From positions 1 to 64,000 of the forward strand of contig NW_027507071.1 of the NCBI RefSeq assembly GCF_052324685.1: a stretch of 64,000 nucleotides of DNA, in the 5' to 3' direction. The position numbers were made by a program, and so were the translations under genes. The stretch comes from Brachyhypopomus gauderio. Its lineage: Eukaryota; Chordata; Actinopteri; Gymnotiformes; Hypopomidae. The notes under the pieces are model-generated. The model saw only the letters and a list, made by a program, of their open reading frames with translations, ran no database searches and had not been told where the DNA came from. Shown piece after piece: positions 1-64,000 of the stretch (position 1 is its first letter; each line of letters begins with the position of its first letter).

Positions 1-399
1 CCTATAGTTTTTGAAGGAGATTTTCCTTGACCACTGTTGCCTTTGGCTTGCTCACCAGAATTTTTTTTGTTGTTGATGATTCTGGACTTCTATAAGGGTG
101 CTTTGTGTAAAAACCACTATATAAATACATTTCATTTGATGATTAATGTTTATTAAATGTTCCTTTTCTACACAATGTTTGCATATTTCATTAATTAAGG
201 TAACAGGCTGGTAATATAAATACAGATTTAATACATCAGGGTATATACAAAGATTCTTAAGTTGAATTTAATACCTTTTTAATACCTACAAAATATTTTT
301 TAATACCAGCATGACTTAAAGCGGCGACTGAAGTGGCCTCTCGGTTGTTGCTAACCACTGGCCTAAACCAGTCTTTAAACAGGCATGAAAATGGGTCAG

Positions 400-1404
400 T
401 GTCAGTCCTGCCTCCCTCCTGTCGGTCATGTCTTCTGTTTGTCTTTTATTTTGAAATTTCCTAGTTGTGTCTGTCTTCACTCCCCTGCCCCCTCGTTATT
501 GCTTTCTGCTGTGTCTTGTTGAGTCCCTTGGTTGGTTAGTGTATTTAAGTCTTGTGTTTAATCTCTTGTTTGTATGCGATTTGGTATCTTGGTCTTTTGT
601 GTCTGTAATACTAGTCTGTATGTACTCCTTGTATTTTGTATTCCCTATTAGATGTACTTTGTGTGACTTTGGTTTCTCTAGTGATTTTGCTTGTTGATGT
701 CTTTGCTTTTATTTAGCCTTGTTCACCCAGCTATTTCTGTTAGTGTTGTTTGGTTCATAAGTTAGGTGTTTGATTATTCTTGGGGTATGTTTTGTGTGCT
801 TTGTGTATATGTATCAGTTTTGTCATTTAATTCATTGTTCAGTCCGCACTTGCGTTCAGCCCTCTCTCCTAGTTGTTACAGAATAACCGACCTACAATGA
901 ACGCAGCGGACAGTGGAGTGAGGCATGTTGCTTGCTTGCCTCCTCCCAAAGATGATGAGGACTTTCAGGTACAGCTGGACTATTTGCAGTCATGTTTCAT
1001 TTTGGACACTGCAGGTAAACCTGTTGCAATGCCCTCTTTAACTGACTCCCCAGACATGTACGATGGAGAGGAGCGTAATGCTGATGCCTTTGTTCTACAA
1101 TGTAGCCTGTATTTTCAGTTCCTGACATGCCCTATGCCACCGGAAAAGGCTCTGGTGCTCTTTATGAGGGCAAGACTACAGGGAAAGGCGCTTCAGTGGG
1201 CAAACCTCATCCTTGCGCACCGGACGGGGGAAGCCTGGACTGTGGAGGGGTTTTTCAAACTCTTACAGGCTAGGTTCTCCGGTGTTGCCCCCCCAGCCCT
1301 ACAGCATGTCTGAGACTGTAGGTGCTACTACACCTCTTCCTGGAGTGGTCTTCTCCACCAGTATGGTGGATTTTCCTAAGACTTTTTTGGGGGGGGTGCT
1401 ATGA
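400..1404 (+). mobile_element. Gypsy-family LTR plus gag fragment, fossil (unit 1)
   Basis: An LTR-like block (about 400-880) begins TGTCAG and ends GTTACA. Its T-rich style and the 'cagtccgcacttgcg' stretch near its end resemble fish Gypsy LTRs. A gag-type reading frame follows from the ATG at 897. It contains PDMYDGEERNADAFVLQCSLYF and a QGKALQWAN-type stretch, typical of the Ty3/Gypsy gag family related to PEG10/RTL (DUF4939-like). No protease, reverse transcriptase, integrase or second LTR was seen, so the element is truncated and broken. It was already in this state before the array amplified, because all copies share the same ends. Confidence 0.7.
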
Positions 1405-1776
1405 GCCTATGCGTCGGGCCCTCATGTCTCATCAGACCGACCCCATTGGCAATGTGGGGAGGAAGAGGGGACTGAGGGGCGGCGCAAGGGCATGTCCATG
1501 TTCCTCCCCAGATGCTCCAGCGGCCTCGGCGCCTCCTAACCCGCAGACAGACATACATTTGCTATCAAATCAAAGCCCACCCTATCCTCTAAAATATTAA
1601 TATAAACTGATTCCACTGTAGGTAAGGTAGTTAATCACTGTATGTATAGTGACATAGAACATTTGTGGAATTACGGTAAATTGCAAATAATAAACAAAAT
1701 ACAACATGACTGTTGTCCACAAACTTTAAATAAATTATGCATGCAATGTATGGATTATATTCAGATATAACCAAAA

Positions 1777-1949
1777 AAACTTCTCTCTGCCTCAGAGGAT
1801 GAAACATGGACTACTAAAAGCAACCTGACCAGAGCTTCCACTTGCCCAAATAATCCATGTACCTCTGAAGGCAAAGCATGAATGATCTCTGCAGCTTCTG
1901 CACTGTTACTGTATCTTTGTACCAGTACTCTCCTAATAAGGTGATACAT
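1777..1949 (-). pseudogene. hAT transposase C-terminal fragment (unit 1)
   Basis: On the minus strand this reads as about 58 residues containing LPSEVHGLFGQVEALVRLLL followed by VSSSEAERSF. That is the hAT-family C-terminal dimerisation region, where the usual text is 'LLLV.PVSS..AERSFS.LRRLK'. The match stops right after ERSF, which is a common exon boundary in fish hAT genes, and no other hAT part is visible nearby. It is a short orphan exon or fragment and cannot be functional alone. All six units carry it. Confidence 0.6.
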
Positions 1950-3077
1950 AATATTTAAAATAATATAACAGGTTTGATTATTATTATTTACTTAAACTAT
2001 TTCCGCTCTTAAAAAAAAACTCAGGAGTGTTGTGTCCTGTGGTTTTATTTGTTTCTTTGGTGGCATGCTGAAATGAAATGACAAAAAATGTATGTTAAGG
2101 TTTCCTGACTAGACAAGACTAACGTTAATGTTGGACAGTCCGTGTCCCAAACAGCACACTCTGGAACATTACATACTGCACTACTGAAAACACTTCAAAC
2201 CATGGTGTCCATTTATTTATTCGTTTATTTGTTTTATTCATTATATTTTATTTTTTACACATTCAGTGTAGTAGCAGTTTTGGACGTGGCCAGAGAGTAA
2301 TGTAACTTTATGTTTCAGGGAGCTTTCTGACAAGTTTTAATATAAACGTTAGCTAACCCAAACCCTCCTAGTCTGGTACCATAACAGCACATTGCAATAA
2401 AGCTATTTTATGGTCATATGGTTGGCTATTCATTGCTCTTATCACTGACCTCGCGTTTAACACGGGCGCAAACTACCCGCCGCTCCAGCGAGGCGAGAGC
2501 TCGGGTCAGTGACATTGACTGTATATATAATGGACGGTACGTCACCGTTGACTCCCATTGTGAGTTTTTGAAGCCACCAAGATGGCCACAAGGACGCTGC
2601 CATCTTGAAAATTGCAGCCAGAGCATGCGCATTAGAACCGGTAGGCAGGACAGTATCTCCGCCAGAGACCTATCTCCGCTCCGACATTTGTTAGGATACG
2701 CCCACCAGTATAGACACTTTTGACGTTTTACAAAATAAACAAAGGTAAAAGGTTTTAATATTGCTGTCGAGAGTTTTGCTGTCGAGAGTTTCGCGTTCAC
2801 GTTTGAGCGTCTGGTATTAGATGTCAACCAACGCAGCTATTAACTGTCAATCACCTTATCGCCACACCCCTTTAAGTAACACTTAATAACTTCTATAAAA
2901 TCTGTTTATCATAGAGAAAAACACTGGAAGAGATACTAACGCAATGGGGTCTTACAGAATTGACAAAATATAATTGCTCAAAAAACTTATTTTACGTGTA
3001 ATAAAAATTCAAAGTTTGTCGTCCGGCCCGTTCACCAACATGGGAATGGGCGGGGTTAAAAGTTGTACTGCAGCCAG
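1950..3077. other. Unrecognised segment of the unit (shown for unit 1)
   Basis: I recognise no gene here. The left part is AT-rich. The stretch around 2450-2830 is GC-richer and contains AAGATGGCC (2579-2587) facing GCCATCTT (2599-2606), two YY1-like motifs in inverted orientation. Two copies of GCTGTCGAGAGTTT follow near 2763-2792, and a GC box (GGGCGGGG) lies near 3049. The open frames on both strands across 2418-2827 resemble no protein I know and are probably chance. The equivalent segments occur in every other unit. Confidence 0.5.
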
Positions 3078-3091
3078 CCACTAGAGGGCAG
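3078..3091 (+). promoter_or_regulatory. CTCF-like motif (unit 1)
   Basis: CCACTAGAGGGCAG fits the vertebrate CTCF core consensus (CCASYAGRKGGCA). It lies about 90 bp upstream of the palindromic MITE. Binding is inferred from sequence only. Confidence 0.5.
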
Positions 3092-3183
3092 CTGACTCAC
3101 GTTTTAAACGTTTTATCACGACAAGAGCTACACAATACTGCTCTAAAACACAGTGCTCTGATAAAGAAGATAAATGGAATGTA

Positions 3184-3382
3184 TGGAAGCCCATTTCCGC
3201 CACCTAAAATAAAAAATAAAAATTGCTATCTCATTATTTTGAGATACTAAGTCATTATATACTATAGTATCTCAAAATAATGACTTAGTATCTCGAAATA
3301 ATGAGATAGCAATTTACTTAATAATGAGAAAAAAATATATGTGCTGTTTTTTTTTACTTTAGGTGGTGGGAATGGGCTTCCA
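3184..3382. mobile_element. Palindromic MITE, TA target site (unit 1)
   Basis: A 199-bp fold-back element. Its ends are imperfect inverted repeats of about 25 bp, starting TGGAAGCCCATTTCC on the left and ending GGGAATGGGCTTCCA on the right, and it is flanked by TA on both sides. The core (about 3219-3315) is itself an inverted repeat of alternating 'gagatactaagtcatta' blocks. TA flanks and fold-back form suggest a Tc1/mariner-class miniature element. It sits about 60 bp upstream of the splice acceptor that opens the transposase exon. Confidence 0.75.
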
Positions 3383-3443
3383 TATAAATGTCTGTATTGT
3401 AAAGACGACATTTTACCCTGATGCTTTTGTCGGCATTTTTCAG

Positions 3444-4446
3444 GTGCCCTGGATGCTGCTGCTGAAAAAATCAGAGAATTGGAGGCCAAGGTCAGAGAAT
3501 TAGAATCTCAGCTCAGGGGCCTGCAAATCAACAGATTTTGTGCAACTGATGAGAAGTTCAGATTCTACACCCGTTTTCCATCAGAGAAGGTATTTTTGAT
3601 CTTTTGGGAGTCGGTTGCTCCCTCAGCATCCAGGTTGGTGTACTGGAGTAAAGCACAGAGGAACGAGGGTGTGATGGAAATTGAGAAACCAAGTCCAAAC
3701 CAAAGACTGGCACTTGTGGATGAATTGTTCATGTACTGCTGCCGTGTTGCAGTTGGCCTGAAAGAGAAGGTTCTTGCAGACATCTTTGGGGTCAGCACAA
3801 CAACTGTAAGCAGAGTTCTCATCACATGGGCCAACTATTTATACCTGGTCTTGGTTTCAGTGCCAACCTGGATGTAAAGGGAACAGGTCCAAGCAACCAT
3901 GCCAGAGAAGTTTAAACAGTACTGTTCAAACGTTAGAGTGATCCTGGACTGTACAGAAATCAGATGCAAAACTCCATCATCGCTTACACTCCAGTCTGAA
4001 ACATTTTCAGTGTACAAGAATCACACAACTTTTAGAGCACTGATAGGTGTTGCCCTATGTGGTGTAATCACCTTTGTTTCAAAGCTCTTCACAGGGGCAG
4101 TGTCTGACAAAGAAATAACAAGACAGTCTGGAATTCTCAGCCTACTGGAACCAGGAGACAAGGGCAGACAAGGGCTTTATCATTGACCAGATGCTGTCTG
4201 ATGTTGGTGCAACACTCATCATCCCCCCCTTCAAGAAATCCACCTGCTTCAGCAAGGAGGACACGGAGAAAACACAAGCCATAGCTCGTCTCTGAATCCT
4301 GGTGGAGAGAGCTATCAGAAGAGTCAAAGAATACCACATCTGGGACACAACCATTCCTCTTACCCTATCAGGCTCAGTGAATCTGCTGTGGACTACCGGT
4401 TGTTGTAATGACCAACTACCAAGGTCCCTTAGATTTAAACAGTGAT
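3444..4446 (+). pseudogene. DDE_Tnp_4 (Harbinger/ISL2EU-like) transposase remnant (unit 1)
   Basis: The 3' exon of a DNA-transposon transposase, opening after a splice acceptor at 3443. The parts in order are: a short coiled coil (AAEKIRELEAKVRELESQL), a helix-turn-helix of the HTH_Tnp_4 type (LADIFGVSTTTVSRVLITWA), and an IS5-like DDE catalytic domain with ILDCTEIRC, then ADKGFIIDQ in another frame, then ILVERAIRRVKEYHIW. The natural end is probably the TGA at 4444. It is broken: an in-frame stop follows PTWM at about 3874, there is a frameshift before the ADKGF motif near 4160, and a stop lies upstream of ILVERA near 4292. A-type units also have an extra C near 4222. No THAP-domain exon, usual for ISL2EU transposases, was seen in the unit. 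Confidence 0.8.
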
Positions 4447-5082
4447 GTACCTGTCTAAATTATTCTTCTAACACTGGAAGAAACAAAGATACAAAATTAT
4501 TTATAGTTCTATTCATGTTTAATGATGGAATGAAGGTTTTTTGTTTATATTATGTTTTTTTTTTTTGTTACAGACCTGTAACAACTTCTTTAAGAGGCTT
4601 CTCTGTCCTCCACTCATTACCTGTATTAATGGCACCAGGATGATGTTTCCTCTTGTGAGTCTTGGTTCCTCCCAAGGTTTCTTCCTATAGTTTTTGAAGG
4701 AGATTTTCCTTGACCACTGTTGCCTTTGGCTTGCTCACCAGAATTTTTTTTGTTGTTGATGATTCTGGACTTCTATAAGGGTGCTTTGTGTAAAAACCAC
4801 TATATAAATACATTTCATTTGATGATTAATGTTTATTAAATGTTCCTTTTCTACACAATGTTTGCATATTTCATTAATTAAGGTAACAGGCTGGTAATAT
4901 AAATACAGATTTAATACATCAGGGTATATACAAAGATTCTTAAGTTGAATTTAATACCTTTTTAATACCTACAAAATATTTTTTAATACCAGCATGACTT
5001 AAAGCGGCGACTGAAGTGGCCTCTCGGTTGTTGCTAACCACTGGCCTAAACCAGTCTTTAAACAGGCATGAAAATGGGTCAG

Positions 5083-6086
5083 TGTCAGTCCTGCCTCCCT
5101 CCTGTCGGTCATGTCTTCTGTTTGTCTTTTATTTTGAAATTTCCTAGTTGTGTCTGTCTTCACTCCCCTGCCCCCTCGTTATTGCTTTCTGCTGTGTCTT
5201 GTTGAGTCCCTTGGTTGGTTAGTGTATTTAAGTCTTGTGTTTAATCTCTTGTTTGTATGCGATTTGGTATCTTGGTCTTTTGTGTCTGTAATACTAGTCT
5301 GTATGTACTCCTTGTATTTTGTATTCCCTATTAGATGTACTTTGTGTGACTTTGGTTTCTCTAGGGGTATTGCTTGTTGATGTCTTTGCTTTTATTTAGC
5401 CTTGTCCACCCAGCTATTCCTGTTAGTGTTGTTTGGTTCATAAGTTAGGTGTTTGATTATTCTTGGGGTATGTTTTGTGTGCTTTGTGTATATGTATCAG
5501 TTTTGTCATTAAATTCATTGTTCAGTCCGCACTTGCGTTCAGCCCTCTCTCCTAGTTGTTACAGAATAACCGACCTACAATGAACGCAGCGGACAGTGGA
5601 GTGAGGCATGTTGCTTGCTTGCCTCCTCCCAAAGATGATGAGGACTTTCAGGTACAGCTGGACTATTTGCAGTCATGTTTCATTTTGGACACTGCAGGTA
5701 AACCTGTTGCAATGCCCTCTTTAACTGACTCCCCAGACATGTACGATGGAGAGGAGCGTAATGCTGATGCCTTTGTTCTACAATGTAGCCTGTATTTTCA
5801 GTTCCTGACATGCCCTATGCCACCGGAAAAGGCTCTGGTGCTCTTTATGAGGGCAAGACTACAGGGAAAGGCGCTTCAGTGGGCAAACCTCATCCTTGCG
5901 CACCGGACGGGGGAAGCCTGGACTGTGGAGGGGTTTTTCAAACTCTTACAGGCTAGGTTCTCCGGTGTTGCCCCCCAGCCCTACAGCATGTCTGAGACTG
6001 TAGGTGCTACTACACCTCTTCCTGGAGTGGTCTTCTCCACCAGTATGGTGGATTTTCCTAAGACTTTTTTGGGGGGGGTGCTATGA
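5083..6086 (+). mobile_element. Gypsy LTR/gag fossil (unit 2)
   Basis: Copy of the unit 1 fossil: LTR-like block 5083-5563, gag-type frame from 5580. Broken remnant with no pol region. Confidence 0.7.
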
Positions 6087-6457
6087 GCCTATGCGTCGGG
6101 CCCTCATGTCTCATCAGACCGACCCCATTGGCAATGTGGGGAGGAAGAGGGGACTGAGGGGCGGCGCAAGGGCATGTCCATGTTCCTCCCCAGATGCTCC
6201 AGCGGCCTCGGCGCCTCCTAACCCGCAGACAGACATACATTTGCTATCAAATCAAAGCCCACCCTATCCTCTAAAATATTAATATAAACTGATTCCACTG
6301 TAGGTAAGGTAGTTAATCACTGTATGTATAGTGACATAGAACATTTGTGGAATTACGGTAAATTGCAAATAATAAACAAAATACAACATGACTGTTGTCC
6401 ACAAACTTTAAATAAATTATGCATGCAATGTATGGATTATATTCAGATATAACCAAA

Positions 6458-6630
6458 AAACTTCTCTCTGCCTCAGAGGATGAAACATGGACTACTAAAA
6501 GCAACCTGACCAGAGCTTCCACTTGCCCAAATAATCCATGTACCTCTGAAGGCAAAGCATGAATGATCTCTGCAGCTTCTGCACTGTTACTGTATCTTTG
6601 TACCAGTACTCTCCTAATAAGGTGATACAT
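6458..6630 (-). pseudogene. hAT transposase C-terminal fragment (unit 2)
   Basis: Copy of the unit 1 fragment with the same VSSSEAERSF end. Confidence 0.6.
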
Positions 6631-7759
6631 AATATTTAAAATAATATAACAGGTTTGATTATTATTATTTACTTAAACTATTTCCGCTCTTAAAAAAAAA
6701 ACTCAGGAGTGTTGTGTCCTGTGGTTTTATTTGTTTCTTTGGTGGCATGCTGAAATGAAATGACAAAAAATGTATGTTAAGGTTTCCTGACTAGACAAGA
6801 CTAACGTTAATGTTGGACAGTCCGTGTCCCAAACAGCACACTCTGGAACATTACATACTGCACTACTGAAAACACTTCAAACCATGGTGTCCATTTATTT
6901 ATTCGTTTATTTGTTTTATTCATTATATTTTATTTTTTACACATTCAGTGTAGTAGCAGTTTTGGACGTGGCCAGAGAGTAATGTAACTTTATGTTTCAG
7001 GGAGCTTTCTGACAAGTTTTAATATAAACGTTAGCTAACCCAAACCCTCCTAGTCTGGTACCATAACAGCACATTGCAATAAAGCTATTTTATGGTCATA
7101 TGGTTGGCTATTCATTGCTCTTATCACTGACCTCGCGTTTAACACGGGCGCAAACTACCCGCCGCTCCAGCGAGGCGAGAGCTCGGGTCAGTGACATTGA
7201 CTGTATATATAATGGACGGTACGTCACCGTTGACTCCCATTGTGAGTTTTTGAAGCCACCAAGATGGCCACAAGGACGCTGCCATCTTGAAAATTGCAGC
7301 CAGAGCATGCGCATTAGAACCGGTAGGCAGGACAGTATCTCCGCCAGAGACCTATCTCCGCTCCGACATTTGTTAGGATACGCCCACCAGTATAGACACT
7401 TTTGACGTTTTACAAAATAAACAAAGGTAAAAGGTTTTAATATTGCTGTCGAGAGTTTTGCTGTCGAGAGTTTCGCGTTCACGTTTGAGCGTCTGGTATT
7501 AGATGTCAACCAACGCAGCTATTAACTGTCAATCACCTTATCGCCACACCCCTTTAAGTAACACTTAATAACTTCTATAAAATCTGTTTATCATAGAGAA
7601 AAACACTGGAAGAGATACTAACGCAATGGGGTCTTACAGAATTGACAAAATATAATTGCTCAAAAAACTTATTTTACGTGTAATAAAAATTCAAAGTTTG
7701 TCGTCCGGCCCGTTCACCAACATGGGAATGGGCGGGGTTAAAAGTTGTACTGCAGCCAG

Positions 7760-7773
7760 CCACTAGAGGGCAG
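7760..7773 (+). promoter_or_regulatory. CTCF-like motif (unit 2)
   Basis: Same 14-bp motif and orientation as in unit 1. Confidence 0.5.
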
Positions 7774-7865
7774 CTGACTCACGTTTTAAACGTTTTATCA
7801 CGACAAGAGCTACACAATACTGCTCTAAAACACAGTGCTCTGATAAAGAAGATAAATGGAATGTA

Positions 7866-8064
7866 TGGAAGCCCATTTCCGCCACCTAAAATAAAAAATA
7901 AAAATTGCTATCTCATTATTTTGAGATACTAAGTCATTATATACTATAGTATCTCAAAATAATGACTTAGTATCTCGAAATAATGAGATAGCAATTTACT
8001 TAATAATGAGAAAAAAATATATGTGCTGTTTTTTTTTACTTTAGGTGGTGGGAATGGGCTTCCA
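7866..8064. mobile_element. Palindromic MITE (unit 2)
   Basis: Copy of the unit 1 MITE, with TA at 7864-7865. Confidence 0.75.
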
Positions 8065-8125
8065 TATAAATGTCTGTATTGTAAAGACGACATTTTACCC
8101 TGATGCTTTTGTCGGCATTTTTCAG

Positions 8126-9126
8126 GTGCCCTGGATGCTGCTGCTGAAAAAATCAGAGAATTGGAGGCCAAGGTCAGAGAATTAGAATCTCAGCTCAGGG
8201 GCCTGCAAATCAACAGATTTTGTGCAACTGATGAGAAGTTCAGATTCTACACCCGTTTTCCATCAGAGAAGGTATTTTTGATCTTTTGGGAGTCGGTTGC
8301 TCCCTCAGCATCCAGGTTGGTGTACTGGAGTAAAGCACAGAGAAACGAGGGTGTGATGGAAATTGAGAAACCAAGTCCAAACCAAAGACTGGCACTTGTG
8401 GATGAATTGTTCATGTACTGCTGCCGTGTTGCAGTTGGCCTGAAAGAGAAGGTTCTTGCAGACATCTTTGGGGTCAGCACAACAACTGTAAGCAGAGTTC
8501 TCATCACATGGGCCAACTATTTATACCTGGTCTTGGTTTCAGTGCCAACCTGGATGTAAAGGGAACAGGTCCAAGCAACCATGCCAGAGAAGTTTAAACA
8601 GTACTGTTCAAACGTTAGAGTGATCCTGGACTGTACAGAAATCAGATGCAAAACTCCATCATCGCTTACACTCCAGTCTGAAACATTTTCAGTGTACAAG
8701 AATCACACAACTTTTAGAGCACTGATAGGTGTTGCCCTATGTGGTGTAATCACCTTTGTTTCAAAGCTCTTCACAGGGGCAGTGTCTGACAAAGAAATAA
8801 CAAGACAGTCTGGAATTCTCAGCCTACTGGAACCAGGAGACAAGGGCAGACAAGGGCTTTATCATTGACCAGATGCTGTCTGATGTTGGTGCAACACTCA
8901 TCATCCCCCCTTCAAGAAATCCACCTGCTTCAGCAAGGAGGACACGGAGAAAACACAAGCCATAGCTCGTCTCTGAATCCTGGTGGAGAGAGCTATCAGA
9001 AGAGTCAAAGAATACCACATCTGGGACACAACCATTCCTCTTACCCTTTCAGGCTCAGTGAATCTGCTGTGGACTACCGGTTGTTGTAATGACCAACTAC
9101 CAAGGTCCCTTAGATTTAAACAGTGA
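8126..9126 (+). pseudogene. DDE_Tnp_4 transposase remnant (unit 2)
   Basis: Copy of the unit 1 remnant with the same stops. The C-run is one base shorter, so the IIPPFKKS stretch stays in frame locally. Confidence 0.8.
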
Positions 9127-9762
9127 TGTACCTGTCTAAATTATTCTTCTAACACTGGAAGAAACAAAGATACAAAATTATTTATAGTTCTATTCATGTT
9201 TAATGATGGAATGAAGGTTTTTTGTTTATATTATGTTTTTTTTTTTGTTACAGACCTGTAACAACTTCTTTAAGAGGCTTCTCTGTCCTCCACTCATTAC
9301 CTGTATTAATGGCACCAGGATGATGTTTCCTCTTGTGAGTCTTGGTTCCTCCCAAGGTTTCTTCCTATAGTTTTTGAAGGAGATTTTCCTTGACCACTGT
9401 TGCCTTTGGCTTGCTCACCAGAATTTTTTTTGTTGTTGATGATTCTGGACTTCTATAAGGGTGCTTTGTGTAAAAACCACTATATAAATACATTTCATTT
9501 GATGATTAATGTTTATTAAATGTTCCTTTTCTACACAATGTTTGCATATTTCATTAATTAAGGTAACAGGCTGGTAATATAAATACAGATTTAATACATC
9601 AGGGTATATACAAAGATTCTTAAGTTGAATTTAATACCTTTTTAATACCTACAAAATATTTTTTAATACCAGCATGACTTAAAGCGGCGACTGAAGTGGC
9701 CTCTCGGTTGTTGCTAACCACTGGCCTAAACCAGTCTTTAAACAGGCATGAAAATGGGTCAG

Positions 9763-10766
9763 TGTCAGTCCTGCCTCCCTCCTGTCGGTCATGTCTTCTG
9801 TTTGTCTTTTATTTTGAAATTTCCTAGTTGTGTCTGTCTTCACTCCCCTGCCCCCTCGTTATTGCTTTCTGCTGTGTCTTGTTGAGTCCCTTGGTTGGTT
9901 AGTGTATTTAAGTCTTGTGTTTAATCTCTTGTTTGTATGCGATTTGGTATCTTGGTCTTTTGTGTCTGTAATACTAGTCTGTATGTACTCCTTGTATTTT
10001 GTATTCCCTATTAGATGTACTTTGTGTGACTTTGGTTTCTCTAGTGATTTTGCTTGTTGATGTCTTTGCTTTTATTTAGCCTTGTTCACCCAGCTATTTC
10101 TGTTAGTGTTGTTTGGTTCATAAGTTAGGTGTTTGATTATTCTTGGGGTATGTTTTGTGTGCTTTGTGTATATGTATCAGTTTTGTCATTTAATTCATTG
10201 TTCAGTCCGCACTTGCGTTCAGCCCTCTCTCCTAGTTGTTACAGAATAACCGACCTACAATGAACGCAGCGGACAGTGGAGTGAGGCATGTTGCTTGCTT
10301 GCCTCCTCCCAAAGATGATGAGGACTTTCAGGTACAGCTGGACTATTTGCAGTCATGTTTCATTTTGGACACTGCAGGTAAACCTGTTGCAATGCCCTCT
10401 TTAACTGACTCCCCAGACATGTACGATGGAGAGGAGCGTAATGCTGATGCCTTTGTTCTACAATGTAGCCTGTATTTTCAGTTCCTGACATGCCCTATGC
10501 CACCGGAAAAGGCTCTGGTGCTCTTTATGAGGGCAAGACTACAGGGAAAGGCGCTTCAGTGGGCAAACCTCATCCTTGCGCACCGGACGGGGGAAGCCTG
10601 GACTGTGGAGGGGTTTTTCAAACTCTTACAGGCTAGGTTCTCCGGTGTTGCCCCCCAGCCCTACAGCATGTCTGAGACTGTAGGTGCTACTACACCTCTT
10701 CCTGGAGTGGTCTTCTCCACCAGTATGGTGGATTTTCCTAAGACTTTTTTGGGGGGGGTGCTATGA
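9763..10766 (+). mobile_element. Gypsy LTR/gag fossil (unit 3)
   Basis: Copy of the unit 1 fossil: LTR-like block 9763-10243, gag-type frame from 10260. Broken remnant. Confidence 0.7.
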
Positions 10767-11137
10767 GCCTATGCGTCGGGCCCTCATGTCTCATCAGACC
10801 GACCCCATTGGCAATGTGGGGAGGAAGAGGGGACTGAGGGGCGGCGCAAGGGCATGTCCATGTTCCTCCCCAGATGCTCCAGCGGCCTCGGCGCCTCCTA
10901 ACCCGCAGACAGACATACATTTGCTATCAAATCAAAGCCCACCCTATCCTCTAAAATATTAATATAAACTGATTCCACTGTAGGTAAGGTAGTTAATCAC
11001 TGTATGTATAGTGACATAGAACATTTGTGGAATTACGGTAAATTGCAAATAATAAACAAAATACAACATGACTGTTGTCCACAAACTTTAAATAAATTAT
11101 GCATGCAATGTATGGATTATATTCAGATATAACCAAA

Positions 11138-11310
11138 AAACTTCTCTCTGCCTCAGAGGATGAAACATGGACTACTAAAAGCAACCTGACCAGAGCTTCC
11201 ACTTGCCCAAATAATCCATGTACCTCTGAAGGCAAAGCATGAATGATCTCTGCAGCTTCTGCACTGTTACTGTATCTTTGTACCAGTACTCTCCTAATAA
11301 GGTGATACAT
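11138..11310 (-). pseudogene. hAT transposase C-terminal fragment (unit 3)
   Basis: Copy of the unit 1 fragment with the same VSSSEAERSF end. Confidence 0.6.
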
Positions 11311-12438
11311 AATATTTAAAATAATATAACAGGTTTGATTATTATTATTTACTTAAACTATTTCCGCTCTTAAAAAAAAACTCAGGAGTGTTGTGTCCTG
11401 TGGTTTTATTTGTTTCTTTGGTGGCATGCTGAAATGAAATGACAAAAAATGTATGTTAAGGTTTCCTGACTAGACAAGACTAACGTTAATGTTGGACAGT
11501 CCGTGTCCCAAACAGCACACTCTGGAACATTACATACTGCACTACTGAAAACACTTCAAACCATGGTGTCCATTTATTTATTCGTTTATTTGTTTTATTC
11601 ATTATATTTTATTTTTTACACATTCAGTGTAGTAGCAGTTTTGGACGTGGCCAGAGAGTAATGTAACTTTATGTTTCAGGGAGCTTTCTGACAAGTTTTA
11701 ATATAAACGTTAGCTAACCCAAACCCTCCTAGTCTGGTACCATAACAGCACATTGCAATAAAGCTATTTTATGGTCATATGGTTGGCTATTCATTGCTCT
11801 TATCACTGACCTCGCGTTTAACACGGGCGCAAACTACCCGCCGCTCCAGCGAGGCGAGAGCTCGGGTCAGTGACATTGACTGTATATATAATGGACGGTA
11901 CGTCACCGTTGACTCCCATTGTGAGTTTTTGAAGCCACCAAGATGGCCACAAGGACGCTGCCATCTTGAAAATTGCAGCCAGAGCATGCGCATTAGAACC
12001 GGTAGGCAGGACAGTATCTCCGCCAGAGACCTATCTCCGCTCCGACATTTGTTAGGATACGCCCACCAGTATAGACACTTTTGACGTTTTACAAAATAAA
12101 CAAAGGTAAAAGGTTTTAATATTGCTGTCGAGAGTTTTGCTGTCGAGAGTTTCGCGTTCACGTTTGAGCGTCTGGTATTAGATGTCAACCAACGCAGCTA
12201 TTAACTGTCAATCACCTTATCGCCACACCCCTTTAAGTAACACTTAATAACTTCTATAAAATCTGTTTATCATAGAGAAAAACACTGGAAGAGATACTAA
12301 CGCAATGGGGTCTTACAGAATTGACAAAATATAATTGCTCAAAAAACTTATTTTACGTGTAATAAAAATTCAAAGTTTGTCGTCCGGCCCGTTCACCAAC
12401 ATGGGAATGGGCGGGGTTAAAAGTTGTACTGCAGCCAG

Positions 12439-12452
12439 CCACTAGAGGGCAG
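12439..12452 (+). promoter_or_regulatory. CTCF-like motif (unit 3)
   Basis: Same 14-bp motif and orientation as in unit 1. Confidence 0.5.
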
Positions 12453-12544
12453 CTGACTCACGTTTTAAACGTTTTATCACGACAAGAGCTACACAATACT
12501 GCTCTAAAACACAGTGCTCTGATAAAGAAGATAAATGGAATGTA

Positions 12545-12743
12545 TGGAAGCCCATTTCCGCCACCTAAAATAAAAAATAAAAATTGCTATCTCATTATTT
12601 TGAGATACTAAGTCATTATATACTATAGTATCTCAAAATAATGACTTAGTATCTCGAAATAATGAGATAGCAATTTACTTAATAATGAGAAAAAAATATA
12701 TGTGCTGTTTTTTTTTACTTTAGGTGGTGGGAATGGGCTTCCA
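12545..12743. mobile_element. Palindromic MITE (unit 3)
   Basis: Copy of the unit 1 MITE with the same termini. Confidence 0.75.
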
Positions 12744-12804
12744 TATAAATGTCTGTATTGTAAAGACGACATTTTACCCTGATGCTTTTGTCGGCATTTT
12801 TCAG

Positions 12805-13806
12805 GTGCCCTGGATGCTGCTGCTGAAAAAATCAGAGAATTGGAGGCCAAGGTCAGAGAATTAGAATCTCAGCTCAGGGGCCTGCAAATCAACAGATTTT
12901 GTGCAACTGATGAGAAGTTCAGATTCTACACCCGTTTTCCATCAGAGAAGGTATTTTTGATCTTTTGGGAGTCGGTTGCTCCCTCAGCATCCAGGTTGGT
13001 GTACTGGAGTAAAGCACAGAGGAACGAGGGTGTGATGGAAATTGAGAAACCAAGTCCAAACCAAAGACTGGCACTTGTGGATGAATTGTTCATGTACTGC
13101 TGCCGTGTTGCAGTTGGCCTGAAAGAGAAGGTTCTTGCAGACATCTTTGGGGTCAGCACAACAACTGTAAGCAGAGTTCTCATCACATGGGCCAACTATT
13201 TATACCTGGTCTTGGTTTCAGTGCCAACCTGGATGTAAAGGGAACAGGTCCAAGCAACCATGCCAGAGAAGTTTAAACAGTACTGTTCAAACGTTAGAGT
13301 GATCCTGGACTGTACAGAAATCAGATGCAAAACTCCATCATCGCTTACACTCCAGTCTGAAACATTTTCAGTGTACAAGAATCACACAACTTTTAGAGCA
13401 CTGATAGGTGTTGCCCTATGTGGTGTAATCACCTTTGTTTCAAAGCTCTTCACAGGGGCAGTGTCTGACAAAGAAATAACAAGACAGTCTGGAATTCTCA
13501 GCCTACTGGAACCAGGAGACAAGGGCAGACAAGGGCTTTATCATTGACCAGATGCTGTCTGATGTTGGTGCAACACTCATCATCCCCCCCTTCAAGAAAT
13601 CCACCTGCTTCAGCAAGGAGGACACGGAGAAAACACAAGCCATAGCTCGTCTCTGAATCCTGGTGGAGAGAGCTATCAGAAGAGTCAAAGAATACCACAT
13701 CTGGGACACAACCATTCCTCTTACCCTATCAGGCTCAGTGAATCTGCTGTGGACTACCGGTTGTTGTAATGACCAACTACCAAGGTCCCTTAGATTTAAA
13801 CAGTGA
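12805..13806 (+). pseudogene. DDE_Tnp_4 transposase remnant (unit 3)
   Basis: Copy of the unit 1 remnant with the A-type variants, including the longer C-run. Confidence 0.8.
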
Positions 13807-14442
13807 TGTACCTGTCTAAATTATTCTTCTAACACTGGAAGAAACAAAGATACAAAATTATTTATAGTTCTATTCATGTTTAATGATGGAATGAAGGTTT
13901 TTTGTTTATATTATGTTTTTTTTTTTGTTACAGACCTGTAACAACTTCTTTAAGAGGCTTCTCTGTCCTCCACTCATTACCTGTATTAATGGCACCAGGA
14001 TGATGTTTCCTCTTGTGAGTCTTGGTTCCTCCCAAGGTTTCTTCCTATAGTTTTTGAAGGAGATTTTCCTTGACCACTGTTGCCTTTGGCTTGCTCACCA
14101 GAATTTTTTTTGTTGTTGATGATTCTGGACTTCTATAAGGGTGCTTTGTGTAAAAACCACTATATAAATACATTTCATTTGATGATTAATGTTTATTAAA
14201 TGTTCCTTTTCTACACAATGTTTGCATATTTCATTAATTAAGGTAACAGGCTGGTAATATAAATACAGATTTAATACATCAGGGTATATACAAAGATTCT
14301 TAAGTTGAATTTAATACCTTTTTAATACCTACAAAATATTTTTTAATACCAGCATGACTTAAAGCGGCGACTGAAGTGGCCTCTCGGTTGTTGCTAACCA
14401 CTGGCCTAAACCAGTCTTTAAACAGGCATGAAAATGGGTCAG

Positions 14443-15446
14443 TGTCAGTCCTGCCTCCCTCCTGTCGGTCATGTCTTCTGTTTGTCTTTTATTTTGAAAT
14501 TTCCTAGTTGTGTCTGTCTTCACTCCCCTGCCCCCTCGTTATTGCTTTCTGCTGTGTCTTGTTGAGTCCCTTGGTTGGTTAGTGTATTTAAGTCTTGTGT
14601 TTAATCTCTTGTTTGTATGCGATTTGGTATCTTGGTCTTTTGTGTCTGTAATACTAGTCTGTATGTACTCCTTGTATTTTGTATTCCCTATTAGATGTAC
14701 TTTGTGTGACTTTGGTTTCTCTAGGGGTATTGCTTGTTGATGTCTTTGCTTTTATTTAGCCTTGTCCACCCAGCTATTCCTGTTAGTGTTGTTTGGTTCA
14801 TAAGTTAGGTGTTTGATTATTCTTGGGGTATGTTTTGTGTGCTTTGTGTATATGTATCAGTTTTGTCATTAAATTCATTGTTCAGTCCGCACTTGCGTTC
14901 AGCCCTCTCTCCTAGTTGTTACAGAATAACCGACCTACAATGAACGCAGCGGACAGTGGAGTGAGGCATGTTGCTTGCTTGCCTCCTCCCAAAGATGATG
15001 AGGACTTTCAGGTACAGCTGGACTATTTGCAGTCATGTTTCATTTTGGACACTGCAGGTAAACCTGTTGCAATGCCCTCTTTAACTGACTCCCCAGACAT
15101 GTACGATGGAGAGGAGCGTAATGCTGATGCCTTTGTTCTACAATGTAGCCTGTATTTTCAGTTCCTGACATGCCCTATGCCACCGGAAAAGGCTCTGGTG
15201 CTCTTTATGAGGGCAAGACTACAGGGAAAGGCGCTTCAGTGGGCAAACCTCATCCTTGCGCACCGGACGGGGGAAGCCTGGACTGTGGAGGGGTTTTTCA
15301 AACTCTTACAGGCTAGGTTCTCCGGTGTTGCCCCCCAGCCCTACAGCATGTCTGAGACTGTAGGTGCTACTACACCTCTTCCTGGAGTGGTCTTCTCCAC
15401 CAGTATGGTGGATTTTCCTAAGACTTTTTTGGGGGGGGTGCTATGA
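14443..15446 (+). mobile_element. Gypsy LTR/gag fossil (unit 4)
   Basis: Copy of the unit 1 fossil: LTR-like block 14443-14923, gag-type frame from 14940. Broken remnant. Confidence 0.7.
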
Positions 15447-15817
15447 GCCTATGCGTCGGGCCCTCATGTCTCATCAGACCGACCCCATTGGCAATGTGGG
15501 GAGGAAGAGGGGACTGAGGGGCGGCGCAAGGGCATGTCCATGTTCCTCCCCAGATGCTCCAGCGGCCTCGGCGCCTCCTAACCCGCAGACAGACATACAT
15601 TTGCTATCAAATCAAAGCCCACCCTATCCTCTAAAATATTAATATAAACTGATTCCACTGTAGGTAAGGTAGTTAATCACTGTATGTATAGTGACATAGA
15701 ACATTTGTGGAATTACGGTAAATTGCAAATAATAAACAAAATACAACATGACTGTTGTCCACAAACTTTAAATAAATTATGCATGCAATGTATGGATTAT
15801 ATTCAGATATAACCAAA

Positions 15818-15990
15818 AAACTTCTCTCTGCCTCAGAGGATGAAACATGGACTACTAAAAGCAACCTGACCAGAGCTTCCACTTGCCCAAATAATCCATG
15901 TACCTCTGAAGGCAAAGCATGAATGATCTCTGCAGCTTCTGCACTGTTACTGTATCTTTGTACCAGTACTCTCCTAATAAGGTGATACAT
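15818..15990 (-). pseudogene. hAT transposase C-terminal fragment (unit 4)
   Basis: Copy of the unit 1 fragment with the same VSSSEAERSF end. Confidence 0.6.
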
Positions 15991-17119
15991 AATATTTAAA
16001 ATAATATAACAGGTTTGATTATTATTATTTACTTAAACTATTTCCGCTCTTAAAAAAAAAACTCAGGAGTGTTGTGTCCTGTGGTTTTATTTGTTTCTTT
16101 GGTGGCATGCTGAAATGAAATGACAAAAAATGTATGTTAAGGTTTCCTGACTAGACAAGACTAACGTTAATGTTGGACAGTCCGTGTCCCAAACAGCACA
16201 CTCTGGAACATTACATACTGCACTACTGAAAACACTTCAAACCATGGTGTCCATTTATTTATTCGTTTATTTGTTTTATTCATTATATTTTATTTTTTAC
16301 ACATTCAGTGTAGTAGCAGTTTTGGACGTGGCCAGAGAGTAATGTAACTTTATGTTTCAGGGAGCTTTCTGACAAGTTTTAATATAAACGTTAGCTAACC
16401 CAAACCCTCCTAGTCTGGTACCATAACAGCACATTGCAATAAAGCTATTTTATGGTCATATGGTTGGCTATTCATTGCTCTTATCACTGACCTCGCGTTT
16501 AACACGGGCGCAAACTACCCGCCGCTCCAGCGAGGCGAGAGCTCGGGTCAGTGACATTGACTGTATATATAATGGACGGTACGTCACCGTTGACTCCCAT
16601 TGTGAGTTTTTGAAGCCACCAAGATGGCCACAAGGACGCTGCCATCTTGAAAATTGCAGCCAGAGCATGCGCATTAGAACCGGTAGGCAGGACAGTATCT
16701 CCGCCAGAGACCTATCTCCGCTCCGACATTTGTTAGGATACGCCCACCAGTATAGACACTTTTGACGTTTTACAAAATAAACAAAGGTAAAAGGTTTTAA
16801 TATTGCTGTCGAGAGTTTTGCTGTCGAGAGTTTCGCGTTCACGTTTGAGCGTCTGGTATTAGATGTCAACCAACGCAGCTATTAACTGTCAATCACCTTA
16901 TCGCCACACCCCTTTAAGTAACACTTAATAACTTCTATAAAATCTGTTTATCATAGAGAAAAACACTGGAAGAGATACTAACGCAATGGGGTCTTACAGA
17001 ATTGACAAAATATAATTGCTCAAAAAACTTATTTTACGTGTAATAAAAATTCAAAGTTTGTCGTCCGGCCCGTTCACCAACATGGGAATGGGCGGGGTTA
17101 AAAGTTGTACTGCAGCCAG

Positions 17120-17133
17120 CCACTAGAGGGCAG
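17120..17133 (+). promoter_or_regulatory. CTCF-like motif (unit 4)
   Basis: Same 14-bp motif and orientation as in unit 1. Confidence 0.5.
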
Positions 17134-17225
17134 CTGACTCACGTTTTAAACGTTTTATCACGACAAGAGCTACACAATACTGCTCTAAAACACAGTGCTC
17201 TGATAAAGAAGATAAATGGAATGTA

Positions 17226-17424
17226 TGGAAGCCCATTTCCGCCACCTAAAATAAAAAATAAAAATTGCTATCTCATTATTTTGAGATACTAAGTCATTAT
17301 ATACTATAGTATCTCAAAATAATGACTTAGTATCTCGAAATAATGAGATAGCAATTTACTTAATAATGAGAAAAAAATATATGTGCTGTTTTTTTTTACT
17401 TTAGGTGGTGGGAATGGGCTTCCA
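17226..17424. mobile_element. Palindromic MITE (unit 4)
   Basis: Copy of the unit 1 MITE with the same termini. Confidence 0.75.
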
Positions 17425-17485
17425 TATAAATGTCTGTATTGTAAAGACGACATTTTACCCTGATGCTTTTGTCGGCATTTTTCAG

Positions 17486-18486
17486 GTGCCCTGGATGCTG
17501 CTGCTGAAAAAATCAGAGAATTGGAGGCCAAGGTCAGAGAATTAGAATCTCAGCTCAGGGGCCTGCAAATCAACAGATTTTGTGCAACTGATGAGAAGTT
17601 CAGATTCTACACCCGTTTTCCATCAGAGAAGGTATTTTTGATCTTTTGGGAGTCGGTTGCTCCCTCAGCATCCAGGTTGGTGTACTGGAGTAAAGCACAG
17701 AGAAACGAGGGTGTGATGGAAATTGAGAAACCAAGTCCAAACCAAAGACTGGCACTTGTGGATGAATTGTTCATGTACTGCTGCCGTGTTGCAGTTGGCC
17801 TGAAAGAGAAGGTTCTTGCAGACATCTTTGGGGTCAGCACAACAACTGTAAGCAGAGTTCTCATCACATGGGCCAACTATTTATACCTGGTCTTGGTTTC
17901 AGTGCCAACCTGGATGTAAAGGGAACAGGTCCAAGCAACCATGCCAGAGAAGTTTAAACAGTACTGTTCAAACGTTAGAGTGATCCTGGACTGTACAGAA
18001 ATCAGATGCAAAACTCCATCATCGCTTACACTCCAGTCTGAAACATTTTCAGTGTACAAGAATCACACAACTTTTAGAGCACTGATAGGTGTTGCCCTAT
18101 GTGGTGTAATCACCTTTGTTTCAAAGCTCTTCACAGGGGCAGTGTCTGACAAAGAAATAACAAGACAGTCTGGAATTCTCAGCCTACTGGAACCAGGAGA
18201 CAAGGGCAGACAAGGGCTTTATCATTGACCAGATGCTGTCTGATGTTGGTGCAACACTCATCATCCCCCCTTCAAGAAATCCACCTGCTTCAGCAAGGAG
18301 GACACGGAGAAAACACAAGCCATAGCTCGTCTCTGAATCCTGGTGGAGAGAGCTATCAGAAGAGTCAAAGAATACCACATCTGGGACACAACCATTCCTC
18401 TTACCCTTTCAGGCTCAGTGAATCTGCTGTGGACTACCGGTTGTTGTAATGACCAACTACCAAGGTCCCTTAGATTTAAACAGTGA
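17486..18486 (+). pseudogene. DDE_Tnp_4 transposase remnant (unit 4)
   Basis: Copy of the unit 2 remnant (B-type variants). Confidence 0.8.
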
Positions 18487-19122
18487 TGTACCTGTCTAAA
18501 TTATTCTTCTAACACTGGAAGAAACAAAGATACAAAATTATTTATAGTTCTATTCATGTTTAATGATGGAATGAAGGTTTTTTGTTTATATTATGTTTTT
18601 TTTTTTGTTACAGACCTGTAACAACTTCTTTAAGAGGCTTCTCTGTCCTCCACTCATTACCTGTATTAATGGCACCAGGATGATGTTTCCTCTTGTGAGT
18701 CTTGGTTCCTCCCAAGGTTTCTTCCTATAGTTTTTGAAGGAGATTTTCCTTGACCACTGTTGCCTTTGGCTTGCTCACCAGAATTTTTTTTGTTGTTGAT
18801 GATTCTGGACTTCTATAAGGGTGCTTTGTGTAAAAACCACTATATAAATACATTTCATTTGATGATTAATGTTTATTAAATGTTCCTTTTCTACACAATG
18901 TTTGCATATTTCATTAATTAAGGTAACAGGCTGGTAATATAAATACAGATTTAATACATCAGGGTATATACAAAGATTCTTAAGTTGAATTTAATACCTT
19001 TTTAATACCTACAAAATATTTTTTAATACCAGCATGACTTAAAGCGGCGACTGAAGTGGCCTCTCGGTTGTTGCTAACCACTGGCCTAAACCAGTCTTTA
19101 AACAGGCATGAAAATGGGTCAG

Positions 19123-20126
19123 TGTCAGTCCTGCCTCCCTCCTGTCGGTCATGTCTTCTGTTTGTCTTTTATTTTGAAATTTCCTAGTTGTGTCTGTCTT
19201 CACTCCCCTGCCCCCTCGTTATTGCTTTCTGCTGTGTCTTGTTGAGTCCCTTGGTTGGTTAGTGTATTTAAGTCTTGTGTTTAATCTCTTGTTTGTATGC
19301 GATTTGGTATCTTGGTCTTTTGTGTCTGTAATACTAGTCTGTATGTACTCCTTGTATTTTGTATTCCCTATTAGATGTACTTTGTGTGACTTTGGTTTCT
19401 CTAGTGATTTTGCTTGTTGATGTCTTTGCTTTTATTTAGCCTTGTTCACCCAGCTATTTCTGTTAGTGTTGTTTGGTTCATAAGTTAGGTGTTTGATTAT
19501 TCTTGGGGTATGTTTTGTGTGCTTTGTGTATATGTATCAGTTTTGTCATTTAATTCATTGTTCAGTCCGCACTTGCGTTCAGCCCTCTCTCCTAGTTGTT
19601 ACAGAATAACCGACCTACAATGAACGCAGCGGACAGTGGAGTGAGGCATGTTGCTTGCTTGCCTCCTCCCAAAGATGATGAGGACTTTCAGGTACAGCTG
19701 GACTATTTGCAGTCATGTTTCATTTTGGACACTGCAGGTAAACCTGTTGCAATGCCCTCTTTAACTGACTCCCCAGACATGTACGATGGAGAGGAGCGTA
19801 ATGCTGATGCCTTTGTTCTACAATGTAGCCTGTATTTTCAGTTCCTGACATGCCCTATGCCACCGGAAAAGGCTCTGGTGCTCTTTATGAGGGCAAGACT
19901 ACAGGGAAAGGCGCTTCAGTGGGCAAACCTCATCCTTGCGCACCGGACGGGGGAAGCCTGGACTGTGGAGGGGTTTTTCAAACTCTTACAGGCTAGGTTC
20001 TCCGGTGTTGCCCCCCAGCCCTACAGCATGTCTGAGACTGTAGGTGCTACTACACCTCTTCCTGGAGTGGTCTTCTCCACCAGTATGGTGGATTTTCCTA
20101 AGACTTTTTTGGGGGGGGTGCTATGA
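19123..20126 (+). mobile_element. Gypsy LTR/gag fossil (unit 5)
   Basis: Copy of the unit 1 fossil: LTR-like block 19123-19603, gag-type frame from 19620. Broken remnant. Confidence 0.7.
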
Positions 20127-20497
20127 GCCTATGCGTCGGGCCCTCATGTCTCATCAGACCGACCCCATTGGCAATGTGGGGAGGAAGAGGGGACTGAGGG
20201 GCGGCGCAAGGGCATGTCCATGTTCCTCCCCAGATGCTCCAGCGGCCTCGGCGCCTCCTAACCCGCAGACAGACATACATTTGCTATCAAATCAAAGCCC
20301 ACCCTATCCTCTAAAATATTAATATAAACTGATTCCACTGTAGGTAAGGTAGTTAATCACTGTATGTATAGTGACATAGAACATTTGTGGAATTACGGTA
20401 AATTGCAAATAATAAACAAAATACAACATGACTGTTGTCCACAAACTTTAAATAAATTATGCATGCAATGTATGGATTATATTCAGATATAACCAAA

Positions 20498-20670
20498 AAA
20501 CTTCTCTCTGCCTCAGAGGATGAAACATGGACTACTAAAAGCAACCTGACCAGAGCTTCCACTTGCCCAAATAATCCATGTACCTCTGAAGGCAAAGCAT
20601 GAATGATCTCTGCAGCTTCTGCACTGTTACTGTATCTTTGTACCAGTACTCTCCTAATAAGGTGATACAT
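20498..20670 (-). pseudogene. hAT transposase C-terminal fragment (unit 5)
   Basis: Copy of the unit 1 fragment. It lies about 0.3 kb before the 2.54-kb insertion of this unit. Confidence 0.6.
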
Positions 20671-22791
20671 AATATTTAAAATAATATAACAGGTTTGATT
20701 ATTATTATTTACTTAAACTATTTCCGCTCTTAAAAAAAAAACTCAGGAGTGTTGTGTCCTGTGGTTTTATTTGTTTCTTTGGTGGCATGCTGAAATGAAA
20801 TGACAAAAAATGTATGTTAAGGTTTCCTGACTAGACAAGACTAACGTTAATGTTGGACAGTCCGTGTCCCAAACAGCACACTCTGGAACATTACATACTG
20901 CACTACTGAAAACACTTCAAACCATGGTGTCCATTTATTTATTCGTTTATTTGTTTTATTCATTAGGGTTCACACACACATAGTGTGGGAACCCTATTGT
21001 AATTGCTGGTATTTTTCTTATTTTTCTTATTCTTTTGCCCATTTTTTGACATAAAATGCATCGTGCAGCCTAGACCGTAATGCCTAGAAAACCCAATCTT
21101 GGCAAAAAGGTTCAGTTACCTCCAAGGACCAGATTCCCATACAGGGACCCCAAATTGGCCTGATGGTGGCGCTATAGCAGACCATATTGACTTTTTGTCC
21201 ATATCTCCTACACCGTAGGTCCTAGAACCAAAATTCCAGTTCCTATGCATTCCTTGACTAAATTCAATAGGACAATTAATATACAACCATTAAGCTCCGC
21301 CCACTTAGATTTCGAGTTAATTTGCATAATGTGCAAAATCACACACATCTTTGAGCGCGAACTAGTCCCTGGATTTTTCACATACGTGCACATATGTGGT
21401 ATCAAAACGTTCAGAAGAGTCTGAACTTTAAAATGTATCCAACAAAAATGCTAATTTCTTCACTACCTAGTCAGTATAAGCCAATCAAATGAGGGGGCGT
21501 AAATTCAATAGTAAATTTTGCACAAATGGAACTCTAACTTAAGAAAACTTGCATGTAATGAGATGGCACTTCACAGACAGCTTCCGTGTGAGGGTCTGGG
21601 GCAGCTCGCAGTGGTTGCCATACCTCACCTGCTAGGGGGCGCTATAACATGCAAAAATTTGCCCCATGCACTCAGATTGGCCGATCCACATGAAACTTGA
21701 CAGACATCATCTATGGGCCTCTGGAAACCAGGTCCTAAAGCAGACATGCCATACTTCCAAAATGGCTGACGTAATCGGCCAATCAGTGATCGGCACGCGT
21801 TTGACAGGCTTACCATTGGTCGATCTGCACGAAACCTCTTGGGTGTGGACAAGTGCACGCCCCCTATGACATAATCCAGCCGGGTGTCGATTGGCCACTG
21901 GGGGGCGCTATTGCAAAAAAAGCAAGTGTATCCCCTACATAATTCCACTTGGGAACATGCAATTGGACTCTTTTGATTCCTTGCAGTAGTGCGAACAACT
22001 TTCCCATTACATGTCCTATTAAAAAATGCACAGTTTATTTACAGTTAATAATAGTTTGAAATCATCATTTTTCATACTCCTCCTAGGATTTTCATACTAT
22101 CATGTCAAGCAAAGTCTTATAATACTCTACAGAGTGTGAAATCAAAAAACAATCCAAAGATTTTGAATTTGAGGACACTTATACCTGCTAAATATTTTTT
22201 TAATAGACAGCATCGATACATATAATATTCATATTCTTAAAGCTCTTTCATATTTTACCCAATTCTGACCAAAATGCACAAGCCCATTCAGAATCCCATC
22301 CTGAACAAATTTGTCAAGTTTCATCTAAATCGGTTATCGTATGGCTCTACAGTGCAGTATTATATACAATGCATAAGAATGCATGTAAAGTCCCTCTGTC
22401 ACCTTCTCCTTCTCACACGCACGCAAGCTGAAACTCACACACTCAGTCTCTATCACACTCTCACCCACATTCCCCCTCCCATCTCTGTGCCCTAAGTAAA
22501 CATTGCTCTGGCTACCTAGATCTCTCTGTGTCTATTAACCAGGCACACACACATACAGGCACAAGCAGGCCTTCCTATAGCATTCACAATGACACTTCCC
22601 TAGCCATACCCACCCATATCTCAGTGACTAACACATGCTCATACAAACTGATATTTGGCTTCTTTTTTGTCTCTCTCTCACACAAACACACAGACACACA
22701 CACCTTTATACCTATATGTATGTATAGTTTCTATGTATACTTATGTATGTATGTATTAGTATATGTTGTCATAGTTTCAGTACATACACTA

Positions 22792-22818
22792 CCACACACA
22801 CACACACACACACACACT
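22792..22818 (+). repeat. (CA)n microsatellite
   Basis: A run of alternating CA inside the unit 5 insertion. Confidence 0.9.
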
Positions 22819-22855
22819 TCTACCTAAATGTATGTATAGTTTGTATGCATATCTG

Positions 22856-23107
22856 TCCAGTCATAACAGTCATGTCAGTCCAGTCATGTCAGTCATTTCA
22901 GTCCAGTCATATCAGTCATGTCAGTCCAGTCATGTCAGACATAAGTCATGTCAGTCATATCAGTCATGTCATTACAGTCATGCCAGTCATGTCACTCATT
23001 CCAGTTATGTCAGTCATATCAGTCATATTACTTTTGTTCATCATGCCAGTGATGTCATTTCAGTCATATCAGTTATGTCAGTCATGCCAGTCATGTCAGT
23101 CATGTAA
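22856..23107 (+). repeat. (CAGTCATRT)-type minisatellite
   Basis: About 250 bp of degenerate 9-10-bp repeats of the form cagtcatgt/cagtcatat inside the unit 5 insertion. Such arrays are common in the core of Helitron-like elements. Confidence 0.9.
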
Positions 23108-24339
23108 TGCCAGGCTTTGCAGACTACATTCATACTTTGAATACACGGGCAGTCATGTTAGGCGTGCAAGGTGTGCAAGGAGTGAATTAACAAAGCATAG
23201 TCTCTGGCACCCTCAATCTCTCTCTGTCTGTAATATACAGGCCCAATCATGTATAGACACAATATAGGCCTTCCTATATTGTTCACATAGATGCAGCCCT
23301 AGCCAGATGTGGTATTTCTGTGTCTCCCTTTCTGACACACGCAGATGTCATCACACACTATCTGTAGAGCACACACTGGCCAAACCCAAACAGCTTCTTT
23401 TCACTTTTAGGTCTAAAGGACCTTTTGGGCTTCCTTTTGCCTATTGAGGCCAAAATATGCCTATTTGTGTGTGAACCCGCCAATCGCCGCTTGCGGCTAT
23501 ATTTATATTTTATTTTTTACACATTCAGTGTAGTAGCAGTTTTGGACGTGGCCAGAGAGTAATGTAACTTTATGTTTCAGGGAGCTTTCTGACAAGTTTT
23601 AATATAAACGTTAGCTAACCCAAACCCTCCTAGTCTGGTACCATAACAGCACATTGCAATAAAGCTATTTTATGGTCATATGGTTGGCTATTCATTGCTC
23701 TTATCACTGACCTCGCGTTTAACACGGGCGCAAACTACCCGCCGCTCCAGCGAGGCGAGAGCTCGGGTCAGTGACATTGACTGTATATATAATGGACGGT
23801 ACGTCACCGTTGACTCCCATTGTGAGTTTTTGAAGCCACCAAGATGGCCACAAGGACGCTGCCATCTTGAAAATTGCAGCCAGAGCATGCGCATTAGAAC
23901 CGGTAGGCAGGACAGTATCTCCGCCAGAGACCTATCTCCGCTCCGACATTTGTTAGGATACGCCCACCAGTATAGACACTTTTGACGTTTTACAAAATAA
24001 ACAAAGGTAAAAGGTTTTAATATTGCTGTCGAGAGTTTTGCTGTCGAGAGTTTCGCGTTCACGTTTGAGCGTCTGGTATTAGATGTCAACCAACGCAGCT
24101 ATTAACTGTCAATCACCTTATCGCCACACCCCTTTAAGTAACACTTAATAACTTCTATAAAATCTGTTTATCATAGAGAAAAACACTGGAAGAGATACTA
24201 ACGCAATGGGGTCTTACAGAATTGACAAAATATAATTGCTCAAAAAACTTATTTTACGTGTAATAAAAATTCAAAGTTTGTCGTCCGGCCCGTTCACCAA
24301 CATGGGAATGGGCGGGGTTAAAAGTTGTACTGCAGCCAG

Positions 24340-24353
24340 CCACTAGAGGGCAG
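24340..24353 (+). promoter_or_regulatory. CTCF-like motif (unit 5)
   Basis: Same 14-bp motif and orientation as in unit 1. Confidence 0.5.
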
Positions 24354-24445
24354 CTGACTCACGTTTTAAACGTTTTATCACGACAAGAGCTACACAATAC
24401 TGCTCTAAAACACAGTGCTCTGATAAAGAAGATAAATGGAATGTA

Positions 24446-24644
24446 TGGAAGCCCATTTCCGCCACCTAAAATAAAAAATAAAAATTGCTATCTCATTATT
24501 TTGAGATACTAAGTCATTATATACTATAGTATCTCAAAATAATGACTTAGTATCTCGAAATAATGAGATAGCAATTTACTTAATAATGAGAAAAAAATAT
24601 ATGTGCTGTTTTTTTTTACTTTAGGTGGTGGGAATGGGCTTCCA
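24446..24644. mobile_element. Palindromic MITE (unit 5)
   Basis: Copy of the unit 1 MITE with the same termini. Confidence 0.75.
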
Positions 24645-24705
24645 TATAAATGTCTGTATTGTAAAGACGACATTTTACCCTGATGCTTTTGTCGGCATTT
24701 TTCAG

Positions 24706-25706
24706 GTGCCCTGGATGCTGCTGCTGAAAAAATCAGAGAATTGGAGGCCAAGGTCAGAGAATTAGAATCTCAGCTCAGGGGCCTGCAAATCAACAGATTT
24801 TGTGCAACTGATGAGAAGTTCAGATTCTACACCCGTTTTCCATCAGAGAAGGTATTTTTGATCTTTTGGGAGTCGGTTGCTCCCTCAGCATCCAGGTTGG
24901 TGTACTGGAGTAAAGCACAGAGAAACGAGGGTGTGATGGAAATTGAGAAACCAAGTCCAAACCAAAGACTGGCACTTGTGGATGAATTGTTCATGTACTG
25001 CTGCCGTGTTGCAGTTGGCCTGAAAGAGAAGGTTCTTGCAGACATCTTTGGGGTCAGCACAACAACTGTAAGCAGAGTTCTCATCACATGGGCCAACTAT
25101 TTATACCTGGTCTTGGTTTCAGTGCCAACCTGGATGTAAAGGGAACAGGTCCAAGCAACCATGCCAGAGAAGTTTAAACAGTACTGTTCAAACGTTAGAG
25201 TGATCCTGGACTGTACAGAAATCAGATGCAAAACTCCATCATCGCTTACACTCCAGTCTGAAACATTTTCAGTGTACAAGAATCACACAACTTTTAGAGC
25301 ACTGATAGGTGTTGCCCTATGTGGTGTAATCACCTTTGTTTCAAAGCTCTTCACAGGGGCAGTGTCTGACAAAGAAATAACAAGACAGTCTGGAATTCTC
25401 AGCCTACTGGAACCAGGAGACAAGGGCAGACAAGGGCTTTATCATTGACCAGATGCTGTCTGATGTTGGTGCAACACTCATCATCCCCCCTTCAAGAAAT
25501 CCACCTGCTTCAGCAAGGAGGACACGGAGAAAACACAAGCCATAGCTCGTCTCTGAATCCTGGTGGAGAGAGCTATCAGAAGAGTCAAAGAATACCACAT
25601 CTGGGACACAACCATTCCTCTTACCCTTTCAGGCTCAGTGAATCTGCTGTGGACTACCGGTTGTTGTAATGACCAACTACCAAGGTCCCTTAGATTTAAA
25701 CAGTGA
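24706..25706 (+). pseudogene. DDE_Tnp_4 transposase remnant (unit 5)
   Basis: Copy with B-type variants. It lies downstream of the 2.54-kb insertion and is otherwise unchanged. Confidence 0.8.
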
Positions 25707-26342
25707 TGTACCTGTCTAAATTATTCTTCTAACACTGGAAGAAACAAAGATACAAAATTATTTATAGTTCTATTCATGTTTAATGATGGAATGAAGGTTT
25801 TTTGTTTATATTATGTTTTTTTTTTTGTTACAGACCTGTAACAACTTCTTTAAGAGGCTTCTCTGTCCTCCACTCATTACCTGTATTAATGGCACCAGGA
25901 TGATGTTTCCTCTTGTGAGTCTTGGTTCCTCCCAAGGTTTCTTCCTATAGTTTTTGAAGGAGATTTTCCTTGACCACTGTTGCCTTTGGCTTGCTCACCA
26001 GAATTTTTTTTGTTGTTGATGATTCTGGACTTCTATAAGGGTGCTTTGTGTAAAAACCACTATATAAATACATTTCATTTGATGATTAATGTTTATTAAA
26101 TGTTCCTTTTCTACACAATGTTTGCATATTTCATTAATTAAGGTAACAGGCTGGTAATATAAATACAGATTTAATACATCAGGGTATATACAAAGATTCT
26201 TAAGTTGAATTTAATACCTTTTTAATACCTACAAAATATTTTTTAATACCAGCATGACTTAAAGCGGCGACTGAAGTGGCCTCTCGGTTGTTGCTAACCA
26301 CTGGCCTAAACCAGTCTTTAAACAGGCATGAAAATGGGTCAG

Positions 26343-27346
26343 TGTCAGTCCTGCCTCCCTCCTGTCGGTCATGTCTTCTGTTTGTCTTTTATTTTGAAAT
26401 TTCCTAGTTGTGTCTGTCTTCACTCCCCTGCCCCCTCGTTATTGCTTTCTGCTGTGTCTTGTTGAGTCCCTTGGTTGGTTAGTGTATTTAAGTCTTGTGT
26501 TTAATCTCTTGTTTGTATGCGATTTGGTATCTTGGTCTTTTGTGTCTGTAATACTAGTCTGTATGTACTCCTTGTATTTTGTATTCCCTATTAGATGTAC
26601 TTTGTGTGACTTTGGTTTCTCTAGTGATTTTGCTTGTTGATGTCTTTGCTTTTATTTAGCCTTGTTCACCCAGCTATTTCTGTTAGTGTTGTTTGGTTCA
26701 TAAGTTAGGTGTTTGATTATTCTTGGGGTATGTTTTGTGTGCTTTGTGTATATGTATCAGTTTTGTCATTTAATTCATTGTTCAGTCCGCACTTGCGTTC
26801 AGCCCTCTCTCCTAGTTGTTACAGAATAACCGACCTACAATGAACGCAGCGGACAGTGGAGTGAGGCATGTTGCTTGCTTGCCTCCTCCCAAAGATGATG
26901 AGGACTTTCAGGTACAGCTGGACTATTTGCAGTCATGTTTCATTTTGGACACTGCAGGTAAACCTGTTGCAATGCCCTCTTTAACTGACTCCCCAGACAT
27001 GTACGATGGAGAGGAGCGTAATGCTGATGCCTTTGTTCTACAATGTAGCCTGTATTTTCAGTTCCTGACATGCCCTATGCCACCGGAAAAGGCTCTGGTG
27101 CTCTTTATGAGGGCAAGACTACAGGGAAAGGCGCTTCAGTGGGCAAACCTCATCCTTGCGCACCGGACGGGGGAAGCCTGGACTGTGGAGGGGTTTTTCA
27201 AACTCTTACAGGCTAGGTTCTCCGGTGTTGCCCCCCAGCCCTACAGCATGTCTGAGACTGTAGGTGCTACTACACCTCTTCCTGGAGTGGTCTTCTCCAC
27301 CAGTATGGTGGATTTTCCTAAGACTTTTTTGGGGGGGGTGCTATGA
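26343..27346 (+). mobile_element. Gypsy LTR/gag fossil (unit 6)
   Basis: Copy of the unit 1 fossil: LTR-like block 26343-26823, gag-type frame from 26840. Broken remnant. Confidence 0.7.
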
Positions 27347-27717
27347 GCCTATGCGTCGGGCCCTCATGTCTCATCAGACCGACCCCATTGGCAATGTGGG
27401 GAGGAAGAGGGGACTGAGGGGCGGCGCAAGGGCATGTCCATGTTCCTCCCCAGATGCTCCAGCGGCCTCGGCGCCTCCTAACCCGCAGACAGACATACAT
27501 TTGCTATCAAATCAAAGCCCACCCTATCCTCTAAAATATTAATATAAACTGATTCCACTGTAGGTAAGGTAGTTAATCACTGTATGTATAGTGACATAGA
27601 ACATTTGTGGAATTACGGTAAATTGCAAATAATAAACAAAATACAACATGACTGTTGTCCACAAACTTTAAATAAATTATGCATGCAATGTATGGATTAT
27701 ATTCAGATATAACCAAA

Positions 27718-27890
27718 AAACTTCTCTCTGCCTCAGAGGATGAAACATGGACTACTAAAAGCAACCTGACCAGAGCTTCCACTTGCCCAAATAATCCATG
27801 TACCTCTGAAGGCAAAGCATGAATGATCTCTGCAGCTTCTGCACTGTTACTGTATCTTTGTACCAGTACTCTCCTAATAAGGTGATACAT
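27718..27890 (-). pseudogene. hAT transposase C-terminal fragment (unit 6)
   Basis: Copy of the unit 1 fragment with the same VSSSEAERSF end. Confidence 0.6.
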
Positions 27891-29019
27891 AATATTTAAA
27901 ATAATATAACAGGTTTGATTATTATTATTTACTTAAACTATTTCCGCTCTTAAAAAAAAAACTCAGGAGTGTTGTGTCCTGTGGTTTTATTTGTTTCTTT
28001 GGTGGCATGCTGAAATGAAATGACAAAAAATGTATGTTAAGGTTTCCTGACTAGACAAGACTAACGTTAATGTTGGACAGTCCGTGTCCCAAACAGCACA
28101 CTCTGGAACATTACATACTGCACTACTGAAAACACTTCAAACCATGGTGTCCATTTATTTATTCGTTTATTTGTTTTATTCATTATATTTTATTTTTTAC
28201 ACATTCAGTGTAGTAGCAGTTTTGGACGTGGCCAGAGAGTAATGTAACTTTATGTTTCAGGGAGCTTTCTGACAAGTTTTAATATAAACGTTAGCTAACC
28301 CAAACCCTCCTAGTCTGGTACCATAACAGCACATTGCAATAAAGCTATTTTATGGTCATATGGTTGGCTATTCATTGCTCTTATCACTGACCTCGCGTTT
28401 AACACGGGCGCAAACTACCCGCCGCTCCAGCGAGGCGAGAGCTCGGGTCAGTGACATTGACTGTATATATAATGGACGGTACGTCACCGTTGACTCCCAT
28501 TGTGAGTTTTTGAAGCCACCAAGATGGCCACAAGGACGCTGCCATCTTGAAAATTGCAGCCAGAGCATGCGCATTAGAACCGGTAGGCAGGACAGTATCT
28601 CCGCCAGAGACCTATCTCCGCTCCGACATTTGTTAGGATACGCCCACCAGTATAGACACTTTTGACGTTTTACAAAATAAACAAAGGTAAAAGGTTTTAA
28701 TATTGCTGTCGAGAGTTTTGCTGTCGAGAGTTTCGCGTTCACGTTTGAGCGTCTGGTATTAGATGTCAACCAACGCAGCTATTAACTGTCAATCACCTTA
28801 TCGCCACACCCCTTTAAGTAACACTTAATAACTTCTATAAAATCTGTTTATCATAGAGAAAAACACTGGAAGAGATACTAACGCAATGGGGTCTTACAGA
28901 ATTGACAAAATATAATTGCTCAAAAAACTTATTTTACGTGTAATAAAAATTCAAAGTTTGTCGTCCGGCCCGTTCACCAACATGGGAATGGGCGGGGTTA
29001 AAAGTTGTACTGCAGCCAG

Positions 29020-29033
29020 CCACTAGAGGGCAG
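29020..29033 (+). promoter_or_regulatory. CTCF-like motif (unit 6)
   Basis: Same 14-bp motif and orientation as in unit 1. Confidence 0.5.
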
Positions 29034-29125
29034 CTGACTCACGTTTTAAACGTTTTATCACGACAAGAGCTACACAATACTGCTCTAAAACACAGTGCTC
29101 TGATAAAGAAGATAAATGGAATGTA

Positions 29126-29324
29126 TGGAAGCCCATTTCCGCCACCTAAAATAAAAAATAAAAATTGCTATCTCATTATTTTGAGATACTAAGTCATTAT
29201 ATACTATAGTATCTCAAAATAATGACTTAGTATCTCGAAATAATGAGATAGCAATTTACTTAATAATGAGAAAAAAATATATGTGCTGTTTTTTTTTACT
29301 TTAGGTGGTGGGAATGGGCTTCCA
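29126..29324. mobile_element. Palindromic MITE (unit 6)
   Basis: Copy of the unit 1 MITE with the same termini. Confidence 0.75.
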
Positions 29325-29385
29325 TATAAATGTCTGTATTGTAAAGACGACATTTTACCCTGATGCTTTTGTCGGCATTTTTCAG

Positions 29386-30386
29386 GTGCCCTGGATGCTG
29401 CTGCTGAAAAAATCAGAGAATTGGAGGCCAAGGTCAGAGAATTAGAATCTCAGCTCAGGGGCCTGCAAATCAACAGATTTTGTGCAACTGATGAGAAGTT
29501 CAGATTCTACACCCGTTTTCCATCAGAGAAGGTATTTTTGATCTTTTGGGAGTCGGTTGCTCCCTCAGCATCCAGGTTGGTGTACTGGAGTAAAGCACAG
29601 AGAAACGAGGGTGTGATGGAAATTGAGAAACCAAGTCCAAACCAAAGACTGGCACTTGTGGATGAATTGTTCATGTACTGCTGCCGTGTTGCAGTTGGCC
29701 TGAAAGAGAAGGTTCTTGCAGACATCTTTGGGGTCAGCACAACAACTGTAAGCAGAGTTCTCATCACATGGGCCAACTATTTATACCTGGTCTTGGTTTC
29801 AGTGCCAACCTGGATGTAAAGGGAACAGGTCCAAGCAACCATGCCAGAGAAGTTTAAACAGTACTGTTCAAACGTTAGAGTGATCCTGGACTGTACAGAA
29901 ATCAGATGCAAAACTCCATCATCGCTTACACTCCAGTCTGAAACATTTTCAGTGTACAAGAATCACACAACTTTTAGAGCACTGATAGGTGTTGCCCTAT
30001 GTGGTGTAATCACCTTTGTTTCAAAGCTCTTCACAGGGGCAGTGTCTGACAAAGAAATAACAAGACAGTCTGGAATTCTCAGCCTACTGGAACCAGGAGA
30101 CAAGGGCAGACAAGGGCTTTATCATTGACCAGATGCTGTCTGATGTTGGTGCAACACTCATCATCCCCCCTTCAAGAAATCCACCTGCTTCAGCAAGGAG
30201 GACACGGAGAAAACACAAGCCATAGCTCGTCTCTGAATCCTGGTGGAGAGAGCTATCAGAAGAGTCAAAGAATACCACATCTGGGACACAACCATTCCTC
30301 TTACCCTTTCAGGCTCAGTGAATCTGCTGTGGACTACCGGTTGTTGTAATGACCAACTACCAAGGTCCCTTAGATTTAAACAGTGA
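29386..30386 (+). pseudogene. DDE_Tnp_4 transposase remnant (unit 6)
   Basis: Copy with B-type variants. It is the last one in the array and lies about 1.35 kb from, and converges on, the SWIM/YqaJ gene remnant. Confidence 0.8.
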
Positions 30387-30623
30387 TGTACCTGTCTAAA
30401 TTATTCTTCTAACACTGGAAGAAACAAAGATACAAAATTATTTATAGTTCTATTCATGTTTAATGATGGAATGAAGGTTTTTTGTTTATATTATGTTTTT
30501 TTTTTTGTTACAGACCTGTAACAACTTCTTTAAGAGGCTTCTCTGTCCTCCACTCATTACCTGTATTAATGGCACCAGGATGATGTTTCCTCTTGTGAGT
30601 CTTGGTTCCTCCCAAGGTTTCTT

Positions 30624-30859
30624 CCTATAGTTTTTGAAGGAGATTTTCCTTGACCACTGTTGCCTTTGGCTTGCTCACCAGAATTTTTTTTGTTGTTGAT
30701 GATTCTGGACTTCTATAAGGGTGCTTTGTGTAAAAACCACTATATAAATACATTTCATTTGATGATTAATGTTTATTAAATGTTCCTTTTCTACACAATG
30801 TTTGCATATTTCATTAATTAAGGTAACAGGCTGGTAATATAAATACAGATTTAATACAT
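30624..30859 (+). repeat. Truncated seventh unit, right edge of the array
   Basis: The first 236 bp of the unit are present and match the others up to 'gatttaatacat'. The sequence then changes to unrelated DNA beginning attagcatggg. This is the right boundary of the array. Confidence 0.93.
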
Positions 30860-30941
30860 ATTAGCATGGGGGCATAAAGCACAACTTCTAGGTTACTCCA
30901 GGACTAGGGTAGGGAACCACTGCACAAAAACATTGAGTATA

Positions 30942-31631
30942 CAGTGGTACCTCGAGATACGAGTTTAATCCGTTCCAGACCCGTGCTCGTATCTCGAACT
31001 GCTCGGTTCTGGAAGCAATTTAACAATGTAAAGTATTGTAATTGGTTCCGGTCCTTAAAAAAGTCACAAAACTAGCGTAAATGTGGGGAAAAAAGACATG
31101 TTCTTTATTAATAAAGGCACACGCAACATGTATAATTAAACAATAAAATAAATGTAGGAGAAATAGTTATTACAGTACAGTAGTATCAATAAACATGGTA
31201 CAGTACAGTAAGTACGTACTGTAATCCTTAAATGGCGCTGCGGGGGGTGGGGGGAGTGGGGGGTGTTGTACGAGTCTACTTCACCGGACATACCACACAT
31301 ATGCTTAACAATAGAAACACTTTCACAGTCTAAACGAGACAGGCGAATTAAAGCTGAGAAGACAAAAGGGAGGGGGGAGGGAGTACGGGGGGTGAGGAAC
31401 CTGATCGATGCACCGGACACACGTACGTACATGCTGAACAATAGAAATTAACAGAGAACATGTTTCAACTGTAAAAAATCTTTTTTTCCATATAGTACTG
31501 TACTGCCACCTAGTGGTTCATGCTCGTATCTCGAGCGTGCACTCGGGTGTCGAACAGAAATTTTGCTCGTCTCGGTGCTCGCATCTTGGATCGCTCGTAT
31601 ATAGAGCAGCTCGTATCTCGAGGTACCACTG
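30942..31631. mobile_element. Non-autonomous mariner-superfamily element, 690 bp
   Basis: Terminal inverted repeats CAGTGGTACCTCGAGATACG on the left and its complement on the right, flanked by TA at 30940-30941 and 31632-31633. The subterminal sequence repeats variants of 'ctcgtatctcga' several times near the right end. The interior has no transposase frame. It inserted just past the 3' end of the SWIM/YqaJ gene. Confidence 0.85.
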
Positions 31632-32635
31632 TACTGGCAGGCAAAATAAAGTCACAATAACAAAAACAATGAATTATGTACAAGAATGTTACATAAAAAT
31701 GTAGGATATGAGCCCCTTTAATACTAAAATGCTGGCCCATCACTGCACATTCAGATAGGTTTCCATATAGGTGTTGAAAAAGAAAAGGTCAAGTTTCATC
31801 TTCATTTCCCTGAGCACAGAGTCATCTCGCCAAACTCTCAACTGTGAGGTCGCTTTTGGTAGATGTGATAAAATCACACCAGAGCAAACCAGTTACTACC
31901 AACTGGCCTTGAACCTGCCAAAAGTACTTGTGGTTCCTTTTCAGTTTGGCCTGACCATTGATGAACCTGATGTGTGTGGCGTCCGATATACAGTCAATGT
32001 TTGGGCATTTGACTTCAGCAAGCCCAAAGGGAAGATGTGCAGAAGGATCATATACCTTAGCATCAGGGCTGGTACCAAGGTAAGGTGCATCAGGATGTAT
32101 TAAAAATCCAGACAGTAACACATCTACATTACACAGGTCACTATACTGCTGCAAGACCTCTGGCTCTAGGTCAATACCCCTCTTCATGGCTGACGTCTGC
32201 CGCACCCCCTTTAGGATCCTGACTGCTAAAGCCTGACTAGATGACTCCCCCTGAACATTGCAAACTTCCCCAAATCTGCTGGAGGTCAATCGTGGCTGAC
32301 GCACTTGCTTCCACAGTGGATTTTCTGACAGGCCCCTTGTGTTCTTCTCAATGATGCTGGATAACTCACTAGTGATCTCTAAACTCTCTAAATGGTAAAA
32401 GTGATGGTAATTTGGAACAAAATGAAGATGTTGTTCCAAATTTTAGCCATGTACTGGAAGCTGTGGGAATAAGGGGGCATTACCATGCTTACTGATTTCT
32501 TGTGTTACCACTGGTGGACACTGATATGACTTTAGTGGACTCAAAATTTGGACCTGTCCCACATGGTTCAGTTCTCTCATATCAGATAAGCCGCACAAGA
32601 CCTTGCAAATTCCTGGTTGTGGTCTAAGGTCTCTT

Positions 32636-33748
32636 TTTTTTTTGAGTAAATCTTTTTATTGTCAGTTTTAATTTTAACACTGAACATAGGGGAGCAGAGT
32701 ACATATATTACAGAGATTTCCATTGCACAGGTTCATAAGACAACACATACACATTCATCTCACAGAGTGAGTGAACTAATAAGAGAGAGGAGAATAAAAT
32801 AAAAAATAAAATAAAATAAAAGAACACCCCAACCCCTCCTTACATAGACATAGTCCCTAGGCGCTAAGCAAGGAGCTCGTCACTCCATATCTTACTCTGT
32901 ATCAGGCTTTTACACGATTCTGAACAACAACAGCATATCAGGCCTTGAAGACAGGGAGAGAGGTCATATCGTTATTCTGGAATTGCTGTAAGTAAAAGCT
33001 TTTCCATAAAAGCAAAAAAAGGCTTCCATGATCTTTCAAATTTGGAGAGAGAACCGTTCAGAGTGCATCGAATTCGTTCCAGAGTACAATACAGAAGGAC
33101 ATCTCTGATCCACTCGGGATATGTGGGTGGAGCAGGGAGCTTCCATTTTAATAAAATTAGACGTCTTGCTAATAAGGTCACAAAGGCCACAAAATCAGAG
33201 CGATATTTTGGCAAGAACAGTTCAGGTGGTGTAACACCGAATACGGCTGTGACAGGGTTAGGATCAAACTGTAGCTCCAAAACCTCTGATAGTGTTGAAA
33301 AGATTTCAGTCCAGAACGTGAACAGTGATGGGCACTGCCAGAGCATGTGTATTAGGGAGGCGGGACTTTGGTGGCAGCGATCACATTTTGGGTCCACATC
33401 TGGGTAAATTTTGTTAAGTCTAACTTTAGTCCAATATACCCGATGAAAGACTTTACATTGGATCATTCCATGTCTGGCACAATAGGATGATGAATGGATC
33501 CTATACAATATTTGCTGCCAGTCATCATCGGGCAGGGGCACACCTAGATCCTTCTCCCATTGTTCTTTAAGATTCAGTAAGGGTGTAGTTTGGACCGAGC
33601 TAATTAAGTTGTATAGATGAGAAATAATTTTCTTAAATGTAGTTTGCGGTCTTAAAAACTCATCGAATGGTGTAGACTGTGGAGTTAGTGGAAACTGGGG
33701 GTTCATTGAGTTAGCAAAACTGCGCACTTGAAGGTAACGGAAGAAATC
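32636..33748 (-). mobile_element. 5'-truncated L1-clade (L1/Tx1-like) LINE
   Basis: A minus-strand insertion of 1113 bp with a 15-bp target-site duplication, GGTCTAAGGTCTCTT, at 32621-32635 and 33749-33763. The T-run beginning at 32633 on the plus strand is the poly(A) end. The single frame (33727-32972, 251 codons) is the C-terminal end of an L1-type ORF2 protein, with CDRCHQSPASLIHMLWQCP and FWTEIFSTLSEVL. This is the Cys/His-bearing tail found after the reverse transcriptase, and the frame is open. The RT and endonuclease are missing through 5' truncation. It interrupts the YqaJ exon. Confidence 0.9.
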
Positions 33749-33859
33749 GGTCTAAGGTCTCTTAACAGGGCTCCAGCTGATAAAACTGCTGGGTCAGGAA
33801 GGGGTCCTAAAAAACAAAAACTATCAGTCCTACCAACCGCTAAAAAGGCGTGGGCGATG

Positions 33860-34252
33860 TTAAAACAACAGAACATGAGAGGGAGTGTGTTATTTCGAAT
33901 ATCATCATCACAGACGTGATGTTATTCGCGATAACACATGCCCTCAAGTGTTCTATTGCTTTCATACAACAATTTTTACAAAATAAAGAGGATAAATCAA
34001 AGAAGCCCTGAATTTCATATTGAATATGCTTTAATATTGACAATATCTTCCACCAAAAACTAGTTCCACATGTATAACGAGTGCTGTCTCTCGTTATAAA
34101 GTATTGTCAATATTAAGACATATTCAGTATGACATTTAGGGCTTCTATGACTTATTTTCTTTCTTTATTTTGTAAAAACTGTTGTATAAAAGCAACTCTC
34201 GAGGTTGTGTGTTATGTTATCATGAATAACACAGTCCCTCTCTATTGCTTAA
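33860..34252. mobile_element. Fold-back MITE, candidate TTAA-class (piggyBac/Kolobok-like)
   Basis: Two arms of about 150 bp are inverted copies of each other: GAGAGGGAGTGTGTTATT on the left pairs with AATAACACAGTCCCTCTC on the right, and the inner parts (ttttacaaaataaag / ctttattttgtaaaa) pair too. TTAA flanks both ends. It lies inside the intron between two SWIM/YqaJ exons. Family assignment rests only on the TTAA flanks. Confidence 0.6.
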
Positions 34253-34410
34253 TTATACCAAATTATATTATTAAAATACTCACCTGGGTATGCTCGATAG
34301 AATGTAGACTTAACACAGCTTCGTCCTGGTGCCTTTGGCTTCCGTACCACAAGTTCATCTATGGGTTCTGGACGAATCCCCTTTAACAAATGCAGAAACA
34401 GTCACCAGAA

Positions 34411-34470
34411 GAGTTACCAGTTAATTAAAACACCTGCCCTGTAGCTACCTTCACTGGCCATTTTATCAGG
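34411..34470 (+). repeat. 60-bp dispersed repeat, copy 1
   Basis: Shares about 60 bp (…cctgccctgtagctaccttcactgg…) with 35841-35900 in the same orientation. It is probably a fragment of a common fish element, family unknown. Confidence 0.6.
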
Positions 34471-34940
34471 TCAATACATCACAGTGACCTTAAGTGTACA
34501 ATTACTGTCTGCAGAGCCGCAGCTGATCTGCAAAATACCCCCTCTGTACCACATTCACAGCAGTGACACTGACATTGTTTGGTATATCAGACATAACAGT
34601 CCCATGCAAGTATGGGAATGTCATATATAGTATAAGTATATAGCATGGGGCGTACACGGGCACTAATATACTGTGAAGACCAACTGCTTGACTGCAGGAT
34701 GCAACTGTTTACCAACAATTTGAACCTGCAAACTTTAAACTATCAAACTGGTTCAGACATCTTACCTGGTTCCTTGGTCTGTGCCATGTTTGAAGGACAC
34801 TAGTGCATGATAGTGGTGGTGGCACTGTTTTTGCCCCCATTGTGCTGTAGTGTGCAGCTTGAAAAAGCAGTGCAACCAAATGGTTACACAAAGCCGAAGC
34901 TGTTTAACACCACAGGCTTCATAACTGCTTGCAGTACAAC

Positions 34941-35562
34941 CTTGAAAGAAAGAACAACAACATTAGAATAAAAGATGCAGATGTTACACTATAAGAATAC
35001 ACTCACTCATAAGGAATGGTTAAGTTAAAAAAATCTAATTCTCACAATTTTCCACTTAAGTGTAGCAGATTGGCAAAAACATTTTCCCCTATTTCAGTGA
35101 AAAAAATGGAGCCGCAAAGCTTAAAAGACTTTGAATCACTGGATGCCAATTATCACCCAAACCGTTTCCATAACTACAAGCCCAAAACTTACCTCAATCC
35201 ACTAAAACAGCATACAAGATCTGTAGGGAGTTCAGACTAGTCGATATGATTCAAGACATAGAACTTAAGGATTCAGGTGACTCTTGACTTTCAGTAATTA
35301 ATAGCCACATTAGTATTGCAGCTTCAGTTTAAAACTAAAGCAAAATTTGGAAACCCAACATGTATTGGCTGATCAATGTAACTGAAAGGAACAAATTATA
35401 AACTTTAAACTGTCCAAAACTGCACCCTATTCACTACATAGTTTTGAGATTTGTTTTTTTTGTGTGCCTGAAATTAAACTGAGGAACAGTTTAAATCCTA
35501 CCATGCACTGCATTAGACTTAGGTGTCCAATGATGTGGCAATCCTTACAGCAGTCCTGAGGA
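34941..35562. other. No gene recognised
   Basis: AT-rich sequence upstream of the recognisable SWIM/YqaJ exons. A 74-codon frame near 35016 resembles nothing I know. Confidence 0.4.
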
Positions 35563-35570
35563 CCCCACAG

Positions 35571-35768
35571 CAGGGGCGAGGCTAGGGTATTTTTAGTGGT
35601 GCTAAAGCACCACCGTGAAGTTGCTCAGCACCCCCTGGCTCAACACATTTTTTAAATATTATATTATGCAAAAACCTTGCTCTGTACCTGCGCAATACTT
35701 TGGTATTGTGCCTCTGTGAGCACTGGGGGCTGGGCACCCCTAAAGACCAGATCCTAAAATCGCCCCTG
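35571..35768. mobile_element. hAT-type MITE, 198 bp
   Basis: Termini CAGGGGCGA and TCGCCCCTG form inverted repeats. An 8-bp target duplication CCCCACAG is present at 35563-35570 and 35769-35776. 8-bp duplications are typical of the hAT superfamily. There is no coding capacity. Confidence 0.85.
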
Positions 35769-35840
35769 CCCCACAGCATTAACATTTCTGCATTTGCCCT
35801 CATTTAGTGAACCTGATTCTACTCATTTGTGATATACAAA

Positions 35841-35900
35841 GAGTTGCCAGTTTATTAGAACACTTGCCCTGTAGCTACCTTCACTGGTCACGTTATCAGG
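35841..35900 (+). repeat. 60-bp dispersed repeat, copy 2
   Basis: Second copy of the stretch at 34411-34470, with a few substitutions. Confidence 0.6.
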
Positions 35901-36980
35901 TGTGTAAGAAGAAATAAAATATAATGCACTAGAGGGCACCGGCTAATGCATGTGGATGTTTCTAAGGAATACGGAGTAGGGCATCGTTTCGGACTCCTGA
36001 ACATTGAGAAACCTGTAGTGTATGGGGCTCCTCGTTTTTTCTCATCGACCGGTAACACCTTGCCTGCACCACTACTTCCTCATTCACTATATCTGACACT
36101 GCATTTGAAAGGGGGAGAGTTAGCTTGATTAGCTTACTGACAACTTCACCTGTGGAGAGCTAAAGGCTTGTTACAGACACATCTTGACATTCTCATTTAA
36201 AACTGAAAATATGCTGTACTACTTTGTTACATTAACGTTAGATAAATAGCCCTCCGTTAACAGCTACTTGCTATAATTACCACTAGTTAACAGGTTTGTT
36301 AGCTACTAGCTAGTACAGAGTAGGCTAACTTAGTTAGCTAACTAATGTTTGCAAGTCACTTACCTTGGGCGCCCAATGGAGAATGGGTTCTTCCTGGAGT
36401 TTTTCCTTGCCATGGTCATTTTTTACGGGGTATATACAGAATATTAAGACAACATGAGGGTTAAGAGAAAACCCTCAACAAACATAAGCTACCATAAACG
36501 CATACAATTTTGTACACATGAAAAGCTTGTATTAATATACAGAATCCACTGCCATTTTGTTATGAACCATTCATTTTAAAGATGGCTGCAGACTTGGCAA
36601 AGACTAGAGTAAACTAATTGAAGACAGGAACATGACACAGATGAAACATGACAAACGAGGGGCTGAACAGGCATGGAACAGGTAAACAATACAAGGAAGG
36701 GGAACACTGAGGGTGAGAAGTGTCTCACCCCGCGGAGTGCTCTGACCCAAATGGGCAGCCAGGACAGGAAACTGGTTGGGGCAAGGGAACAGGATTGAGG
36801 AGTAGAGCAAACGTGGGGGGTCTGGTTGAGACATAGGAATGAGCCTGGGGGAGACAGAGCGGATAACGGAGGAAGACAGATGGAAGTCAAGAAGAGAGCG
36901 GTCTGGGAGTAGGGGAAGAGGTTAACACAATGGTAAGACAAACATGCACAGGGACCAGATGGACAGCTGCATGGCTGGAC
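35901..36980. other. No gene recognised
   Basis: AT-rich to 36570, with 'ttcttcctggagtttttccttgcca' type text near 36390 that belongs to a common fish repeat. From 36570 the sequence is G/A-rich on this strand. The long minus-strand frames there are low-complexity and proline/serine/leucine-rich and do not look like a protein. Confidence 0.4.
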
Positions 36981-37070
36981 GAGTGCAGGCCCCAGGCGGG
37001 CCTCTGGAACGGGTGCAGGCCCCAGGCGGGCCTCTGGAACGGGTGCAGGCCCCAGGCGGGCCTCTGGAAC
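36981..37070 (+). repeat. 30-bp minisatellite, three copies
   Basis: Three exact or near-exact 30-bp units, each containing gggtgcaggccccaggcggg and ending cctctggaac. Because 30 is divisible by 3, the repeat stays open in several frames. Confidence 0.95.
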
Positions 37071-37134
37071 AGGTCTCGCTGTGGCAGATGATACGGTGTA
37101 ATAGGGCAGCGCTGTAGCTGACAAGATGGTGTCC

Positions 37135-37154
37135 GGGGGGGGGGGGGGGGGGGG
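37135..37154 (+). repeat. Poly-G run
   Basis: About 20 consecutive G. A possible sequencing or assembly trouble spot. Confidence 0.9.
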
Positions 37155-37221
37155 TTGTTTTCAAACAGCATCTGTATACTTCTCTGTATATTTGATAAGT
37201 GTTTACTGTTTTCGTTTTTGT

Positions 37222-37279
<58 letters not shown>
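37222..37279 (+). repeat. (CA)n(TA)n microsatellite
   Basis: A CA run passes directly into a TA run. Confidence 0.95.
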
Positions 37280-37648
37280 TGAATTGCAGTACCTTTTTAA
37301 ATTTTGTTTTTATTTCTTACATTACCAGCATTAACTCCTTGTCAATGTGAAAACTGTTATTATTTGGCTTCCCTCTTAGGTATGTTACAGTACTCTATAA
37401 AATGTGCACATAATGACAATTACACTGTTTTAAGCTTTTAATTTTTTTTTCCAATAAATGTTGAGCATATTGTAATATTTTACATATTTTTTAAATGCTC
37501 TTTTAATTACAAAATTTTCACAATTGTTTCAGCCAAACCCATGACCTTGCCATTGCTAGTGCTTTGCTTAGTAGCAAATATGTACCATTAAGTTAATAAT
37601 TGTGCCATTCACATATTTTTTATTTTTATATATTCTGCAACATTCTAG

Positions 37649-38904
37649 AGTAAGGGGGGATCAGGGAGTTGAGAATGTCCAGATAGCACGCTTCATGTTC
37701 AGTCCGTGGTACTGGGAGGAGCAGTTTCATTTCTGGAAAAAGTGTCCACAACCAGCGGTGCGTTTAAACCAAAATATGTATCAGACATTCTCATATTCTC
37801 TTTAATCCTGTGAAGATCTCTGAGATTAAGGATACACAAACTGTAGTCTTGTTTTCAAGTAACATTGTAGGCTTTGATGATTTTTCTGCTCTTAATGTAA
37901 CAATTAACGCTTTTAGTTGATTAAAAATTACATGCTTTTACCTGTGTTTTGGCCTTAACCCAAATTTTAATGTTATTCAGGAATTCTAACATGCTTTCTA
38001 TAAGTAATTATTTCGAAACAGGACCATTCCATATTGTAAATGGAGGCTACTACAGCAGTACTTACTGTCTTCTGAGGTGCAGTACTTTTACTTTTTAGTA
38101 TCGAGAGATTATGGAGAGATGTGTGGACTGCAGTGACCAGCGTGTACTATGATGTCCTCCACTATCTTGAGGAAGGCAACTATCTTGACATGGCAGACCA
38201 AACATACATTTTCTGTTGCCATTATACCTTTGTACCAAGACTTCAAGATGACCTAGACATTTTTCAAGATGGCTGGGACAATCACCAGAAGGCAACAGGA
38301 CTCCAAACCAACTGTGGGCAATAGGACACGTTTATCAGCCAGTTCAGGAGCCCCAAAATGAGGAGGTGGGTATGTTGTTACCCATCACATGTCTGTATTT
38401 ACTCTAAAACACTTGGAAGTTTTTTTGATTCAACACTGACCCTGGATTACCCAGTCCTGCATATTTTTGTGTATTTCTTCCTCTAACACACCTCCTTAAC
38501 CTAATAGAGGGTTTGTTAATGAACGTATTTGGTGGTATGGATGCAGGGTAAATAGTAACATGTAGGGCATGAGGTACTCCAGGACCAGGGTTTAGAACCC
38601 CTGGTTTAAGCCAGGTCAGGTTTAAGTACTATAAGAAATCTCAAACTATTGGTTGGTACAACGCACTTCCTTGATTTTTGCTTTTTTATTTTTTATCTAG
38701 GCATTGGACATCCCAGAGATTGACTGGGAGAGCAGTGGGTTACCTCACATTAGAAATGCTGGAATTCATGTTGCTGCAACAGGCTGTCCACTTACAGCAG
38801 AGCAGTTTACAGCACTCAGAGACCTCATTGACCCCAGAGCAACATCACAGTCACGTGGTGCTGACATCTACATGGCTGCTGTGCAGTTCTACCAGACTCT
38901 TTGA
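37649..38904 (+). mobile_element. Integrase-core (rve/DDE-type) gene remnant, fossil
   Basis: Three plus-strand exon-like blocks with plausible GT-AG edges: about 37649-37756, 38095-38370 and 38701-38904. Together they carry text typical of a fish integrase-core protein family: VRGDQGVENVQIARFMF, ERLWRDVWTAVTSVYYDVLH and HYTFVPRLQDDLDIFQDGWD, then a C-terminal tail ending FYQTL and a stop. This integrase type is multicopy in fish and is thought to come from a mobile element; which one is unclear to me. It is broken, with a few breaks, and the N-terminal part is not seen. It converges on the HECT gene to its right. Confidence 0.65.
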
Positions 38905-39345
38905 GTGAGAGGTTTATGAATGTGTTTTGGAGGATGATGGGGGTGAAGGCAAGAAAACTGCTGCAGTGGATCGTTTTCAAATAGAAAAGACTGGAAATGT
39001 TAAGACACTATTGCCTTAAACATTTAAGTTTTCATCAATGTCTTAAAACTAGTAGTTTCCTAATAGGAAGTATAAAGATATCCCATAAAAGCTTAAATGT
39101 ATTCATTACAATTTTATTTGTAATTCACAATGTCAAGTAGAACACAAATAAAAGTTTATGTACTTCCAAGATTGTCACTTGTGACCAATATTTTGTTAAT
39201 GAAAGGTGGTGTATGGTAACAAAAAAGGGTTTATGCATTACAGTAGAGAAACACTTCTCTGCAGAATGTAAACAGACATTCAAAGACATGCACAATTGTA
39301 ACAATGCTTGCACAGTCAGCATGTTAATAAAAGTAATAATAAAAA
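38905..39345. other. 3' flank of the integrase remnant
   Basis: AT-rich, with AATAAA near 39147 as a possible poly(A) signal for the integrase remnant. No gene seen. Confidence 0.4.
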
Positions 39346-39395
39346 TTAGTGGTGGGCCGTTAACGGCATTAACGCCGATAACGGCCCACCACTAA
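39346..39395. repeat. 50-bp palindrome, fused transposon ends
   Basis: A near-perfect palindrome: TTAGTGGTGGGCCGTTAACG pairs with CGATAACGGCCCACCACTAA around a short centre. It reads like the two terminal inverted repeats of a fish DNA transposon joined after loss of the interior. Confidence 0.75.
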
Positions 39396-39495
39396 TATAT
39401 ATATATTTATGTCTATATAGGATATATATATGGTAAAATGTAACCATGGTCAAAGAAAATTTTTTCCACGTAGAAAATCAACAGATCCTCTAGAG

Positions 39496-39640
39496 CAGGG
39501 GTCACCAACATGGCGCCCGCAAGGACGTCATGAGTCGCCCGCGGGCCTGTTCTAAAAATAGCTCACAATGAGCTGCATCTTTTTTTTTTTGCTACTATTA
39601 GAGATTGTCCGCGATTGCCGTGTGGCTACTAGCTAGCGGG
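39496..39640 (+). mobile_element. hAT element left-end fragment
   Basis: Begins CAGGGGTCACCAACATGGCG and continues with 'gcccgcgggcctgttctaaa', the recognisable left end of a common fish hAT element. No matching right end was found. The fragment fades before the HECT tandem array starts at 39821. Confidence 0.6.
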
Positions 39641-39820
39641 CTATGTAAATAATGTACTCGCCAACCAACAAACAATAGCAAAATGTAACGCAATCACCAT
39701 AATTGTACTGTCCTTCCAACTTTGCACTGTGCAGAGGAGGAACTGGCAGCAAGGTTGAACACTTCTCTTCCATTAATACTCTGAAGACCACAGGTTGTCC
39801 ACAGGTTTAATAACGTAGAA

Positions 39821-41229
39821 AGTGTGAAACTGAATAAAAACTACAACAAAATACAATTACAACATATACTATTGTAATAATACACGGTCCCTACAGTGTA
39901 ACATAGCATACATTGACACTGTATTAGTGCACTATAAACATTTGGCTTCAATAATATATGACAGCTACAGAATAAATTTATCTGATATTGCAATATATCA
40001 TGATAGAACTAAATATAAGTAAATAAACAATATACATACAGACGATACCACGAAAGACGAAGGATGAAGGCAGATGCATGTGGATTATCTGTCAGTCATC
40101 AAACACATGTAAAACATCCATGAACTTTCTACTTCCTGTGATGTTACTGACTATTTACAAAATCACTAATAGGAGGTGCTAAAGCTACACTTACAACACT
40201 AACAGCACAAGCTAACAGCACAATAATAATTGAAAGAAACTCATACCAGTCTCAATGAACTGCTGAAAATATCCCGAGATGCGACACTTGTTTTCCAGTG
40301 GTCAGTCGTCATCATCATCATCTGCACTGCTTTCAGTGGGCCAGCGTATGTATGGGAGCAATATCTTAAAAACAAAAGCACTCAAGACTCCTGCTGTTTG
40401 TATATGTCTAGGTCATGTACACCACATAAATGTGTTATCGAAAATTGTTTTCTTTAAAAAATATGTACATAAACATACCTGTGGCATAAGTGAATATTCA
40501 CTTTCCTTTGGAAAAACCTGCACATCTTTCCTTTCAATCAACAGTGACCACACCTTGGTTTCCTTTAGTCCTTTCCAAATTTGTTTCAACTGACGCAATC
40601 GTCTACCAATTACCTGCAGATTTGGCAAAAGTCACAATACAATACTGCTTAATTTCATGTAATGTATTAAAATTTGCAGTGAAATGGAATGTGTAGATAG
40701 GGCATGTTACCGCATGTGACAAAAGGCGTTCAAAGAGCCACCTTCTGTTTGTATTGGTTGGGCCAGGTAGATCCCAAGAAAGATTCAAGGACAGTCTGGC
40801 ATTCATCTTCACTGAGTTCATCATCTCCATCAACCTGGACATAAATGGCTGCAACAACTTTTTCAATAAAAATAGAAAGAAAAAAAAATTAAACACATGA
40901 TGTACATACCAATTTGATGATTTCTCGTATATCATGGTCAGGACAATCTTCTATTTGCACTGTGGCTGTCTCAGGTGAATCATGGACAATTGCTCTGCTG
41001 AGTCCAGGCAGCCGAGGCCCCCCATGTAAGAATGTCCCAGCATCCGTCCAGCTACTAGAAACATGTCACCCTCAATGAGGAACTGGGATGATGAAGGGAC
41101 CAGATGATCAGGTTCACCTTCAAATAGGCATGTCCTTTCGGTATTTCCTGTAATTGAAAGATGGACACGAATGTCAACATTTCTAATTCCAAGAAAAAGT
41201 AATAAACATGTGTAACAATGATCATCATC
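39821..41229. repeat. HECT exon block, tandem copy 1 of 3 (1409 bp)
   Basis: Nearly identical to the next two blocks, with a period of exactly 1409 bp (39821, 41230, 42639). On the minus strand it contains the same four exon-like pieces described for copy 3: 41138-40902, 40828-40704, 40606-40482 and 40357-40240 (approximate). This is the copy furthest downstream in gene orientation. Confidence 0.95.
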
Positions 41230-42638
41230 AGTGTGAAACTGAATAAAAACTACAACAAAATACAATTACAACATATACTATTGTAATAATACACGGTCCC
41301 TACAGTGTAACATAGCATACATTGACACTGTATTAGTGCACTATAAACATTTGGCTTCAATAATATATGACAGCTACAGAATAAATTTATCTGATATTGC
41401 AATATATCATGATAGAACTAAATATAAGTAAATAAACAATATACATACAGACGATACCACGAAAGACGAAGGATGAAGGCAGATGCATGTGGATTATCTG
41501 TCAGTCATCAAACACATGTAAAACATCCATGAACTTTCTACTTCCTGTGATGTTACTGACTATTTACAAAATCACTAATAGGAGGTGCTAAAGCTACACT
41601 TACAACACTAACAGCACAAGCTAACAGCACAATAATAATTGAAAGAAACTCATACCAGTCTCAATGAACTGCTGAAAATATCCCGAGATGCGACACTTGT
41701 TTTCCAGTGGTCAGTCGTCATCATCATCATCTGCACTGCTTTCAGTGGGCCAGCGTATGTATGGGAGCAATATCTTAAAAACAAAAGCACTCAAGACTCC
41801 TGCCGTTTGTATATGTCTAGGTCATGTACACCACATAAATGTGTTATCGAAAATTGTTTTCTTTAAAAAATATGTACATAAACATACCTGTGGCATAAGT
41901 GAATATTCACTTTCCTTTGGAAAAACCTGCACATCTTTCCTTTCAATCAACAGTGACCACACCTTGGTTTCCTTTAGTCCTTTCCAAATTTGTTTCAACT
42001 GACGCAATCGTCTACCAATTACCTGTAGATTTGGCAAAAGTCACAATACAATACTGCTTAATTTCATGTAATGTATTAAAATTTGCAGTGAAATGGAATG
42101 TGTAGATAGGGCATGTTACCGCATGTGACAAAAGGCGTTCAAAGAGCCACCTTCTGTTTGTATTGGTTGGGCCAGGTAGATCCCAAGAAAGATTCAAGGA
42201 CAGCCTGGCATTCATCTTCACTGAGTTCATCATCTCCATCAACCTGGACATAAATGGCTGCAACAACTTTTTCAATAAAAATAGAAAGAAAAAAAAATTA
42301 AACACATGATGTACATACCAATTTGATGATTTCTCGTATATCATGGTCAGGACAATCTTCTATTTGCACTGTGGCTGTCTCAGGTGAATCATGGACAATT
42401 GCTCTGCTGAGTCCAGGCAGCCGAGGCCCCCCATGTAAGAATGTCCCAGCATCCGTCCAGCTACTAGAAACATGTCACCCTCAATGAGGAACTGGGATGA
42501 TGAAGGGACCAGATGATCAGGTTCACCTTCAAATAGGCATGTCCTTTCGGTATTTCCTGTAATTGAAAGATGGACACGAATGTCAACATTTCTAATTCCA
42601 AGAAAAAGTAATAAACATGTGTAACAATGATCATCATC
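41230..42638. repeat. HECT exon block, tandem copy 2 of 3 (1409 bp)
   Basis: The second copy differs from the first at only a handful of bases (for example ctgtagattt against ctgcagattt near 42023, which removes the AG of one splice acceptor). Confidence 0.95.
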
Positions 42639-44040
42639 AGTGTGAAACTGAATAAAAACTACAACAAAATACAATTACAACATATACTATTGTAATAATA
42701 CACGGTCCCTACAGTGTAACATAGCATACATTGACACTGTATTAGTGCACTATAAACATTTGGCTTCAATAATATATGACAGCTACAGAATAAATTTATC
42801 TGATATTGCAATATATCATGATAGAACTAAATATAAGTAAATAAACAATATACATACAGACGATACCACGAAAGACGAAGGATGAAGGCAGATGCATGTG
42901 GATTATCTGTCAGTCATCAAACACATGTAAAACATCCATGAACTTTCTACTTCCTGTGATGTTACTGACTATTTACAAAATCACTAATAGGAGGTGCTAA
43001 AGCTACACTTACAACACTAACAGCACAAGCTAACAGCACAATAATAATTGAAAGAAACTCATACCAGTCTCAATGAACTGCTGAAAATATCCCGAGATGC
43101 GACACTTGTTTTCCAGTGGTCAGTCGTCATCATCATCATCTGCACTGCTTTCAGTGGGCCAGCGTATGTATGGGAGCAATATCTTAAAAACAAAAGCACT
43201 CAAGACTCCTGCCGTTTGTATATGTCTAGGTCATGTACACCACATAAATGTGTTATCGAAAATTGTTTTCTTTAAAAAATATGTACATAAACATACCTGT
43301 GGCATAAGTGAATATTCACTTTCCTTTGGAAAAACCTGCACATCTTTCCTTTCAATCAACAGTGACCACACCTTGGTTTCCTTTAGTCCTTTCCAAATTT
43401 GTTTCAACTGACGCAATCGTCTACCAATTACCTGCAGATTTGGCAAAAGTCACAATACAATACTGCTTAATTTCATGTAATGTATTAAAATTTGCAGTGA
43501 AATGGAATGTGTAGATAGGGCATGTTACCGCATGTGACAAAAGGCGTTCAAAGAGCCACCTTCTGTTTGTATTGGTTGGGCCAGGTAGATCCCAAGAAAG
43601 ATTCAAGGACAGCCTGGCATTCATCTTCACTGAGTTCATCATCTCCATCAACCTGGACATAAATGGCTGCAACAACTTTTTCAATAAAAATAGAAAGAAA
43701 AAAAAAACACATGATGTACATACCAATTTGATGATTTCTCGTATATCATGGTCAGGACAATCTTCTATTTGCACTGTGGCTGTCTCAGGTGAATCATGGA
43801 CAATTGCTCTGCTGAGTCCAGGCAGCCGAGGCCCCCCATGTAAGAATGTCCCAGCATCCGTCCAGCTACTAGAAACATGTCACCCTCAATGAGGAACTGG
43901 GATGATGAAGGGACCAGATGATCAGGTTCACCTTCAAATAGGCATGTCCTTTCGGTATTTCCTGTAATTGAAAGATGGACACAAATGTCAACATTTCTAA
44001 TTCCAAGAAAAAGTAATAAACATATGTAACAATGATCATC
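42639..44040. repeat. HECT exon block, tandem copy 3 of 3
   Basis: The third copy is about 7 bp shorter because of a small deletion at the A-run near 43701-43707. It is the copy that joins the unique upstream exon at 44045-44131. Confidence 0.95.
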
Positions 44041-46132
44041 ATACCTAGATTAATACTGAAGCCAGCTTTAAGCCTTTGAATAATTGCTGAAAAGAAGTAT
44101 CTTGTCACTCCTTCACCAACAGCAACATCTCCTAATATGGTAAACACAATTTAAAAGATAAAAACACAGAAATTAACAAGTTGTGTAAATGAATTAACAA
44201 TTAACAAGTTGAAGGTGGTGTGCTGGACTTAGTCCTCCAATATCAGAAACTGAATTAGGGTCATTCTATTATCATCCACAATAAAGATCTTGGCTCAAAT
44301 TCTTGGGGTTAAAATTATTAATACTACAGACTATATTTTTGCTGTATTGACTAGACATTTCCTACTGTTCTTTCATACAAAAAGCTTTACAATGCTTTAC
44401 AATTTTTGACTTGAAAAGGTACAGAAACGTCTAGCCCAACACCTGCAGCCTAAATCTTGCAAGCTAGACATGATTTTGAAGATTCAATTGATAAATAACT
44501 GAGCATGGTACTTCTTAGATCAGATCAATGAACTAACTATGGGCTAGTTATTTAGGTGGTGATGAAAAAATTACTGATATGAATATTTACTGATAATGGC
44601 TATACTTGCTGCAAATGAACCAGAAGTTATTTCTGTATAACTGTTGAAACATGATCAGGAAGGTGCACTGAAAGCACTTTAAGGAAGGTAAATATGTTTT
44701 CTCTACAGAGTTCAGATTCAGTTGAGCATTATTTAGTCTAGATGCCAATAATAAGTGAAACAGAAATAACTGTCTATGGTTGGTATCCCATTCAAGAAGA
44801 AATCTGTTAAACAGCAATTTCAGACCACTTTTTCGTGGTCTCGCTGGACTCGCACTTAAAATGAATGAATTAGTGGCTAATTTTATGTGATTTACGTAAT
44901 TTCGAACATATCAAATCTTGTTGAACATGTTCGTGTTTGTTCTGTTATATTCCGTTCAGTAGATCAAAAGTTCTGGAGTTTTGAAGATTAAGGTGATTTG
45001 TAAGCGCTAAATAAAGTAACTTCCTGTTCGAAGGCAGAATTAATTCATGGTTAGGAAGATTTTATAAACTCTTAACTGCTACCATGTGAAATTTCATAAC
45101 CATCCGAGAACCGGCAATGAGTGAATTTGTTCAGTACAAAAACGCGCATCCTGCAGGTCGAGTACATGTAGCTTAGACGCTCCACAGAAAGGATAACCAG
45201 TAATTCCTCCCTTAATCTTTGACCTTGACATTTGACCTGTATTGATCAAAGTAATGTTGATGTGGTTCCATATCCTGTAGGCCAATTGTATTTTATTCCT
45301 TCCTTGAAAATTTCATTTCATTATCTTCATTATTTCCATTATTCACAAATTTGACCACAACATATTATTTGTATTGTAGCACATAGTACAAAATATTTAG
45401 CTCACTACATTAAAATATATAAGAGACCTGACATTATCTTGACTAGGGCCAGCTGCACTTCCTGACTGCGAGGTCAACAAGGACAACAGGTTCCTTGTGG
45501 ACCTGATAACATTTGCATTTCCCTACAAGCACAAAGAAAACACAACTAATATTTGTACCCTTTCTTGCATCCTACGCATTCCCGCCATGCTGCCAATCGT
45601 GGAAAGAAAATAAAGGGTTTAACAAGAATGAATAAACATGTATAAAATGGCGGCATGAACAACTTCTGAAACACTCTGCTATGCCTTTGTTTTTTATATG
45701 CATTTAAAACATTAACTGCCAATAGCAAACCATTTACTACGATACTTTTGAACGGTCCAAACGCGAAGTTTAAACGTATTGCCCGTTTTACAGCCTGTAG
45801 CTAGTTCTGATAACTAGAACCAGCAAGACCCTGATTGTTTTATGCCCTAAAATTAACTATTTTCTATCCTACAACCATTCTGACAAATGAATGTTACTAC
45901 GTCAGGGAAACACATACTTAAACGATAATGTTAATCAGTACACTTCAAACTCTTTATATGAGAGCAGCTCATACCAACCAAAGCTCTTAGTTAACCTCTA
46001 CTAACAAGCTAGCTAACTAGCTAAAGTTCCCCCGCGTTATAACGCAACCACCGTTACGTAACGCAACACATCAAACTTGCCGCGTTGAATCTGAATAACT
46101 TTGGATGCACTTACCTCGTTGTGGTGCTCCAT
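43065..46132 (-). pseudogene. G2E3-like HECT-domain ubiquitin ligase gene, decayed
   Basis: Minus-strand exons with GT-AG edges are: first coding exon 46132-46115 (MEHHNE), a tentative exon 45522-45428 (GNANVIRSTRNLLSLLTSQS), 44131-44045 (DVAVGEGVTRYFFSAIIQRL), 43961-43724 (EGEPDHLVPSSSQ, FLVAGRMLGHS, then EDCPDHDIREIIKL), 43652-43529 (DGDDELSEDE, SWDLPGPTNTNRRWLFERLL), 43431-43307 (GRRLRQLKQIWKGLKETKVW) and 43182-43065 (ILLPYIRWP, NKCRISGYFQQFIET). This is the N-lobe side of the HECT domain of the fish G2E3-like family, which ubiquitinates substrates through a catalytic Cys in the C-lobe. The C-lobe is missing. There are frameshifts in exons 43961-43724 and 43652-43529 and an in-frame TGA in the last exon, shared by all three tandem copies, so it decayed before the triplication. 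Confidence 0.7.
44132..45427. other. Presumed intron of the HECT gene
   Basis: AT-rich, with no exon or element that I recognise. The middle exons expected for the family were not found here. Confidence 0.4.
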
Positions 46133-46230
46133 TAGTTGTCTCCGCCACAAACGCGACTGATCTTCACCCACAGACGCGACCGAGAGTGAGGCACCGCTGT
46201 GATTGGTTTAATGCGTTGGATTGCTCTAAG
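46133..46230 (-). promoter_or_regulatory. Putative 5' UTR and CCAAT-box promoter of the HECT gene
   Basis: On the minus strand a CCAAT box (plus-strand ATTGG at 46202-46206) lies about 70 bp upstream of the first ATG. The stretch is richer in CG dinucleotides (ggtcgcgtctg, cagtcgcgtttg) than its surroundings. It fits a TATA-less promoter; this is inference. Confidence 0.4.
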
Positions 46231-46872
46231 GTTTACTTTTCCTGAGAAGCCCGGATGTTTCATCGCGGGTCTGAATCTGTATTTCTGAGTTTTGAATCAT
46301 AGCGATTTGAATTTAAGGATCTAATTTTTTTTCATGTGAAAAATGCAAGTTGTAATATTGAAATTTATTTTTTTCCAACAGCAAATTTCACCATCTCGCA
46401 AGTTCAAAACATAAAAAAGCATTGTTAAAATTCAAATGTATGAATTACGCCATTAAATATTTCAAGTGTATTAAATGTAATGTAAATATAATACAAATAT
46501 ACAAAATTCAGATTCAAATATTTATGCTCCATATTTTTAGCTCCATATTCATCAGGTTATTGTAGCAGCCTGGCTGATTTCGTGACATCGCGCGTGCTAA
46601 GCCACTTAGAATGTTTGGTTTTGAATGTTTGATTGGGAAGGTGGAATGTTTGGATTTCAGTTTCGATGCTGAAAAGCTCAAAACCGGTCGTATGAGATTT
46701 TGCTCTGCGATTTACAATCTAATGCGATTTTCTAATCTTCACTTTGAGAATGAGTTTTTACCCTCTGATAACTGACCTGCCTGGGCAGGAACAGAACCAC
46801 GTCATGGACACGCCAGATTTTACCACTCATGGTGAGAAAAAAATGTTCATATACTGTACATAACTTTATACT
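46231..46872. other. No gene recognised
   Basis: AT-rich intergenic sequence with A/T runs. No repeat family recognised. Confidence 0.4.
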
Positions 46873-47225
46873 CAGGGTTGCCAACTCTCACGCATTGAGC
46901 GTGAGACACACACATTTGACCGTCTTCACACGCTCTCACGCCACACTTGCGATATCTCACGGCGAAAAAAAAAATCCGGTTTATTTATCTCTGATCTACA
47001 TCTATGATTCAATTAGTTACTAGTTCGCTCTGGCGCCAACCACCGGCGATCGATATAATACTTAATTTGTGTCCATTTTATCGATAGATCGCGATATAAC
47101 ACTTAATTTGTGTCCATTTTATGTTCACCCCCCGTCGACAACTTACGTTCGCCACCAATTTACACTCGCCACCTCCTCCAGGTTCAAATCTCACTCCAAG
47201 CGATCTTCAAAAGTTGGCAACCCTG
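46873..47225 (+). mobile_element. 353-bp MITE (CAGGGTTGCCAACT ends)
   Basis: Inverted termini CAGGGTTGCCAACT / AGTTGGCAACCCTG with TATACT on both sides (46867-46872 and 47226-47231), a 6-bp target duplication. It contains 'tcgatcgatat...acttaatttgtgtcc' text that recurs inverted in the copy at 48072. Non-coding; superfamily not assigned. Confidence 0.8.
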
Positions 47226-48071
47226 TATACTTCTATATAAGACAGTACATTTAGTGAACATTGCTTATGAGTATTGATTTCCATAGGCTTATTTATATTA
47301 AAAATGTAATATACACATGTATGTAGTTTTCTAAGGTTTAGAAAAATAACCTATATATATATATATATATATGTATTCTACTGGTGACTTTCAAGCTCTT
47401 TATTTCATGTGTACAGGACATTTTGATTATTATAATTAATGGAGCATGGGTTATTTCTTTGACTCAGCACAATTTTCATAAATCCCACCATGTTAACATT
47501 CTCCATGTTGCCATGGAAAATGCAAATACAAATAAACATTTTTAAAAAGAAACGGGTTTCATGACATGACATCACAAATTCTTATGCATTCTCCCCACAT
47601 TCTAATGACATCACATGGCACCATAGCCCTTCTTATAATCACTTGTTCATAATCACTTACAATAAGAATAAAGGAATATAAGAGGAATAAACTTCTTGAA
47701 GTCATGAGATCTGCACAGATTATAGTCACTTTCAGAAACAGAAAAAATGTGCTCCCATGCCTTACAGATTTATTCAGCTGTTTTAGCTCTCAAGTGAAAA
47801 GCACAGCTATTCTGTAGCTTTGATTTGATGCACTTTATATCTTTTATGTCAAACGTTTTATTTAAATGTCTACATTTAATTTAAAATTTAATAATGTGTT
47901 TTCCTCTATAAATTTATTTCTAACATTTCATTATTGAATTTTTGTTCTATTTAAATCAATTGTATTTAATTATTTGTGATAGCTTTTATCTCTATTTTTT
48001 TTCTTATAGACCTGATGATCTTATAGACTCATGCTTCCTCTGTGCCCTGGGTTGGTGTTTTGCATTTAAAA
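47226..48071. other. No gene recognised
   Basis: About 0.85 kb of AT-rich sequence between two inverted MITE copies, with a (TA)n run near 47352. Confidence 0.4.
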
Positions 48072-48405
48072 CAGGGTTGCCAAATGACACACGCATTTGA
48101 CCGTCTTCACTCGCTCTCACGCCACACTTCCGATTTCTCACGCAGTGGGTGGGTGGGGGGGTTGCGAACGTAAGTTGTCACCGGCCGGGGTGTAAAATGG
48201 ACACAAATTAAGTATTATATCGCGATCGATCGCCAGTGGTTGGCACCAGAGCGAACTAGTAACTCATTGAATCATAGATGTGAATCAGAGGTAAATAAAC
48301 TAGATTTTTTTTCCGGCTTGAGAAATCGTATGTGTGGCGTGAGAGCGTGTGAAGACGGTCTAATGCGTGTGTCTCACGCTCAATGCGTGAGAGTTGGCAA
48401 CCCTG
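48072..48405 (-). mobile_element. Second copy of the CAGGGTTGCCAA MITE, inverted
   Basis: About 334 bp, related to 46873-47225 but in the opposite orientation: 'gagcgtgagac' is at the left end there and at the right end (inverted) here. No clear target duplication is visible, so the flanks may have been rearranged. Confidence 0.75.
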
Positions 48406-48417
48406 TGTATCTGCATG

Positions 48418-48558
48418 CACGGACGTAATTTGGGGGGGGAGGGGGGGTCATGTCACCCCCACTTTTTCAAAAGCCAGTTTTGGACCCCCCCAGTTTTTAC
48501 GGTTAAAACCAAATATTTAAATACCCCCCCCACTTTTTATTACAAAATTACGTCCATG
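48418..48558. mobile_element. hAT-type MITE, 141 bp
   Basis: Termini CACGGACGTAATTT and AAATTACGTCCATG are inverted repeats. An 8-bp target duplication TCTGCATG is present at 48410-48417 and 48559-48566. The interior consists mostly of G and C runs. Confidence 0.85.
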
Positions 48559-48718
48559 TCTGCATGTACCTGTAACTAATTTCTCAACAGTGAACTGTAC
48601 CAAAAAATGGTTGGAGTATCCAATTTGAGGGCATTTTACTGTTTGATTTTGAGTAACAAAACAGGTTATCGTACAAGCTTGAGGCAGTAGACCTCAAGTA
48701 ATAGTTGTAACAATGTGA

Positions 48719-48738
48719 CCCCCCCCCCCCCCCCCCCC
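48719..48738 (+). repeat. Poly-C run
   Basis: About 20 consecutive C upstream of the first USP42 exon. Confidence 0.9.
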
Positions 48739-48839
48739 AGCCAGCATGTATGTTCTGTTTGTGTCATTCTGAGCAATTACCACAGGTGAGTTCTTGAAAA
48801 GTGCATCTAACTTCAACGATCTGATTCTATCTGGCAGGA

Positions 48840-50497
48840 ATGAATAGTGACCATGGAGAAGATAAGCCCAAGGAGACTGGTGAGTACTTTACCGTTTACT
48901 CCATGTTCCAGGGATGCACCGGTTCTGTGTCCTGCAAGCATTTCTGAAGCAACCGTGTTGCTGTACGAAAGCCGTAACGAATGCCTCTGTTTGTCCATGT
49001 AGTGGTGCTTGCCAGTGGCGATGGCATCCCTCTACCCCAGATGGTCCTGTTCCCAGCAGAACACCTCTGTTTAAATTGGAACCAGGTCCATCGTATTGGA
49101 GCAGGTCTACAGAACCTGGGCAACACGTGTTTTTTAAACTCTGCCCTTCAGTGTCTCTCCTACACTGCTCCTCTCGCCAACTACATGCTGTCCAGAGAGC
49201 ATTCCACAACATGTGAGTCACTCCCCATCCTTCTCCTCCTGCCACACATCTTGGTTCTAAAGTATTTAACATATCCAACGTAGCCTGTTTTAGTTCTTGC
49301 ATCATTATGTAATCAGCCTTATATGAGCTGACTGCAAGTTGAACAAGAGTAAATTGTCTAACATTTCTAATATCACAAGAGAGGAGCAGAAATTAAGCTT
49401 GGTTGTCTAGACCAATGTTGGGTAAAGAATGGAGTGTCCACTGGTATGAGACGATATTTAGGGCTGTTCAATAAAAGGTGTTAACAGAGGTGTCAGCAGG
49501 CCTCTGTTTTGCATGAACCAGCAGGTGTCTTTGTTGGGAGCAGAGTGTGCTTCTTCCCATTGGCTGCAACAGTTCATTCAGTATCTCGATCATCTCAGGA
49601 TGATCTACACACAGTCCTTAATTTCACAATGTGTTCAGAGTTTCTATGTAATGCTGTAAGACAAAACGCAGATCTGATGAACATTTGCTATGATGTTTTG
49701 GGTTTATTGTATGTTTTCCCATCTGTTGAATGAAGTCTTTATCAACCAAGGGGTGCAGTTGTCCTTTGTACAAACTATTTAACATTATTGTGAGTTTGTC
49801 AATGTTATTTGCTTCCGTAAAGGTTTTCTAATTGATATACATAGAAAACATTTGGTTGGAAACATGGCTGTGTTAATTACCTGCTTATTAACTGCTTATT
49901 AACTTTCAAGATTATCTACTGGTATTTAGTGATACCATCTGTATATTTATTATGCCTTAATTCTGAGTCCTCTTTTTCCCCCGAAGGTCATGAACCTGGA
50001 TTTTGCATGATGTGCATCATGGAGAATCACATCACCCAGGTGTTTGCCAATTCAGGAAAAGTCATTAAACCCATCAGTGTGCTGAATGAACTAAAATGTG
50101 AGTATGCAAATGGTGATGGACAAAAGCAACATCATATTCCTTTGAGCACCGTTAAATATGAACATTTCTAATTGTGGTCCATCTCCTTTTCTTTTTCAAA
50201 GGTATTGCAAGTCATTTCTGTTTTGGGAGTCAAGAAGACGCTCATGAGTTCTTGCGGTACACAGTGGACACTATGCAAGAGTCCTGCCTGTTTTGGAGCA
50301 TGTATGTTTACTTGGACCACACCCTATATTATTGCTCAAGTTGCTAAATTATTGAATTTTAGCATTCATCTATTTCTTAGCATGTTTGTTGGATATCTGT
50401 GGGTCGCAGAATTGTTACTTGACTCTTCTTGCAGACAGATATTTAAAAATGTCACTTCTAGCAGGTGCAGCTGTGGCTGTTAGTCAGGTGTATTATT

Positions 50498-50530
<33 letters not shown>

Positions 50531-53500
50531 ATTATTTGGAGAGTAAATACGTGGATCCAAGGGTCCTTTTTTGGCGTTTTTTGTGCTTTCCATTTCACTG
50601 ACTGAAAAAAGAGCGGAGACTGGTGCTTGATACCGGTGTGAAGAAAATTGCTGATGTATCCACCAGTTATTAAGATTGTCCTGTATCTAAATGAGGCCAG
50701 GTTGGTCTAAGAAAATAGAAGTAGTTCTGCATTTGTGCAGAAACTGCACAGGCATACAGGGTGGTTTACTCTCACCCCTCTCTTCCATACCACAGTCGAC
50801 AGCTTGTTTATGTGTGGCTAACACGTTAGTCCACCAGCGCTCTGTATGTGGGCTGTGCGCTCTCTCCCAAGTTGCTTTGATGCGGTGCCAGCTGCTGCTT
50901 CTCAACATCTCTCCACTACTGGCCAGCCAGCAGCCTACATTCAGAACGAAGCGTTTGACTTTACCAGTTACGTGTGGAGATGAATCCATCAGGGAATCGC
51001 TGCGTCGTTCTAGTTTCTGGCAATTTTCACGTCAGACCTCATTTCTGTTCTGCTTTGTGCTTTTAGAAAGCGTTATTCAGAAAGGCGTTTAGATACACTT
51101 AAAGGTTGTACTCTTACAATTGCATGTTTGTTTATATTCTCTTTTTAATTTCTTGTTTTAGTTTCTATCTGAATAAATTACATTTTCTGCCTTGTCTGAT
51201 GTTTTTATTTAATCAGACTGGACAGGGAAACACAGGCAACCACTCTGATCCATCAGATATTTGGAGGTTACCTGAGGTCAAGATGTGAGTTTGTCAGTCA
51301 TACTTCATTTCAATTTGTGAACATCAAATGGTAAAATGGTATTTACTGTAAAATGTTACTATAAATTATTTATTTCATAAGTGTTCAATGTGTATGACTG
51401 GCAATGCTATTTGAGATGTTTTTGATCAGTTAAATTGATTATATTCTTTCTGATTTCACAGTGGAGTGTTTGAACTGCAATGGAGTATCTGATACGTTTG
51501 ATCAGTATTTGGACATTGCACTGGACATTGAGGTAGCCATCAGTCACTCTGTTGTATCTTTTATAAAGATGTCCATAGAAATGATCTGGGCTTTGAAATT
51601 GATTCTATCAGTTTGTTAAAGTGTGTGCGTGCATGTGTACATGTGTGAGGTGGACATTTGTTTAGATTATTAATTAGGTCTGCTAATCATGGCATGTCTG
51701 GCTTACAATTTAGTCTTGTATGAGAGTTGCTGTCTTAGTGAATTAATGATTACTCAGTGAATTGATAATTGCTTGTCCCAAACTGGTGTCTGAGATGTAA
51801 AGCATCATGGGATCAGTTTGACAAGATTTTCTTTAGCCCTGTGTCTGTGCCTAAGCGTGTTTACATGTGTTTTGTAGACTGCTCCAACCATCACCAAAGC
51901 TCTTGAGCAGTTTGTTAAGCCTGAGCAGCTTGATGGAGACAATGCCTACAAGTGCACCAAGTAAGTGTCCCAGCTCAGATCTGCTCCACCATGCTGTCCA
52001 ACAGGGTAACCATGTGTTTTTTCCAAAAGTAGCATGACCAGTAACTTTAGACTCAGGAAGGCGGATACAAACTGCCAGCCTCATTTTCAAAATATTTTCA
52101 CATAAAACTCAAAAAGCCGTCTTCGGCCACGTACTACAGAGGGCTTTGAAACCAATGGATAAGAGGGATAAAGGTGCTCTTTACAGTCTATTTTGGATAA
52201 GTCTGAGGCACACCGGTTTATCTCTGGAGATAAACCAAGCTCTATTTGTTGTCATGGGACCACTAGTGGTGAATTTACTGTGGTCTGTGTTGCCTATTAT
52301 CTTTTCTGTCCTCATTGTGAATTTGGTTGTGTTTGTAGATGTAAGAAAATGGTTCATGCCTCAAAAAGATTTACAGTCCACCGTAGCTCGAATGTGCTCA
52401 CCATTGCTTTAAAGCGCTTCGACTTCAACGGAAGCAAAATTGCAAAGGTTTGACCACCGTACTTAATTCTGCCGCACTGTTGTACACTTTCCTTAGTCGT
52501 TTCACGTGATCTATGCCGTTGCACAACTGTTCTCTGTCCCCCTGTGCAGGACGTGAGGTATCCAGAGTATCTGGACATGCGTCCGTTCATGTCGCAGTCC
52601 CACGGAGAGCCACAGCTCTATGGCCTGTACGCTGTGCTGGTCCACTCCGGGATTAGCTGCCACGCCGGACACTACTACTGCTATGTGAAGGTTTGATGTG
52701 CTGCGCGGTTTCAGCATTCTCTGTGTTTTTGCACTGAGTTTCTGCTCTAGCTAATGGATGGAATAATGTTTTTATTTCAGTCTGGTAATGAGCAGTGGTA
52801 TAAGATGAACGACGCATCAGTAACTGTAAGCGACATACAATCAGTGCTGAATCAACAAGCATATTTACTGTTCTACATCCGGTAAGTTCAACTTAATGTT
52901 TAAACCAACTCCAGATTTTTGAATAGTGGAATATTTAGAAAGGCATTTTATACACTTTTATTGACTGTAACTCTGTGACCCGTGGTCCCGGTCATTGCTC
53001 CCCTCGCCCGGTCAGCACGGCCAAGGTGAACGGGCCTCAGTTCACCTCCACCTCCGTCATCAGTCCACAGCTTTCTCCTCACATGGCAAAGGTATCACCG
53101 CACCACTGCACCATGCCAGGAAATCTGACTGGGAACTGGTTGTTATTGTTCACTAGTATAATTGAGAGGGCTGTGTTTTGTTTGTTTACACTGTTAAACT
53201 CTTACTTTCTGTTCCTGATATTCAGATTTCCCATAACTGACCGCTGTTCACTTTGCAGAATAACTCTCCCATGAAGGAGGACCAAGGTGGCTCAAAGCCT
53301 GGCGGGAGCAACAGCAGCAGCGTCCCGAAGAGCCAGCCCAGCCCCTGCAGTTCTTCGGCTGCCGCATCCCCGACCTCAGACCTCAGACGGCCTGTGCAGG
53401 TGAACGGTGGCACCACCGCTCACAATAGAGCAGCATCTCTGTCTGGTGCGCCAGGCTCTAGTGAAGGCAGACGAGCGCGTGAGGAGCGGAAGTGTGATAA

Positions 53501-54388
53501 AGATTCTGAGCAGCCACACCTTTCCTCCACACTGAAGGAGCGAGGCAGATCCAGGCAGGGACATTATCGCGAGCGGGAAAACCGGAGTCGGGAGCGCTAC
53601 GGGCACCGCCATCGCCATCGCCATCGTCCCAACAGAGACCACCATACTGATAAGGATCGCTCGGCCAGTCGAGAGAGGATCCCTGGAGAGCGAGAGGGAG
53701 ATCGCCACCGGGACGGGCACACCCACCACCGCCGAGACCACTACCACCACCGGCGCCATCACAGCAGCAAGGACGAACGAGACCGGGATGTGGAGAATGG
53801 TCAAGGTGACTTCCCTCGCTCATTTGAGTACTATGTTGGGAAGAAAGACTCGGGACACAAGCGGGCTAAAGCACCACGCCCCGCCAGCCCTGCCCCGCGG
53901 CCCCAGGCACAAAAGCGTAGCCTGTCGGACAGGGAGGATCCATGTGAAGAGCGGCCTGTCAAAAAACATAAGAAATCCAAGAAGAAGAACAAGGACAAGC
54001 GGAGGTAAGGAGCTATTTATGTTGCATGAGAACGGCCATTGCTATACTGTGTGTGACCAGGAGGGGTCAGCAAACAGAACTGTTACTGTTGTAGAAAATC
54101 TAGCAACCATAAGCCAGAAAGTGTACTACAGTTTCCTTAAGCAAATCATTTTCAATCTGCAGGAGTTCTGAGAGGGACCCATCAGACAGGAATGGGGACA
54201 GCAGCTCCTTCCGACACAAAAAGATGAAAAAGAAGAGGAGGAGGCACAACTTGGAGGAGGAGCCTCGTATGGAGTGTCGCTCTGGCCACAGCTTAGACAA
54301 ACGTAAGCGCCGCCTCAGCTCCGACCCAGACGAGTCTTCACCCAGCGCCAAGCGACCTACTACTGAGGACTATTACCAGACTCAGTAG
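48840..54388 (+). CDS. usp42: Ubiquitin-specific protease 42 (USP42), first copy, spliced
   Basis: A C19 deubiquitinase that removes ubiquitin from proteins, mainly in the nucleus. Exons: 48838-48879 (ATG at 48840), 49003-49212, 49987-50097, 50202-50301, 51217-51284, 51462-51532, 51878-51960, 52339-52447, 52550-52690, 52781-52881, 53016-53091, 53259-54004 and 54163-54388 (TAG). The Cys box is [18 protein letters not shown] (exon 2) and the His box is [12 protein letters not shown] (52550-52690). CTKCKKM belongs to the zinc-binding part. The [12 protein letters not shown] stretch, a His/Arg-rich tail and a KKHKKSKKK end match USP42 rather than USP36. The 5' edge of the 53016 exon is uncertain: SPRPVS upstream of the acceptor looks coding, and an older exon start survives only in the later half-copies. 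Compared with mammalian USP42 the region between catalytic domain and tail is shortened. From 52165 onward the gene is duplicated. Confidence 0.85.
50487..50529 (+). repeat. (ATT)n microsatellite
   Basis: Trinucleotide run in the USP42 intron between exons 50202-50301 and 51217-51284. Confidence 0.9.
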
Positions 54389-54443
54389 ATCGTGCTCTGA
54401 TGCCACGCTCCCTCCTTCGCCTTCCTCTGGACAGACAAAAGCG

Positions 54444-54875
54444 ATGTCCGAGCCTCTTACTCAGGATGTCGCTCCCCTGCTGTCCCCGCCTCCTCACAGG
54501 CCCCATTCAGCCCCCGAGACGCCAGCTAAGCCAACCGACACCACGCCTCGCACCCAGACGGCCTCGGCTGAGGAGCCCATCTACTGCCACGACACCCATG
54601 TGACGAAAGGCACCACGGCGCCCCCAGAGGCCAACCACGACCTCTGCTCACAGGGGGGCGACGGGCACGTGGCTTTAGAGAGGCCCGTGGCAACCGCGGA
54701 CGCCTTTGTGCCCAACGGCGATGACTGCAGGGAAGATGCGGCGGCGTCTCTGTCTGGTGCGCCAGGCTCTAGAGAAGGCAGACGAGCGCGTGAGGAGCGG
54801 AAGTGTGTGCGCCGCCTCAGCTGCGACCCAGACGGGTCTTCACCCAGCGCCAAGCGACCTACTACTGAGGACTAA
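54444..54875 (+). pseudogene. USP42 middle-region coding-like piece (MSEPL), unit 1
   Basis: An open frame of 143 codons after the USP42 stop. It is rich in Pro/Thr/Ala and ends in RRAREERKC...[16 protein letters not shown], which repeats text from the tail exon and the final exon. It looks like the disordered middle of USP42 displaced by unequal recombination. Whether it is spliced into any transcript is unknown: an AG precedes it at 54433-54436 here, but unit 2 has lost that AG. Confidence 0.55.
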
Positions 54876-54948
54876 TACCAAGTTAACGTCACTCAGGTGC
54901 ATAAGGGTCAACTTTCTTTCCAAGTTTCAATTATCCATTACAAACTAG

Positions 54949-55911
54949 TAATGAGCAGTGGTATGAGATGAACGATGCATCAGTATCTGTAAGTGACATA
55001 CGATCAGTGCTGAACCAACAGGCGTACTTACTGTTCTTCATCCAGTCATTTCAATCTAATGTTTAAACCATTATATTTAGAATATTTAGAAAGGCATTTT
55101 ATACACTTTTATTCCCCCCCCCCCCCCCCCCCCCCCCCATCCATCATTTTTAGGTCAACAGATCTTAAACTGAGACTGTAACTCTGTGACCCATGGTCCC
55201 GGTCATTGCTCCCCTCGCCCGGTCAGCACGGCCAAGGTGAACGGGCCTCAGTTCACCTCCACCTCCTTCATCAGTCCACAGCTTCCTCCTCACATGGCAA
55301 AGGTATCACCACACCACTGCACCATGCCAGGACATCTGACTGGGAACTGGTTGTTATTGTTCACTAGTATAATTGAGAGGGCTGTGTTTTGTGTGTTTAC
55401 ACTGTTAAACTCTTACTTTCTGTTCCTGATATTCAGATTTCCCATAACTGACCGCTGTTCACTTTGCAGAATAACTCTCCCATGAAGGAGGACCAAGGTG
55501 GCTCAAAGCCTGGCAGCAGCAACAGCGGCAGCGTCCCGAAGAGCCGGCCCAGCACCTGCAGTTCTTCGGCTGCCGCATCCCACCTGCGCCCGCTGCCCTC
55601 GTCCTCTTCCTCCAGCGCACCACAGTCTACCTCAGACCTCAGTTGGCCTGTGCAGGTGAACGGTGGTGCCGCCGCTCACAATAGAGCAGCTTTCCTGGTT
55701 CCGTATGGCCAAGAGTCATCCGACGAGTCCGACCAGGAAGGCGGAGCCTTGGATAATGGCACAGGGAAGTCTTACCCTGGTGCCAAGGCATCCGACGGGA
55801 AAGGTGGGATGGATGGTCCCCTCTTCCACAGCTCAAGCTGCCTCACGCCCAAGACCAACGGAGAGAGGCCCGTGGCAACCGCGGACGCCTTTGTGCCCAA
55901 CGACGATGACT
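54949..55911 (+). pseudogene. Second half-copy of USP42 exons in unit 1
   Basis: Contains a worn copy of the C-lobe exon (54949-55048, [10 protein letters not shown]...QQAYLLF), a poly-C run (about 55115-55138), the STAKVNG exon (55227-55302), and a short NNSPM exon from 55470. The last continues as [12 protein letters not shown] and [17 protein letters not shown], a conserved USP42 motif absent from the long NNSPM exon. The frame stays open from here across the unit boundary through the next CKKM exon, to 56222. Confidence 0.65.
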
Positions 55912-56107
55912 GGGATAAAGGTGCTCTTTACTTCTGTCCCTTAACACACGGCAAGACTATCTTGGATAAGTCTGAGGCACACCGGTTTATCTCTGGAGAT
56001 AAACCAAGCTCTATTTGTTGTCATGGGACCACTAGTGGTGAATTTACTGTGGTCTGTGTTGCCTATTATCTTTTCTGTCCTCATTGTGAATTTGGTTGTG
56101 TTTGTAG

Positions 56108-58145
56108 ATGTAAGAAAATGGTTCATGCCTCAAAAAGATTTACCGTCCGCCGTAGCTCGAATGTGCTCACCATTGCTTTAAAGCGCTTCGACTTCAACGG
56201 AAGCAAAATTGCAAAGGTTTGACCACCGTACTTAATTCTGCCGCACTGTTGTACACTTTCCTTAGTCGTTTCACGTGATCTATGCCGTTGCACAACTGTT
56301 CTCTGTCCCCCTGTGCAGGACGTGAGGTATCCAGAGTATCTGGACATGCGTCCGTTCATGTCGCAGTCCCACGGAGAGCCACAGCTCTACGGCCTGTACG
56401 CTGTGCTCGTCCACTCCAGGTTTAGCTGCCACGCCGGACACTACTACTGCTATGTGAAGGTTTGATGTGCTGCGCGGTTTCAGCATTCTCTGCGTTTTTG
56501 CACTGAGTTTCTGCTCTAGCTAATGGATGGAATAATGTTTTTATTTCAGTCTGGTAATGGGCAGTGGTATAAGATGAACGACGCATCAGTAACTGTAAGC
56601 GACATACAATCAGTGCTGAACCAACAAGCGTATTTACTGTTCTACATCCGGTAAGTTCAACCTAATGTTTAAACCAGCTCCAGATTTTTGAATAGTGGAA
56701 TATTTAGAAAGGCATTTTATACACTTTTATTGACTGTAACTCTGTGACCCGTGGTCCCGGTCATTGCTCCCCTCGCCCGGTCAGCACGGCCAAGGTGAAC
56801 GGGCCTCAGTTCACCTCCACCTCCGTCATCAGTCCACAGCTTTCTCCTCACATGGCAAAGGTATCACTACACCACTGCACCATGCCAGGAAATCTGACTT
56901 GGAACTGGTTGTTATTGTTCACTAGTATAATTGAGAGGGCTGTGTTTTGTTTGTTTACACTGTTAAACTCTTACTTTCTGTTCCTTATATTCAGATTTCC
57001 CATAACTGACCGCTGTTCACTTTGCAGAATAACTCTCCCATGAAGGAGGACCAAGGTGGCTCAAAGCCTGGCAGCAGTGTCCCGAAGAGCCAGCCCAGTC
57101 ACTGCATTTCTTCGGCTGCCGCATCCCCGACCTCTGACCTCAGACGGCCTGTGCAGGTGAACGGCGGCGCCGCCGCTCACAATAGAGCAGCATCTCTGTC
57201 TGGTGCGCCAGGCTCTAGTGAAGGCAAACGAGCGCGTGAGGAGCGGAAGTGTGATAAAGACTCTGAGCAGCCACACCTTTCCTCCACCCTGAAGGAGCGA
57301 GGCAGATCCAGGCAGGGACATTATCGAGAGCGGGAAACCCGGAGTCGGGAGCGCTACGGGCACCGCCATCGCCATCGCCATCGTCCCAACAGAGACCACC
57401 ATACTGATAAGGATCGCTCGGCCAGTCGAGAGAGGATCCCTGGAGAGCGAGAGGGAGATCGCCACCGGGACGGGCACACCCACCACCGCCGAGACCACTA
57501 CCACCACCGGCGCCATCACAGCAGCAAGGACGAACGAGACCGGGATGTGGAGAATGGTCAAGGTGACTTCCCTCGCTCATTTGAGTACTATGTTGGGAAG
57601 AAAGACTCGGGACACAAGCGGGCTAAAGCACCACGCCCCGCCAGCCCTGCCCCGCGGCCCCAGGCACAAAAGCGTAGCCTGTCGGACAGGGAGGATCCAT
57701 GTGAAGAGCGGCCTGTCAAAAAACATAAGAAATCCAAGAAGAAGAAGAAGGACAAGCGGAGGTAAGGAGCTATTTATGTTGCATGAGAACGGCCATTGCT
57801 ATACTGTGTGTGACCAGGAGGGGTCAGCAAACAGAACTGTTACTGTTGTAGAAAATCTAGCAACCATAAGCCAGAAAGTGTACTACAGTTTCCTTAAGCA
57901 AATCATTTTCAATCTGCAGGAGTTCTGAGAGGGACCCATCAGACAGGAATGGGGACAGCAGCTCCTTCCGACACAAAAAGATGAAAAAGAAGAGGAGGAG
58001 GCACAACTTGGAGGAGGAGCCTCGTATGGAGTGTCGCTCTGGCCACAGCTTAGACAAACGTAAGCGCCGCCTCAGCTCCGACCCAGACGAGTCTTCACCC
58101 AGCGCCAAGCGACCTACTACTGAGGACTATTACCAGACTCAGTAG
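56108..58145 (+). pseudogene. USP42 C-lobe and tail exons, copy 2
   Basis: Exons at 56108-56216, 56319-56459, 56550-56650, 56785-56860, 57028-57761 and 57920-58145 (TAG). All splice edges and the His box are kept and the frames are open. No Cys-box exons precede it, so on its own it cannot encode a complete protease. It could serve as alternative 3' exons of the upstream gene. Confidence 0.75.
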
Positions 58146-58200
58146 ATCGTGCTCTGATGCCACGCTCCCTCCTTCGCCTTCCTCTGGACGGACAAAAGCG

Positions 58201-58638
58201 ATGTCCGAGCCTCTCACTCAGGATGTCGCTCCCCCGCTGTCCCCGCCTCCTCACAGGCCCCATTCAGCCCCCGAGACGCCAGCTAAGCCAACCGACACCA
58301 CGCCTCGCACCCAGATGGCCTCGGCTGAGGAGCCCATCTACTGCCACGACACCCATGTGACGAAAGGCACCACGGCGCCCCCAGAGGCCAACCACGACCT
58401 CTGCTCACAGGGGGGCGACGGGCACGTGGCTTTAGAGAGGCCCGTGGCAACCGCGGACGCCTTTGTGCCCAACGAGGATGACTGCAGGGAAGATGCGGTG
58501 GCGTCTCTGTCTGGTGCGCCAGGCTCTAGAGAAGGCAGACGAGCGCGTGAGGAGCGGAAGTGTGTGCGCCGCCTCAGCTGCGACCCAGACGGGTCTTCAC
58601 CCAGCGCCAAGCGACCTACTACTGAGGACTATTACCAA
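58201..58638 (+). pseudogene. USP42 MSEPL piece, copy 2
   Basis: Copy of 54444-54875. It is open further, because the TAA at the end of copy 1 is TAT here, so the frame runs to 58728. The candidate acceptor AG before it is mutated (ggacgg). Confidence 0.55.
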
Positions 58639-58705
58639 CTTAACGTCACTCAGGTGCATAAGGGTCAACTTTCTTTCCAAGTTTCAATTATCCATTACAA
58701 ACTAG

Positions 58706-59654
58706 TAATGAGCAGTGGTATGAGATGAACGATGCATCAGTATCTCTAAGTGACATACGATCAGTGCTGAACCAACAGGCGTACTTACTGTTCTACATCC
58801 AGTCATTTCAATCTAATGTTTAAACCATTATATTTAGAATATTTAGAAAGGCATTTTATACACTTTTATTCCCCCCCCCCAATCCATTATTTTTAGGTCA
58901 ACAGATCTTAAACTGAGACTGTAACTCTGTGACCCGTGGTCCCGGTCATTGCTCCCCTCGCCCGGTCAGCACGGCCAAGGTGAACGGGCCTCAGTTCACC
59001 TCCACCTCCTTCATCGGTCTACAGCTTCCTCCTCACATGGCAAAGGTATCACCACACCACTGCACCATGCCAGGAAATCTGACTGGGAACTGGTTGTTAT
59101 TGTTCACTAGTATAATTGAGAGGGCTGTGTTTTGTTAGTTTACACTGTTAAACTCTTACTTTCTGTTCCTTATATTCAGATTTCCCATAACTGACCGCTG
59201 TTCACTTTGCAGAATAACTCTCCCATGAAGGAGGACCATGGTGGCTCAAAGCCTGGCGGCAGCAACAGCAGCAGCGTCCCGAAGAGCCGGCCCAGCCCCT
59301 GCAGTTCTTCGGCTGCCGCATCCCACCTGCGCCCGCTGCCCTCGTCCTCTTCCTCCAGCGCACCACAGTCTACCTCAGACCTCAGTTGGCCTGTGCAGGT
59401 GAACGGTGGCGCCACCGCTCACAATAGAGCAGCTTTCCTGGTTCCGTATGGCCAAGAGTCATCCGACGAGTCCGACCAGGAAGGCGGAGCCTTGGATAAT
59501 GGCACAGGGAAGTCTTACCCTGGTGCCAAGGCATCCGACGGGAAAGGTGGGATGGATGGTCCCCTCTTCCACAGCTCAAGCTCCCTCACGCCCAAGACCA
59601 ACGGAGAGAGGCCCGTGGCAACCGCAGACGCCTTTGTGCCCAACGATGATGACT
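58706..59654 (+). pseudogene. Second half-copy of USP42 exons in unit 2
   Basis: A worn C-lobe exon (58706-58800), STAKVNG exon (58970-59045) and short NNSPM exon from 59213 with [17 protein letters not shown]. The open frame runs into the next unit and stops at a TGA inside its first C-lobe exon (about 59873). Confidence 0.65.
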
Positions 59655-59850
59655 GGGATAAAGGTGCTCTTTACTTCTGTCCCTTAACACACGGCAAGTC
59701 TATCTTGGATAAGTCTGAGGCACACCAGTTTATCTCTGGAGATAAACCAAGCTCTATTTGTTGTCATGGGACCACTAGTGGTGAATTTACTGTGGTCTGT
59801 GTTGCCTATTATCTTTTCTGTCCTCATTGTGAATTTGGTTGTGTTTGTAG

Positions 59851-61900
59851 ATGTAAGAAAATGGTTCATGCCTGAAAAAGATTTACCGTCCACCGTAGCT
59901 CGAATGTGCTCACCATTGTTTTAAAGCGCTTCGACTTCAACGGAAGCAAAATTGCAAAGGTTTGACCACCGTACTTAATTCTGCCGCACTGTTGTACACT
60001 TTCCTTAGTCGTTGCACGTGATCTATGCCGTTGCACAACTGTTCTCTGTCCCCCTGTGCAGGACGTGAGGTATCCAGAGTATCTGGACATGCGTCCGTTC
60101 ATGTCGCAGTCCCACGGAGAGCCACAGCTCTACGGCCTGTACGCTGTGCTGGTCCACTCCGGGATTAGCTGCCACGCCGGACACTACTACTGCTATGTGA
60201 AGGTTTGATGTGCTGCGCGGTTTCAGCATTCTCTGCGTTTTTGCACTGAGTTTCTGCTCTAGCTAATGGATGGAATAATGTTTTTATTTCAGTCTGGTAA
60301 TGGGCAGTGGTATAAGATGAACGACGCATCAGTAACTGTAAGCGACATACAATCAGTGCTGAACCAACAAGCGTATTTACTGTTCTACATCCGGTAAGTT
60401 CAACCTAATGTTTAAACCAGCTCCAGATTTTTGAATAGTGGAATATTTAGAAAGGTATTTTATACACTTTTATTGACTGTAACTCTGTGACCCGTGGTCC
60501 CGGTCATTGCTCCCCTCGCCCGGTCAGCACGGCCAAGGTGAACGGGCCTCAGTTCACCTCCACCTCCTTCATCGGTCCACAGCTTCCTCCTCACATGGCA
60601 AAGGTATCACCGCACCACTGCACCATGCCAGGAAATCTGACTGGGAACTGGTTGTTATTGTTCACTAGTATAATTGAGAGGGCTGTGTTTTGTTTGTTTA
60701 CACTGTTAAACTCTTACTTTCTGTTCCTGATATTCAGATTTCCCATAACTGACCGCTGTTCACTTTGCAGAATAACTCTCCCGTGAAGGAGGACCAAGGT
60801 GGCTCAAAGCCTGGCGGCAGCAACAGCGGCAGCGTCCCGAAGAGCCAGCCCAGCCCCTGCAGTTCTTCGGCTGCCGCATCCCCGACCTCTGACCTCAGAC
60901 GGCCTGTGCAGGTGAACGGTGGCGCCGCCGCTCACAATAGAGCAGCATCTCTGTCTGGTGCGCCAGGCTCTAGTGAAGGCAGACGAGCGCGTGAGGAGCG
61001 GAAGTGTGATAAAGACTCTGGGCAGCCACACCTTTCCTCCACCCTGAAGGAGCGAGGCAGATCCAGGCAGGGACATTATCGCGAGCGGGAAAACCGGAGT
61101 CGGGAGCGCTACGGGCACCGCCATCGCCATCGCCATCGTTCCAACAGAGACCACCATACTGATAAGGATCGCTCGGCCAGTCGAGAGAGGATCCCTGGAG
61201 AGCGAGAGGGAGATCGCCACCGGGACGGGCACACCCACCACCGCCGAGACCACTACCACCACCGGCGCCATCACAGCAGCAAGGACGAACGAGACCGGGA
61301 TGTGGAGAATGGTCAAGGTGACTTCCCTCGCTCATTTGAGTACTATGTTGGGAAGAAAGACTCGGGACACAAGCGGGCTAAAGCACCACGCCCCGCCAGC
61401 CCTGCCCCGCGGCCCCAGGCACAAAAGCGTAGCCTGTCGGACAGGGAGGATCCATGTGAAGAGCGGCCTGTCAAAAAACATAAGAAATCCAAGAAGAAGA
61501 AGAAGGACAAGCGGAGGTAAGGAGCTATTTATGTTGCATGAGAACGGCCATTGCTATACTGTGTGTGACCAGGAGGGGTCAGCAAACAGAACTGTTACTG
61601 TTGTAGAAAATCTAGCAACCATAAGCCAGAAAGTGTACTACAGTTTCCTTAAGCAAATCATTTTCAATCTGCAGGAGTTCTGAGAGGGACCCATCAGACA
61701 GGAATGGGGACAGCAGCTCCTTCCGACACAAAAAGATGAAAAAGAAGAGGAGGAGGCACAACTTGGAGGAGGAGCCTCGAATGGAGTGTCGCTCTGGCCA
61801 CAGCTTAGACAAACGTAAGCGCTGCCTCAGCTCCGACCCAGACGAGTCTTCACCCAGCGCCAAGCGACCTACTACTGAGGACTATTACCAGACTCAGTAG
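59851..61900 (+). pseudogene. USP42 C-lobe and tail exons, copy 3
   Basis: Exons at 59851-59959, 60062-60202, 60293-60393, 60528-60603, 60771-61516 and 61675-61900 (TAG). The first of these has a TGA in place of the Ser codon after KKMVHA, so this copy has begun to decay. The others remain open with intact splice edges. Confidence 0.75.
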
Positions 61901-61955
61901 ATCGTGCTCTGATGCCACGCTCCCTCCTTCGCCTTCCTCTGGACAGACAAAAGCG

Positions 61956-62370
61956 ATGTCCGAGCCTCTTACTCAGGATATCGCTCCCCTGCTGTCCCCG
62001 CCTCCGCACAGGCCCCATTCAGCCCCCGAGACGCCAGCTAAGCCAACCGACACCACGCCTCGCACCCAGACGGCCTCGGCTGAGGACCCATCTACTGCCA
62101 CGACACCCATGTGACGAAAGGCACCACGGCGCCCCCAGAGGCCAACCACGACCTCTGCTCACAGGGGGGCGACGGGCACGTGGCTTTAGAGAGGCCCGTG
62201 GCAACCGCGGACGCCTTTGTGCCCAACGGCGATGACTGCAGGGAAGATGCGGTGGCGTCTCTGTCTGGTGCGCCAGGCTCTAGAGAAGGCAGACGAGCGC
62301 GCGAGGAGCGGAAGTGTGTGCGCCGCCTCAGCTGCGACCCAGACGGGTCTTCACCCAGCGCCAAGCCACC
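61956..62370 (+). pseudogene. USP42 MSEPL piece, copy 3, interrupted by Tc1
   Basis: Copy of 54444-54875 with a one-base loss near 62088 that shifts the frame. It is cut by the transposon after SPSAKPPT. Confidence 0.6.
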
Positions 62371-62372
62371 TA

Positions 62373-62597
62373 CAGTTGTGGTCAAAAGTTTACATACACT
62401 TGTAAAAAACATAATGTTATGGCTGTCTTGAGTTTTCAATAAGTTCTACAACTCTTATTTTTCTGTGATAGAGTGATCGGAACACATACATGTTTGTCAC
62501 AAAAAACAGTCATAAAATTTGGTTCTTTCATAAATTTATTATGGGTCTGCTGAAAATGTCACCAAATCTGCTGGGTCAAAAATATACATACAGCAAC
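62373..62597 (+). repeat. Tc1 left inverted repeat (IR/DR)
   Basis: The complement of 63795-64000. It includes the outer and inner direct repeats to which Tc1 transposase binds in this family. Confidence 0.9.
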
Positions 62598-62598
62598 A

Positions 62599-63645
<1,047 letters not shown>

Positions 63646-63794
63646 TCACTGGGTCAAATGAGCCCTATTTAAATGGGCTCATGAGAAGTCAACAGCTGTA
63701 GTCAATCAGAATCACTTACAAGAAGTGAAGAGGCCATGACATGAAGCTAATTTGATTGACACAACTCGCTACATCACCAAAATTGACAAATTTT

Positions 63795-64000
63795 GTTGCT
63801 GTATGTATATTTTTGACCCAGCAGATTTGGTGACATTTTCAGCAGACCCATAATAAATTTATGAAAGAACCAAATTTTATGACTGTTTTTTGTGACAAAC
63901 ATGTATGTGTTCCGATCACTCTATCACAGAAAAATAAGAGTTGTAGAACTTATTGAAAACTCAAGACAGCCATAACATTATGTTTTTTACAAGTGTATGT
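63795..64000 (-). repeat. Tc1 right inverted repeat (IR/DR), cut by window edge
   Basis: Complement of the left repeat. It starts gttgctgtatgtatattttt and ends tacaagtgtatgt at the window edge. Confidence 0.9.

Follow-up and report, generated by a model that had tools for sequence, protein, structure and literature searches.

A USP42-type gene with a threefold 3' half in Brachyhypopomus gauderio, probable member of a lineage-specific amplified family

The 64,000-nucleotide stretch analyzed here (positions 1 to 64,000 of contig NW_027507071.1, forward strand, assembly GCF_052324685.1 of Brachyhypopomus gauderio; hereafter the window) carries a USP42-type gene with its C-lobe and tail exons present three times. 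This gene probably belongs to a lineage-specific, amplified "mini-USP42" family that arose from the fish's own USP42, and in which the extra 3' cassettes would be inert. The three sets are direct copies starting at 52165/52185, 55954 and 59697, with identities far above chance (97.8% between 52185-58619 and 55954-62373; 98.7% between 52185-54862 and 59697-62373), and the N-lobe exon set with the Cys box (46789-51960) occurs once in the window. The original prediction, namely one set of Cys-box exons followed by three 3' sets, each with a stop, thus described the arrangement well, including the exact boundaries of the exon at 51878-51960 and the stops, as t2 ends in TAG in every cassette. Its period of about 3.74 kb fits the second spacing (3743) and is refined to 3769 (3.77 kb) for the first, and the intact splice edges that it reserved for copy 2 are kept in all three copies (GT-AG edges of c1, c2, c3, c4 and t1, and the t2 acceptor). 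Each repeat unit is a mosaic that also contains a second partial exon set (c3', c4', t1') and displaced tail pieces (Table 1). Because a mobile element, which we take to be Tc1-like, is inserted in cassette 3, and further USP42-derived sequence lies beyond it (C227:64020-65940), the 3' end of the array lies outside the window. No Rfam match at gathering score was obtained within the window, and a search of viral contigs returned no relative.

Table 1. Positions of the USP42-type gene, its 3' cassettes and the neighboring element in the window
Feature	Position	Strand	Remarks
Exon e1, putative start of the coding region (MDTPDFTTHG)	46789..46831	+	GT-AG edges, frame
Exon e2, in-frame ATG at 48840	48838..48879	+	Parental first coding exon largely deleted here
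Exon e3, Cys box (10 residues)	49003..49212	+	Pfam UCH
Exon e4	49987..50097	+	
Exon e5, 10-residue box	50202..50301	+	
Exon e6	51217..51284	+	
Exon e7, with the first finger CxxC	51462..51532	+	
Exon e8, last single-copy exon	51878..51960	+	
Cassette 1	52165..55953	+	Left edge, intron 8; right edge, displaced tail exon
c1, cassette 1	52339..52447	+	
c2, cassette 1, His box (14 residues)	52550..52690	+	
c3, cassette 1	52781..52881	+	
c4, cassette 1	53016..53091	+	Putative entry via new internal acceptor
t1, cassette 1	53259..54004	+	Tail without its middle; Arg/His- and Lys-rich blocks retained
t2, cassette 1	54163..54388	+	TAG end
Displaced tail middle (mid2 and junction pieces)	54389..54936	+	
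Partial second set	54937..55911	+	c3' without acceptor; c4' with old acceptor and frame break; t1' with a 12-residue motif
Cassette 2	55954..59696	+	Open; Gly>Arg in His box (56418), His>Arg (56149)
Cassette 3	59697..62372	+	Nonsense TGA in c1, 59873-59875
Element taken to be Tc1-like	62373..64000	.	Terminal inverted repeats (207 bases seen); splits cassette 3, continues past window end

Judged from the reading frames, cassette 1 appears to be the window's only set able to complete an undamaged USP domain. When the N-lobe is spliced to cassette 1, an open frame of 703 aa results, and its match to Pfam UCH (PF00443; E 7.9e-63) spans profile positions 1-254 of 254 and includes the Cys and His boxes. 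Splicing to cassette 2 also yields an open frame (699 aa), yet here Arg replaces Gly in the conserved His-box motif HSG, at a position kept in USP36 and USP2. The second change in this cassette, His>Arg, is a less clear lesion, since the homolog 6tbm carries Arg at the same position. The C-lobe of cassette 3 is not intact, as a TGA stands at codon 9 of the C-lobe, in the zinc-finger exon c1. An open frame (55452-56219) that links t1' across intron 8 with c1 of the following unit was considered as a fusion and rejected, because about 60 open codons are not rare by chance and the corresponding frame of copy 3 meets the TGA. Exon e1 is present at the other loci where this stretch was read (86% on contig C21).

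The assignment to USP42 rests on comparison with solved structures and with a second locus. Among the best 60 of 106 solved sequences, USP36 (8bs9, 8bs3; E 1.7e-156) is the closest relative, far ahead of USP2, and no USP42 structure is listed. As in USP42, the catalytic domain combines Cys, His and QQD-like boxes with a double CxxC pair. Contig C3 carries the presumed parent: the 17 kb read there contain one C-lobe set (c1-c3), and a GT-AG model gives an open frame of 1049 aa; its N-terminus and tail may resemble those of human USP42. USP42 is given as the closest homolog of USP36 (PMC10611586), and the USP42 tail is described with Arg-rich and Lys-rich blocks (PMC8329168), which the derived tail shares. 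The derived copies differ from USP42 in their multiple loci and repeated 3' half and in scrambled tail pieces between the 3' exons. They have also lost most of the first coding exon (about 70 N-terminal codons) and, from the Pro/Ser-rich middle of the tail, about 290 residues. The tail is hence reduced to 349 aa vs. 637 in the parent (K+R 86 vs. 106; P 27 vs. 64). In the predicted derived product, blocking loop 1 is one residue shorter and the catalytic boxes are intact.

In one known kind of gene, alternative terminal exons form an array, so that a single 5' part is followed by several possible 3' parts, and the original prediction had raised the choice among three 3' ends alongside inert extra copies. 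Three functional 3' ends were rejected in view of the stop in cassette 3 and the lack of canonical poly(A) signals: neither AATAAA nor ATTAAA, the only signals judged, occurs in 51900-62391, and the AATAAA of the C3 parent lies beyond the segment contained in the cassettes. That a transcript nevertheless picks among the cassettes, so that isoforms differ in their C-lobe, is very improbable, even though the splice edges persist throughout, the e8 to c1 junction is in phase for each cassette, and cassette 2 is open and recurs as a variant in 7 cassettes; the nonsense codon, the Gly>Arg change and the missing signals weigh against it, and when the window's cassettes were compared region by region, with c3 and the totals of one cassette pair set aside, their catalytic exons gave no sign of constraint. 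The array thus differs from alternative-terminal-exon genes in that its cassettes have no canonical poly(A) signal of their own and the later ones are damaged, and annotating such arrays as isoform choices would be misleading. Because they lack such signals, cassettes 2 and 3 would be read through as passengers to a site beyond the array.

The inertness of the extra copies is supported by the other loci. Unit DNA matches at least 86 places in the genome (40 of the 111 first-look candidates scored), and the N-lobe is found at 98-100% identity at no fewer than 17 loci and at 91-92% on C3. Beside the C3 gene, each of these at least 17 rearranged descendants, among them the copy in the window, has a single N-lobe, followed by 3' cassettes that number from one to four. 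Among the 38 cassettes in which all of c1-c3 was read, first-position cassettes of the main 14-locus group are intact in 13 of the 13 complete ones, whereas all 20 later cassettes of this group carry the lesions seen in copies 3 and 2, 13 of them the TGA and 7 both Gly>Arg and His>Arg; in the C18/C10:11.8 group 5/5 cassettes are intact. Since the lesions are inherited by block copying, the 20 damaged cassettes amount to about two events. An assembly artefact, through duplication of haplotypes or during read correction, could be suspected from loci on several small contigs, but is scarcely credible, as differing cassettes in varying number also lie on contigs of 11-25 Mb and the tandem units of the two locus groups differ in their breakpoints.

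Whether the family still encodes protein is addressed by its divergence. The catalytic frame from e2 to c3 is open in 15/17 loci; e3 has a frameshift in one locus and c1 of the first cassette is lost in one; the C21:1.94 locus, whose own c1 and c2 are missing, is among those counted as not open. Between parent and derived copies, catalytic dN/dS is 0.34, and a rough model gives a probability of about 0.014-0.024 that a neutral derived stem would have escaped both nonsense and frameshift. Changes in catalytic exons within the family lean synonymous (16 nonsynonymous, 11 synonymous; one-sided p 0.035, shared descent ignored). The open frames, the estimate for the stem and the synonymous lean argue against a dead family, in which the 17 loci would at best give RNA that is non-coding or prone to decay, with open frames left over from recent duplication, a reading that we regard as unlikely. 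It draws support from the two damaged loci and from the fast derived branch: with USP36 used to polarize the residue changes, 15 are assigned to the derived copies and 3 to the parent, while 17 stay ambiguous, and the derived stem was therefore relaxed or positively selected. Furthermore, exon variation among the 17 loci is about equal to intron variation, with C-lobe exons varying no less than introns (14/351 vs. 19/589) and N-lobe exons slightly less (13/685 vs. 65/2441), and the tail is near-neutral (dN/dS 0.5-0.9 in 8/11 pairs). Tail openness was discarded as proof of function and fails to single out cassette 1, because 6/7 non-first cassettes examined have open tails too (the C18 first cassette, joined without its t1, was excluded from the tail count). 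Likewise, the c4 acceptor of the parent, which scores 6.6, is absent from the first cassette in 17/17 loci, and a weak site inside c4, CAG in the derived copies and GAG in the parent, would take its place (4.2, a low score, vs. -3.5). Without a canonical poly(A) signal, t2 might also be followed by spliced downstream cassettes, which would expose the transcript to nonsense-mediated decay.

For an amplified family with a coding first cassette, the following course is the most probable. Unequal exchange between intron 8 and the displaced tail exon would have multiplied the 3' half, whole blocks would then have been copied to many loci, and cassette 1 would supply a mini-USP42 whose catalytic boxes are intact and whose tail retains its Arg- and Lys-rich blocks. 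The locus series can be read as a record of a partial gene duplication spreading, from the parent through a rearranged intermediate to two cassette sorts with different breakpoints and block copying. Among the matches listed, the open-licence literature contained no USP42 amplification in fish.

The original prediction was aware of no USP array of this kind in the literature. This does not hold for tandem amplification as such, as USP17 in the RS447 megasatellite is a tandemly amplified DUB with USP36 and USP42 as closest relatives, but stands for partial 3' cassettes, which RS447 does not have (PMC2874809). USP17 is a 1593-bp ORF within a 4746-bp repeat, for which its authors suggested mRNA insertion, and most RS447 copies on human chromosome 4 retain an intact ORF (PMC2874809). 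Mammalian USP17, amplified from the same DUB clade, is the nearest parallel to the fish family: both are multi-copy and tandem, with numbers varying between loci. The fish copies, in contrast, keep their introns and were copied at the DNA level, only the 3' half is repeated per locus, and the repeat unit contains no complete ORF. We tentatively raise the possibility that the USP36/42 clade has given rise, a second time and independently, to an amplified DUB family, a dosage-sensitive and perhaps germline- or sex-linked mini-USP42 with a changed blocking loop 1 and speckle-targeting basic blocks, in which the 3' cassettes serve as recombination fuel for expansion. Should the family be expressed, the same DUB branch would have become high-copy independently in two vertebrate groups, and why the USP36/42 branch is prone to amplify would become testable. 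Parent and derived proteins both read EDAHEFLRY and thus differ from human USP42, in which the RY motif is absent (PMC10611586); the motif may be the ancestral state.

The array of three C-lobe and tail sets behind a single N-lobe, as originally predicted, is borne out by repeat search, self-comparison and the exon model. The N-lobe is encoded once, by eight exons with canonical GT-AG edges and a single unbroken frame, and repeat search and self-comparison place three direct copies (cassettes 1-3) after it at a spacing of 3769 and 3743, 97.8-98.7% identical to one another by self-comparison. Each has C-lobe exons c1, c2 and c3, then tail exons c4, t1 and t2, with canonical edges and a TAG closing t2. 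The N-lobe and cassette 1 together encode a complete UCH domain (E 7.9e-63), with USP36 as the nearest solved relative. Besides this full set, called A, each complete unit contains a tail middle that has been displaced and an incomplete set, B, made up of a c3' that has no acceptor, c4' and t1'. Per 50-base block, divergence between A and B is 8-16% over c3 but 0-6% in c4 and intron 4, so that set B is itself patchy.

Features of the USP42-derived locus and its surroundings
Feature	Position	Strand	Remarks
4.68-kb tandem unit	1-20965 and 23503-30859		about six copies across both stretches, 99.7-100% identity
YqaJ-domain frame and zf-RVT match	31825-32442 and 32975-33751	minus (YqaJ)	YqaJ E 4.2e-19; zf-RVT below cut-off
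1.4-kb unit	39821-44042		three copies, 99.4-99.6%
N-lobe exons	46789-51960
Inverted repeats	46868-47080 and 48193-48410		about 215 bases, 89% alike
EDAHEFLRY (RY motif)	50202-50301
Cassette 1	52165-55953		start 52165/52185
Cassette 2	55954-59696
Cassette 3	59697-62372
Tc1-like element	62373-64000		interrupts cassette 3

Across the assembly searched (796.5 Mb, 840 contigs; the window is C227:1-64000), unit DNA has at least 86 matches, a lower bound as 40 of 111 first-look candidates were scored, and N-lobe DNA (21 of 21 candidates scored) occurs at 17 loci at 98-100% and at one on contig C3 at 91-92%. In the 17 kb read, the C3 locus has its C-lobe exons in one set, in the order c1 c2 c3 c4, t1 start, mid1, mid2, t1b, t2, which is the original arrangement. 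Its open frame of 1049 aa under a GT-AG model starts MTIVVKSSEKSD, which we take to resemble human USP42, and the C3 gene was taken as the parental USP42. The derived loci have one N-lobe each, followed by one to four cassettes. In a midpoint-rooted N-lobe tree, the C3 gene stands apart from all 17 derived loci, the C18 locus and two loci at C10:11.8 branch next, and the 14 main-group loci group together (support 99/98).

Within the window, cassettes 1 and 2 are open (703 and 699 aa), and cassette 3 has a TGA within c1. In cassette 2, HSG(I/F)SCHAGHY has Gly>Arg and c1 has His>Arg. Since USP36 and USP2 share the glycine and 6tbm has Arg at the His position, only Gly>Arg is a likely lesion. Between window cassettes, divergence is 1.7-2.6% in catalytic exons and 0.9-1.1% in the non-exon part of set A, hence cassettes 2 and 3 give no sign of constraint. 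Neither AATAAA nor ATTAAA occurs in 51900-62391. The Tc1-like element has one of each (63852, 63091), the first canonical signal past it is at C227:65977, in DNA like the parent's downstream flank, and the parental AATAAA lies about 640 bases past its stop, outside the cassette segment; judged by canonical signals, single cassettes are thus not self-sufficient 3' ends. The TGA of cassette 3 and the lack of a canonical poly(A) signal speak against the mechanism first proposed, a gene choosing among three 3' ends, and support the alternative of inert extra copies. By its sequence, the window locus belongs to a USP42-derived family that has been amplified and rearranged; here it has one apparently sound 3' set and extra sets that would be inert.

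Entry into the tail was scored with an approximate acceptor matrix, in which the parental c4 acceptor reaches 6.6; this acceptor is absent from the first cassette at 17 of 17 loci. Site 53016 is CAG in derived and GAG in parental DNA (4.2 versus -3.5) and restores the frame for t1 and t2; with this point of entry, all 14 first cassettes with every tail exon read have an open tail. The parental acceptor survives in 20 B-type c4 copies, of which 18 reach a stop within about 10 codons, and two on C21 (L019, C21:1887202; L021, C21:1947779) stay open in a parent-like frame, so that some C21 loci may enter the tail by another route.

At 15 of the 17 loci, e2 through c3 of the first cassette form an open catalytic frame. 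At C10:22.07, e3 is frameshifted by a 1-base deletion; at C21:1.94, the first cassette is missing c1 and part of c2, and the c1 that follows carries the TGA. Of the 39 scored cassette matches that cover c1-c3, these exons were read in 38, all but a C152 fragment. Complete first-position cassettes of the main group are intact (13/13), and its 20 later cassettes carry the TGA of window copy 3 (13) or the copy 2 changes (7). Six of these seven are second in three-cassette arrays and one lies at a contig edge, which indicates that arrays of three cassettes were copied whole, as blocks. The Tc1-like insertion is probably older than block copying, since C10:22.079 Mb and C280:74.6 kb show the same truncated t2 match and, up to the next c4, the same distance of 1918 bases. 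In the C18/C10:11.8 group, all five cassettes are intact, two in second position, and the tandem unit starts before e6 with another tail breakpoint (L010, C18; L013, C10:11.85 Mb). Such different breakpoints indicate two or more duplications of the 3' half, starting from a common ancestor that was already rearranged, the second cassettes of L010 and L013 representing, on this reading, an independent duplication.

Between parent and window, the catalytic domain has dS 0.146 and dN 0.050 (ratio 0.34), and introns differ by 7.3%. Polarised with USP36, 15 residue changes fall on the derived and 3 on the parental side (17 without an assigned side), so the derived stem was fast; its frame was kept, for which a rough model gives a neutral chance of no nonsense and no frameshift of 0.014-0.024. 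Among the 17 loci, catalytic exons show 16 nonsynonymous and 11 synonymous changes (one-sided p 0.035 against 0.765, taking no account of shared descent or multiple testing). Variable sites number 13/685 in N-lobe exons and 65/2441 in their introns, and 14/351 in C-lobe exons and 19/589 in theirs; exons are thus hardly better preserved than introns, which counts against constraint. Eight of 11 pairs have a tail dN/dS of 0.5-0.9, the rest either exceeding 1 or showing no synonymous change, and the tail is open in six of seven non-first cassettes examined, so it is uninformative.

The predicted product, mini-USP42, has a tail of 349 aa versus 637 in the parent, having lost the Pro/Ser-rich middle and kept the Arg/His- and Lys-rich blocks. 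In human USP42, the Arg-rich or Lys-rich block alone is enough for nuclear speckles (PMC8329168), hence mini-USP42 could, by analogy, still reach them. Blocking loop 1 (named as in PMC10611586) reads RFDFNGS in derived versus RFANFNGG in parental protein, one residue shorter. The RY motif is present in both parental (C3:20956114-20961876) and derived fish USP42, in contrast to human USP42, in which its introduction gives Fubi reactivity (PMC10611586); fish USP42 may process Fubi.

A parallel exists in human USP17, which is most closely related to USP36 and USP42. It is a 1593-bp ORF within the 4746-bp RS447 megasatellite, and its authors suggested that it originated by mRNA insertion (PMC2874809). 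The fish family belongs to the same clade, but consists of DNA-level copies with introns, and so resembles this amplified DUB family without being a member of USP17.

Other repeats accompany the locus. The 4.68-kb unit has transposon pieces (a Ty3-capsid-like match below cut-off and HTH_Tnp_4), and its pieces adjoin at least four USP42-derived loci, one of 2093 first-look candidates having been scored in its genome search. Some other derived loci have pieces matching the 1.4-kb unit on their upstream side. The YqaJ/zf-RVT stretch is probably a LINE fragment. The inverted repeats are located between e1 and e2, enclose about 1.1 kb and probably belong to a DNA transposon.
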